64,000 nt of DNA from Schoenoplectus triqueter (taxonomy: Eukaryota; Streptophyta; Magnoliopsida; Poales; Cyperaceae). The notes under the pieces were generated by a model, which was not told the origin of the DNA, ran no database searches, and saw only the letters and a program-made list of their open reading frames with translations. Both the position numbers and the translations under genes were made by a program. The DNA is taken from assembly GCA_964058805.1 (NCBI GenBank), contig CAXKVV010000403.1:45687-109686 (forward strand), written 5' to 3'. This document shows positions 1-64,000 of this stretch, one piece after another; the first letter of the stretch is position 1, and the number at the start of each line of letters is the position of its first letter.

Positions 1-2697
1 TCCGAACGCACAAAACATGAAAACGGGACCCGACGACCTCGGTACCGCCGAAAACGAGTCCGGGCGCGCCAAACATGAAAACTGGACCCGACGCCCTCGA
101 TACCGCCGAAAATGAGTCCGGGCGCGCTAAACATGAAAACGGGACCCGACGCCCTAGGTACCGCCGTAAATGAGTTCGGGCACGCAAAACATAAAAATGA
201 TACCCGACGCCCTCGATACCGCCGAAAATGAGTTCGGGCGCGCAAAATAATAAAACGGGACCCGACGCCCTCGATATCGCCGAAAACGAGTCCGGGCGCC
301 CAAAACGTGAAAACGGGACCCGACGAGCTCGGTACCGCCGAAAACAAGTCCGGGCGCGCAAAACGTGAAAACGGACCCGACGCCCTCGGTACCGCCGAAA
401 ATGAGTCCGGGCGCGCAAAACATGAAAACGGGACCCGACGCCCTCGTAACTGCCGAAAATGAGTTCGGGCGCGCAAAACGTGAAAACGGGACCCGACGCC
501 CTCGGTACCGCCGAAGACCAGTCCGGGAGCGCAAAACATGAAAACGGGACCCGACGCCCTCTGTACCGCCGAAAACGAGTCCGGGCGCGCAAAACATTAA
601 AACGGGTCCCGACGCCCTCGGTACAACCGAAAATGAGTTCGGGCGCGCAAAACATGAAAACGATACCCGACGCCCTCGATACCACCGAAAATGAGTCCGG
701 GACCCGACGAGCTCGGTACCGCCGAAAACGAGTCCGGGCGCGCAAAACGTGAAAACGGGACCCGACGCCCTCGGTACAGCCGAAAACGAGTCCGGGCGCG
801 CAAAACATTAAAACGGGACGCGACGCCCTTGGTACCGCCGAAAATGAGTTCGGGCGCGCAAAACATTAAAACGATACCCGACGAGCTCGGTACCGCCGAA
901 AACAAGTCCGGGAGCGCAAAATGTGAAAACGGGACCCGACGCCCTTGAGACCGTCGAAAACGAGTCCGGGCGCACAAAACATGAAAACGGGACCCGACGC
1001 CCTCGGTAGCTCCGAAAACAAGTCCGGGCGCGCAAAACATGAAAATGGGACCCGACGCCCTTAGTACCGCCGAAAATGAGTTCGGGCGCGCAAAACATGA
1101 AAACGACACCCGACGCCCTCGGTACCGCTGAAAATGAGTTCGAGCGCGCAAAACATGAAATCAATACCCGACGCCCTCGATACCACCGAAAACGGGACCC
1201 GACGCCCTCGAGACCGCCGAAAACGAGTCCGAACGCACAAAACATGAAAACGGGACCCGGCGCCCTTTGTAGCGCCGAAAACAAGTCCGGGCACGCAAAA
1301 CATGGAAACGGGAGCCGACGCCCACTGTACCGCCGAAAATGAGTTCGGGCGCGCAAAATATGAAAACGATACCCGACGCCCTCGATACCGCCAAAAACGG
1401 GACCTGACGCCCTCATGACCGCCGAAAACGAGTCCGGGCGCCGAAGACATGAAAACTGGACTCGACGCCCTCGTCACCGTCAAAAACGAGTCCGGGAGCG
1501 CAAAACATGAAAACGAGACCCGACGACCTCGGTACCACCGAAAACGAGTCCGGGCGCGCAAAACGTGAAAACGGGACCTGACGCCCTCGGTTCCGCCGAA
1601 AACGAGTCCGGGCGCGCAAAACATGAAATCGGGACCCGACGCCCTCGGTACCGCCGAAAACGAGTCCGGGCACGCAAAACATGAAATCGAGACCCGACGC
1701 CCTCGGTACCGCCGAAAACGAGTCTGGGCGCGCAAAACATTAAAACGGGACCCGACGCCCTTGGTACAGCTGAAAATGAGTTCGGTCGCGTAAAACATGA
1801 AAACGATACCCGACGAGCTCGGTACCGCCGAAAACAAGTCCGGGCGCACAAAACGTGAAAACGAGATCCGACGCCCTCGTTACCGCCGAAAACGAGTCCG
1901 GGCGCGCAAAACATGAAATCGATACCCGACGCCCTCGATACCATCGAAAACGGGACCTGACGCCCTCGAGACCGCCGAAAACGAGTCCAGACGCACAAAA
2001 CATGAAAACGGGACCCGACGCCCTCACTAGCTCCGAAAACGAGTCCAGGCGCGCAAAACATTAAAACGGGACCCGACGCCCTTGGTACAACCGAAAATGA
2101 GTTCGGGCACGCAAAACATGAAAACGATACCCGACGCCCTCGATACCGCCGAAAATGAGTCCAGGACCCGACGAGCTCGGTACCGCCGAAAACAAGTCCG
2201 GGCGCACAAAACGTGAAAACGAGATCCGACGCCCTCGTTACCGCCGAAAACGAGTCCGGGCGCGCAAAACATGAAATCGATACCCGACGCCCTCGATACC
2301 ATCGAAAAAGGGACCTGACGCCATCGAGACCGCCGAAAACGAGTCCAGACGCACAAAACATGAAAACGGGACCCGACGCCCTCGGTAGCTCCGAAAACGA
2401 GCCCGGGCGCGCAAAACATGAAAACGGGACCCGACGCCCTCGGTACCTTTGAAAATGAGTTCGGGCGCGCAAAACATTAAAACGATACCCGACGCCCTCG
2501 GAACCGTCTAAAACGAGTCCAGGCGCGCAAAACATGAAAATAGCACCCGACGCCCTGGGTACCGCCGAAAACGAGTCCGAGCGCGCAAAACGTGAAAACA
2601 GGACCCGACGCCCTCGGTACCGCCGAAAACGAGTCTGGGCGCACAAAATATTAAAACGGTACGCGACGCCCTCGGTACAGCCGAAAATGAGTTCGGG
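1..2697 (-). repeat. 58-bp satellite, array A (inverted orientation)
   Basis: About 46 head-to-tail copies of a GC- and CpG-rich unit of about 58 bp. Landmarks in each unit on the minus strand are GTTTTGCGCGCCCGGACTC, TTTTCGGCGGTACCGAGG and GCGTCGGGTCCCG. The core CGGTACCG is an 8-bp palindrome containing a KpnI site (GGTACC). Units vary mainly by point changes, and a few are shortened by internal deletion. The orientation is opposite to the arrays at 22357, 30231 and 43789. The array ends abruptly inside LTR sequence at 2697/2698 and runs off the left window edge. Long open frames on both strands result from the lack of stops in the unit and are not genes. Confidence 0.95.
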
Positions 2698-3190
2698 ATC
2701 TCGGACATCGTAATGTTCATATCTCTTGGAGTCGACATATCTCTTCATGTTGATGTCGCAGCCTTGGTTATTCTTCAGCGAGCGTCAAGATGTTCTTGTC
2801 CCAACTAATCATTCTATATGTTGCATTACTTGTGCAAAATCACTATGTTGCCCTACACCCCTTGTGTGAGCGTATTTAGTCATGAGTTACTTGCTCATGG
2901 TAATGAGTCATTAAGATGTCACCTCTCTCGGACATCGTAATGTTCTTCTTCCTCAAAGTCGACATGTCTCTCCATGTTGATGTCGCAGCCTTGATTATTC
3001 TTCAACAAGCGTCAAGATGTTCTTGTCTCGACATATTTTCTCATGTTGCTGTCCAAGCCTTAGTTATTCTACGTCAAGATGTTCTTATCCTGACTAATCG
3101 TTCTAAATGTTATATCATGTGTGCAAAAATCCTCATGTTGCTCCACACCCCTTGTGTGAGCATATTTGTTCATCTCCATAATGTAAAAAG
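2698..3190. repeat. Tandem duplication of a ~215-bp block in LTR L1
   Basis: The block starting TCTCGGACATCGTAATGTTC occurs at 2699 and again at about 2931. Both copies carry GTCGACAT, CATGTTGATGTCGCAGCC, GCGTCAAGATGTTCTTG and CACCCCTTGTGTGAGC in the same order. The same pair is present in L2 (24540-25030), in the solo LTR (42070-42590, reversed) and in the element 2 LTR (47090-47690), so the duplication predates these insertions. No coding potential is evident. Confidence 0.8.
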
Positions 3191-4260
3191 CTTATTACAT
3201 AATATCTTCCATTATTATCTCTATTATAAAGATGAATTTATTATTTTTATTTATTTATTTTTTTTAAACTCTATTTATTTCTATAGAAAATTATTTACAA
3301 AAATAATAGGAAATGGGTTAGCTATTAACTAGAATTTTATTTATATTTTTGGGATCTTATAACAGCTAAAGTAGTAGAATTTTATTTATTATTATTTCTA
3401 AGCTCTATTTACTTACAAAATAATAGAAAATGGATTGGCTAGGATTTTTATTTGTATTTTTAAAACATTTATAATAGCCAAAGTAATAGAATTCTATTAT
3501 CATATATTTTTTTATCATTATTCATTTTGTAGGAATTATTTACAAAACAAAAAGGATGAATTAGCTATATTATTTTTATTTTTATTTTTAGGATCTATAA
3601 TAGCTAAAAAGGATATTACTATTAATATTCTATTCTATTTATTATAGTTTTCATTATATTTTTATTATTTCTATTTATTATCTATAGAAAAATATAAGAT
3701 TTTGTTTTATTACTATTATTATTATTTGAAATAACCACAAAGAATGAAATCCATTATTTCCTTTATTACAACTATTATTTTTATTATATTTTATTCATCA
3801 AAAATATATTTACTATCTATCACTATGATTATTTATTTATGTATGTTTTATATTATTTATTATATAAAAAAATATTAACATAATATTCATTTGATATTAT
3901 TACTTATTTTATTTATTAAAGAACAGAATTAATCTCATTATGTATTATTGGATATTATTATTATCAATATTATTCTATGGAAAATTATCAGAAAAGTCAT
4001 TAAAATATATTCAATTATTATTTATGATTTTATTTGAATTTTTGGAATTTTATAGTATTTAAAATGACAAATCAAATATACAAATATATGAAATGTCTAT
4101 TTGCTTTTGAATTATTTTAATATGATATTATTTTTAAAACTGAAATATTATTATACAAAAAAATACTGTGGAAAATAAGGAAATTTTAGAAACAAATTTG
4201 AGTTAATTTGGAGTTAAATAACATTTTTAAATGATTTATTTACTACTTATTTTAATTTTC
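3190..4260. other. AT-rich low-complexity stretch of LTR L1
   Basis: Dominated by TTA/TAT runs and poly-T with repeated motifs such as AATAGCTAAA and TAGGAATTATTTACAAA. Equivalent stretches occur at 25080-26110, 40930-42060 (reversed) and 47690-48890. Short open frames here are compositional. Nothing else is recognisable. Confidence 0.8.
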
Positions 4261-5040
4261 TGTTAACAATTAGGTTTAATTAACTGGGCCGAATTAATTT
4301 TCTTTTCATTTTGCTGCTGTTGGGCCCATTTCGTTATCTTTGTTCAATTGGGCTTGTTCTCATTTGGGCCGCAGTTCAAATACTGCCTTTAACCTGGGTC
4401 GTCAGATCGTTTTGAGATTAGTGCAAAGTTTATTCAAATGTTTCATTTGTACTTGGGCCGCTAGATTTAGTTGAGATACGTGTTTAATATATATAAGGCC
4501 CAGATCTTCTTCCGTTTAAATTCCCGAACTCTTGATGGATCTTATCCACTGATAAATCTTCAAGATTGGTGAACGCTTCAAGAATCGTGCAGAAGAGCTC
4601 CCCTCAGTCTCTGACTTCCCGTTGCATTGAGATCCGCGTGTAATGGCGTTCCCGACGACCGGAGCTCTCCTTCTCCGATCAGACCCATGCCTTAGCGTCG
4701 CCTCAGTGTGTGAGGTCCTTCTACATTGTCTGATCAAAGATCCATACGGCGATTGATGCTTATATGACTATGTCAGTTGAGGTGTACCAATTGAGACCGG
4801 TACCGAGATGATCTTTCTTCCAAATTCATCAGAATTAACCAAAATTCTTGACCATTTCAAGCTTATTGAGCATCGCCTTAATACATATGTATAATTTGGA
4901 TTGATTATAAGGTCTCTCATTTGCTATTAATCGAGTTGAAGCACTCGTGTACTGAAGGCATGAGACGCTAATTGGTACCGGTTCCAATTCTTTCTCAATT
5001 TGAGATGCTTGTTGAATTTGCATACTTGACTGATAACTCT

Positions 5041-5386
5041 CAGGCCTAAAGGCTCACCTAGGCATTGCTAGGGCCAGTGGCTCGCTGAGATTATAGGGCT
5101 ATTGATTAGTTTATTCTTGAAGCATCTCAATGGTATACGGGTTTGTACCAGATTCAACAATTTCAGTATAGAATTACAAAGCCTATGTTCTTAGCTGAAT
5201 GAATTATTCAATCAAGGTGATAGCAAGTTCATATTTCAATCATTATGCAAACAGGTACAAAGAAATCAATCAAGAAATGAAAATACACCATGGAAATCAT
5301 ATATTCATGAATTTTTAATATTTGTGATTAATCCAGGCCTAAAGGCTCACCAATTACTTTATAATTGGGCCAGTGGCTCACTGGAG
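5041..5386. repeat. Paired structured blocks AGGCCTAAAGGCTCAC ... GCCAGTGGCTC
   Basis: AGGCCTAAAGGCTCAC is followed by a short hairpin and then GCCAGTGGCTCRCTG, twice (5042 and 5335). The hairpin stems differ, CCTAG/CTAGG in the first (5057-5072) and CCAATTA/TAATTGG in the second (5350-5368), while the flanks are conserved. Both are repeated in L2 at 26891 and 27185. Confidence 0.6.
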
Positions 5387-5745
5387 ATTGTAATATCATT
5401 CAATAATCAATCTTGACAATAAGAAATTGCAAAATCAGAAAAGAAATAAAGGGAATTTCAAAGAGAATAGACCTCAATAGTAAAATTGATCAAGAAACTC
5501 CCATAAGTATGAACAAAATGTATCAAATAGCAAGGATTCCAGAGGAGAAAACAGAAATATATGCTAATTGAATCAATTCATATGATTGATTACCTCAAGC
5601 TTTGACAGAAATCTGAATTAATCGAATTCTTCTTATTAACTCTTGTAAAAGTCTCTCTCTTTCCTCTGTGATCACTATTGGGTGTGTGTGGGTATGTATA
5701 TGCTCTTAACTGCTCTTCTCCCTTTGCTGGTACTGAATTTCAACT

Positions 5746-5751
5746 TATATA
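5746..5751 (-). promoter_or_regulatory. Candidate TATA box B in LTR L1
   Basis: In the element's sense direction this reads GGCCTATATAAG. The same placement and core are found in L2 (27596-27601), the solo LTR (39523-39530, CCTATATAAAC) and the element 2 LTR (50478-50483), although surrounding sequence differs. On the other strand it reads TATATAGG, so it could serve the antisense gene instead. Conservation is seen; promoter activity is inferred. Confidence 0.4.
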
Positions 5752-6322
5752 GGCCTTAATCGGCCAATTTGCCCAATTGTTATTGGTTGAATGCCTTCCA
5801 CTCGGATTGCCACCTTGGATACATCTCCACCCTTCATTCTAATCGCTTGAACGGTTGTGATTGATTTGTGCTTCTTCTCTAACCATTTTCTGTTATGATC
5901 TTGACTGTGTCGCGATTCAATTGACTTCACACTCTCAATTACTCGTGTACTCTAACTGACAGGTGGGCCCAAGGTTATTAACTACTATTTAAACGCTCCA
6001 CGGCCACTCTTAATGCCATTTCACTCATTTACCATTTTCAATTTCACTAAGCCCTTTTCTGCCCCGTTTTCTTCTTTTGATCAATTAGCATTTCACACCT
6101 CGAATTGCCTCACCAATTCACCTCCATTGGCGTCGCCTTGCCCTAAAGGATCCACCTTGTAGTGCAATTTGATCTCCATAGCGTCAATTCACCTCTTCTT
6201 ATCAACTCAATTTCCGGTAATAACTCAACTCCACCTTTTGATCATCTCTTTTCGTCTGTTGATTTGATAGCACCTATCATCCGATCGTCTAATCATCACC
6301 ACTCGTTAGATCATCTTCAATC

Positions 6323-6488
6323 ATGGTGAGGCGTCAAGGGAAGAGAAAGATGCGAGCTTCGCTAGGATCGGGCAATGGCGAGAAGAAGGAGGAGGGAGAG
6401 GGCTCTTCTTCGCGCGTGGCTGTACCTGGCGTTCATAGACCAACGAAGAAGGCGCACTGGATGGAGCGAGATGACTTGCAAGAACCAG
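6323..6488 (+). CDS. Antisense gene exon 1 (LTR-borne, basic N-terminus), element 1
   Basis: ATG at 6323 opens 55 codons rich in Arg, Lys, Glu and Ser (starts MVRRQGKRKM, ends RDDLQEP), then CCAG|GTTCAT at 6488/6489. The exon is 3n+1 long, so it leaves one G, which matches the phase-1 acceptor at 8507 and would create a Val codon. The homologous exon in the solo LTR (145 nt) and in the element 2 LTR (139 nt) differs in sequence and length, yet both start with ATG, are basic, end in Glu-Pro and leave phase 1. The Lys/Arg runs could be a nuclear localisation signal. Alternative: a chance ORF in the LTR. The concerted phase and ending argue against that. Confidence 0.6.
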
Positions 6489-6769
6489 GTTCATTCTGTT
6501 TTTCATTTCCTTTTTAAATCGGATTACTTTGAGTAGAATGAATCAGCGGGATAGACTTGGTATACCATGTCAATCATGCACCTATACTCACATCTCTGTA
6601 TGCTGGGCCCCATTGTCAGATGTAAATGGGCTTAGGAGTAGCCATGTCAGCTCTTTTTTTTTTAATCATGCTAATGTGGCACGTTTCTATTGGCTGTTTC
6701 ATCTGATCTGGCAATATTTATATTAATCACCCTGTTTAATCTTGCTGACTGTGTATTAACCTGTGAGTG

Positions 6770-7175
6770 ACACATGGCACATAATAGGGCCCACATATAT
6801 AGCCTTGGTCCAATGGTTTGCTGCCATGTGTCTAATAGTTGTAATCCGAATGGTGAGGTGGCTGGCTAGAAAGATGCCATGTGGCACAGCTGAGTTGAGG
6901 TGGCTTGATGTAGCTGTGCCATGTGGCTTAGGGTTGGGTGAGATGGCCTCCTCTGGTTGTGCCGTGTGGCACAGAGGGAGTGTAGTGGACCACTGGTGTG
7001 ACGCCATGTGGCATAGGATGGGATGAGGTGGACCTGTCAGAGCTTACCACGTGGCATGTTGGTGGGGCCCACATGTCAGGTTAGTATGGTGGTGGGGCCC
7101 ACATGGCTGAGGTGGACCAATGGGGTGCTGACACGTGGCATGAGGTGGCCCAGTGAGATGCTGACACGTGTCACA
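6770..7175. promoter_or_regulatory. G-box-like palindrome cluster (GCCAYGTGGC) in LTR L1
   Basis: About a dozen copies of CACATGGCA, GCCATGTGGC or GCCACGTGGC within 400 bp. Three contain the perfect G-box CACGTG (7048-7053, 7132-7137, 7165-7170), two of them as ACGTGGC, the ABRE core. GTGGGGCCCAC motifs are interspersed. The cluster recurs in all four LTRs (28620-29025, 38020-38330 reversed, 51600-51870). G-boxes are known bZIP/bHLH sites in plants; the enhancer role here is inferred. Confidence 0.5.
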
Positions 7176-8188
7176 CCCTCTCTCTTCTCTGATTCTGTGT
7201 ATGTGTGTTTAGGATTCTCAGCTTGCACCCAGATGTGTCTCTATCCCCAAGTTGCACCCAGATGAACCCTTGATTGAATCTCAGCCCTTGATCAATCCAT
7301 TTATTCTGCTTTTATCTTCCCTGAATTTATTTTAATAGCTCCACTTATCCAAAAATTATGAAAATTTCACCAAAAATCCCTAAAATCATGATGATCATCC
7401 TTGTAATTTTTAATTCCATTTTTACCCCTGTCTCTCTGAATTAAAAATTCTTTTATCAAATAAACCATATTATTTCTTCTGAATTAATCCCAGATTTCAT
7501 TTGTAGCTCAGTGTCTCTGCCAATTATCTCTCTCTTGCAGAAACCACCCTAACTAAATACCAATTAGACTTATATTGATATTCATTAGGGTTTGATCTGA
7601 TCAACAGTTGATTACATGTCAACAGTTGATACAAATCTAGACTTGATCAGATGGTTGCTCCCAGCATTGGCACCTGATCAGTCTTGTGAAATTGACTTTC
7701 AATCCCTTAACATGAGGGTGACTTGGTCAAAGAACTGACTACTTATCAGTAATTGACACAAATCAAAGCATGGTTAGGTGGTTGCTCACAGCTTTGACAC
7801 CAGGTCAGCCTTGAAAGCAAAATCACATTTAAAATTTCTCATGACTAGTTGCATCAGAATACTAGCTTGGCATTGACATCATTTCATGTTACATAGGGAT
7901 TATGCTGCTTCAGTTCTTAGGGTTTGCTATAGTGATAGATTCTCAGGGTTTAATTCTGACTCCTTTAATAGGTCACTGAGGTGTGGGGTCCACCTGTCAG
8001 TGAAAAATGGTCACATGGATGACCCATCAAATAGGCTAGGTTTATGTTGTTAGATCCATCTACAAGGGACTGCCAGGTGGGTCCCACTTGTCAGAGAAAA
8101 TGTAATCAAATGGCTGACCCATCAGGAGATTTTCTCTCTCCGAAATCTCCCGAGGGTCAGCCACCTCAAATGAGTAGGAGGTGGTGGA

Positions 8189-8197
8189 GTATTTATA
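8189..8197 (-). promoter_or_regulatory. Candidate TATA box A near the sense start of LTR L1
   Basis: Reads TATAAATAC in the sense direction, about 195 bp inside the LTR. It is conserved in L2 (30038-30046), the solo LTR (36744-36752, and again in a duplicated copy at 37086) and the element 2 LTR (52878-52886). It fits the plant TATA consensus better than site B. If used, U3 would be very short and nearly the whole LTR would be transcribed. Confidence 0.5.
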
Positions 8198-8366
8198 TTC
8201 TCGTCTCTCACCCTGATATTTCCTTGTGGGATTAATGGATTTGTTCCGGGGTTAAGCAGCGACCTCTTCTGATTAGTGGGCCATCTCTTCCTTGACTTCT
8301 CTTCTTCCCTCTTCTTATGATTTATCATTAATCATTGATTTTATTTTCATTTATTCATCTATTCAT

Positions 8367-8384
8367 CCTTGGAATTTTTCAAGG
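8367..8384. repeat. Palindrome just inside the LTR terminus
   Basis: CCTTG...CAAGG lies 7 bp from the LTR end. In the solo LTR (36558-36574) and the element 2 LTR (53054-53071) it is a perfect 8+8 palindrome, CCTTGAAA...TTTCAAGG. In L2 the LTR is broken inside this palindrome. Confidence 0.6.
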
Positions 8385-8391
8385 GTAAACA

Positions 8392-8443
8392 AAGAGCCAC
8401 CCACCAAGACGAGCCTTGAACGCTCGAAAGGCTTGTCTTGGTG
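8392..8443. promoter_or_regulatory. PPT-like region and adjacent 16-bp hairpin, element 1
   Basis: In the sense direction GGTGGGTGGCTCTT directly precedes the 3' LTR (TGTTTACC), where the polypurine tract must lie; it is G-rich but not a clean purine run. Overlapping it is an inverted repeat, CACCAAGACGAGCCTT (8402-8417) and AAGGCTTGTCTTGGTG (8428-8443), paired over 16 bp with one wobble and a 10-nt loop. Element 2 keeps it at 53089-53130 with two wobbles. Confidence 0.6.
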
Positions 8444-8506
8444 CATTGTTCCTTATCATCTATCTCTTCATTTCTCATGACGTCTTCTCTTCTTCGGGTA
8501 TTATAG

Positions 8507-10546
8507 TTTCTTCTCATGACGCCATTCCGCATCGCCCCTTGAGTCATTACCATTCTTTTTACGAGGATCCTAGTGATTGGACTCCTCTCGTCTCAGTCAT
8601 CCGAGCGACTCCTGTCTACCCGCGAGGCGGCGGTTTATTCTTTAGAGATGATCAGCCTCATGACATCATGCCCCTTCAGCCCTTAGGCGTCGCTTCTACA
8701 GCTCCTTTGACACATCTCCTGGGCAAGGAGATTATTGACGGGGAGGCTCACAGATGGACCACTGCTCCCTTCATCACTCCCTTAGAGTGCCATGGCTATC
8801 AGCTAGAGTGGACCCGATACATGCTCATGCGGGAGGGGACTCTGCTCAGACGAGCCGGGATATATGACTCGGTCTTTTTGTCGATGTTCCATTATCATAT
8901 CGACACACCCTGGCTACGGCCCTTTTGTGAGAGGTGGAACTACTCCACCAACACTTTGTTCATCGATGACCGAGAGCTGACTCCGACCCTCCTGGAGATA
9001 CAGCAGTTGACCGGGCTGCCGATCTTTGGCCATTTCTATGACGAGTTCATGGTCTCACCCGCTGACTCGGGAGACTTCACTCGATTCCCGCCTTCTTTGC
9101 GGAGGACTTATGAGATCTATTATCATCTACGGAGGGGGCATCCCGGAGTTCCATTCAGGCATTGGATTGCCTATTTTACCGACCGGGTCCATACTCGCCC
9201 TATGGGCTTGGCTTCCACCAGAGATCTATTTGGTACAGGTCGGCTCGAGATTTATCATGACGGCCCTATCCCTTCTCAGGATACCCTGTGTTCATATGAC
9301 GTGGATCGGGAGACTTATTTGACAGCTTTCATCTCTTGGTGGATTTGCTATTTCTTATTACCTAGCTCCCCCGCATACACCATTCGGCCTTCGGTATTCA
9401 TCATGGCGAGCCTGATCGCGCGTGGCGACAGGATTTCTTTGGCCGTGCCTGTACTGGCCAACATTTATAGATGTCTCCGCGGTCTGACTTCATCTCGTAG
9501 TCCTTCACAGTGCCAGGAGCTGATTCCATGGCATCTGATTAGCGGATGGCTCCATTTACACTGGTCTGGCTCATATGATCCCGGCATGGCAGTTACGCTG
9601 CGGGACCGTCTACCCTTATTGAGTGACTTAGCTGGGGTGCAGCCAGCTTCATTGACTCCGGAGGCTGCTCAATATAGATTCTTTAGGAGCCGAGACCATC
9701 TGCGCTTCTCTCGAGATAGATCAGTGGCCCGTGGGACAGCTAGGGTTGCCGACAGGATGGTGATTGACGGCAGGGTTCCCTCTTCTGACTCTTCTAGCAT
9801 CCGAGCCAGGCCTATCGACTTGGAGTACCTGATCAGTATTCGTCAGGGCTTCCTTCCCCTCAGATTGGGCGATTATATGTTCATCGAGCCCTATTCGCCG
9901 CATCGATGCGCACATCAGTTTGGCTTGGATCAGGATATTCCAGCGCCTCTTCTCCGCCCTATATCACTGGCGGCCGATTTGGAGGGTATCGGATGGTGTT
10001 ACACTCACCTCTTCCGACTAGGCACAGGCACTCGCTACCAGATGGCATCCACTTCTAGGGCTTCCACCTTCTCGAGGCGTTATCAGCAGTGGTATTATGA
10101 GGCTATTCGCTCTTACCAGTCATATACTCCTCCGGTAGTCGTCCGGAGTACATGTCCGCGAGATGACCAGCCTCTATTAGATGGTACTATCTCACGTGAT
10201 CGCAGCCCTTTCCCGGCCATTGCCGTCGAGCCTGTCGATTTTCAGGGTTTAGACAGCCGATTTTCTCATGCACCTGTTAGGACTATTCTTACAGGTATAC
10301 TTTATCACCCTTTCAGATTATTTCCCTTTGATAAGCCTCATCTCATCTCGACCAATTCTCTTTTTGGTTCAGGGTTGGCTTACGAGTATGATCATGCGGA
10401 GCCTGGGTTCTCAGTCCCTCGTCCACGAGTAGTTGGCGTTCATTCTCAGCCACCTGTCGAGCCACCGGCTCCAGCCGCCATGGGGAGAGATCGAGACGGC
10501 GCCTCTCAGCCGCCTTCCCCATCTCCTTTTCCTTCTCCCACTCTGG
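8507..10546 (+). CDS. Antisense gene exon 2: plant mobile domain (aminotransferase-like), element 1
   Basis: The frame is open from before 8416 to the TGA at 10561. I start it at the acceptor 8507 because the first in-frame ATG is not until 8668, while codons upstream of 8668 are conserved in element 2 with mostly silent changes. Typical PMD features are RRAGIYDSVFLSMFHYH, then FCERWNYSTNTLFIDDREL, then LTGLPIFGHFYDEF, followed by a hydrophobic Trp-rich block (FISWWICYFLLP) and SGWLHLHWSGSYDPG. The C-terminal part is Pro/Ser-rich. The donor is CTGG|GTGA at 10546/10547, phase 1. The family is recognised with confidence; the biochemical activity of PMDs is not established and the aminotransferase label is historical. 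Confidence 0.85.
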
Positions 10547-10624
10547 GTGATTTTCTTTACTGACTCGCCTATCCTTATTCGGGCGCACTTCATTTACAGC
10601 TTCTAATTAAGGTTTATTTTCCAG

Positions 10625-10732
10625 CTCGCGGTACTTCTCCTATAGAGGTAGCTAAGGATGACATCATAGCAGATTCACCAGCGCCGGCGAGCACTGCCCT
10701 TTCAGGATTTTGCACCGACCTTGCCGTCGCAG
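10625..10732 (+). CDS. Antisense gene exon 3, element 1
   Basis: A 108-nt exon between TTTTCCAG|CT and GTCGCAG|GTTC. In the spliced frame it reads ARGTSPIEVAKDDIIADS and continues to FCTDLAVA with no stop. Element 2 has an exon of exactly 108 nt at 55310-55417 with a similar open translation (ARGTSSVEAARNDIIADL). It is too short to stand alone, and its conservation supports the splicing model. Flanking introns are 78 and 73 nt. Confidence 0.65.
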
Positions 10733-10805
10733 GTTCGTGTGCATCATTTAATACTTAGTTGCCAATATGCATCAGTATTTCCATCCTTACATGTAGATTT
10801 TGCAG

Positions 10806-11246
10806 GCCCTGAGGCTGATGACATGGCATCTCCACACCGCTCGGAGTCTTTCTTTTATGACGGTCCTGCCTCACCGTCGATCTTGCTGGTACCCACTGGA
10901 GACGGTGACTCATTTGATGTGGTTTTGGGGCCGGTGCTTACTCTTGCACGATCAGAGGAGGCTTCTTTCGAGCAGGGGAGTCCATTGGCTGTCGAGCCCG
11001 CAGGCGACGAGCCACTCTTGATCGAGGGAGGGCCATCTCATGCCTCTTCATCCCCCGACGGGCAGCCTCTCATGGCTACAGATGGCGGAGTCTCATCAGA
11101 TGCTTGGGTAGAGGATTCGACTGAGCAGGCTACAGTCGATTATGACTCGGAGCTGGATGAGAGTTGGCTAGTGGAGCAGCTTTTCGACAGCCCAGAGACG
11201 GAGGTCCCGGCTAGCGAGGGTCTCACCGAGCCTCATGCCTCTCCCG
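10806..11246 (+). CDS. Antisense gene exon 4: acidic linker, element 1
   Basis: Starts after TTTTGCAG at 10805 and reads GPEADDMASPHRSE, followed by an acidic Ser/Pro/Glu-rich stretch with DYDSELDESWLVEQLFDSP near its end. The donor is CTCCCG|GTACC at 11246/11247. Element 2 has 417 nt here (55491-55907), an in-frame difference of 24 nt. The region looks disordered, and no domain is recognised. Confidence 0.65.
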
Positions 11247-11321
11247 GTACCTTATATTTCCTTTGTTATTTGCCCATATTTTACTTTTCATGTACTTATG
11301 TTTTTTCATTTTATTTTGTAG

Positions 11322-11411
11322 CCGGGTCTGGTGCACCTGCGGGTCCTCCTGAGGCGACCGACATCCCTATCCCTGATTCAATCCCGCCAGTCTCAGGCGA
11401 CGAGGCGATAG
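11322..11411 (+). CDS. Antisense gene exon 5, element 1
   Basis: A 90-nt exon (AGSGAPAGPPEATDIPIP...) between ATTTTGTAG and the donor GATAG|GTTAG. The upstream intron is 75 nt, a multiple of three and open, so an unspliced reading also crosses it, but its T-rich interior and GT/AG ends mark it as an intron. Element 2 has exactly 90 nt (55983-56072). Confidence 0.6.
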   Translation, partial: PGLVHLRVLLRRPTSLSLIQSRQSQATRR

Positions 11412-11483
11412 GTTAGATCTTCTATTCCTTCTATTTCTTCTTTGATTATAACAATTTGTCTAACCCATTTGTCTTGTTTGCAG

Positions 11484-12094
11484 ATGTTACATCGAGGGAT
11501 GTGAAGCTCGCCTTGGCCGCGCTGGCGGATGCACTCCGAGACACCTTCTTCGGAGATTATCCGCTAGATTTTGAGATCCTGGATTCTCTGCCCGATGGCT
11601 TCTCCTTTGATTGGTATAGGCTGATGCGGGATACCATCGCGCCAGCTCTACTCGTCGCGCCTCATCTCGAGAGTACTTTCATTTCTAGGAGGTGTGAGGA
11701 GCTGCTCAGGGCTTATCAGGATGCGAGCTCTCTCGTATACCAGCACGAGTTGGAGATCCATGAGCTACGCAGGCATTTGGAGGCCGCTCGACTCCGCTAT
11801 CTCCAGCGGCTCTCTTCTTGTGCCACTCTCCGCTCCATGGGAGTCAGTGGTGGGCCCACTCGACTGCTCGTGCAGGAACTAGAGGACCACAGATTGTCAG
11901 TAGAGGGCTTCTCTCGACATCTGGCGGGACGTCTCTCGGAGCTGCAGACTCACTCGAGTGCCCGGGATAGTGCCTTTTCTCAGTTTTTGGATTTTGAGGC
12001 GGCTTCGGAGGAGGATAGGCACTCCCTCCATGCTTATCTGGAGACCATTAGTACTGTGCTATTAGAGCTGGAGTCCCGCTTTTTGGGCCTATAG
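11484..12094 (+). CDS. Antisense gene exon 6: C-terminal coiled-coil domain, element 1
   Basis: Starts after GTTTGCAG at 11483 and reads DVTSRDVKLALAALADAL..., ending at TAG 12092-12094. The middle (ELLRAYQDASSLVYQHELEI followed by HELRRHLEAARLRYLQRL) has heptad-like Leu spacing typical of a coiled coil, and the C-terminus (DFEAASEEDRHSLHAYLETI) is also helical. Element 2 has exactly 611 nt (56145-56755) with high identity. A dimerisation role is plausible, but no named family is recognised. Confidence 0.75.
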
Positions 12095-13849
12095 ACTGTA
12101 CTTTTCATTTCTTCTTTTCTCCTTTTCTTTTGCTATACTTGATATAGGATGCCTTGACACTTGTCATTTTGATCTCTTTGTTGTGGATGATGCTTGCCTC
12201 TATTATTATCCCTTCATCGCTTCCTCTGCAGCGCGAGGGAATATTTTTATCGATTTCACGCTGTGCACCCCCAATCTTATTTGTAAAAGCGCCCGATTAC
12301 AACTGCTTCATTCTCTCGCAGCGTCTAAACATAATAAAAGGAAAATTTCACAACATCCTATTACATTTATTCTATGCATGTTTTTCCTTATTTATTATAA
12401 TACAGAACTCAATTAACCGTGGTATTTTACGGATACCGAACCTGTCTGTATTGACCTCTAGGCCGGGTACAGAATAAACCCGTTTATCCCTTTATTACTG
12501 ATGGATAAACTTACCAGTATCAATTGGATTATGGATGCAATTGATAACACCATTTTGTGGATGCTCCTTATATACTTAGTTAACATTTATTTGTGGAAGC
12601 TCACCCACTCTCCCCTCATTTATGCACCGTTGTGTGCGGAAGTGGAAACTCACATTCACTCATCTCCACTCAATTTGTTTTGTGGGGGTCCTACCCTCAA
12701 ACATCCATCACGCATCCCTGCGAGACAGGCTTTCATCGGGTTGGTTCGCTCTCCATAACCTAAGTCACTTCTTTAAGCGAATTACTTTATTTGACACTGA
12801 ATGTCGGGCAAAAGCATAAACCCTTAGTCTGACCCCTCCATGACCTATTTTGGGATTAGAAACAGATCACCTCCTTGGGCGTGTGGTACTTTTGCGGATG
12901 AATGTACCCAACCTGGTTTTTTTATATTTTGGCTACCCTCAAACATCCATCACGCATCCCTGCGAGACAGGCTTACATCGGGTAGGTCCGCTCTCCATGA
13001 CTAGAGTCACTTCTTTAAGCGAGCCGCTTTGTTTAACATAAAATGTCGGGTACAAGCGTAAACCCTTGGTCTGACCCCTCCATGATGCGCCATGGGATTA
13101 TGACACATCATTTCTTTGGGCGTGTGGTGCTTTTACGGATGAATGCACCCAATCTGGCTTTGTATAACACTCGTTGTGTCGGGGACAAAGGTGGCAACCC
13201 CTTATTGAAAAGATTTTATTATTTTTTTATTATTATTTTTTTTATTGATGAGTAATGAAAATAGGTTTTTATTGTTTTACTTAGATATCCTTTTATTTTT
13301 ATCAGAAGAAGGCAGATTTTTGGTTATTAGTGATACATGTTGCTAATAATACGAGAGTTATTTATTTATATGCCCTCGGAAGCGACTATTTACTAGCCAC
13401 CAATTTGCTCGACCTATCCCTTGGCTTGCGCCACGGGCGACCAATATGAGCAACTTTCGTCATTGGGCAACAGATGGTTTGAGGGACAAACTGCAAACCC
13501 TGCCCATTTTTGTGTTTATTCTGTATCAAATGGACAAACCCAGTGGTATTTGTATTGTGAGCCCAAACACCAAAGCTCTCGCCTTACATTCTCGCGTGGT
13601 TTTGGCATTGAATTCTCTTATTCTATATATTTTTTTTTATATATTTTTTTTGTAGGGCTAAATGTGTTTGTGTGGTTTTGGATTTTTGGATGCATTCTAT
13701 TTACAAATGCAAAAATAAGGTTTTTGGGATTTTTATGCAAAAGTGGAGGTTAGACATGAGTTTGTGTTTCGTGCACGTGTGTGTAAGCGAACACTTATTC
13801 CCTCCTTATTTATTTACAATAGATACTACTCGGTTGGCCCCGCTCTGGG
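12095..13849. other. Non-coding spacer between convergent antisense gene and integrase, element 1
   Basis: No conserved reading frame. An AATAAA at 12333-12338 could serve the antisense transcript. A tandem duplication of period 242 bp starts at 12691 and 12933; each copy carries CTACCCTCAAACATCCATCA, CCCTGCGAGACAGGCTT, TTCTTTAAGCGA and GGGCGTGTGGT. The same pair exists in element 2 (57345-57830). Variable tandem repeats in this 3' region are known in Tat/Ogre elements. Confidence 0.75.
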
Positions 13850-15400
13850 CTATGTGTAGTACTTCTTCAGATATCGTCCATTGATCGGTGGCATGGGTCT
13901 TTCACCTTCATGATCTATGAGTTGGTATGCGCCGCCCCCGTATACCTTCTCAATTACATATGGCCCTTCCCAGTTCGGAGAGAATTTTGGGCCGATGTGC
14001 CGGCCAATGATCGGCCTCTTAAGGACAAGAACAAGCTCTCCTTGTTGAAATGCCCTGACTCGCGCCATTTTGTCATATGCCCTTGCCATTTTTGCCTAAT
14101 ATATCTCAAGATTCTGCTGGGCTATCAATTTCTTCTCGTCCATGGCATCCAATTCGTCCAATCTAAGTTGTTGGCATTCATCCATGGTCATGTTATTTTG
14201 CATAGCCACCCGCAATGACGGTAATTCCACCTCAAGAGGGAGAACGGCTTCAACCCCAAAAGCCAAAGAATACGGGGTAGCTTGCGTAGGCGTTCGGTAT
14301 GTGGTTCGATAAGCCCATAATGCCTCCTGTAGACGATTATCCCAGTCTCGTTGGTTGCCGTCCACGGTCTTTTTCATAATATTGATTAGGGTTTTGTTAA
14401 AGGCTTCGGCCAGGCCGTTGGCTCTTGGGTTGTAAATGGACGAGAATCTCCAATCGATGTTAAATTGCTCTGCCAGGGCATAGACTTTAGAGCTCTTGAA
14501 GGCCGTCCCGTTATCGGATATTATCCGTTGTGGGGTACCGAATCGGTAGAGGATGTGCGTCTTGAAGAACTTAACCACATCGGACGCTTTAACTTCTTTG
14601 AGTGGGACGGCTTCGGCCCATTTTGTAAAGTAATCTGTTGCCGCCAAAATGAAACGGTGACCTCTCGACGTAGGGGGGTCTATGGGCCCTACTATGTCTG
14701 TGCCCCACATATTAAATGGCCAGGATGCTACCGTGGGGTGCAACGGGTTTGGCGCTTGATGTACAAAAGGGCCGTGTATCTGGCACATGCGGTACTTCCT
14801 TGCGTGCTCTTCACAATCAGCCACCATTGTGGGCCAATAATACCCCATTCGTTTGATTTTTAACTTCATTTTTGGCCCAGACTGATGCGCTCCACATAGT
14901 CCAGAATGAACTTCTTTCATAACCTGCTCGGCTTCAAGCCCTGATACACATCTTAGCCACAACTGATCATAAGACCTTCGGTATAGCGTATTGCCCACAT
15001 ACGCATACCGTAGTATCCGTTTTCTTAGTTGATCAGCTATTCTTTTATCTTTGGGAAGGGTACCATGCCGGAAATATTCGATAAACGGCTGTCTCCAATC
15101 ATCATCTTCTTCAGTTATCATTGTTTCTTGGCATTCTACCTTTTCTAGCCCAGTACCTTCATTATTTGTATTGTCTGTCGTCTGACACAATGATAATGGC
15201 CTTCTATTACGGACGATGATGTGGATTTCCGGTTCTGTTGGTTCACCCAGCTCCTTGGCGAGTTTGGCCAACGCATCTGCTTCACCATTCACAGCCCTCG
15301 TGACCTTCTCAATGGACACGTACGGGATTTTCTTCATTAATTCCATGGCCTTCTGGTGATATTGTATTAGTTCCGGCTTCAGGACCTTGTATTCGCCAAT
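13850..15400 (-). CDS. int: RNase H end and integrase segment of element 1
   Basis: Integrase shows HHCC-like residues (HSGLCGAHQSG; then HARKYRMC) and the catalytic D (WGTDIVG), D (IISDNGTAF) and E (NGLAEAF) with 35 residues between the second D and E. The first zinc Cys is Tyr here (14792-14794) while element 2 has KKCRMC, so this copy's zinc site is broken. The C-terminus (GPKFSPNWEGPYVIEKVY) ends KKYYT with no chromodomain. A stop (CAG to TAG, 14096-14098) cuts off the last 82 residues. Confidence 0.92.
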
Positions 15401-15755
15401 CCCCAAAGATACGCACAGCCTTGATCTTTAGCTCCAAGGATAGCTCTAGCCCGGCGATAAGTGCTTCATACTCTGCTTCATTATTTGTGCATGGTTCAGT
15501 TAAAGCCAGAGAATGTCGTATTATCCCGCCTTCCGGGGTCACGAAGACTAGTCCTGCGCCAGCTCGCACAGTTGGAACCCCTGGGCCTGCGATCGGCTTG
15601 ATTGACGAGGCACCATCAAAGTACAACTCCCATATAGGGTTTCCTTCTGCAACATGTAGAGTTTCCTCATCGGGAAAGTCACATTTTAATGGAGAGTCAT
15701 CTTGAACCGGATGTGCGGCCAAGAAATCCGCCAGCGCCTGCCCCTTGATCGCCTT
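15309..15755 (-). CDS. pol: Second (archaeal-type) RNase H segment of element 1, frameshifted
   Basis: Shows the catalytic series WELYFDGASS (D), TNNEAEYEALIAGLEL (E) and VRIFGD (D). Immediately after this Asp a 26-bp deletion (junction after 15400, 3-bp AAT microhomology) removes the SQLIINQI helix and shifts the frame. The final conserved Asp (NGEADALAKLA) lies downstream in the other frame at about 15280. Dual RNase H is known in the Tat lineage. Confidence 0.88.
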   Translation of the reverse strand, partial: KAIKGQALADFLAAHPVQDDSPLKCDFPDEETLHVAEGNPIWELYFDGASSIKPIAGPGVPTVRAGAGLVFVTPEGGIIRHSLALTEPCTNNEAEYEALIAGLELSLELKIKAVRIFGDWRIQGPEAGTNTISPEGHGINEENPVRVH

Positions 15756-16121
15756 TTACGGTGTATATGTGATGTCAAACTCAGTAAGAATGATCGCCCA
15801 TTTGGCGAGTCTACCCGTCAGCATTGGCCGAGTCATCAGATACTTAAGAGGGTCCACCTTGGATATTAAAATGATTTTATGGGCTAGCATGTAATGCCTC
15901 AATTTCTTTACCGCAAAGATTAGGGCTAAACAATGTTTTTCAATCGGCGAATACCCGTGTTCTGCCCCTACCATCATGCGGCTTAGATAATATAGCGCAT
16001 TTTGATTACCATCATGGTTTTCTTGTGCCAACAGAGCTCCCAAGGATCCATCCAGGGCGGTTGTATATAGAATGAGTTCCTTCCCGGGTATGGGCGCCGC
16101 CAATACTGGAGGGTTGAGTAG
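15756..16121 (-). CDS. pol: First RNase H (connection-like) segment of element 1
   Basis: Reads ELILYTTALDGSLGALLAQE, then YSPIEKHCLALIFAVKKLRH, then SKVDPLKYLM. The first catalytic Asp of the usual TD-A-S motif is replaced (LYTTALD), as expected for the degenerate original RNase H in elements that gained a second one. It ends with CAA to TAA at 15756-15758. Confidence 0.85.
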   Translation of the reverse strand, partial: LLNPPVLAAPIPGKELILYTTALDGSLGALLAQENHDGNQNALYYLSRMMVGAEHGYSPIEKHCLALIFAVKKLRHYMLAHKIILISKVDPLKYLMTRPMLTGRLAKWAIILTEFDITYTP

Positions 16122-17918
16122 CTATGCCTTGATTTCTTCAAAGGCTCGCTGGCATTCGTCATCCCATTTAAACGGGATATTCTTCTTAGTCAGCCGGGTG
16201 AAGGGTTGGATTTTATCCGATAGGTTGGCTATAAACCGCCTAATGTACGCCAATTGCCCTTGCAGGGATCGCAATTGTTTTAAATTCTTTGGTGGGGATA
16301 GTTCAGTTATTGCTTTAATCTTGCCCGGGTCTATCTCAATTCCCCTATGGCGTACCACAAACCCCAGAAATTTACCGGATGATACCATGAATGCGCATTT
16401 CAACGGGTTTAATTTGAGCGCATGTTCCCTTAGGCGGTTGAAAACGACCTCAAGATATTGGAGGTGTTCTTCATAAGACATGGCCTTAATGACTAAATCG
16501 TCCACATAACATTCTACTATCTTGTGGATTAGATCGTCAAATATTTTCGTCATCGCCCATTGATAGGTGGCACCCGCATTTTTCAGCCCAAACGGCATGA
16601 TTTTGTAACAATAGATGCTAATCGGCGTGCGGAAGGCTGTGTGCCTTTCATCTTCCGGTGCCATTTTGATTTGATTATAGCCCGCATAACCGTCCATGAA
16701 GGAGAAGACTTCATAGGAGGAGGTATGGTCAATTATGATTTCGGTTACTGGGAGCGGGAAATCATCTTTAGGGCACGCCTTGTTTAAGTCCCGAAAGTCC
16801 ACACAAATGCGGATCTGCCCATTTTTCTTTTTAACCGGGATAATGCTAGCCACCCATTCTGGCGTCTCTTCTTCCCGTATGAAGCCTGCGTCGATGAGTT
16901 TCTTTGTTTCCTCCACGACCTTTTCTTCCAGTTCTATTCTCATCCGTCTCGGCGCTTGTTTAATCGGCTTGAAGGTTGGATCAATTTTTAAGTAATGGAC
17001 CGCTATGTTGGGATCTAATCCAGACATTTCTTTATAACTCCAAGCGAAGCAGTCCATATAGTTTTTAAGGAATGTCTTCAACCTGTCAGCCACCTCTTCT
17101 GGTAACGACGCGATTATGAAAGTTGGTCGTGGGTCTTCTTCCGTCCCCAAATTAATTTCAGCTAACTCATCGACCGTGTTAGGTTCCTTTTCTAACTGTT
17201 TCAAAGCATTTTTCAGGACTGGGGTATTGTCCTCTTCTGTTTCATTATCCAGCATCTCAACAGAAGTCATGCAACAGCTTTCTCCCATACGGTACTCGTT
17301 GAGGGACCCCTCGAAGCATGCTGCGTCATCGCAGTTATACCCTAACCCCCGGGTGTATTTTACTTTACCATCCAAGCCTAGCACCTTATTCTGACCGCCA
17401 TTCCAGAGTTCATCGAAGCGCTTGGCCTCGGCCTTGGATATATCTCTCAGACATTTTGCCCTTTTTGCCAGTTTATACAGCTCCTTTCCAAAGGGATGAG
17501 AAGCAGCGTCACCGCCCGTTGCATTCTCTGATTCTTGTTCTATCACCCACTTCTTCCAAGTGTTGTGATCAGGGTTCTTCAGAGACTGAGTTGAATCGCT
17601 CTGATAGAAAATTATAGCCTTGTGGATGATAGTTTTCCCTTTGATGCGCTCTACCTTTGCCGGCACAACAAAGGTCTTTAGGGTTTGAATGTGGTTCACT
17701 TCCCTTGGTATAAGGTCTTTAAAATGCCTTTCGGGAACCACAGTAATCTCTAGCGCTGCCATCTCCTCTTCTATTTCAATGTTCATGACTGAGTTGGAGC
17801 GGTAGATTTCTTTGATCGGCTTTCGTCTCGCGACTTTGGGTTTGCTAGGTACGGGAGTGTGCGAGATTGTAAAAGCAACCCCTTTGCCTTTGTTATTCGA
17901 GTTGTGCGGGGCTGGGTC
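16122..17918 (-). CDS. pol: Reverse transcriptase segment of element 1 polyprotein
   Basis: The segment is in frame with the upstream part beyond the premature stop. The Tat-type pre-RT motif CFAWSYKEMSGLDPN is followed by RT with ETPEWVASIIPVKKKNG, ICVDFRDLNKACPKDDFPLP, FMDGYAGYNQIKM, MPFGLKNAGATYQWAM and the catalytic YVDD at 16497-16508. The thumb region ends at FEEIKA, where TAT has become TAG (16122-16124). The Trp in ATYQWAM replaces the Arg of element 2 (CGG to TGG), a CpG transition at a well-conserved position. Confidence 0.93.
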   Translation of the reverse strand, partial: DPAPHNSNNKGKGVAFTISHTPVPSKPKVARRKPIKEIYRSNSVMNIEIEEEMAALEITVVPERHFKDLIPREVNHIQTLKTFVVPAKVERIKGKTIIHKAIIFYQSDSTQSLKNPDHNTWKKWVIEQESENATGGDAASHPFGKELYKLAKRAKCLRDISKAEAKRFDELWNGGQNKVLGLDGKVKYTRGLGYNCDDAACFEGSLNEYRMGESCCMTSVEMLDNETEEDNTPVLKNALKQLEKEPNTVDELAEINLGTEEDPRPTFIIASLPEEVADRLKTFLKNYMDCFAWSYKEMSGLDPNIAVHYLKIDPTFKPIKQAPRRMRIELEEKVVEETKKLIDAGFIREEETPEWVASIIPVKKKNGQIRICVDFRDLNKACPKDDFPLPVTEIIIDHTSSYEVFSFMDGYAGYNQIKMAPEDERHTAFRTPISIYCYKIMPFGLKNAGATYQWAMTKIFDDLIHKIVECYVDDLVIKAMSYEEHLQYLEVVFNRLREHALKLNPLKCAFMVSSGKFLGFVVRHRGIEIDPGKIKAITELSPPKNLKQLRSLQGQLAYIRRFIANLSDKIQPFTRLTKKNIPFKWDDECQRAFEEIKA

Positions 17919-20900
17919 TTATTGAAAGCTTTTCGGGAGTTGGATTGTCCCGTTCCTGTGCCCTTCTTCTATGAGGTCCTTGAATACCCAGCATTCTTCA
18001 ATTGTGTGACCCAATATGCGATGATAAGGGCAGAATTCACCTTCACCGGCTCTTTCTATGTCCGCGGGTCGTTTGCAAACGGGAAGTGTTAACCCGCTCT
18101 TTAAGGCCTGCTCAAATATCCGAGCTGTTTTATTTTTCAGGAAAGAGTATGGTTTACTCTTCTTGACCTTGAGGGTTTGCATGACGGTCGATTGCTTAGC
18201 TTTCATTTCTTCCCCCTTTGATTCATCTACTATAACAATTACCTGTTTGCCGCTATCGGGTGCTTGTCTTTCAGGGGTCCCGGAACGGGGTTCGCTCGTC
18301 ACTTCTTTGAGTAGCTCGGAGTTATAGATTGCGTTTTGCAAGTTTTCAATCATTATCATGATCTCATTGTGTTGCGTCTTGATATCCTGCATCACTTCCC
18401 ATTGTTCAGACACCTCCCTTCTATTATTTTCAACTTGGTGTCTTATTTCGTCGATCGCATTCCAGACGCGACCTTCAAAGTTTTCCCGCCATGAGCGTTT
18501 TTCATTTATAGGCCTTGGCCTAACCGGGTTATCCCTTCCGCTACCGGATCCTGTGTTGATCATAAATGACTCCTCGCTTTCATTATCTGTTTCGGGCCCT
18601 TTATATAGCTTCTTGAGGATGTGATAGATGATCTCTTCGTCCGATTCCTCTTCCCAGGGTTGACGATCATGGCCAGATTCTTCTCCCGAGGTGGTATCGC
18701 CCGAGTCGTTGGAATCTTCAGAGTTTTCTCCTGAAGTTGTCTCTATGATCTGAATTTGAGGGGTGTTGGCAGGTTTAAAATTGAAAATGACCTCCTCTTC
18801 AGAATCACTTGAATTGATTTCGCTCGGCTTTATTTGGGCCTTATACGTAGCCACCTGTTTGAAGCGGAAGGTTGCTTCCTCACCCGACTTTCTTCCGGGT
18901 CTTTGGGCTCGAACACCTCGGGGTTTAATATTGAATTTGACCTCTTCTTCTTCTCCAGATGAGGTATCAAATTTAGGGCCTTTGTTAAAAGATTTCTGAC
19001 CTGCTTTTGTTATTGGCCGACTCGGCGCCACAGCGGATTTAGGCAGAAAATATTGGGCGTCATTGAATTTAATCTCATGCACCCCGAATGGTTTGACATC
19101 TCCGTCAATTCTCTTTTGTTTACCATTCTCAATATATTTTAGGCATTGGTGCAGAGTAGAGGGTATGACCTGATTGCTGTGAAGCCACGAGCGACCCAGC
19201 AACGCCCGATAAGAGGTTTCAGCGTCAATGACATAGAATTTAGTAGGCGCTTTTAGGCTTCTGCACTGCAGGTTCAGAGTTATAGCTCCCAGGGCCTTTT
19301 GGGAGTTTTGATTGAAGCCATGAATAATCACCTTTTCATCAGATAATTTCTTCACATCTAAGGTGATGGTCTTTAGGGTTTTAAGCGGCATGATATTAAT
19401 CGAAGACCCTGCGTCGACCAGGATGCGGCCAATCTTTTGCCCTCCACAATTTCCGGTAATGTACAACGGGCGGTTGTGGTCGACGGTGCCTATTAGGAGG
19501 TCGTCATCTGTAAAATTTATGCAAGCGGCCCGCTTGGCGGTGAACAGGGCCTCCTGCATATTTTGCTCGATGAAATATGACTTGTACTTCTCAGGATTTT
19601 GCAAGGCCTGGATTAATACCTCCCTTAGGTCTTGTGACATCATCAACGCATCGAATATGCTTAATAGCGCTGGAATCTTACGCAGATGTGCCAATACATT
19701 GTATTCTTCGCCCGTCGACCGGGTCTTTTCTGGGTTCTTGCTTAGGTTCTCAGCCTCTTTGCCTTTATTCTGGGCCTTGTCCTTTCCCTTATTAGAATCC
19801 TTAGGAGCTTGTCTCTCAGGCATGTAAGTCCCGGACCGGAGCACGGCTTTGCATTCTTCATTTTTGGTCCCAGAGGTGCTTGCTTCTCCTTCATCAATTG
19901 GGAAGAACATCTCCTCTAATGTTGGCATATCTTCGTCGCGAAAAGAATATATCATGTTGCACGAAGCACCCCAGATCTCTTCGCTTTCTTCTTTATTTAT
20001 TTCTTCATCTACATCTTCTTTCTTTTGACTTAGGGTTAACTTCTCCCAGTCTTCTTTGGAGATGAAGTGTTGAAGGGTGATCGCCTCGGGACTGCCCTGC
20101 TCGTATTCCTCAATTTTGTTCTTTTTGGACTTGTTGCTTCTATGCTTCTTTCTCTTCTTAAGAACCTGGTCTTGGCTCTGGTCCACCTTATAATATACCC
20201 TGGGCTTTGGTGGGACCACTGGCGTGATGTCGTCTTTCCATTTCATGCCGGGTTCTTTCTTAAGAGCTTTAAGCATTTTAATCGATTTCTTCGATAAGTG
20301 TGTAGTCCATTGTTCTTCTTGGTTTCCGCTTAACTGGCCCGGGATCTTCTCTTCTTCATGAGAGATCATATTGGCCTGTTCATGGGCTGATGGGCTTTGC
20401 AAGAACCCTTTGGGTAAAGTAATTTCGTCGTTTTTATACGCCTTCTCGACCCAATCTTTGAAGACCCAGCAATCTTCAATTGAGTGCCCTAGTACTCTGT
20501 GATATGGGCAAAAGTTGGGTTCATCCGATTTATCGGCATCTTCTGGGCGTTTATTGGCCGGTAGGGCTAGACCATTCTTTAATGCCCCTCTGAAGATTTG
20601 GGCAACTTTATCCCTCCTGAAGGAGTACGGTTTGGTTTTCTTTTGTCTAAGAGTCTCGAAACTCCGTGAACTCCCTCCTGGATTGGGCCTGGGTCCTTTA
20701 TTATAATTGTTGCCATTTGTGCCACTGCTGCCGCTTTGAGTATCTGCGTTAGCGACCATCTTATCCTTTAACGAGGTGAATGCCACCTTAGTCTCGGCTC
20801 GGGCTCCTCGTTGCGGCCTATTGTTCATGAAGTTCGGCACGGTGTGCGGTGATATCCTTTCCATATTGGATACCGATCTGAGCAAGTCTTTGAATGTGTT

Positions 20901-22292
20901 GACCTTTGTCACACCAAGAAGCATGCCCATCCACCCGTCAATGTTTTTCATGATTAGGTTGACGGCCTCATCTTCGGTTAATGTGCGGTCGCATTTAATG
21001 CTGAGGTTCCGCCATCTATTGATAAAATCTGTCATTGACTCTCCTTTCTTGGGTTTAGTGCTTGCCAGATCGGCTATGTTTATTTTATCAGACACCATGA
21101 CAAATCGTGCCCTGAACGAGTCCGCCATCTCGTCCGAGGTCCTGATGCTGTTGTTTTCCAGCGAATAGTACCATTGGAAAGCGGTTCCCACCAAGCTTTG
21201 AGGGAATTGTCTTAACAACAGCGCATCATTGCCGCCCGTGTTACCGCACGAAGCTACAAAGTGGGCTAGGTGTTGTTCGGGGTTCAGGTCTTTATTACCT
21301 TCCCCTGAGAAGGTCCTGAAGCGAGGGATCACATACCCTTTAGGATATTCTTCTAAATCATATATGGCAGGGTATGGATGTCCACAGTTTTTGACGGGAG
21401 GGATAGCGTATCCATCTCCAGCTATTTGCATTTGCTGGGCAATCATGGCTTGAATCTCTTTCCGGGATATTCCCGTTGGTTCAGCCTTCACTTCTATAGT
21501 TCTATGTGGATGGGGTTTAGAATCGACGGGTTGTTTTCCCTTATGATTGCTTTTGGTACTGTGGACCCCTTCTTGACGGGAGCAACCAGCTTTAAAATTG
21601 GCGTCTTGTGATTCTTGCAATGACTTGACCGCCTTAATCAATTCTTCGTTTTGTTTCAACATGGTAGCGATTAGCTCCCGTTGCCTAATCAGCTCTTCAT
21701 CCCGTGCCTCGATGTGGCCTTTTAATATTTCAATTTCGTCGATAGGCACTTCGGGACGTGTTTCAACGTCATCTTCATTGTCGAAGAAATCAGGGTTTTC
21801 GTTGTGGTCTTCCCCTTCCCTGCTGTTGCCTTCGGGGTTAACCCTCTTGGGAGGTCTCCCTTTCCTACCATTATTCTTATTAGTATTGGTGACGTGAGCT
21901 TGATTAGGCAGGGACTGGTCATCCTGGACCATGTTCACCTCACCATCAGTATCCGGATCAGTATCATAACTTATACTGATGGTGTTGACTGAGAAGTGCT
22001 CTTCATAACGAGCGGTTCTTCTCTTCCTTTTTGTTTGGTCAGGAGCAGTTATTTTCAAGTTGTTGAGTGGTATTCTCGAGCCTAATCGGCTGAATACACT
22101 CTTCTGACCTAGGCGGCTAAATACACTCTCGGGCGGAGCGTTCGAGTTGCCGGCCTTGCTGGGCTGGGTTTGAGACTGGGGCTTTGTTGGCTGGGAACCC
22201 TTCGGGACCCACACCTGCTGGGTGCTAGGTGTTGCCTTTGATGTAAATCTCCTCGGGTTCGGAGTGGAGACAATGGCTTCCGGCTGAGCCAT
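17919..22292 (-). CDS. gag: Gag-protease segment of element 1 polyprotein
   Basis: The true start is taken as the ATG at 22292 (MAQPEAIVSTPNPRRF); the frame extends upstream only through a TTG. Numbering from 22331: a Lys/Glu-rich coiled coil at about 200-245; retrotransposon Gag domain at about 330-500 (QFPQSLVGTAFQWYYSL, ESMTDFINRWRNLSIKC); zinc knuckle of form C-x2-H-x4-H-x4-C at 608-621 (CPYHRVLGHSIEDC); basic and acidic linkers; retropepsin at about 966-1060 with LVDAGSSINIMP and YRALLGRSWLH; three short acidic repeats ending F-x-(F/I)-K-P at 1124-1190; a second coiled coil at about 1280-1345; and a second knuckle at 1433-1446 (CPYHRILGHTIEEC). It stops at residue 1470 by CAA to TAA, where element 2 reads on. 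Confidence 0.93.
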   Translation of the reverse strand: MAQPEAIVSTPNPRRFTSKATPSTQQVWVPKGSQPTKPQSQTQPSKAGNSNAPPESVFSRLGQKSVFSRLGSRIPLNNLKITAPDQTKRKRRTARYEEHFSVNTISISYDTDPDTDGEVNMVQDDQSLPNQAHVTNTNKNNGRKGRPPKRVNPEGNSREGEDHNENPDFFDNEDDVETRPEVPIDEIEILKGHIEARDEELIRQRELIATMLKQNEELIKAVKSLQESQDANFKAGCSRQEGVHSTKSNHKGKQPVDSKPHPHRTIEVKAEPTGISRKEIQAMIAQQMQIAGDGYAIPPVKNCGHPYPAIYDLEEYPKGYVIPRFRTFSGEGNKDLNPEQHLAHFVASCGNTGGNDALLLRQFPQSLVGTAFQWYYSLENNSIRTSDEMADSFRARFVMVSDKINIADLASTKPKKGESMTDFINRWRNLSIKCDRTLTEDEAVNLIMKNIDGWMGMLLGVTKVNTFKDLLRSVSNMERISPHTVPNFMNNRPQRGARAETKVAFTSLKDKMVANADTQSGSSGTNGNNYNKGPRPNPGGSSRSFETLRQKKTKPYSFRRDKVAQIFRGALKNGLALPANKRPEDADKSDEPNFCPYHRVLGHSIEDCWVFKDWVEKAYKNDEITLPKGFLQSPSAHEQANMISHEEEKIPGQLSGNQEEQWTTHLSKKSIKMLKALKKEPGMKWKDDITPVVPPKPRVYYKVDQSQDQVLKKRKKHRSNKSKKNKIEEYEQGSPEAITLQHFISKEDWEKLTLSQKKEDVDEEINKEESEEIWGASCNMIYSFRDEDMPTLEEMFFPIDEGEASTSGTKNEECKAVLRSGTYMPERQAPKDSNKGKDKAQNKGKEAENLSKNPEKTRSTGEEYNVLAHLRKIPALLSIFDALMMSQDLREVLIQALQNPEKYKSYFIEQNMQEALFTAKRAACINFTDDDLLIGTVDHNRPLYITGNCGGQKIGRILVDAGSSINIMPLKTLKTITLDVKKLSDEKVIIHGFNQNSQKALGAITLNLQCRSLKAPTKFYVIDAETSYRALLGRSWLHSNQVIPSTLHQCLKYIENGKQKRIDGDVKPFGVHEIKFNDAQYFLPKSAVAPSRPITKAGQKSFNKGPKFDTSSGEEEEVKFNIKPRGVRAQRPGRKSGEEATFRFKQVATYKAQIKPSEINSSDSEEEVIFNFKPANTPQIQIIETTSGENSEDSNDSGDTTSGEESGHDRQPWEEESDEEIIYHILKKLYKGPETDNESEESFMINTGSGSGRDNPVRPRPINEKRSWRENFEGRVWNAIDEIRHQVENNRREVSEQWEVMQDIKTQHNEIMIMIENLQNAIYNSELLKEVTSEPRSGTPERQAPDSGKQVIVIVDESKGEEMKAKQSTVMQTLKVKKSKPYSFLKNKTARIFEQALKSGLTLPVCKRPADIERAGEGEFCPYHRILGHTIEECWVFKDLIEEGHRNGTIQLPKSFQ

Positions 22293-22356
22293 GCCTTGAG
22301 ATTGATCGGGGCGGGAGACGTATTGTCTCAACCTAGCGTTTCTAACGCTTCTCCTC
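22293..22356 (-). other. Remnant of element 1 leader upstream of gag
   Basis: About 64 bp of non-satellite sequence before gag, with a perfect 6-bp hairpin AGCGTT-TCT-AACGCT (22335-22349). No TGG-type primer-binding site is present. At 22357 satellite sequence starts directly (TGTTTTGCGTGCCCGG). The true leader, PBS and 5' LTR junction are therefore absent. Confidence 0.7.
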
Positions 22357-23355
22357 TGTTTTGCGTGCCCGGACTCATTTTCGGCGGTCTCGAAGGCGTC
22401 GGGTCCCGTATTCAGCGGTACCGAAGGCGTCGTGTCTCATTTTCTTGTTTTGCGTGCCCGGACCCGTTTTCGGCGGTACCGAGGGCGTCGGGTCTCGTTT
22501 TCATGTTTTGCGCGCCCGGACTCGTTTTCGGCGGTACCGAGGGCTTCAGATCCCGTTTTCATGTTTTGCACGCCCGGACTCGTTTTCAGCGATACCGAGG
22601 ACGTCGTGTCTCGTTTTCTTCTTTTGCACGCCCGGACTAGTTTTCGGCGGTAACGAGGGCGTCAGGTCGCGTTTTCATGTTTTGCGCGCCCGGACTCGTT
22701 TTCGGCCGTACCGAGGGCGTCGGCTCCCGTTTCATGTTTTGCGCGCCCCGACTCGTTTTCGGCGGTCCCGAGGGCGTCGGCTCCTATTTTCATGTTTTGC
22801 GCGCCCGAACTCATTTTCAGCGGTACCGAGGCCGTCGGGTCCCGTTTTCATGTTTTGCGCCCCCGGACTCATTTTCGGCGATACCGAGGTTGTCGGGTCC
22901 CGTTTTCATGTTTTGCGCGCCCGGACTCGTTTTCGGCCGCACCGAGGGCGTCGGCTCCCGTTTCATGTTTTGCGCGCCTCGACTCGTTTTCGGCGGTCCC
23001 GAGGGCGTCGGCTCCTGTTTTCATGTTTTGCGCTCCCTAACTCGTTTTCGGCGGTCTCGAGGGCGTCGGGTATCGTTTTCATGTTTTGCGCGCCCGAACT
23101 CATTTTCGGCGGTACCGAGGCCATCGGGTCCCGTTTTCATGTTTTGCGCGCCCGGACTCATTTTCAGCGATACCAAGGGCGTCGGGTCCCGTTTTAATGT
23201 TTTGCGCGCCCGGACTCATTTTCGGCGGTCTCGAAGGCGTCGGGTCCCGTTTTCGGCGGTACCGAGGGCGTCGTGGCTCATTTTCTTGTTTTGCGCATCC
23301 GGACTCGTTTTCGGCGGTACCGAGGGCGTCGGGTCTCGTTTCCATGATTTGCGCG
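22357..23355 (+). repeat. 58-bp satellite, array B
   Basis: About 17 units in direct orientation between gag leader and the LTR end at 23356. It contains the same variant blocks as array C (for example GGCCGTACCGAGGGCGTCGG next to GCGCGCCCCGACTCG), so it is part of the same array. Confidence 0.93.
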
Positions 23356-23699
23356 TGTGCGACCCTTTTTCGCGCGCTCCGCACCGCCGCTGGGCGATGG
23401 GATGCGGAAGAAGGACACGGAGATCCCTCCCAAATATGCATCCAAATCTTATATTCCATGAGTTTATTTTGATAGTCCCATCGGCTGGTTCTGCCGTTTA
23501 GAACGATCTAGATGCACATTTAGGGGGGTTTTAGTGATTGTGAGTTCTTGTAGATTCCGGTGGGCGCAAGCCCCCACCGTTAATTACCCTGGGCTACTAA
23601 CCTCGAGGCACCTCTGGATCTTTAAAAGAGAGAAGCAAATAGTATAGTTAAATGATGGTCAAGTGGTCGTCTGGGTTCACAAAAGGGGTCAATTCCAAG

Positions 23700-24435
23700 G
23701 AAGACGAACCTACTACAGATCGGTTCAGTCTTTACCGCTTCGAGAGATAACCTTACTACAGATCAGATTAATCTCTTCGAAAAGGGTTCGAGGTGAGTCT
23801 ACTACAGAACGACTCAGCCTCAGTTCATCTAGAAAAATGAACCTACTTCAGAATGGTTCACAGTTGATCAGGTCAACCTCTTCAGGGGCTTGAGGTGAGT
23901 CTACTACAGAACGACTCGTCCTCAGTTTATCTAGAAAATGAACCTACTTCAGAACGGTTCATAGTTGATCCTATGGAAGACGAACCTACTACAGATCGGT
24001 TCAGTCTATACCGCTTTGAGAGATAACCTTACTACAGATCAGATTAATCTCTTCAAAGGGGTTCGAGGTGAGTCTACTACAGAACGACTCAACCTCAGTT
24101 GATCTAGAAGATAAACCTACTACAGAACGGTTCAATCTTAACTAGTCAACAACCAATCACACAAAATACAACTCGAAGCACTGAGCCGGTTGATCTTGAG
24201 GTTGGTGAATCAGGAGAAGGGTGGACTTGGCCCACGTGTTTCTTCTCACCGATCTTCTAGATCATGAATTCGAAGCACTAAGCCGATTCATAAACCTAGG
24301 AACACAATTGCGCACAAAGTTAAACCTGAAGCACTGGGCCAGCTTAACATTGAGGCACGTGTTAGTGAAGGAACCTACTATAGAACGGTTCACATTCACT
24401 GTTTCGCGGATGAATCTACTACAGAACGATTCAAT
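23700..24435. repeat. Cluster of short hairpins with conserved TACTACAGAAC loop (L2)
   Basis: About twelve 21-bp elements. Each has 5-bp inverted arms around a core TACTACAGAWC or TACTTCAGAAC. Arms differ but stay complementary: GAACC/GGTTC, GAGTC/GACTC, GAATC/GATTC, AACC/GGTT. The equivalent cluster is at 42690-43490 (reversed) in the solo LTR and 46440-46990 in the element 2 LTR. L1 has lost it. Confidence 0.8.
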
Positions 24436-25079
24436 CTCACGATCTCGGGAGATGGACCAGAAGACAAACTCATCGACGGATGAGTTCAGTCTTGCTAGCT
24501 CAAATGGTCATGAATTACTTGTTCATGATACCGAGTCATTAAGATGTCACTTCTCTCGGACATCGTAATGTTCATATCTCTTGGAGTCGACATATCTCTT
24601 CATGTTGATGTCGCAGCCTTGGTTATTCTTCAGCGAGCGTCAAGATGTTCTTGTCCCAACTAATCATTCTATATGTTGCATTACTTGTGCAAAATTACTA
24701 TGTTGCCCTACACCCCTTGTGTGAGCGTATTTAGTCATGAGTTACTTGCTCATGGTAATGAGTCATTAAGATGTCACCTCTCTCGGACATCGTAATGTTC
24801 TTCTTCCTCAAAGTCGACATGTCTCTCCATGTTGATGTCGCAGCCTTGGTTATTCTTCAACAAGCGTCAAGATATTCTTGTCTCGACATATTTTCTCATG
24901 TTGCTGTCCAAGCCTTAGTTATTCTACGTCAAGATGTTCTTATCCTGACTAATCGTTCTAAATGTTATATCATGTGTGCAAAAATCCTCATGTTGCTCCA
25001 CACCCCTTGTGTGAGCATATTTGTTCATCTCCAAAATGTAAAAAGCTTATTACATAATATCTTCCATTATTATCTCTAT

Positions 25080-26110
25080 TATAAAGATGAATTTATTATT
25101 TTTATTTATTTTATTTTTTTTATTTTTAAACTCTATTTATTTCTATACAAAAATAATAGGAAATGGGTTAGCTATTAACTTGAATTTTATTTTTATTTTT
25201 GGGATCTTATAACAGCTAAAGTAGTAGAATTTTATTTATTATTATTTCTAAGCTCTATTTACTTACAAAATAATAGAAAATGGATTGGCTAGGATTTTTA
25301 TTTATATTTTTAAAATATTTATAATAGCCAAAGTAATAGAATTCTATTATCATATATTTTTTTATCATTATTCATTTTGTAGGAATTATTTACAAAACAA
25401 AAAGGATGAATTAGCTATATTATTTTTATTTTTATTTTTAGGATCTATAATAGCTAAAAAGGATATTACTATTAATATTCTATTCTATTTATTATAGTTT
25501 TCATTATATTTTTATTATTTCTATTTATTATCTATAGAAAAATATAAGATTTTGTTTTATTACTATTATTATTATTTGAAATAACCACAAAGAATGAAAT
25601 TCATTATTTCCTTTATTACAACTATTATTTTTATTGTATTTTATTCATCAAAAATGCATTTACTATCTATCACTATGATTATTTATTTATGTATATTTTA
25701 TATTATTTATTATATAAAAAAATATTAACATAATATTCATTTGATATTATTACTTATTTTATTTATTAAAGAACAGAATTAATCTCATTATTTATTATTG
25801 GATATTATTATTATCAATATTATTCTATGGAAAATTATCAGAAAAGTCATTAAAATATATTCAATTATTATTTATGATTTTATTTGAATTTTTGGAATTT
25901 TATAGTATTTAAAATGACAAATCAAATATACAAATATATGAAATGTCTATTTGCTTTTGAATTATTTTAATATGATATTATTTTTAAAACTGAAATATTA
26001 TTATACAAAAAAATACTGTGGAAAATAAGGAAATTTTAGAAACAAATTTGAGTTAATTTGGAGTTAAATAACATTTTTAAATGATTTATTTACTACTTAT
26101 TTTAATTTTC
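25080..26110. other. AT-rich stretch of LTR L2
   Basis: Near-identical copy of 3220-4260 with small indels. No gene is seen. Confidence 0.8.
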
Positions 26111-28172
26111 TGTTAACAATTAGGTTTAATTAACTGGGCCGAATTAATTTTCTTTTCATTTTGCTGCTGTTGGGCCCATTTCGTTATCTTTGTTCAATTG
26201 GGCTTGTTCTCATTTGGGCCGCAGTTCAAATACTGCCTTTAACCTGGGTCGTCAGATCGTTTTGAGATTAGTGCAAAGTTTATTCAAATGTTTCATTTGT
26301 ACTTGGGCCGCTAGATTTAGTTGAGATACGTGTTTAATATATATAAGGCCCAGATCTTCTTCCGTTTAAATTCCCGAACTCTTGATGGATCTTATCCACT
26401 GATAAATCTTCAAGATTGGTGAACGCTTCAAGAATCGTGCATAAGAGCTCCCCTCAGTCTCTGACTTCCCGTTGCATTGAGATCCGCGTGTAATGGCGTT
26501 CCCGACGACCGGAGCTCTCCTTCTCCGATCAGACCCATGCCTTAGCGTCGCCTCAGTGTGTGAGGTCCTTCTACATTGTCTGATCAAAGATCCATACGGC
26601 GATTGATGCTTATATGACTATGTCAGTTGAGGTGTACCAATTGAGACCGGTACCGAGATGATCTTTCTTCCAAATTCATCAGAATTAACCAAAATTCTTG
26701 ACCATTTCAAGCTTATTGAGCATCGCCTTAATACATATGTATAATTTGGATTGATTATAAGGTCTCTCATTTGCTATTAATCGAGTTGAAGCACTCGTGT
26801 ACTGAAGGCATGAGACGCTAATTGGTACCGGTTCCAATTCTTTCTCAATTTGAGATGCTTGTTGAATTTGCATACTTGACTGATAACTCTCAGGCCTAAA
26901 GGCTCACCTAGGCATTGCTAGGGCCAGTGGCTCGCTGAGATTATAGGGCTATTGATTAGTTTATTCTTGAAGCATCTCAATGGTATACGGGTTTGTACCA
27001 GATTCAACAATTTCAGTATAGAATTACAAAGCCTATGTTCTTAGCTGAATGAATTATTCAATCAAGGTGATAGCAAGTTCATATTTCAATCATTATGCAA
27101 ACAGGTACAAAGAAATCAATCAAGAAATGAAAATACACCATGGAAATCATATATTCATGAATTTTTAATATTTGTGATTAATCCAGGCCTAAAGGCTCAC
27201 CAATTACTTTGTAATTGGGCCAGTGGCTCACTGGAGATTGTAATATCATTCAATAATCAATCTTGACAATAAGAAATTGCAAAATCAGAAAAGAAATAAA
27301 GGGAATTTCAAAGAGAATAGACCTCAATAGTAAAATTGATCAAGAAACTCCCATAAGTATGAACAAAATGTATCAAATAGCAAGGATTCCAGAGGAGAAA
27401 ACAGAAATATATGCTAATTGAATCAATTCATATGATTGATTACCTCAAGCTTTGACAGAAATCTGAATTAATCGAATTCTTCTTATTAACTCTTGTAAAA
27501 GTCTCTCTCTTTCCTCTGTGATCACTATTGGGTGTGTGTGGGTATGTATATGCTCTTAACTGCTCTTCTCCCTTTGCTGGTACTGAATTTCAACTTATAT
27601 AGGCCTTAATCGGCCAATTTGCCCAATTGTTATTGGTTGAATGCCTTCCACTCGGATTGCCACCTTGGATACATCTCCACCCTTCATTCTAATCGCTTGA
27701 ACGGTTGTGATTGATTTGTGCTTCTTCTCTAACCGTTTTCTGCTATGATCTTGACTGTGCCGCGATTCAATTGACTTCACACTCTCAATTACTCGTGTAC
27801 TCTAACTGACAGGTGGGCCCAAGGTTATTAACTACTATTTAAACGCTCCACGGCCACTCTTAATGCCATTTCACTCATTTACCATTTTCAATTTCACTAA
27901 GCCCTTTTCTGCCCCGTTTTCTTCTTTTGATCAATTAGCATTTCACACCTCGAATTGCCTCACCAATTCACCTCCATTGGCGTCGCCTTGCCTTAAAGGA
28001 TCCACCTTGTAGTGCAATTTGATCTCCATAGCGTCAATTCACCTCTTCTTATCAACTCAATTTCCGGTAATAACTCAACTCCACCTTTTGATCATCTCTT
28101 TTCGTCTGTTGATTTGATAGCACCTATCATCCGATCGTCTAATCATCATCACTCGTTAGATCATCTTCAATC

Positions 28173-28338
28173 ATGGTGAGGCGTCAAGGGAAGAGAAAGA
28201 TGCGAGCTTCGCTAGGATCGGGCAATGGCGAGAAGAAGGAGGAGGGAGAGGGCTCTTCTTCGCGCGTGGCTGTACCTGGCGTTCATAGACCAACGAAGAA
28301 GGCGCACTGGATGCAGCAAGATGACTTGCAAGAACCAG
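28173..28338 (+). CDS. Orphan copy of antisense exon 1 in LTR L2
   Basis: Same 166-nt ORF and CCAG|GT donor as 6323-6488, with Met-Gln-Gln for Met-Glu-Arg near the end (28310-28320). Downstream there is no PMD exon, only LTR remainder and satellite, so it can splice only to a cryptic acceptor. Upstream on + strand lies TATA candidate B at 27596-27601. Confidence 0.5.
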
Positions 28339-30230
28339 GTTCATTCTGTTTTTCATTTCCTTTTTAAATCGGATTACTTTGAGTAGAATGAATCAGCGGG
28401 ATAGACTTGGTATACCATATCAATCATGCACCTATACTCACATCTCTGTATGCTGGGCCCCATTGTCAGATGTAAATGGGCTTAGGAGTAGCCATGTCAG
28501 CTTCTTTTTTTTAATCATGCTAATGTGGCACGTTTCTATTGGCTGTTTCATCTGATCTGGCAATATTTATATTAATCACCCTGTTTAATCTTGCTGACTG
28601 TGTATTAACCTGTGAGTGACACATGGCACATAATAGGGCCCACATGTATAGCCTTGGTCCAATGGTTTGCTGCCATGTGTCTAATAGTTGTAATCCGAAT
28701 GGTGAGGTGGCTGGCTAGAAAGATGCCATGTGGCACAGCTGAGTTGAGGTGGCTTGATGTAGCTGTGCCATGTGGCATAGGGTTGGGTGAGATGGCCTCC
28801 TCTGGTTGTGCCGTGTGGCACAGAGGGAGTGTAGTGGACCACTGGTGTGACGCCATGTGGCATAGGATGGGATGAGGTGGACCTGTCAGAGCTTGCCACG
28901 TGGCATGTTGGTGGGGCCCACATGTCAGGTCAGTATGGTGGTGGGGCCCACATGGCTGAGGTGGACCAATGGGGTGCTGACACGTGGCATGAGGTGGCCC
29001 AGTGAGATGCTGACACGTGTCACACCCTCTCTCTTCTCTGATTCTGTGTATGTGTGTTTAGGATTCCCAGCTTGCACCCAGATGTGTCTCTATCCCCAAG
29101 TTGCACCCAGATGAACCCTTGATTGAATCTCAGCCCTTGATCAATCCATTTATTCTGCTTTTATCTTCCCTGAATTTATTTTAATAGCTCCACTTATCCA
29201 AAAATTATGAAAATTTCACCAAAAATTCCTAAAATCATGATGATCATCCTTGTAATTTTTAATTCCATTTTTACCCCTGTCTCTCTGAATTAAAAATTCT
29301 TTTATCAAATAAACCCTATTATTTCTTCTGAATTAATCTCAGATTTCATTTGTAGCTCAGTGTCTCTGCCAATTATCTCTCTCTTGCAGAAACCACCCTA
29401 ACTAAATACCAATTAGACTTATATTGATATTCATTAGGGTTTGATCTGATCAACAGTTGATTACATGTCAACAGTTGATACAAATCTAGACTTGATCAGA
29501 TGGTTGCTCCCAGCTTTGGCACCTGATCAGTCTTGTGAAATTGACTTTCAATCCCTTAACATGAGGGTGACTTGGTCAAAGAACTGACTACTTATCAGTA
29601 ATTGACATAAATCAAAGCATGGTTAGGTGGTTGCTCACAGCTTTGGCACCAGGTCAGCCTTGAAAGCAAAATCACATTTGAAATTTCTCATGACTAGTTG
29701 CATCAGAATACTAGCTTGGCATTGACATCATTTCATGTTACATAGGGATTATGCTGCTTCAGTTCTTAGGGTTTGCTATAGTGATAGATTCTCAGGGTTT
29801 AATTCTGACTCCTTTAATAGGTCACTGAGGTGTGGGGTCCACCTGTCAGTGAAAAATGGTCACATGGATGATCCATCAAATAGGCTAGGTTTATGTTGTT
29901 AGATCCATCTACAAGGGACTGCCAGGTGGGTCCCACTTGTCAGAGAAAATGTAATCAAATGGCTGACCCATCAGGAGATTTTCTCTCTCCGAAATCTCCC
30001 GAGAGTCAGCTACCTCGAATTAGTAGGAGGTGGTGGAGTATTTATATCCTCGTCTCTCACCCTGATATTTTCTTGTGGGATTAATGGATTTGTTCCGGGG
30101 TTAAGCAGCGACCTCTTCTGATTAGTGGGCCATCTCTTCCTTGACTTCTCTTCTTCCCTCTTCTTATGATTTATCATTAATCATTGATTTTATTTTCATT
30201 TATTCATCTATTCATCCTTGGAATTTTTCA

Positions 30231-33200
30231 GCGATACCGAGGGCGATACCGAGGGCGTCGTGTCACATTTTCTTGTTTTGCACGCCCGGACTCGTTTTCG
30301 GCGGTAACGAGGGCGTCGGGTCGCGTTTTCATGTTTTGCGTGCCCGGACTCGTTTTCGACCGTACCGAGGGCGTCGGCTCTCGTTTCCATGTTTTGCGCG
30401 CCCCGACTCGTTTTCGGCGGTTCCGAGGGCGTCGGCTCCTGTTTTCATGTTTTGCGCTCCCTGACTCGTTTTCGGCGGTCTCGAGGGCGTCGGGTCCCGT
30501 TTTCGGCGGTATCGAGGGCGTCGGGTATCATTTTCATGTTTTGCGTGCCCGAACTCATTTTCGGCGGTACCGAGTGCGTCGGGTATTCTTTTCTTGTTTT
30601 GCGCGCCCGAACTCATTTTCGGCGGTACCGAGGCCGTCGGGTCCCGTTTTCATGTTTTGCGCGCCCGGACTCGTTTTCGGCGATACCGAGGGCGTCGGGT
30701 CCCAACTTAATGTTTTGCGCGCCCGGACTCATTTTCGGCGGTCTCGAAGGCGTCGGGTCACGTTTTCGACGGTACGGAGGGCATCGTGTCACATTTTCTT
30801 GTTTTGCGTGCACGGACTCATTTTCGACGGTAACGAGGGCGTCGGGTCGCGTTTTCATGTTTTGCGTGCCCGGACTCGTTTTCGACCGTACCGAGGGCGT
30901 CGGCTCCCGTTTCCATGTTTTGCGCGCCCCGACTCGTTTTCGGCGCTCCCGAGGGCGTCGGCTCCCGTTTTTATGTTTTGCGCACCCAGACTCGTTTTCG
31001 GCGGTCTCACGGGCGTCGGGTCCCGTTTTCGGCGTTACGGAAGGAGTCGTGTCACATTTTCTTGTTTTGCGCGCCCGGACTCGTTTTCGGCGGTAACGAG
31101 GGCGTCGGGTCGCGTTTTCATGTTTTGCGTGCCCGGACTCGTTTTCGGCCGTACCGAGGGCGTCGGCTCTCGTTTCCATGTTTTGCGCGCCCCGACTCGT
31201 TTTCGGCGGTCCCGAGGGCGTCGGCTCCCGTTTTCATGTTTTGCGCTCCCTGACTCGTTTTCGGCGGTCTCGAGGGCGTCGGGTCCCGTTTTCGGCGGTA
31301 TCGAGGGCGTCGGGTATCGTTTTCATGTTTTGCGCTCCCGGACTCATTTTCGGAGGTACCGAGGCCGTCGGGTCCCGTTTTAATGTTTTGCGCGCCCGGA
31401 CTCATTTTCGGCTGTCTCGAGGGCGTCAGGCCCCGTTTTCGGCGATATCGAGGGCGTCGGGGATCATTTTCATGTTTTGCGCGCCCGAACTCATTTTCGG
31501 CGGTACCGAGGCCGTCGGGTCCCGTTGTCATGTTTTGTGCGCTCGGACTCGTTTTCGGCGATACCGAGGGCGTCGGGTCCCGTTTTAATGTTTTGCGCGC
31601 CCGGACTCGTTTTCGGCGGTATCGAAGGCGTCGGGTCCCGTTTTCGGCGGTACCGAGGGCGTCGTGTCTCATTTTCTTGTTTAGTGCGCCCGGACTCGTT
31701 TTCGGCGGTACCGAGGCTGTCGGGTCCCGTTTTCATGTTTTGCGCGCCAAGACTCGTTTTCGGCGGTGCCGAGGACGTCGTGTCTCGTATTCTTCTTTTG
31801 CACGCCCGAACTAGTTTTCGGCGGTAACGAGGGCGTCAGGTCGCGTTTTCATGTTTTGCGCGCTCGGACTCGTTTTCGGCCGTACCGAGGGCGTCGGCTC
31901 CCGTTTCCATGTTTTGCGCGCCCCGACTCGTTTTCGGCGATCCCGAGGGCGTCGGCTCCCGTTTTCATGTTTTGCGCTCCCTGACTCGTTTTCGGCGGTC
32001 TCGAGGGCGTCGGGTCCCGTTTTTGGCGGTATCGAGGGCGTCGGGTATCGTTTTCATGTTTTGCGCGCCCGGACTCATTTTCGGCGGTACCGAGGCCGTC
32101 GGGTCCCGTTTTAATGTTTTGCGCGCCCGGACTCGTTTTCGGCTGTCTCGAGGGCGTCAGGCCCCGTTTTCGGCGATATCGAGGGCGTCGGGTATCGTTT
32201 TCATGTTCTGCACGCCCGAACTCATTTTCGGCGGTACCGAGGCCGTCGGGTCCCGTTGTCATGTTTTGCGCGCCCGGACTCGTTTTCGGCGATACCGAGG
32301 GCGTCGGGTCCCGTTTTAATGTTTTGCGCGCCCGGACTCGTTTTCGGCGGTCTCGAAGGCGTCGGGTCCCGTTTTCGGCGGTACCGAGGGCGTCATGTCT
32401 CATTTTCTTGTTTTGCGCGCCCGGACTCGTTTTCGACGGTACCGAGGGCGTCGGGTCCCGTTTTCATGTTTTGCGCGCCCGGACTCGTTTTCGGCGGTAC
32501 CGAGGGTATCGGGTCCCGTTTTCATGTTTTGCGCGCCAGGACTCGTTTTCGGCGGTACCGAGGACATCGTGTCTCGTTTTCTTCTTTTGCGCGCCCGGAC
32601 TAGTTTTCAGCGGTAACGAGGGCGTCAGGTCGCGTTTTCATGTTTTGCGCGCTCGGACTCGTTTTCGGCCGTACCGAGGGCGTCGGCTCCCGTTTCCATG
32701 TTTTGCGCGCCCCGACTCGTTTTCGGCGATCCCGAGGGCGTCGGCTCCCGTTTTCATGTTTTGCGCTCCCTGACTCGTTTTCGGCGGTCTCGAGGGCGTC
32801 GGGTCCCGTTTTCGGCGGTATCGAGGGCGTCGGGTATCGTTTTCATGTTTTGCGCACCCGAACTCATTTTCGGCTGTATCGAGGGCGTCGGGTATTGTTT
32901 TCTTGTTTTGCGCGCCCGAACTCATTTTCGGCGGTACCGAGGCCGTCGGGTCCCGTTTTCATGTTTTGCGCGCCCGGACTCGTTTTCGGCGATACCGAGG
33001 GCGTCGGGTCCCGTTTTAATGTTTTGCGCGCCCGGACTCATTTTCGGCGGTCTCGAAGGTGTCGGGTCCCGTTTTGGGCGGTACGGAGGGCGTCGTGTCA
33101 CATTTTCTTGTTTTGCGCGCCCGGACTCGTTTTCGGCGGTAACGAGGGCGTCGTGTCGCGTTTTCATGTTTTGCGTGCCCGGACTCGTTTTCGGCCGTAC

Positions 33201-36200
33201 CGAGGGCGTCGGCTCCCGTTTCCATGTTTTGCGCGCCCCGACTCGTTTTCGGCGGTCCCGAGGGCGTCGGCTCCTGTTTTCATGTTTTGCGCTCCCTGAC
33301 TCGTTTTCGGCGGTCTCGAGGGCGTCGGGTCCCGTTTTCGGCGGTATCGAGGGCGTCGGGTATCGTTTTCATGTTTTGCGCGCTCGAACTCATTTTCGGC
33401 GGTACCGAGGCCGCCGGGTCCCGTTTTCATGTTTTGCACGCCCGGACTCGTTTTCGGCGATACCGAGGGCGTCGGGTCCCGTTTTAATGTGTTGCGCGCC
33501 CGGACTCGTTTTCGGCGGTCTCGAAGGCGTCGGGTCCCGTTTTCGGCGGTACGGAGGGCGTCGTGTCACATTTTCTTGTTTTGCGCGCCCAGACTCGTTT
33601 TCAGCGGTAACGAGGGCGTCGGGTCGCGTTTTCATGTTTTGCGTGCCCGGACTCATTTTCGGCCGTACCGAGGGCGTCGGCTCCCGTTTCCATGTTTTGC
33701 GCGCCCCGACTCGTTTTCGGCGGTCCTGAGGGCGTCGGGTATCATTTTCATGTTTTGCGTGCCCGTACTCGTTTTCGGCCGTACCGAGGGCGTCGGCTCC
33801 CGTTTCCATGTTTTGCGCGCCCCGACTCGTTTTCGGCGGTCCCGAGGGCGTCGGGTCCCGTTTTCATGTTTTGCGCTCCCTGACTCGTTTTCGGCAATCT
33901 CGAGGGCGTCGGGTCCCGTTTTCGGCCGTGTCGAGGGCGTCGGGTATCGTTTTCATGTTTTGCGCGCCCGAACTCATTTTCGGCGGTACCGAGGCCGTCG
34001 GGTCCCGTTTTCATGTTTTGCGCGCCCGTACTCGTTTTCGGCGATATAGAGGGCGTCGGGTCCCGTTTTAATGTATTGCGCGCCCGGACTCGTTTTCGGC
34101 TGTCTCGGGGGCGTCGGGCCCCGTTTTCGGCGATATCGAGGGCGTCGGGTATCGTTTTCATGTTTTGCTCGCCCGAATTCATTTTCAGCGGTACAGAGGT
34201 CGTCGGGTCCCGTTGTCTTGTTTTGCGCGCCCGGACTCGTTTTCGGCGGTACCGAGGGCGTCGGGTTCCGTTTTCATGTTTTGCGCGCCCGGACTCGTTT
34301 CCGGCGGTACCGAGGTCGTCGGGTCCCGTTTTCATGTTTAGCGCGCCAGGACTCGTTTTCGGCGGTACCTTGTGCGTCGGGTCCCGTTTTCATGTTTTGC
34401 ACGCCCGGACTCGTTATCGGCGGTACCGAGGGCATCGGGTCTCGTTTTCATGTTTGGGCGCCTGGACTCGTTTTCGGCGGTACCGAGGTCGTCGGGTCCC
34501 GTTTTCATGTTTTGCGCGCCCGGACTCATTTTCGGCAGAACCGAGGGCGTCGGGTCTCGTTTCAATGATTTGCGTGCCCGGACTCGTTTTCGACAGTACC
34601 GAGGGCCTCGGATCCAGTTTCCAAGTTTTGCGCGCCCGGACTCGTTTTCGGCGGTACCGAGGGCGCCGTGTCTCGTTTTCTTCTTTTGCGCGCCCGGACT
34701 AGTTTTCGGCGGTAACGTGGGCGTCAGGTCGCGTTTTCATGTTTTACGCGCCCGGACTCGTTTTCGGCCGTACCGAGGGCGTCGGGTCTCGTTTTCATGT
34801 TTTGGGCGCCTGGACTCGTTTTCGGCGGTACCGAGGGCGTCGGCTCCCGTTTCCATGTTTTGCGCGCCCCGACTCGTTTACGGCGGTCCCGAGGGCGTCG
34901 GCTCCCGTTTTCATGTTTTGCGCTCCCTAACTCGTTTTCGGCGGTCTCAAGGGCGTCGGGTCCCGTTTTTGGCGGTACCAAGGGCGTCGGGTCTCATTTT
35001 CTTGTTTTGCGCGCCCGGACTCGTTTTCGGCGGTACCGAGGGCGTCGGGTCCCGTTTTCATGTTTTGCGCGCCCGGACTTGTTTTCAGCGGTACCGAGGG
35101 TGTCGGGTCCCGTTTTCATGTTTTGCGCGCCAGGACTCGTTTTCGGCAGTACCGAGGACGTCGTGTCTCGTTTTCTTCATTTGCGCGCCCGGACTAGTTT
35201 TCGGCGGTAACTAGGGCGTCAGGTCGCGTTTTCATGTTTAGCGCGCCCGGACTCGTTTTCGGCCGTACCGAAGTCGTCGGCTCCCGTTTCCATGTTTTGC
35301 GCGCCTCGACTCGTTTTCGGCGCTCCCGTGGGCGTCGGCTCCCGTTTTCATGTTTTGCGCTCCCTGACTCGTTTTCGGCGGTCTCAAAGGCGTCGGGTCC
35401 CGTTTTCGGCGGTACGGAAGGCGTCGTGTCACATTTTCTTGTTTTGCGCGCCCGGACTCGTTTTCGGCGGTAACGAGGGCGTCGGATTGCGTTTTCATGT
35501 TTTGCGTGCCCAGACTCATTTTCGGCCGTACCGAGGGCGTCGGCTCCCGTTTCCATGTTTTGCATGCCCCGACTCGTTTTCGGTGGTCCCGTGGGCGTCG
35601 GCTCCTGTTTTCATGTTTTGCGCTCCCTGAATCGTTTTCGGCGGTCTCGAGGGCATCGGGTCCCGTTTTCGGCGGTATCGAGGGCGTCGGGTATCGTTTT
35701 CATGTTTTGCGCGCCCGGACTCATTTTCGGCGGTACCGAGGCCGTCGGGTCCCATTTTAATGTTTTGCGCGCCCGGACTCGTTTTCGGCTGTCTCGAGGG
35801 CGTCGGGCCCCGTTTTCGGCGATATCAAGGGCGTCGGGTATTGTTTTCTTGTTTTGAGCGCCCGAACTCATTTTCGGCGGTACCGAGGCCGTCGGGTCCT
35901 GTTGTCATGTTTTGCGCGCCCGGACTCATTTTCGGCGATACCGAGGGCGTCAGGTCCCGTTTTAATGTTTTGCGCGCCCGGACTCGTTTTCGGCGGTCTC
36001 GAAGGCGTCGGGTCCCGTTTTCGGCGGTACCGAGGGCGTCGTGTCTCATTTTCTTGTTTTGCGCGCCCGGACTCGTTTTCGGCGGTACCGAGGGCGTCGG
36101 GTCCCGTTTTCTTGTTTTGCGCGTCCGAACTCGTTTTCGGCGGTACCGAGGGTGTCGAGTCCCGTTTTCATGTTTTGCGCGCCAGGACTCATTTTCGGCG

Positions 36201-36550
36201 GTACCTTGGGCGTCGGGTCCCGTTTTCATGTTTTGCGCGCCCGGACTCATTTTCGGCGATAACGAGGGCGACGGGTCCCGTTTTCATGTTTTGCGCCCCC
36301 AGACTCATTTTCGGCGGTACTGAGGGCGTCGGGTCCCTTTTTCATGTTTTGCGCGCCCGGACTCGTTTTCGGCGGTGCCGAGGGTTTCGGGTCCCGTTTT
36401 AATGTTTTGCGCGCCCAGACTTGTTTTCGGCTGTCTCGAAGGCGTCGGGCCCCGTTTTCGGCGATATCGAGGGCGTCGGGTATCGTTTTCATGTTTTGCG
36501 CGCCCGAACTCTTTTTCGGCGGTACCGAGGCCGTCGGGTCCCGTTGTCAT
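30231..36550 (+). repeat. 58-bp satellite, array C, with higher-order repeats
   Basis: About 110 units in direct orientation. Besides full 58-bp units there are 31-bp short units, in which the segment between two CGTTTTC motifs (27 bp) is deleted. Blocks of units recur: equivalent landmarks lie at 30389, 31178, 31909, 32698, 33224 and 33808, giving periods 789, 731, 789, 526 and 584. These equal 12, 11, 12, 8 and 9 full units plus 3, 3, 3, 2 and 2 short units. All long open frames here are artefacts of a stop-poor repeat. Confidence 0.95.
36546..36550. repeat. Target-site duplication GTCAT, left copy
   Basis: GTCAT directly precedes the LTR terminus TGTTTACC at 36551 and is repeated directly after CGCACA at 43789-43793. 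Joining the flanks with one copy restores a normal satellite unit (CCCGTTGTCAT followed by GTTTTGCGC). Confidence 0.95.
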
Positions 36551-36689
36551 TGTTTACCCTTGAAAATTTCAAGGATAAGTAGCCGAAGAAATGAAAATAA
36601 AATCAATGATTAATGATAAATCATAAGAAGAGGGAAGAAGAGAAAGCAAGGAAGAGATGGCCCACTGATCAGAAGAGGTCGCTGCCTAA

Positions 36690-37200
36690 CCTCGGAATGA
36701 ATCCATTAGTCCCACAAGGAAATATCAGGGTGAGAGACAAGGATATAAATACTCCACCACCTCCTACTCATTCGAGGTGGCTGACCCTCGGGAGATTTCA
36801 GAGAGAGAAAATCTCCTGATGGGTCAGCCATTTGATTACATTTTTTCTGACAAGTGGGACCCACCTGGCAGTCCCTTGTAGACGGCTCTAACAACATAAA
36901 CCTAGCCTATCTGATGGGTCAGCCATTTGATTACATTTTTTTCTGACAAGTGGGACCCACATGGCAATCCCTTGTGAGCAGCTCCAATAACATAGACCTA
37001 GCCCATTTTACTAAGAAAACTAATTAACCCGGAACAAGGGTTAAACACTAATCCCACAAGGAAATATCAAGGTGCGAGACAGAGATATAAATACTTCGTC
37101 ACCCCCTGCTTATTCAAGGTGGCTGACCCTCAGGAGATTCCAGAGAGAGAAATCTCCCGAGGGGTCAGCCATCTGATCACATTTTTACTGACAGGTGGGC
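36690..37200 (+). repeat. Duplicated promoter-like block in the solo LTR
   Basis: CCCACAAGGAAATATCA is followed about 20 bp later by ATATAAATAC, GTGGCTGACCCTC and a GAGATTTCAGAGAGAGA-type inverted repeat, at 36711-36830 and again at 37053-37170. GGGTCAGCCATTTGATTACA occurs twice in between (36822, 36918). The other LTRs have only one copy. Confidence 0.75.
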
Positions 37201-38596
37201 CCCACACCTCAGTAACCTATTAAAGGAGTCAGAGTTAAACCCTAAGAATCTGCCCTTGGAGCAAACCCTAGAAAGGAGCTGAAGCAGTACAATCCCTGTA
37301 CCACATGAAATGATGTCAATGCCAAGCTGGTATTTTGATGTAACTAGTCATGAGAAATTTCAAATGTGATTTTGCTTTCAAGGCTGACCTGGTGCCAAAG
37401 CTATGAGCAACCACCTAACTATGCTTTGATTTGTGTCAATTACTGATAAGTAGTCAGTTCTTTGACTAAGTCACCCTCATGTTAAGGGATTGAAAGTCAA
37501 TTTCACAAGACTGATCAGGTGCCAAAGCTGGGAGCAACCATCTGATCAAGTCTAGATTTGTATCAACTATTGACATGTAATCAACTGTTGATCAGATCAA
37601 ACCCTAATGAATATCAATATAAGTCTAATTGGTATTTAGTTAGGGTGGTTTCTGCAAGAGAGAGATAATTGGCAGAGACACTGAGCTACAAATGAAATCT
37701 GAGATTAATTTAAAGGAGGAAATAGGGTTTTATAAACAAAAGAATTTTTAATTCAGAGAGACAGGGGTAAAAATGGAATTAAAAATTACAGGGATGATCA
37801 TCATGAATTTAGGGATTTTTGATGAAAATTTCATGATTTTTGGATAAGTGGAGCTATCAAAATAAATTTAGGGAAGATAAAACAGATTAAAAAGGGAAGA
37901 TCAAAGGCTGAGATTCAATCAAGGGTTCATCTGGGTGCAACTTGGGGACAGAGACTCATCTGGGTGCAAACTGGGGATCCCAAACATATACACACAGAAT
38001 CAGAGGGGAGAGAGAGTGTGACACGTGTCAACATCTTACTGGGTCACCTCATGCCACGTGTCAGCACCCCATTGGTCCACCTCAGCCATGTGGGCCCCAC
38101 CACCACACTGACCTGACATGTGGGCCCCACCAACATGCCACGTGGCAGGCCATGACAGGTCCACCTCACCCCAATACATGCCACACGGCACAACCAGGGA
38201 AGTCCACCTCACTCTGTTAATGCCACATGGCATAATACTACAAGGCCACCTCATTTAGCCTGTGCCACATGGCATAATGCTACAAGGCCATATCACTCTG
38301 TCAATGCCACATGGCACCATACTACAGAGCCACCTCAGTATTGTTAATTAAATCATTAATGCTAAAGGGGAGTGCTTAACCTAGCAACCAATCATGACAA
38401 GCCAACTCAGCATGATTAATGCTAATCTGTGAATTAATCAGTTAATAATCATCTCTGTAAGCCTAGACACAAGAGACTTACAAGTGGAACCCTATTGTCA
38501 GGATTATGAGTCAGAGGCGCATAAGCCGCTATGTGAACCAAACTCATTCAAATACAACCGGAATTTAAATAAAGGAGAAAGAATGGAAAAGCGTAC

Positions 38597-38741
38597 CTGG
38601 CTCATGCACATCATCCCTCTGACTGTGGACCCTACTCCGTTGCGGTTCACATGCGCCGAGGCCAACCCCTCCAGAGGCGCCTCCTTCTTCTCTTCTTCCT
38701 CTGCGTCTCTTTCTTCCGCGCGATTGATCGAGAGGCGCCAT
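38597..38741 (-). CDS. Orphan antisense exon 1 in the solo LTR
   Basis: ATG at 38741 opens 48 codons (starts MAPLDQSRGRKRRRGRR, ends QRDDVHEP), then CCAG|GTACGC. Length 145 = 3n+1, phase 1, as in L1 and element 2. The Arg/Lys run resembles a nuclear localisation signal. The N-terminal MAP matches element 2 and the ending RDD-EP matches L1, which supports homology of all three. Confidence 0.55.
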
Positions 38742-40929
38742 GGATGAATAAGCTAGAGATGGCACAATGATTCAAATTCCTTCAATATAAAGATGCAGAA
38801 CATTGATTAAAGCATGAAAAAGCTATGAATTTTGAAGATTGCGAAAAGAACAAGGAAAATTAGTCTAAAATAATTAGCGAGGTTGAAATTGGGACTGACC
38901 TTTGCAAGCTCGCAAATGCGAAATTGATTATGCAAGTAGGTTCCTTTCACTAAGGCGATACTCTCCAGATGCAAAGATAATACCTTTTGAAGCTTTGCAA
39001 TAGTATTTCACCAAGTCAATAACCGGGAGAAGAACAGTGAGTTCAAACTTGACAATGGAGTACACCAATGGTGTAAGAGACAAACTAGATCAACTACTGG
39101 GATTAAGAGGAGGCTAAAGGAGCTCACAATTGAATGGATTGAAGAGGAAATAACAGCAATGATGATCAAGTGAAAATCGGGCTCAAATGGGGAAAGAAAA
39201 AAATTCCAAGCCATACAGAGGCTTTTATAGGATGTAGGAGGGCTTATTGGCGACTGGCAAATGGTGAGAAGGTTCTAGAACAGTCCAGAAGAGAATGATG
39301 GTTAATTAATATGGGAAATGGCAAAAAGAGTAAATATGAAAATGTGTGTAACTAACTCAAACGGCCTAACTGCCAAATGTTGATTCAACTGAGTGATTAG
39401 AAAGCACAGTAGCATACTAACCATTGATCTAAACTGAACCAAGGGTGGAGATTGAATCCAAGCCGTGATCCAAGTGCTAATCCTCTAACCTATCACCATT
39501 TAGCAAATTTCACACCTTAGCCTATATAAACTCACAGAATTAGAGAATAAAGGGGGCAATCTGAAAAATCCTGACAAGTAAGAGAGAGAGAGAGAGATAC
39601 AATAGCAAGGGAGAAAGAGAAGAGGTGGAAGTGATCTCCAAAGCCGAAATTGAGATCAATTGATAGTAGAGCAAGCTTCAAGCTTAACTCTCTCAATTAG
39701 ATTGAAATTGAACAACTCTTTGTGCATCTTCAATCGAATAAGGTAGGTGCAAGGTGAAGATTCTTGAACTATTGCAATAATGTAAACCGAATTGATAAAA
39801 TGCAATTGTTATTAGAGTTTTATGTTTGAATTTTTTTCTATGATTTCACCTTTCTTTTGCTTTATGGATCTTTAGTTTTACTGTCATAAACTTGAAATTT
39901 CAAATATAAAGCATTATAAATGTTCAAAGATATCAAAGAGCCGGGTTTGAATATTCAATTTTCTAGATTCTTGAATCAATTCCACATCTCTCTTTCCTTT
40001 TTTTCTTGAAATAATGTACTTAAAGGGTTAAGATTGGTAATAGGCCTCTGGTAGACCTCCCATTCTTCGTTCAATTGATGGATTAAGCAACTGGTAGAAG
40101 GATTCAATCCTCCCAGTTCAGTCGATTAAGTAATTGTCAAAATTCAAATCGATATTTCTGTGTAGAGATTAAATTAGTAATCTAGACATAGTAATATAGT
40201 CGGGTTATGCGTATTTGAGAGAAGACATCGCCAAAATTGAGCACAATTTGAAAGGAACTTGATTGTTTGAATTGAATCGTGCGGTACCAGTATATACCGA
40301 GATCAATTACTCGGGGAAGATTGTAATTAAAACAAAATCGAAGAGATAACCCAGTATGACATCGATTAACAAAGAATAATCTAAAAGATTTCACAAGAAT
40401 CAATTGGCAATTTGATCGAAATAAACGATCAAAGCAGTCGGTACCGGATTGTAAACTATACCAAAACGGTACTGGGTTACGCAGCAATCTGGCCGATGGA
40501 TTTCAAATCAGAGATCAAGATCATACTCCTCCAAGCAAGGCGATGCTGGTGGCGGTGGCCGATCATCGATCAAGATCTCCGATCACCGGAAGTGTGATAG
40601 CACGTATCTCAGTGAAACGATCAACGAAGGAGATGAAGAGATGCCCCAGCGTGATATTTGATGCGCGAACACATATCTTAGTGTGATTGAGTGAATCTTA
40701 AAGAAATCCAATGGCTCCCACGAATCGACAGTTAAGGAAATAATAATGAATATATCTAAATCGTTTATCTACTAGGAACTAATCTCAAAATAGATCGAAC
40801 TGCCCAAATAAGAATAAAGTTATATGAAAGATATGCACTAATCTCGGTATGGATCCAAAGGCCCAGATTGGGCCCAATGGTTGAATAATAACAGAATATT
40901 AAAAGTATAGGGTAAATAAATCACTTGAA

Positions 40930-42060
40930 AATGTTCCCGAACTCCAAATTAACTCAAATTTGTTTCTAAAGTTTCTCTGTTTTTCATAATATTTTTATAT
41001 ATAATAATATTTCAATTTTAAAAATATTATCATATTAAAACAATTTAAAAGCAAAGATGTTACATGTATTGATATATTTGACTTAGCTTTGATTTGCCAT
41101 TTTAAATACTATAAAAATTCCAAAAATTTAAATAAAATCATAAATAATAATTGAGCATGTTTTAATGATTTTTCTGGTGATTTTCTATAAAATAATAATG
41201 ACAATAATAATATGCAATAATAAATAATGAGATCAGCTCTATTCTTTAATAAAAAGAAAGATAATAAATAATAATATCAAATAAATATCATGATAATATT
41301 CTCTATAAAAATAAGAAATATATAGATTTCTAAAATAAATAATATAGTAAAATAGATTGTATCCCTTTGGTTGTTTTTTCTAAAATTTGAATAAAAATAC
41401 AATAATAATAAAAAAAATGTTATTACTTTCTGCTTAAAGAAATATTAATAATGAGAATATTTTTGATGAATAAAAATACAATAAAAATAATAATTGTAAT
41501 AGAGAATATAATGAATTTCATCTTTTGTGGCTATTTCAAATAATAATGATAATAATAAAACAAAATCTTATATTTTTCTATAGATAATAAATAGAAATAA
41601 TAAAAATATAATGAAAACTATCATAAATAGAATAGAATATTAATAATGATTTCTTCCTAGCTATTATAGATCCTAAAAATAAAAAATAAAAACAACATAG
41701 CTAATTTATCTTTTGTTTTGTAAAATAATTCCTACAAGATAAATAGTATTTCAAAATAACAAAATATGGTAATAAAGTTCTATTACTTTGGCTATTATAA
41801 ATATCCTAAAAATATAAATAAAATCATAGCCAATTTATTTTCTATTATTTTGTAAGTGATTTTCTACAAAATAAATAGAGTTTAGAAATAATAAAAATAG
41901 AATTCTATTACTTTAGCTATTATAAAATCCCAAAAATATAAATAAAATTCTAGTTAATAGCTAACCCATTTCCTATTATTTTTGTAAATAATTTTCTACA
42001 GAAATAAATAGAGTTTAAAAATAAAAATAAATTCACCTTTATAATAGAGATAATAATGAA
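40930..42060. other. AT-rich stretch of the solo LTR
   Basis: Reverse-oriented counterpart of 3190-4260. AATAATAATAAA-type runs, no gene seen. Confidence 0.75.
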
Positions 42061-42689
42061 AGATATTATGTAATAATCTTTTTACATTTTAGAGGTGAAC
42101 AAATATGCTCACACAAGGGATGTAGAGCAACACAGTGATTTTGTGCACATAATGTAACATTTAGAGCGATTAGTCGGGACAAGAACATCTCGACGAAAAA
42201 TAACCAAGGCTGCAACAGCAACATGAGAAGATATGTCGAGACAAGAACATCTCGACACTTGTTGAAGAATGACCAAAGCTGCGACATCAACATGGAGAGA
42301 TATGTCGACTTTGAAGAAGAAGAACATTACGATGTCCGAGAGAAGAGACATCTTAATAATTCACTACCATGAACAAATGACTCATGACTGAATACGCTCA
42401 CACAAGGGGTGTAGAGCAACATAGTGATTTTGCACAAGTAATGCAACATTTAGAACAATTAGTCGAGACAAGAACATCTTGACGCTTGTTGAAGAATAAC
42501 CAAGGCTGCGACATCAACATGAAGAGATATGTCGACTCCAAAAGATAAGAACATTACGATGTCCGAGAGAAGTGACATCTTAATGACTCGGTGTCATGAA
42601 CAAGTAATTCATGACCATTTGAGCTAGTAAGACTGAACTCATCCGTCGATAAGTTTGTCTTCTGGTTCATCTCCCGAGATTGTGAGATT

Positions 42690-43490
42690 GAATCGTTCTG
42701 TAGTAGACTCATCCACGAAACAGTGAATGTGAACCGTTCTGTAGTAGGTTCCTTCACTAACACATGCTTCAATGTTAAGCTGGCCCAGTGCTTCAGGTTT
42801 GACATTGTGTGCAATTGTGTTCCTAGGTTTATGAATCGGCTTAGTGCTTCGAATTCATGATCTAGAAGATCAGTGAGAAGAAACACGTGGGTCAAATCCA
42901 CCCTTCTCCTGATTCACCAACCTCAAGATCAACCGGCTCAGTGCTTCGAGTTGCATTTTGTGTGATTGGTTGTTGACTAGTTAAGATTGATCCGTACTGT
43001 AGTAGGTTTATCTTCTAGATCAACTGAGGTTGAGTCGTTCTGTAGTAGACTCACCTCAAGCCCCTCTGAAGAGACTAATCTGATCTGTAATAAGGTTATC
43101 TCTCGAGGCGGTATAGACTGAACCGACCTGTAGTAGGTTCGTCTTCCATAGGATCAATTATGAACCGTTCTGAAGTAGGTTCATTTTCTAGATAAACTGA
43201 GGTCGAGTCATTCTGTAGTAGACTCACCTCAAACCCCTCTGAAGAGATTGACCTCATCTGTAGTAAGGTTATCTCTCGAACCGACCTGTAGTAGGTTCGT
43301 CATCCATACGATCAACTGTGAACCGTTCTGAAGTAGGTTCATTTTCTAGATGAACTGAGGATTGAGTCGTTCTGTAGTAGACTCACCTCAAACCCCTCTG
43401 AAGAGACTAATCTGATCTGTAGTAAGGTTATCTCTCGAGGCGATAAAGACTGAACCGATCTGTAGTAGGTTCGTCTTCCACGGGACCTTT
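42690..43490. repeat. Hairpin cluster of the solo LTR
   Basis: About 14 elements such as GAACCGTTCTGTAGTAGGTTC and GAGTCGTTCTGTAGTAGACTC, reverse complements of the L2 set, with arms that mostly remain paired. Confidence 0.78.
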
Positions 43491-43788
43491 TTGTGAACTC
43501 AGAAGACCACTTGACCCTCATTTAACTATACTATTTGCTTCTCTCTTTTAAAGATCCAGAGGTGCCTCGAGGTTAGTAGCCCAGGGTAATTAACGGTGGG
43601 GGCTTGCGCCCACCGGAATCTGCAAGAACTCACAATCACTAAAAACCCCCTGAATGTGCATCCAAATCTCTCTAAACGGCAGAATCAGCCGGCACTTAAT
43701 AGATGCACGCTTGGGAGGGATCTCCGTGTCCTTCTTCCGCATCCCATCGCCCAGCGGCGGTGCGGAGCGCGCGAAAAAGGGTCGCACA

Positions 43789-46128
43789 GTCATGTTTTGC
43801 GCGCCCGGACTCGTTTTCGGCGATAGCAAGGGCGTCGGGTCCCGTTTTCATGTTTTGCGTGCCCGGACTCGTTTTCGGCCATACTAAGGGCGTCGGCTCC
43901 CATTTCCATGTTTTGCGCGCCCCGACTCGTTTTCGGCGGTCCCGAGGGCGTCGGCTCCCGTTTTCATGTTTTGCGCTCCCTGACCCGTTTCCGACGGTCT
44001 CGAGGGCGTCGGGTCCCGTTTTCGGCGGTATCGAGGGCGTCGGGTATCGTTTTCATGTTTTGCGCGCCCGGACTCATTTTCGGCGGTACCGAGGCCGTCG
44101 GGTCCCGTTTTAATGTTTTGCGCGCCCGGACTCGTTTTCGGCTGTCTCGAGGGCGTCGGGCCCCGTTTTCGGCGATATCGAGGGCGTCGGGTATCGTTTT
44201 CTTGTTTTGCGCGCCCGAACTCATTTTCGGCGGTACCGAGGCCGTCGGGTCCCGTTGTCATGTTTTGCGCGCCCGGACTCGTTTTCGGCGGTACCTTGGG
44301 CGTCGGGTCCCGTTTTCATGTTTTGCGCGCCCGGACTCGTTATCGGCGCTACCGAGGGCGTCGGGTCCCGTTTTCATGTTTTGCGCCCCCAGACTCGTTT
44401 TCGGCGGTACCGAGGGCGTCGGGTCCCGTTTTCATGTTTTGCGCGCCCGGATTCGTTTTCGGCGGTACCGAGGGTTTCGGGTCCCGTTTTAATGTTTTGC
44501 GCGCCCGGACTCGTTTTCGGCGGTCTCGAAGGCGTCGGGTCCCGTTTTCGGCGGTACCGAGGGCGTCGTGTCTCATTTTCTTGTTTTGCGCGCCCGGAAT
44601 CGTTTTCGGCGGTACCGAGGGCGTCGGGTCCGGTTTTCATGTTTTGCGCGCCCGGACTCGTTTCGGGTCCCGTTTTCATGTTTTGCGCGCCAGGACTCGT
44701 TTTCGGCGGTACCTTGGGCGTCGGGTCTCGTTTTCATGTTTTGCGCGCCCGGACTCATTTTCGGCGCTACCGAGGGCGTCGGGTCCCGTTTTCATGTTTT
44801 GCGCGCCCGGACTCGTTTTCGGCGGTACCGAGGGCGTCGGGTCCCGTTTTCATGTTTTGCGCTCCCTGACTCGTTTTCGGCTGCCTCGAGGGCGTCGGGC
44901 CCCGTTTTCGGCGATATCGAGGGCGTCGGGTATCGTTTTCATGTTTTGCGCGCCCGAACTCATTTTCGGCGGTACCGAGGCCGTCGGGTCCCGTTTTCAT
45001 GTTTTGCGTGCCCGGACTCGTTTTCGGCGATACCGAGGGCGTCGGGTCCCGTTTTAATGTTTTGCGTGCCCGGACTCGTTTTCGGCGGTCTCGAAGGCGT
45101 CGGGTCCCATTTTCGGCGGTACCGAGGGCGTCGTGTCTCATTTTCTTGTTTTGCGCGCCCAGACTCGTTTTCGGCGGTACCGAGGTCGTCGGGTCCCGTT
45201 TTCATGTTTTGCGCGCCCGAACTCATTTTCGGTGGTAGCGAGGGCGTCGTGTCCCATTTTCATGTTTTGCGCGCCCGGACTCGTTTTCGGCGGTACCGAG
45301 GGCGTCGGGACCTGTTTTCATGTTTTGCGCGCCCGGACTCATTTTCGACGATACCGAGGGCGTCGGGTCCCGTTTTCATGTTTTGCGCTCGCGGACTCGT
45401 TTTCGGCGGTACCGAGGGTGTCGGGTCCCGTTTTCATGTTTTGCGCGCCCGGACTCGTTTTCGGCGGTATCGAGGGCTTCAGATCCCGTTTTCATGTTTT
45501 GCACGCCCGGACTCGTTTTCGGCGGTACCGAGGTCGTCAGGTCCCGTTTTCATGTTTTGCGCGCCAGGACTCGTTATCGGCGGTACCGAGGGCGTCGGGT
45601 CTCGTTTTCATGTTTTGGGCGCCCGGACTCGTTTTCGGCGGTACCAAGGTCGTCGGGTCCCGTTTTCATGTTTTGCGCGCCCAGACTCGTTTTCGGCCGT
45701 ACCGAGGGCGTCGGCTCCCGTTTCCATGTTTTGCGCGCCCCGACTCGTTTTCGGCGGTCCCGAGGGCGTCAGCTCCCGTTTTCATGTTTTGCGCTCCCTG
45801 ACTCGTTTTCGGCGGTCTCGAGGGCGTCGGGTCCCGTTTTCGGCGGTATCGAGGCCGTCGGGTATCGTTCTCATGTTTTGCGCGCCCGAACTCATTTTCG
45901 GCGGTACCGAGGCCGTCGGGTCTCGTTTTCATGTTTTTTGCGCCCGGACTCGTTTTCGGCGATACCGAGGGCGTCGGGTCCCGTTTTAATGTTTTGCCCG
46001 CCCGGACACGTTTTCGGCTGCCTCGAGGGCGTCGGGCCCCGTTTTCGGCGGTACCGAGGGCGTCGTGTCTCATTTTCTTGTTTTGCGCGCCCAGACTCGT
46101 TTTCGGCGGTACCGAGGGCGTCGGGTCC
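43789..46128 (+). repeat. 58-bp satellite, array D (continuation of array C)
   Basis: About 40 units in direct orientation. It starts with the second GTCAT (43789-43793) and ends at GGTCC (46124-46128), where the element 2 LTR begins. It contains a 31-bp short unit and one unit with a larger deletion near 44660. Confidence 0.94.
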
Positions 46129-46439
46129 TGTGCGACCCTTTTTCGCGCGCCGCCGCACCGCCGCCGGGCGGTGGGTTCTGCGGAAGAAGGACACGGAGAT
46201 CCCTCCCGAGCGTGCATCTGATGGGTGTCGGCCGATTCTGCCGTTTAGAGATATTGGGATGCACATTCAGGGGGTTTTTAGTGATTGTGAGTTCTTGTAG
46301 ATTCCGGTGGGCACAAGCCCCCACCGTTAATTACCCTGGGCTACGAACCTCGAGGCACCTCTGGATCTTTGAAAGAGAGAAGCAAATAGTATAGTTAAAA
46401 GATGGTCAAGTGGTCGTCTAAGTTTATAAAAAAGGGATC

Positions 46440-46990
46440 TACGGAAGATGAACCTACAAACAGATCGGTTCAATCTATGGAAGACAAACCTACAAACAGA
46501 TCGGTTTTGTCCTATGGGGGACGAACCTACAAACAGATCGGTTCAGTCCATGCCACCTCGAGATGTAACCTTACCAACAGACCAGGTTAATCTCTTCATA
46601 GGGGGCTTGAGGTGAGTCTACATACAGACCGACTCGACCTCCGTTGACCTAGAAGATAAACCTACAAACAGACCGGTTCAATCTTAACTAGTCAACGACC
46701 AATCACACAAAATACAACTCGAAGCACTGAGCCGGTTGATCTTGAGGTTGGTGAATCAGGAGAAGGGTGGATGTGGCCCACGTGTTTCTTCTCACCGATC
46801 TTCTAGATCATGAATTCGTAGCACTAAGCCGATTCATAAACCTAGGAAACACAATTGCACACAATGTCAAACCTGAAGCGCTGGGCCGGTTCAACATTGA
46901 GGCATGTGTTAGTGAAGGAACCTACCTACAGAACGGTTCACATTCACTGTTTTGTGGATGAATCTACCAACAGACCGATTCAATCTCACA
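46440..46990. repeat. Hairpin cluster of element 2 LTR
   Basis: Arms such as GAACC/GGTTC, GAGTC/GACTC and AACCT/AGGTT are kept, but the loop core reads TACAAACAGA, TACATACAGA or TACCAACAGA in most members instead of TACTACAGA. The whole set has therefore changed together. Confidence 0.78.
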
Positions 46991-47689
46991 GTCTCGGGAA
47001 ATGAGTCAGGAGACAAACTCATCGACGGACGAGTTCAGTCTTGCCAGCTCAAATGGTCATGAATTACTTGTTCATGACACCGAGCCATTAAGATGTCACT
47101 TCGCTCGGACATCGTAATGTTCTTCTTCTTCAAAGTCGACATAACTCTCCATGCTGATGTCGTAGCTTTGGTCAATCTTCAACGAACGTCAAGATGTTCT
47201 TGTCTTGACTAGTCATTCTACATGTTGCATTACTTGTGCAAAATTACTATGTTGCCCTACACCCCTTGTGTGAGCGTATTCAATCATGAGTTACTTGCTC
47301 ATGGCAGCGAGTCATTAAGATGTCACCTATCTAGGACATCGTAATGTTCTTTTTCTTCAGAGTCGACATATACCTCCATGCTAGTGTCGTGGCTCTGATT
47401 ATTCTTCATCAAGCGTCAAGATGTTCCTGTCTCGACATACTTCTTCATGCTGCTATCAAAGCCTTATTCATCTCACGTCAAGATGTTCCTGTCTCGACGT
47501 ATCTTGTTATTCTTCATCAAGTGTCAAGATGTTCTTGTCTCGACATATCTTCTCATATTGCTATTAAATCCTTAATCATCCTACATCAAGATGTTCTTGT
47601 CTTGACTAATCGTTCTAAATGTTGTGCGAATATTCCCATGTGACTCTACACTCCTTATGTGAGCATATTTATTCATTTTTTAAAATGCA

Positions 47690-47724
47690 CAAAGTCTATT
47701 ATATAATATCTTTCATTATCATGC

Positions 47725-47771
<47 letters not shown>

Positions 47772-48890
47772 TTTATTTTTAAACTCTATTTATCTATGTA
47801 GAAAATTATTTACAAAAATAATAGGAAAAGGGGTTACTATTAATATTTTTGGGATTTTGTAATAACTAAAGTAGTAAAATTTTATTTTTATTATTTCTAA
47901 ACTCTATTTATTCTGTAGAAAATCACTTACAAAAATAATAGAAAATAAAATGGCTATGATTTTTATTTGTATTTTTAAAATGTTTATAATAGCTAAAGTA
48001 ATAGAATTTTGTTATTATATTCTATTATATTGTAATACTATTCATTATGTAAGAATCATTTACAAAATCAAAAGATGGTTAGCTATACTATTTTACTATT
48101 ATTATATTTCTTATTATTATTATTTTTTATTTTAATATCTATAATAGCTAAAAGAAATCATTACTAATATTCTATCTTATTTATTATATTATTCATTATA
48201 TCTATTTTTATTATTTCTATTTACTATCTATAGAAAAATATAAGATTTTTTTTTATTATTACTATTATTAGTTGAAAAATAGCTATAAGAGATGAAATTT
48301 ATTATACTTTTATTATAACTATTATTTTATTTACATTTTATTCATCAAAAGTATTTTTATTGTATATTTGCATAGAAATAACAAAAGAAATACAATTCAT
48401 ATTATAAAACTATATTATTATTCTTTATTATAATAGAAAATGTATAGTAGTATATTTTTTTGTATATTTTTTTATTATTATTATTTTTTATTATTATTTT
48501 TTTATTCTTTTATAGAAAATATCAATATAATATCTATTATTATTATTATTATTTTTTATCAAAGAATATAGCTAATCTCATTTTTTATTATAGTATATTA
48601 CTATCATCATTATTTATTTCATGAAAAAAATCACTAAAATATATCTAGTTATTATTTATGATTTTTATTTATATTTTTTTGAATTTTTATAGCATTTAAA
48701 ATGACAAGTCAAAGCTAGGTCAACTATATCAATATATGTAATGTATTTTGCTTTTAAATTGTTTTATCATGATTATATTTTTAAAACTGGAATATTATTG
48801 TATAGGAAAATAGTATGAAAAATAAGGAAATTTTAGAAACAAATTTGAGTCAATTTGGAGTTCAATAGCATTTCCAAATCATTTATTTAC
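47690..48890. other. AT-rich stretch of element 2 LTR
   Basis: Includes a (TTA)n microsatellite at about 47725-47770 and many TTATTATTAT runs. No gene seen. Confidence 0.8.
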
Positions 48891-51222
48891 TCCATATTAT
48901 TACTATTCTGTTATTATTTAATTAATGGGCCTAATCTGGGCCGCCAGATCTGCTCCAAGATCAGCGCTCATCTTTCAGATAGTTCTATTCTTATTTGGGC
49001 CGCCGGATATGCCTCAAGATTAATTCGTATTAGATGGACGGCCCAGATTCATATCCATATCTCTGTTTAATGCGACGCTTTACTTCGCACGTCCGATCCC
49101 TTCAAGATTCACACACGCGCGTCAATATACGTGCTGCTGCGATTCTCTGACTCCCCAGTCAATATGAGTTCCAAGATTCGTGCTATTGGCGACGCCGGCG
49201 ACTGCGGCCACCTCCCTCCGATCAGGAGACTGCCTCAGGGTCGTCTTGCCGTGAGGGGTTGATCTACGGCGTTTGATTAATGATCTGTGCGGTGAATCAC
49301 ATGGTATGCCAATGCCAGATGGGTTGATTTGGTACCAATCGGTACCGAATCTCAATTCTTAGAAATTCAATGGAATTGATCAATACTTTGTACAATTAGA
49401 TGCCCTGTTTACATCGTTTATGTATGTTGACATGAATTAACATGATTATTGTAGCTCTAATTGACTCAATGAATCATACTTGACAAATGCTACTCGGGGT
49501 ACAGTGGTGCAGTTCGGTACCGAAGATATAGACACGAATTGTAACCAAATTTAACGATGTTTTTGGCAATTCAGAGTTGATAATGCATCGTTTAACATGT
49601 CTATAGGAATCTAGCTGACATTACATATCTAATTTGGATGATAATTACATTATGAGCTAATGGAATTGACACAGTGCAACATCGCCCGATACCGATCGTC
49701 TTTCACTCAAAATTCCGACTATTCATCCACTCTCAATGCGACTTATGCACCTAATATGCTTTATAATGACAATTATGACTGAGCTATATCCAATTATGCA
49801 TGCAATCTTCCCTAATCTCAAGTTTGGAACTAGATTGAACTGATACGACGCGACAACATGCAGAAAATCATGAATTCAGTCGAGTTCTCAAGTTGAAACT
49901 GAGATCAATCGACTTTGAACAACACTAAAACCTTAAATACATAAGATACAAACACAGACTGAGATGAATTTGGCGTTTAAACAAAGAATTAAATCAAGAA
50001 TCCCCACTGGTATCGAGTTCTCAGGTTTTAACCGAGATCAATCGATTTAACCAGCTCAATTACGACTTCTGTGATCAAGATTCACTCAAGAAATGAAGCA
50101 AATATAAGGATCAAATCAAGCAATTCACAAACAAAAGAGTAAAAAGGTGAAAATCAAAAGAAAAAGATAGAAAATTTGCTGACGATTATACTGTTATTAC
50201 AATGGAAGTTTGAATTACATACCTTTCTTTTGAATTACCACAAATCAAGCTTCCAAATCACTAATTGACTGTGATCCAAGAATGACAGAGCTCTTTTCTT
50301 GAAGGATTGAAGAAATTCAATCGAGTTCTCAAGTTTGCAACTGAGATCAATCGATTCTATTACTTCTTCTTCCTATTCTTGCTCTCTTTCTCTCTGTCTT
50401 TCACTATTAGCTCTCAAATGGGTGTTTCTATGCTCTATTCTTGCGTGTGTATATGTGTTCTCCATGAATCAGATGTTTATATAGGCAATTGGGATGGTGC
50501 ACCAAGGAATTAGAACTGTACACCACTCATACACCAACAATTGGACTTCCTTGGCTCATGGGTATGGTTCTTCAATTCTGTTAGTGCTTCTGTTGCGATG
50601 TGGGCCCCTATTCAAAGAATCCAAAGCTTAAGCCTTTCACTGTTGACCATGTTTGACTCCACTTCTTATCTGTTGCTAGAACCTTCTAGAGCATCTAAAC
50701 ATACTATATATACTCACTCTAATGCATCTAGGATACCCTTCTACCCTCTGCCATTGTTATCTTCTTCCAAAGCTCAAAGCTTTATTACCCGATTCCATCT
50801 CTTGGCCAAAAGCATAGCTCCTTCATCCAATTATCAATCTCCATCACTTCAACATCATCGTAAGAGTGCATAGAGGCTATAAGCACTGCCAATTCGAGTT
50901 TACAACACAAGGTCTTAATTTTCATCAATTTGCCCGATTTCATTACTTCATCTCAATTACTTCAATCTATTCCATAATTGCTGCCCCTTTCTTCATACAC
51001 AGTGTCGCCTAAGCAAGTGGAGAAGGTTTGCATTATCAATTTTTGATTTTGAAGTAGGAATTGAAGTGCTTCATCAATTGCCCGAGGTATTCATCTCTTT
51101 CAATCACCTTATTCACTCATTACTTCTCAATTTTGATCAATTACACATACTCTCCCATGTATAGGCTAGCTCTAGGTGAAAGGAATTGGAGTTGCGAGCT
51201 TTGGAGAGCTTGATCACCTCTA
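48890..51222. other. Mid-section of element 2 LTR, non-coding
   Basis: No convincing coding frame. It contains several short near-repeats (ATTCAATCGAGTTCTCAAG and GTTCTCAGGTTTTAACCGAGATCAATCGAT at 49880-50350) and the TATA B candidate at 50478-50483. Confidence 0.55.
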
Positions 51223-51361
51223 ATGGCGCCTTCTGCCTCGTCGAGAAGAAGAAAGAAGAGAGGGAGGGGAGAAGGAGAAGAGAAAGAAGGGGGTGCGCCT
51301 GGCGCACAGAGTCCACTACTAGGTGGGACCCACAGTCAGAGGCGCAATACAAGTGAGCCAG
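51223..51361 (+). CDS. Antisense gene exon 1 (LTR-borne), element 2
   Basis: ATG at 51223, 46 codons (MAPSASSRRRKKRGRGEG..., ends RRNTSEP), then CCAG|GTACAC. Length 139 = 3n+1, phase 1, matching the acceptor at 53193/53194. Basic, with an NLS-like RRRKKR. Compared with L1 (166 nt) and the solo LTR (145 nt), lengths differ only by multiples of three. Confidence 0.6.
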
Positions 51362-53078
51362 GTACACACCGCTTCTTTCTTTTGATTTAAATCTCTGATT
51401 AGATCTGTGCATAGGCCTGGTGCATGATTGCCTGTGTGAGCTATACATTCATAATCCTGACAAATGGGCCCCACATGTAAGTATATGAATCTCGGCCCAT
51501 TAGTCCAGCTGTGGATTGATTAACTCTCTGCTTAAATCTAATTGATCTGACTTGGCACACTCTGATAGGTCCACTTGTTTAATCAATCCATTAATCATCT
51601 GTTATAGTATTGATCCATGCTGAGGTGGCTCTGTAGTGTAGTGCCATGTGGCACTAGGGTGGTGAGGTGGTCTCCTCTGGCTGTGCCATGTGGCATAGGG
51701 TTGGGTTAAGTGGACCTCTGGTGTGGTGCCATGTGGCACTAGGGTGGTGAGGTGGCCCACTGGCTGTCTGCCACGTTGCACTAAGGTGGGGCCCACCTGT
51801 CAGTGACTCATACCTGGGTGGGGCCCACTTGCTGACATGGCCCAATGAGAGGTTGCCACGTGGCACACCCTCTCTCTTCGCTTATTTTATTCCCTCTGTG
51901 TTTCTTTCACCCAGTTTGTACCCAGAGCTGCTGTTATCCCCAACTTGCACCCAGAACTGCTCTGATCAAATCTCAGCCCTTGATTAATCCCTTTATTCTG
52001 CCTTTATTTTCCTTGAATTTATTCTGATAGCTCCACTTATCCAAAAATTATGAAATTTTCACCAAAAATTCCTAAATTCATGATGATCATCCCTGTAATT
52101 TTTAATTCCATTTTTGCCCTTGCCTCTCTAAATTAAAAATTCTTTTATCCATAAAACCCTAATATTCCTTATGAATTAATCCCTGATTTCAATTGTAGCT
52201 CAATGTCTCTGCCAATTATCTCCCTTTTGCAGAAACCACCCTAACTAAATACCAATTAGACTTATATTGATATTCATTAGGGCTTGATTTGATCAAATGC
52301 TGACTACTTATCAGCAATTAATACAAATCTAGACTTGATCAGGTGGTTGCTCCCAGCTTTGGCACCTGATCAGTCTTGTGAAATTGACTTTCAATCCCTT
52401 AACATGAGGGTGACTTGGTCAAAGAACTGACTACTTATCAGTAATTGACACAAATCAAAGCGTGGTTAGGTGGTTGCTCGCAGCTTTGGCACCAGGTCAG
52501 CCTTGAAAGCAAAATCACATTTGGAATTTCTTATAACTAGTTGCATCAAAATGCTAGCTTGGCATTGACATCATTTCATGTAGCATAGGGATTATACTGC
52601 TTCAGCTCCTTTCTAGGGTTAGCTCCAAAGGCAGATTTTTAGGGTTCAATTCTGACCCCCTTCAATAGGTCACTGAGGTGTGGGGCCCACCTGTCAGTGA
52701 AAATGGTCACATGGTGACTCATCAAACAGGCTATGTTGTTAGATTCATCTACAAGGGACTGCCAGGTGGGTCCCACTTGTCAGAGAAAATATAATCACAT
52801 GGTGACACCCAAGAGGTCTCCTCTCTCCCTCGATCTTCTTGGCTGTCACTCATGCTGAGTGGATAGAGAATAGCGGGGTATTTATACTCTTCACTTCATG
52901 CTCAGCATTCCATTGTGGGACTAATGGATTTGTTCCGGGGTTAGGCAGCGACCTCTCCTGATCAGTGGGCCATCTTTTCATTGCTCTCTCTTCTTCCCTC
53001 TTCTTATGATTTATCATTAATCATCAATTTATTTTATTTATTCATTTATTCATCCTTGAAACTTTTCAAGGGTAAACA

Positions 53079-53130
53079 AAGAGCCACCCACCAAGACGAG
53101 TCTTGAATGCTCGAAAGGCTTGTCTTGGTG
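53079..53130. promoter_or_regulatory. PPT-like region and adjacent hairpin, element 2
   Basis: Same arrangement as 8392-8443: GGTGGGTGGCTCTT (sense) next to the LTR, and arms 53089-53104 and 53115-53130 pairing over 16 bp with two G-T wobbles. The changes relative to element 1 keep wobble pairing. Confidence 0.6.
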
Positions 53131-53193
53131 CATTATTCCTTATTATTCATCATTTCATTTCTCATGACGTCTTCTCTTCTTCGGATATTGTAG

Positions 53194-55232
53194 TTTCATC
53201 TCATGACGCCATTCCGCGTCGCCCCTTGAGTCATTATCATTCTTTTTATGAGGATCCTAGCGATTGGACTCCTCTCGTCTCAGCCATCCGAGCGACTCCT
53301 GTCTACCCGCGAGGCGGCGGTTTATTCTTCAGGGATGATCAGCCTCATGACATCATGCCCCTTCAGCCCTTAGGCGTTGCTTCCACAGCTCCTTTGACAC
53401 ATCTCCTGGGCAAGGAGATTATCGATGGGGAGGCTCACAGGTGGACTACTGCTCCTTTCATCACTCCCTTGGAGTGCCATGGATATCAGCTAGAGTGGAC
53501 CCGGTATGTGCTCATGCGGGAGGGGACTCTGCTCAGGCGAGCCGGGATATATGACTCGGTTTTCTTGTCGATGTTTCATTATCATATCGACACACCCTGG
53601 CTACGGGCCTTTTGTGAGAGGTGGAACTATTCCACCAACACTCTATTCATCGATGATCGGGAGCTGACTCCGACCCTCCTAGAGATACAGCAGTTGACCG
53701 GGCTGCCGATCTTCGGTCATTTCTATGACGAGTTCATGGTCTCGCCCGCTGACTCGGGGGACTTCACTCGATTCCCGCCTTCTTTGCATAGGATTTATGA
53801 GATTTACCATCATTTACGGAGGGGGCATCCCGGAGTTCCGTTCAGACATTGGATCGCCTATTTCACCGATCGGGTCCACACTCGCCCTACGGGTCTGGCT
53901 TCCACCAGAGATCCATTTGGTACAGGTCGGATCGAGATTCATCATGACGGCCCTATCCCATCTCAGGATACCCTGTGTTCACATGACATGGATCGGGAGA
54001 CTTATTTGACAGCTTTCATCTCTTGGTGGATTTGCTATTTCCTATTGCCTAGTTCCCCCGCATACACCATTCGGCCTTCGGTGTTCATTATGGCGAGTCT
54101 GATCGCGCGTGGCGACAGGATTTCTTTGGCCGTGCCTGTTCTGGCCAACATTTATAGGTGCCTCCGCGGTCTGACTTCATCTCGTAGTCCTTCACAGTGC
54201 CAGGAGCTGATCCCATGGCATCTGATTAGCGGATGGCTCCATTTACATTGGTCTGGTTCATATGATCCCGGCATGGCGGTCACGCTACGAGATCGTCTAC
54301 CCTTATTGAGTGACTTGGCTGGGGTGCAGCCAGCTTTATTGACTCCGGAGGCTGCCCGGTATAGATTCTTCAAGAGTCGAGACCATCTACGCTTCTCTCG
54401 AGATAGATCAGTGGCCCGTGGGACATCTAGGGTTGCTGACAGGATGGTGATTGACAGCAGGGTTCCCTCTTCTGACTCTTCTAGCATTCGAGCCAGGCCT
54501 ATTGACTTGGAGTACCTGATCAGTATCCGTCAGGGCTTTCTTCCTCTCAGATTGGGCGATCATATGTTCATCGAGCCCTATTCGCCACATAGATGTGCAC
54601 ATCAGTTCGGCTTGGATCAGGATATTCCAGCGCCTCTTCTCCGCCCTATATCACTGGCGGCTGATTTGGAGGGTATCGGATGGTGCTACACTCACCTCTT
54701 CCGACTAGGCACGGGCACTCGCTATCAGATGGTATCCACCTCTAGGACTTCCACCTTCACGAGGCGTTATCAGCAGTGGTATTATGAGACCATTCGCTCT
54801 TATCAGTCATATACCCCTCCGGTGGTCGTCCGGAGTACATGTCCGCGAGATGGCCAGCCTCTATTAGATGGCACCGTTTCGCGTGATCGCAGCCCTTTCC
54901 CGGCCATTGCTGCAGAGCCTGTCGACTTTCAGGGTTTAGACAGCCGGTTTTCTCATGCTCCTGTTAGGACCATTCTCACAGGTATGCTTCATCATCCCTT
55001 TAGGTTATTTCTTTTCGATAAGCCTTATCTCATTTCGACCAATTCTTCTTTGATTCAGAGTTGGCTTATGAGCATGATTACGCGGAGCCCGGGTTCTCGG
55101 TCCCTCGTCCACGAGTAGTTGGCGTTCATTCTCAGCCACATATCGAGCCACCGGCTCCAGCTACCATGGGGAGAGATCGAGACGGCGCCTCTCAGCCGTC
55201 TTCTCCATCTTCTTTTCCTTCTCCCACTCCGG
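53194..55232 (+). pseudogene. Antisense gene exon 2 (plant mobile domain), element 2, frameshifted near its end
   Basis: The acceptor is ATTGTAG|TT at 53193. Protein sequence is very close to element 1 through the PMD (FCERWNYSTNTLFIDDREL, LTGLPIFGHFYDEF, FISWWICYFLLP). A one-base difference at about 55045-55060 shifts the frame so that the first part stops at 55118; the correct frame resumes (AYEHDYAEPGFSVPRPRVVG) and reaches the phase-1 donor CCGG|GTGA at 55232. Most differences from element 1 are at third codon positions. Confidence 0.8.
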
Positions 55233-55309
55233 GTGATTTTCTTTACTGACTCGCCTATCCTTATTCGGGCGCACTTCATTTATATTTCTGATTAGGGTTT
55301 ATTTTTCAG

Positions 55310-55417
55310 CTCGTGGGACGTCTTCTGTAGAGGCGGCCCGAAACGACATCATAGCAGATCTATCGGCGCCTGCGAGCACTGCTATTCCAGGGTTTTGCAC
55401 CGACCTTGCCGTCGCAG
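55310..55417 (+). CDS. Antisense gene exon 3, element 2
   Basis: A 108-nt exon between TTTTTCAG and GTCGCAG|GTTC, open in the spliced frame and the same length as in element 1. Confidence 0.65.
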
Positions 55418-55490
55418 GTTCGTGTGCTTCATTTAATACCTAGTTGCCAGCATGCACTAGTATTTTCATTCTTACATGTAGATTTTACAG

Positions 55491-55907
55491 ACCCTGAGGC
55501 CGATGACATGGCATCTCCACACCGCTCGGAGCCTTTCTTTTACGACGGTCCTGCTTCACCGTCGATCTTATTGGTGCCTACCGGAGATGGTGACTCATTC
55601 GATGTGATTCTGGGGCCAGTGCTCACTCTTGCACTACCAGAGGAGGCTTCTTTAGAGCAGGGGAGTCCATTGGCTGTCGAGCCCGCAGGCGACGAGCCAT
55701 TACTGATCGAGGGAGGGCCATCTCATACTTCTTCATCTCCCGACGTGCAGCCTCTCATGGCCACAGATGACAGAGTCTCGACTGAGCGGGTTGCAGTCGA
55801 CTACGACTCAGAGCTGGATGAGAGTTGGCTGGTGGAGCAGCTATTCCACAGCCCAGAGACGGGGGTTCCGGCTAGCGAGGGTTTCATAGAGCCTCATGCC
55901 TCTCCCG
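55491..55907 (+). CDS. Antisense gene exon 4, element 2
   Basis: Begins DPEADDMASPHRSEPF after GATTTTACAG and ends at CTCCCG|GTACC. It is 24 nt (8 codons) shorter than in element 1 within the acidic linker (around VSTERVAVDYDSELDESW), so the frame is preserved. Confidence 0.65.
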
Positions 55908-55982
55908 GTACCTTATATTTCCTTTATCATTTGCCCGTATTTCACTTTTCCATGTACTCATTCTTTTTATTTTATTTTGTAG

Positions 55983-56072
55983 CCGGGTCTAGTGCACCTG
56001 CAGGTCCTCCTGAGGCGACCGATATCCCTGTCCCCGATTCAATCCCACCAGTCTCAGGCGACGAGGCGATAG
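55983..56072 (+). CDS. Antisense gene exon 5, element 2
   Basis: A 90-nt exon (AGSSAPAGPPEATDIPVP...) after ATTTTGTAG, with donor GATAG|GTTAG. Same length as in element 1. Confidence 0.6.
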   Translation, partial: PGLVHLQVLLRRPISLSPIQSHQSQATRR

Positions 56073-56144
56073 GTTAGATCTTCTCTTTCTTCTATTTCTT
56101 CTTTGGTTATAACAATTTGTCTAACCCATTTATTTTATTTGCAG

Positions 56145-56755
56145 ATGTTTCATCGAGGGATGTGCAGCTCGCCTTGGCCGCGCTGGCGGATGCACTTCGG
56201 GATACCTTCTTCGGAGGCTATCCGCTAGATTTTGAGATCTTGGACTCTCTGCCCAGTGGTTTCTCTTTTGACTGGTATGGGCTGATGCGGGATACCATCG
56301 CGCCAGCTCTACTCATTGCACCTCGTCTCGAGAGCACTTTTATTTCTAGGAGGTGTGAGGAGCTGCTTAGGGCTTACCAGGATGCGAGCTCTCTCGTATA
56401 TCAGCACGAGTTGGAGATTCATGAGCTACGCAGGCATTTGGAGGCCGCTCGACTCCACTACCTTCAGCGGCTCTCTTCTTGTGCCACTCTCCGCTCCATG
56501 GGAGTCAGTGGTGGGCCCGCTCGACTGCTCGTGCAGGAGCTAGAGGACCACAGATCATCAGTGGAGGGCTTCTCTCGACATCTGGCGGGACGTCTTCCGG
56601 AGTTGCAGATTCATTCGAGCGCCCGAGATAGTGCTTTCTCTCAGTTCCTGGACTTCGAGGCAGCCTCGGAGGAGGATAGGCACTCCCTCCATGTTCATTT
56701 AGAGACTATTAGCACTGTGCTATTAGAGCTGGAGTCCCGCTTTTTGGGCCCATAG
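56145..56755 (+). CDS. Antisense gene exon 6: coiled-coil domain, element 2
   Basis: A 611-nt exon starting DVSSRDVQLALAALADAL after ATTTGCAG, with stop TAG at 56753-56755. The coiled-coil core HELEIHELRRHLEAARL is unchanged from element 1. No family assigned. Confidence 0.75.
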
Positions 56756-58483
56756 ACTGCACTTTCATTTTTTTTCCTTTTCTTTTGCTATACTTGATAT
56801 AAGATGCATTGACATTTATCATTTTGATCTCTTGTTGTGGATGATGTTTGCTTCTATTATTATCCTTTCATCGTTTCCTCTGTAGCGCGAGGAAGTATTT
56901 TATTGATTTCATGTTATGCACCTCCAGTCTTATTTGCAAAAGCGCCCTATTACAACTGCTTCATTCTTTTGCAGTGTCTAATCATAATAAAAGGAAAATC
57001 TTACAACATCCTATTACATTGATTCTATACATCATTTTATTTATTTATGGCAATACGAAACTCAAGTAACCGTGGTATTTTACGGATACCGAACCTGTCT
57101 GTATTGACCTCTAGGCCGGGTACAGAATAAACCCGTTTATCCCTTTATTACTGATGGATAAACTTACCAGTATCAATTGGATTATGGATGCAATTGATAA
57201 CACCATTTTGTGGATGCTCCTTGTATATTTAATTGACATTTATTTGTGGAAGCTCACCCACTCTCCCCTCATTTGTGCACCGTTGCGTGCAGAAGTGGAA
57301 ACTCACTTTCACTCATCTCCACTCGATTTGTTTTGTGGGGGTACTACCCTCAAACATCCATCACGCATCCCTGCGAGACAGGCTTTCATCGGGTAGGTCC
57401 GCTCTCCATGACCTGAGTCACTTCTTTAAGCGAATTACTTTATTTGACACTGAATGTCGGGCAAAAGCATAAACCCTTAGTCTGACCCCTCCATGATCTA
57501 TTTTGGGATTAGAAACAGATCACCTCCTTGGGCGTATGGTACTTTTGCGGATGAATGTACCCAACCTAGTTTTTTATATTTTAGCTACCCTCAAACATCC
57601 ATCATGCATCCCTGCGAGACAGGCTTTCATCGGGTAGGTCCGCTCTCCATGACCTGAGTCACTTCTTTAAGCGAGCCGCTTTGTTTAACATGAAATGTCG
57701 GGTACAAGCGTAAACCCTTGATCTGACCCCTCCATGATATGTCGTGGGATTATGACACACCATTTCTTCGGGCGTGTGGTGCTTTTACGGATGAATGCAC
57801 CCAACCTGGCTTTGTATAACACTCGTGGTGTCGGGGACAAAGGTGGCAACCCCTTATTGAAAAGGTTTATTATTATTTTTTTATTATCATTTTTTTTTTA
57901 TGAGTATGAAAATAGGTTTTTATTGTTTTACATATATATCCTTTTATTTTATTAGAAGAGGGCAAATTTTTGTTATTAGTGATACATGCTACTAATAATA
58001 CGAGAGTTATTTATTTACATGCCCTCAGAAGCGACTATTTGCTAGCCACCAATTTGCTCGACCTATCCCTTGACTTGCGCCGCGGGCGACCAATATGAGC
58101 AACTTTCGTCATTGGGCAACAGATAGTTTGAGGGACAAACTGCAAACCCTGCCCATTTTTGTGTTTATTCTGTATCAAATGGACAAACCCAGTGGTATTT
58201 GTATTATGAGCCCAAACACCAAAGCTCTCGCCTTACATTCTCGCGTGGTTTTGGCGTTGTATTCCCTTATTCTATTTTTTTATTTTGTTATAGGGCTAAA
58301 TGTGTTTGTGTGGTTTTGGATTTTTGGATGCATTCTATTTACAGATGCACAAGTAGGGTTTTGGATTTTATGCAAAGTGGAGGTTAGACATGGGTTTGTG
58401 TTTCGTGCACGTGTGTGTAAGCGAACACTTATTCCCTCCTTATTTATTCACAATAGATACTACTCGATCGGCCCCGTTCCGGG
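56756..58483. other. Non-coding spacer of element 2
   Basis: Colinear with 12095-13849. It has the 240-bp tandem duplication (CTACCCTCAAACATCCATC at 57345 and 57588) and an AATAAA at about 56988. No conserved frame. Confidence 0.75.
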
Positions 58484-59617
58484 CTATGTGTAGTACTTCT
58501 TCAAATATCGCCCATTAATCGGTGGCATGGGCCTTTCACCTTCATGGTCTATGAGTTGGTATGCGCCGCCCTCGTATACCTTCTCAATTACATATGGCCC
58601 TTCCCAGTTCGGGGAGAATTTTGGGCCGATGTGCCGGCCAATGATCGGCCTTTTAAGGACAAGAACAAGCTCCCCTTGTTGAAATGCCCTGACTCGTGTC
58701 ATTTTATCATATGCCCTTGCCATTTTTGCCTGATATATTTCAAGGTTCTGCTGGGCTATTAATCTCTTCTCGTCCATGGCATCCAACTCGTCTAGTCTAA
58801 GTTGTTGGCATTCATCCATGGTCATATCGTTTTGCATAGCCACCCGCAATGACGGTAATTCTACCTCAAGAGGGAGGACGGCTTCAACCCCAAAAGCCAG
58901 AGAATACGGGGTAGCTTGCGTAGGCGTTCGGTACGTGGTCCGATAAGCCCATAATGCCTCTTGTAGACGATTATCCCAGTCCCGTTGGTTGCCGTCTACG
59001 GTCTTTTTCATAATATTGATCAGGGTTTTGTTAAAGGCTTCGGCCAAGCCGTTGGCTCTCGGGTTATAAATGAATGAGAATCTCCAGTCGATGTTAAATT
59101 GCTCCGCCAGGGCATAGACTTTGGAGCTCTTGAAGGCTGTCCCGTTATCGGATATTATCCGTCGCGGTGTACCGAATCGGTAGAGGATGTGTGTCTTGAA
59201 GAACTTAACCACATCGGATGCTTTAACTTCTTTGAGTGGGATGGCTTCAGCCCATTTTGTAAAGTAATCTGTCGCCGCCAGGATGAATCGGTGACCTCTC
59301 GACGTCGGAGGGTCTATGGGCCCCACTATATCTGTGCCCCACATATTAAATGGCCAGGATGCTACCGTGGGGTGCAACGGGTTTGGCGCTTGATGTATAA
59401 AAGGGCCATGTATCTGGCACATGCGGCACTTCTTCGCGTGCTCTTCACAATCAGCCACCATCGTGGGCCAATAATACCCCATTCGCTTGATTTTCAATTT
59501 CATTTTTGGCCCAGACTGATGTGCTCCGCATAGCCCGGAATGAACTTCTTTCATAACCTGTTCGGCTTCAGGCCTTGATACACATCTTAGCCATAACTGA
59601 TCATAAGATCTACGGTA
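58484..59617 (-). CDS. int: Integrase of element 2
   Basis: The zinc site is complete (HSGLCGAHQSG and HAKKCRMC). The catalytic triad is in WGTDIVG, IISDNGTAF and NGLAEAF with 35 residues between the second Asp and Glu. The C-terminal GPKFSPNWEGPYVIEKVY and KKYYT end are as in element 1. No chromodomain. It is separated from the rest of pol only by the 7-bp frameshift deletion. Confidence 0.93.
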   Translation of the reverse strand, partial: YRRSYDQLWLRCVSRPEAEQVMKEVHSGLCGAHQSGPKMKLKIKRMGYYWPTMVADCEEHAKKCRMCQIHGPFIHQAPNPLHPTVASWPFNMWGTDIVGPIDPPTSRGHRFILAATDYFTKWAEAIPLKEVKASDVVKFFKTHILYRFGTPRRIISDNGTAFKSSKVYALAEQFNIDWRFSFIYNPRANGLAEAFNKTLINIMKKTVDGNQRDWDNRLQEALWAYRTTYRTPTQATPYSLAFGVEAVLPLEVELPSLRVAMQNDMTMDECQQLRLDELDAMDEKRLIAQQNLEIYQAKMARAYDKMTRVRAFQQGELVLVLKRPIIGRHIGPKFSPNWEGPYVIEKVYEGGAYQLIDHEGERPMPPINGRYLKKYYT

Positions 59618-62600
59618 TTGCCCACATATGCATACCGTAGTACCCGCTTTCTTAGTTGATCAGCTATCCTTTTATCTTTAGGGAGGGTGCCATGCCGGAA
59701 ATATTCGATGAACGGCTGTCTCCAATCATCGTCTTCTTCAGTTATCATTGTTTCTTGGCATTCCATCTTTCCTAGCCCGGCATTTTCATTACTCGCATCA
59801 TCTGTTATTTGACACAATGATAATGGTCTCCTATTGCGGACGATGATGTGGATTTCCGGCTCTGTTGGTTCACCCAGCTCCTTGGCGAGTTTGGCCAACG
59901 CATCTGCTTCACCATTCACGGCCCTCGTGACTTTCTCGATAGACACGTATGGGATTTTCTTCATTAATTCCATGGCCTTTTGGTGATATTGTATTAGTTC
60001 CGGCTTCAAGACCTTATATTCGCCAATTATTTGATTTATTATCAGCTGTGAATCCCCAAAGATGCGCACAGCCTTGATTTCCAGCTCCAATGATAGCTCT
60101 AGCCCGGCGATGAGTGCCTCATACTCTGCTTCATTATTTGTACATGGTTCAGTTAAAGCCAGAGAATGTCGTATTATCCCGCCTTCCGGGGTTACGAAGA
60201 CTAGTCCTGCGCCAGCTCGCACGGTTGGGACTCCCGGGCCCGCGATTGGCTTGATCGACGAGGCACCATCAAAGTACATCTCCCAAATAGGACTTCCTTC
60301 TTCAACATGTAAAGTTTCCTCGTCAGGAAAGTCACATTTTAATGGGGAGTCATCTTGAATCGGGTGTGCAGCCAAGAAGTCTGCTAGCGCCTGCCCCTTT
60401 ATCGCCTTTTGCGGTGTATAGGTGATGTCAAATTCAGTGAGGATGATAGCCCACTTGGCCAGCCTCCCCGTCAGCATTGGCCGAGTCATCAGATATTTGA
60501 GAGGGTCCACCTTGGATATTAAAATGATTTTGTGGGCTAGCATGTAGTGCCTCAATTTCTTCACCGCGAAAATTAGGGCTAGGCAATGTTTCTCAATCGG
60601 TGAATACCCGTGTTCTGTCCCTACCATCATGCGACTTAAGTAATATAGCGCATTTTGATTACCATCCTGGTTCTCTTGTGCCAACAAAGCTCCCAAGGAT
60701 CCATCCAGGGCGGTCGTGTATAGAATAAGCTCCTTCCCGGGTATGGGCGCCGCCAACACTGGAGGGTTAAGTAGATATGCCTTGATTTCTTCAAAGGCTC
60801 GCTGGCACTCGCCATCCCACTTGAACGGGATATCCTTCTTAGTCAGCCGGGTGAAGGGTTGGATTTTACCCGATAGATTGGCTATGAATCGCCTGATGTA
60901 CGCCAATTGCCCTTGCAAAGATCGCAACTGTTTTAAATTCTTCGGCGGGGATAGTTCAGTGATTGCTTTGATCTTGCCCGGGTCTATTTCAATTCCCCTG
61001 TGGCGTACCACAAACCCTAGGAATTTACCAGATGATACCATGAATGCGCATTTCAACGGGTTTAATTTGAGCGCATGTTCTCTCAGGCGGTTGAAAACGA
61101 CCTCAAGATATTGGAGGTGTTCTTCATATGACATGGCCTTGATGACTAGGTCGTCCACATAGCACTCGACTATCTTGTGGATTAGATCATCGAATATTTT
61201 CGTCATCGCCCGTTGGTAGGTAGCTCCCGCATTTTTGAGCCCAAACGGCATGACTTTGTAACAATATATGCCAATCGGCGTGCGGAATGCCGTGTGCCTC
61301 TCATCTTCTGGCGCCATTTTGATTTGATTATAACCCGCATAACCGTCCATGAAGGAGAAGACTTCATAGGAGGACGTATGGTCGATTATGATTTCAGTTA
61401 CGGGGAGCGGGAAATCATCTTTAGGGCACGCCTTGTTTAAGTCCCGAAAGTCTACGCAAATGCGGATTTGCCCATTTTTCTTTTTAACCGGGACAATGCT
61501 AGCCACCCATTCTGGTGTCTCTTCTTCCCGTATGAAGCCGGCGTCGATGAGTTTCTTTGTTTCCTCCACGACTTTCTCTTCGAGTTCTATTCTCATCCGC
61601 CTCGGCGCTTGTTTAATTGGCTTGAAGGTTGGATCAATTTTTAAGTAATGGACCGCCACGTTGGGATCTAATCCAGGCATTTCTTTATAACTCCAAGCGA
61701 AGCAGTCCATGTAGCTTTTAAGGAACGTCTTCAACCTGTCAGCCACTTCTTCCGGCAATGACGCGCTTATGAAAGTTGGTCGTGGGTCTTCTTCTGTCCC
61801 CAAATTAATTTCCGCTAACTCATCGACCGTGTTAGATTCCTTTTCTAGCTGCTTCAAAGCATTTTTCAGGACTGGGGTATTGTCCTCTTCTGTTTCATTA
61901 TCCGGCATTTCAACAGAAGTCATGCAGCAGCTCTCTTCCATACGGTACTTGTTGAGAGACCCCTCAAAACATGCTGCGTCATCGCAGTTATACCCTAATC
62001 CCCGGGTGTATTTTATTTTACCGTCCAGGCCCAGGACTTTATTCTGGCCGCCATTCCAGAGTTCATCAAAGCGCTTGGCCTCGGCCTTGGATATGTCTCT
62101 CAGACATTTTGCCCTTTTCGCCAATTTATATAGCTCCTTTCCAAAGGGATGAGATGCAACATCACCGCTCGTTGCATTCTCTGATTCTTGTTCTATCACC
62201 CACTTCTTCCAAGTGTTGTGATCAGGATTCTTCAGAGACTGGGTTGAATCGCTCTGATAGAAAATTATAGCCTTGTGGATGATAGTTTTCCCTTTGATGC
62301 GCTCTACCTTTGCCGGCACAACAAAGGTCTTCAGGGTTTGGATGTGGTTCACTTCCCTTGGTATGAGGTCTTTGAAATGCCTTTCGGGAACCACAGTAAT
62401 TTCTAGCGCTGCCATCTCTTCTTCTATCTCAATATTCATGACTGAGTTGGAGCGGTAGATTTCTTTGATCGGCTTACGTCTCGCAACCTTAGGTTTGCTA
62501 GGTACGGGAGTGTGCGAGATCGTATAAGCCACCCCTTTGCCCTTGTTATTCAGGTTATGCGGAGCTGGGTCTTGTTGAAAGCTCTTCGGGAGTTGGATCG

Positions 62601-64000
62601 TCCCATTTCTGTGCCCTTCTTCTATAAGGTCTTTGAATACCCAGCATTCTTCAATTGTATGGCCCAATATGCGATGATAAGGGCAGAATTCGCCTTCATC
62701 GGCTCTTTCTATGTCTGCGGGTCTTTTACAGACGGGAAGTGTTAATCCGTTCTTTAAGGCCTGTTCAAATATCCGAGCTGTTTTATTTTTTAGAAAAGAG
62801 TATGGTTTACTCTTCTTGACCTTGAGGGTTTGCATGACGGTCGGTTGCTTAGCTCTCGTTTCTTCCCCCTTTGATTCATCTACTATGACAATTACCCGTT
62901 TGCCGCTATCGGGTGCTTGTCTTTCGGGGGTCCCGGAACGGGGTTCGCTCGTCACCTCTTTGAGTAGCTCGGAGTTATAGATCGTGGTTTGCAGGTTTTC
63001 AATCATTACCATGATTTCATTGTGTTGCACCTTGATATCCTGCATCACTTCCCATTGTTCAGACACCTCTCTTCTATTATTTTCAACTTGGTGCCTTATT
63101 TCATCGATCGCATTCCAGACGCGACCCTCAAAATTTTCCCGCCATGAGCGTTCTTCATTTATAGGCCTTGGCCTAACCGGGTTATCCCTTCCGCTACCGG
63201 GTCCCGTGTTGATCATATATGACTCCTCACTTTCATTATCTGTTTCAGGCCCTTTGTATGGCTTCTTGAGGATGTGATAGATGATCTCTTCGTCAGACTC
63301 CTCTTCCCAGGGTTGACGATCATGGCCAGACTCTTCTCCCGAGGCGGTATTACCCGAGTCGTTGGAATCTTCGGAATCTTCTCCCGAAGTTGCCTCTATA
63401 ATCTGAATTTGAGGGGTGTTGGCAGGCTTAAAATTGAAAATGACCTCCTCTTCAGAATCACTTGCATTGATTTCGCTCGGTTTTATTTGGGCCTTATACG
63501 CAGCCACCTGTTTGAAGCGGAAGGTTGCTTCTTCACCCGACTTTCTTCCGGGTCTTCGAGCTTGAGCACCTCGGGGTTTGATATTAAATTTGACCTCTTC
63601 TTCTTCTCCAGATGAGGTATCAAATTTAGGGCCTTTGTTGAAGGGTTTCTGACCTGCTTTTGTCATTGGCCGGCTTGGCGCCACGGCGGATTTAGGCAAA
63701 AAGTATTGGGCGTCATTGAACTTAATCTCATGCACCCCGAATGGTTTGACATCTCCGTCAATTCTCTTTTGCTTACCATTCTCAATATATTTCAGGCATT
63801 GGTGCAGAGTAGAGGGTATGACCTGATTGCTATGAAGCCACGGGCGACCCAGCAACGCCCGATAAGAGGTTTCAGCGTCAATGACATAGAATTTAGTAGG
63901 CGCTCTTAGGCTTCCGCATTGCAGGTTCAGAGTTATAGCTCCCAGGGCCTTTTGGGAGTTTTGATTGAAGCCATGAATAATCACCTTTTCATCAGATAGA
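59618..64000 (-). CDS. pol: Protease end, knuckle 2, RT, RNase H and second RNase H of element 2
   Basis: Numbering from 63984: protease tail with YRALLGRPWLHSNQ; acidic F-x-(F/I)-K-P repeats at about 124-190; coiled coil about 280-345; zinc knuckle CPYHRILGHTIEEC at 433-446; pre-RT CFAWSYKEMPGLDPN; RT with ICVDFRDLNKACPKDDFPLP, GATYQRAM and YVDD (61150-61161); degenerate first RNase H (LILYTTALDGSLGALLAQE); complete second RNase H with D (WEMYFDGASS), E (TNNEAEYEAL), D (IFGDSQLIINQI) and D (NGEADALAKLA). The frame is continuous for more than 1450 codons. Confidence 0.93.

Follow-up and report, generated by a model that had tools for sequence, protein, structure and literature searches.

Antisense open reading frames (ORFs) encoding a plant mobile domain (PMD) are already known in Ogre elements. 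Accessory ORFs in this orientation have long been catalogued in plant retrotransposons, and in the parts of the literature accessible to us we found no exon-by-exon gene model for them. The locus described here raises the question of whether such a frame can be a complete spliced gene whose first exon lies inside the long terminal repeat (LTR). Sequence comparison of the copies in the window, by which we mean the whole 64,000-nucleotide stretch of Schoenoplectus triqueter DNA analysed, with others from the same genome strongly supports an antisense, coding, intron-bearing PMD gene with an LTR start exon. Very probably, an Ogre-like (Tat-group Ty3/gypsy) retrotransposon carries here, on its antisense strand, a protein-coding gene under selection that begins with an exon in the 3′ LTR. 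Comparison of copies showed an open frame of seven exons with six phase-1 introns whose splice sites are conserved, purifying selection on each exon, and a mixing of start-exon types across the lineages of the gene body.

The host element

Element 1 lies on the minus strand, with its gag, RT and integrase ORFs on the same strand to the right of its 3′ LTR (Table 1). It is very large (27.5 kb) and has long LTRs (∼5.68 kb), as Ogre elements do. Two further features of Ogre were found: gag-protease (17919-22436) and RT-integrase (16122-17918) are separate minus-strand ORFs in the same frame with one stop between them, and the extra antisense PMD ORF sits between pol and the 3′ LTR. Such an ORF is described as frequent, though not universal, in Ogre (accessible text of PMC6317226). 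By size, ORF layout and the antisense PMD ORF, we class the element as Ogre-like.

Table 1. Positions of the proposed gene, its candidate signals and the surrounding repeats in the window
Feature	Position	Strand	Remarks
Element 1, left (3′) LTR	2699..8381	-	98.9% identical to 24554-30230
Element 1, right (5′) LTR	24554..30230	-	Bears second exon 1 copy, 28173-28338, directed outward from the element
Candidate antisense TATA box, TATTTAAA	5986..5993	+	337 nt before exon 1 ATG; consensus match only
Exon 1, element 1	6323..6488	+	166 nt; ATG and 55 basic codons, within LTR; donor CCAG|GT, phase 1
Intron 1	6489..8506	+	2018 nt, LTR into internal region; acceptor AG kept in 8/8 full loci
Candidate sense TATA box, TATAAATA	8190..8197	-	In 8/8 loci; consensus match only
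Exon 2	8507..10294	+	1788 nt, in 8/8 loci; PMD (PF10536)
Intron 2	10295..10372	+	78 nt; CAG|GTATAC ... GTTCAG|G; phase 1; 3n and stop-free in element 1
Exon 3	10373..10546	+	174 nt; same length and stop-free in 28/28 copies
Intron 3	10547-10624	+	GT-AG, phase 1
Exon 4	10625..10732	+	108 nt in 27/27 copies
Intron 4	10733-10805	+	GT-AG, phase 1
Exon 5	10806..11246	+	441 nt; 417 or 450 in other copies; length changes by threes in 25/26
Intron 5	11247-11321	+	GT-AG, phase 1
Exon 6	11322..11411	+	90 nt in 26/26 copies
Intron 6	11412-11483	+	GT-AG, phase 1
Exon 7	11484..12094	+	611 nt including stop, in 25/26 copies; predicted helical hairpin
Candidate poly(A) signal, AATAAA	12333..12338	+	230-238 nt past the stop in the 4 loci read (W1, W2, L010, L017)
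Exon 1-like ORF	38597..38741	-	145 nt; begins MAPLDQSRGRKRRRG
Candidate antisense TATA box of element 2, TATATATA	50705..50712	+	At -518 or -519 in 14/14 type-B copies
Exon 1, element 2	51223..51361	+	139 nt; begins MAPSASSRRRKK
Exons 2-7, element 2	53194-54981, 55059-55232, 55310-55417, 55491-55907, 55983-56072, 56145-56755	+	

The start exon inside the LTR

The initial annotation placed a 166-nt first exon with a phase-1 donor within the LTR, and gave its lengths as 166, 145 or 139 nt, always 3n+1. Both statements hold for the ORFs of the window, the 166-nt form occurring at 6323-6488 and 28173-28338. It had further proposed a search of other family members for the same ORF and donor. Run on the same genome, this search found exon 1 to be open and 3n+1 in every one of the 71 LTR copies whose start is intact, in seven length classes from 139 to 166 nt. 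In none of these copies did the exon 1 frame contain a stop, whereas the remaining two frames of the plus strand had stops in 59 and 57 of them. An ending in Glu-Pro, described as invariable, was true of every exon 1 ORF in the window but of only 22/71 copies overall, 34/71 ending in Ala-Pro; the final residue was Pro in 70/71.

The pN/pS of exon 1 was 0.34 (31 disjoint pairs). Variation within the exon was lower and raised at third positions, and was flat on either flank; pairwise identity in exon 1 (0.79) was not above that of the flanks (0.82-0.83). A homology-free rule (an ATG, an open frame with 8 or more K/R among the first 30 residues, and a phase-1 donor), which itself conditions on the frame, picked exon 1 in 48/61 upstream stretches, as against 0/61 on the reverse strand and a mean of 0.05/61 after dinucleotide-block shuffling (20 rounds). 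In a frame-free test using a narrow start motif, 39/39 copies with the motif and NCAG|GT were 3n+1 and open; the rest of the 61 stretches comprised 20 without the motif and 2 with the motif and without NCAG|GT (L030 and L047). Shuffling, the frame-free test and the 71/71 copies at 3n+1 rule out chance agreement of the exon 1 phase. Since copies were ranked by similarity, the samples lean towards well-kept ones, and in some cases both LTRs of a single element are included. Of 16 LTR matches with low scores, 4 had stops and only 11 had a near NCAG|GT donor. Exon 1 was missing upstream of 6/57 PMD copies, 3 of them unexplained.

The gene body and its six introns

The acceptor at 8506/8507 and the four other introns of the initial annotation, all phase 1, proved to be GT-AG. 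Its count of five introns, however, has to be raised to six, all in phase 1, as its exon 2 (8507-10546) hides a further phase-1 intron at 10295-10372. The 108-, 90- and 611-nt exons do recur at identical length in element 2, where the exon numbered fourth in that annotation is 24 nt shorter; exons 2-7 of element 2, joined to its exon 1, are open for 1108 codons. Across copies GT-AG was kept at intron 2 in 28/28 and at the subsequent introns in 27/27, 25/26, 25/26 and 26/26. The pN/pS values of exons 2-7 were 0.10, 0.45, 0.41, 0.18, 0.32 and 0.12 (pairs with pS about 0.1-0.15). Stops or lost splice sites were present in L010, L022, L089, L092, L093, L096, L102 and other copies. No processed copy with joined exons was found with a 170-base joined-exon query, which matched only piecewise (40 scored of 141 candidates).

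Candidate signals in the LTR, and apparent reassortment of start exons

Boxes of the TATTTAAA type stand at -337 in 14/14 type-A copies that are long enough, of 15 aligned. TATA-like boxes at such fixed distances suggest an antisense promoter within the LTR.

Start-exon type changed 8 times on the tree of the downstream exons, against a shuffled mean of 8.5; the two are uncoupled, so that LTR modules with a basic N-terminus seem to have been reassorted among copies of a conserved body. We lean somewhat towards the view that the LTRs of this family serve as interchangeable start cassettes (antisense promoter, 5′ leader, basic start exon and phase-1 donor), and that recombination within the 2-kb first intron, or close to it, joins any cassette to any copy of the strongly conserved PMD/helical-hairpin body, so that expression and the targeting peptide vary and the effector stays constant. 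Our literature search, covering parts of the sources, found no report of an LTR start exon, of this intron set or of start-exon reassortment in antisense PMD genes.

Alternative explanations

It is unlikely that the locus makes two products, a separate basic micropeptide (ORF0-like) encoded by the LTR ORF and a PMD protein that depends on a closer promoter and begins at an ATG within exon 2. The exon 1 ORFs do continue some 9-18 codons beyond the donor until a stop, and a plus-strand TATTTATA is found ∼325 nt upstream of exon 2 in 8/8 loci; its reverse complement is a better sense TATA box. In the comparison of copies, however, the coding signal halts at the donor, where all seven length classes are 3n+1 and in phase with exon 2. 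Moreover, exon 2 has no in-frame ATG within its first 54 codons, yet relatives are conserved from its very start. It is extremely improbable that the gene normally has five introns, an exon 2 of 2040 nt and a product of 1151 aa. The joined frame of 1151 codons in the initial annotation is indeed open (plus the stop) in element 1, where the 78 nt of intron 2 are 3n, so the frame survives retention, which is possible in that copy. It breaks in the 7/7 other full loci, whose unsplit equivalent of 8507-10546 measures 2039 or 2038 nt. Intron 2 varies from 75 to 81 nt, and its retention would shift the frame in 17/28 copies, while all 28 retain GT and AG; similarity is lost at the donor in 9 of the 10 relatives that reach it. 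Removal of six introns leaves an uninterrupted frame in 6/8 full loci (1108-1125 aa), and removal of five does so in element 1 only.

We also dropped the idea that most copies are a dead, frame-shifted PMD gene, both one-base deletions lying inside the 75-81 nt GT-AG stretch. According to a review (accessible text of PMC7264820), antisense RNA of retroelements can itself be regulatory, so the frame might be a relic of a captured host PMD gene, open only because the copies are young, and what counts might be the antisense RNA and not a protein, for instance if it gives rise to double-stranded RNA. This we consider very unlikely: pN/pS is 0.10-0.45 for every exon, which, with the third-position bias of exon 1, argues that protein-level selection acted during the spread of the family.

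The predicted protein and its possible role

For the preferred reading, a single spliced antisense gene, transcription would start in the LTR and the transcript would encode a basic N-terminus of 46-55 residues. It would be spliced over the 2-kb first intron into a six-exon body (PMD, variable linker and helical hairpin) and end near the AATAAA, giving a product of about 1125 aa. We infer this transcription and splicing from the sequence signals. Being antisense to the genomic RNA, the introns are not expected to be lost in replication, and the protein would therefore be made only from integrated DNA; the antisense orientation would thus explain how a retroelement keeps six introns through an RNA intermediate.

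The PMD assignment of the initial annotation stands: PF10536 scored 89.4 bits against a cut-off of 34.9, and 86.9 bits in the joined protein, where it was the only Pfam domain found. The coiled coil proposed there fits the helical hairpin predicted by a structural model for the last exon. The predicted structure of the PMD exon was unusable (mean pLDDT 37), and sequence search at E 1 found no PDB relative of it. Protein relatives (5 and 19 matches) were mostly JGI contigs translated without introns, informative on the borders of exon 2 only, and none of them shows an exon 1. Two potato proteins (P0004 and P0005), of 27-29% identity, have different N-termini.

The basic N-terminus and analogy suggest that the protein may be nuclear. 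By analogy with the HTLV HBZ/APH proteins, its most likely role would be to regulate the element from within the nucleus. That it does so by engaging the host PMD-PP7L silencing module, or by mimicking it, is a tentative suggestion, rather doubtful at present, and the question of whether element-borne PMD proteins act on this module becomes testable. The model supplies a start point, a splicing pattern and a protein length for such an antisense gene. If it is true, the antisense strand of an LTR encodes protein, and a non-retroviral element has evolved the HBZ layout independently. The start exon copy in the 5′ LTR is directed into flanking DNA; insertions could therefore give neighbouring sequence a coding start exon.

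Comparison with known systems

A PMD ORF is reported in 57% of Ogre elements (PMC6317226), and the PMD-A1/A2 clades are confined to Gypsy elements (PMC5418596); our gene shares with these a PMD ORF in a plant Gypsy element. The accessible parts of both papers contain no gene model with an LTR start exon, six introns or reassorted start exons. With Grande gene23, whose product is nuclear and which has an upstream promoter (PMC7264820, PMC11963269), and with the antisense ORFs of RIRE2 and Retand (aORF-3R), it shares, as far as the available text describes them, an antisense position between pol and the 3′ LTR. The Retand ORFs are mostly Transposase_28 (PMC11963269); we rejected membership of that family (TRP28, PF04195), as the joined protein lacks the domain. 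Neither PMC7264820 nor PMC11963269 uses the word 'intron' in its main text, as available. The host proteins MAIN and MAIL1 work with PP7L in transposable element silencing (PMC7156037, PMC5418596). MAIN, MAIL1 and MAIL3 share the PMD; unlike the element gene, they are host genes outside elements, without an LTR start exon.

The closest layout is that of HTLV-1 HBZ, an antisense, spliced transcript initiated in the 3′ LTR, the ATG of whose major form lies in exon 1 within the LTR (PMC3185765), and whose product is a nuclear regulator of the provirus (PMC10186651). The HBZ family proper (deltaretrovirus bZIP) was rejected as an assignment, PF10536 being the only domain in the joined protein and the element gypsy-type. 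Whereas HBZ is a small bZIP factor, the protein predicted here is a PMD protein of 1108-1125 aa from a gene with six introns, and both protein and element are unrelated to it. What the gene appears to share with HBZ, and with APH-2 to APH-4, is a layout, here read from sequence, in which a coding exon within the 3′ LTR supplies the ATG and is spliced to internal exons.

The antisense gene model has six introns

The initial annotation described a plus-strand gene, antisense to element 1, with five introns and with exon 1 (6323-6488) in the LTR and exon 2 at 8507-10546. In the window copy (W1) its junctions are all GT-AG, its introns all phase 1 and its joined frame open for 1151 codons. We found, instead of five, six introns: the joined frame collapses in all seven other full loci, in each of which the annotated exon 2 is shorter by one or two bases. 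Both deletions fall in a stretch bounded by a CAG|GTAYRC-like donor and a TTCAG acceptor. In the window copy these two sites are separated by 78 nt, and the additional intron (intron 2) was hidden there because it is 3n long and stop-free.

We followed intron 2 in 28 copies, the 8 full loci and 20 more chosen from the list of matches to the plant mobile domain (PMD) exon, now exon 2 of seven. GT and AG are kept in 28/28; the intron is 75-81 nt long and, if retained, would shift the frame in 17/28, and the 174-nt exon 3 is stop-free in every copy. Ten metagenome relatives reach the intron 2 donor, and judged by eye similarity stops there in nine, at ...LTG or ...IAG; one close relative, P0008, by the same judgement remains similar for about ten residues beyond it. 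The 3n, stop-free state was seen in W1, L088, L089, L090, L091 and L093 among 14 copies listed, and retention of the intron in W1 is possible, which would give an exitron-like isoform 26 residues longer.

With six introns removed, 6/8 full loci have a reading frame open over its whole length (W1, 1125 aa; W2, the element 2 copy, 1108 aa; L013, L015, L017 and L023, 1117 aa). L010 has stops in the joined frame and has lost an acceptor; L022 has a TAG in the PMD exon, and its exon 1 was not caught by the search pattern. Introns 3-6 keep GT-AG in 27/27, 25/26, 25/26 and 26/26 copies. Exon length is kept for the 108-nt (27/27), 90-nt (26/26) and 611-nt (25/26) exons and varies by threes for the 441-nt exon (25/26); stops occur in 2/26 copies of the latter and 4/26 of the last exon, which is modelled as a helical hairpin whose helices span 60 and 50 residues (mean pLDDT 67, from 20 close sequences). 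The pN/pS values of exons 2-7 are 0.10, 0.45, 0.41, 0.18, 0.32 and 0.12. At the level of sequence comparison, these copies show that the antisense gene is coding and under selection, with conserved splice sites.

Exon 1 is a conserved coding exon of the LTR

In the exon 2 frame no ATG occurs before the 55th codon, yet conservation in relatives begins with the opening codons of the exon; an upstream start is therefore required. We searched 82 Mb (2086 contigs), scoring the best 40 of 76 candidates for an exon 1-region query and the best 65 of 355 for a PMD-exon query. All 22 rows of the exon 1 alignment (20 loci from the exon 1 search and both element 1 LTRs, some rows being LTR pairs of one element) are open with CCAG|GT kept; the exon measures 166 nt in 21 of them and is truncated by a contig end in the other. 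Of the 65 PMD matches, 2 lie in the window, 5 had been fetched previously, 1 ended too early and 57 had their upstream stretch taken (59 stretches, as two loci were taken twice). Upstream of 51/57 lies an exon 1 homologue, open in 51/51; one of these (L033) has lost its ATG. It was not found upstream of six PMD copies: the L058 stretch runs beyond the contig end, those of L056 and L063 are occupied by oppositely oriented LTR sequence, and neither explains L034, L041 and L074.

The expectation that other family members share this ORF and donor was borne out: all 71 pooled LTR copies with an intact start are 3n+1 long, at 139 (27), 166 (26), 157 (5), 160 (4), 154 (4), 145 (3) or 142 nt (2), and free of in-frame stops. 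Stops occur in 59 and 57 copies in the other plus frames and in 13, 50 and 66 in the minus frames. The N-terminus has a net charge of +3 to +11 (median +6). Exon 1 pN/pS was 0.34 (31 disjoint pairs; p = 1e-21, a guide only as it assumes independent sites). Within the 166-nt class it was 0.45 (all pairs, 15 representatives), with 0.30 over codons 1-30 and 0.63 over the rest. Pairwise identity in this class is no higher in the exon (0.79) than in the flanks (0.82, 0.83); indels occur in 55/105 and 73/105 pairs in the flanks and in none in the exon, partly an effect of choosing one length class. In both large classes columnwise variation is reduced within exon 1 and raised at third positions, a phase pattern not found 5' of the ATG or past the donor.

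Since score ranking leans to well-kept copies, we also took the remaining low-scoring LTR matches (16 stretches, one locus already seen). Stops were present in 4/16, the ATG was missing in 1/16 and an NCAG|GT donor lay near in 11/16, all 11 at 3n+1. Decayed exon 1 copies exist, as old insertions would lead one to expect.

Candidate promoters and transcript end

Consensus matches mark candidate signals. On the antisense strand TATTTAAA lies 337 nt 5' of the ATG in 14/14 type-A copies of sufficient length (15 aligned; the type with the element 1 start exon), and TATATATA 518-519 nt 5' of it in 14/14 type-B copies (that of element 2). An AATAAA lies 230-238 nt past the stop codon in the four loci read. 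On the sense strand, TATAAATA occurs near 8190 in 8/8 loci. The sense TATA block of U3 recurs about 246 nt farther from exon 2 in 5/8 loci (L010, L013, L015, L017, L022), which suggests a duplicated promoter module.

Element layout

Element 1 (27.5 kb, minus strand) has an LTR pair 98.9% identical. Its gag/protease, reverse transcriptase and integrase ORFs are all on the minus strand, and the plus strand carries the PMD (PF10536; 89.4 bits against a cut-off of 34.9) between pol and the left LTR, which is therefore the 3' LTR. The exon 1 copy in the 5' LTR faces outward, toward a flanking repeat array, and could start transcripts and supply a coding exon to neighbouring DNA. A 145-nt exon 1-like ORF suggests a third, oppositely oriented element.

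Features in the window
Feature	Position	Strand
Element 1 LTR, left	2699-8381	minus
Candidate sense TATA block of U3	8190-8197	
Intron 2	10295-10372	plus
Gag-protease and RT ORFs	16122-22436	minus
Element 1 LTR, right	24554-30230	minus
Exon 1 copy in 5' LTR	28173-28338	
145-nt exon 1-like ORF	38597-38741	minus
Element 2	~47.1 kb to window end	
58-nt repeat family	1-2698; 22280-23450; 30108-36555; 43790-46300	

A 58-nt tandem repeat lies between the 5' LTR and gag and belongs to the same family as the long arrays flanking the element, that on the left being inverted. Either the arrays expanded out of the element leader or elements insert into arrays. At the outer LTR ends (2699 and 24554) we saw neither a TG...CA pair that is clear at both ends nor an obvious target-site duplication, and the flanking arrays are oppositely oriented; the insertion site may be rearranged.

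Start exons appear to reassort among bodies

Elements 1 and 2 have LTRs that match over 2698-4294 and again from position 6896 onward but not in between, where exon 1 sits; the bodies are 91% identical. On a body tree built from 26 rows of 3' exon and intron sequence, 25 of them with a start-exon label, MVRR- versus MAP-type required 8 changes, against a mean of 8.5 for shuffled labels (46% of 200 shuffles gave 8 or fewer), and all types required 13 against 13.1. Well-supported neighbours are of unlike type: L096/L097 (100/100), L013/L104 (96/98) and L015 with L090/L091 (99/100). The LTR module has therefore had a history distinct from that of the body, and the frame is maintained in each combination by the phase-1 donor that every module carries. 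The simplest explanation is recombination within or close to intron 1, with breakpoints examined in one pair.

Discussion

We propose that the RNA begins in the 3' LTR and is spliced and polyadenylated, yielding a PMD protein whose basic N-terminus may direct it to the nucleus. Introns antisense to genomic RNA would survive reverse transcription, and the protein could therefore be produced only from integrated copies. It may tune sense expression, by analogy with the antisense proteins HBZ and APH of HTLV viruses (as described in PMC10186651). Host MAIN and MAIL1 are described as acting with the phosphatase PP7L to silence transposable elements (PMC7156037); speculatively, an element-borne PMD could therefore compete with or redirect this module.

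PMD is reported in 57% of Ogre elements (PMC6317226), PMD-A clades are described as confined to Gypsy elements (PMC5418596) and a survey ranks PMD first in frequency among extra domains (PMC9289625). Ogre elements are also reported to carry a spliced intron at the gag-protease/RT boundary (PMC6317226), whereas in element 1 these ORFs share one frame with a single stop codon between. Grande gene23 is described as nuclear, with an upstream promoter (PMC7264820; PMC11963269). In the portions of the literature at hand, our search found no plant retrotransposon gene with an LTR start exon; work on extra ORFs (2011) or gene23 (2013) may hold an earlier notice. The closest likeness is to HTLV-1, where HBZ is described as having its start exon in the LTR and antisense RNAs as beginning in R and U5 (PMC3185765); here, given TATAAATA, exon 1 would likewise be downstream of the sense start.
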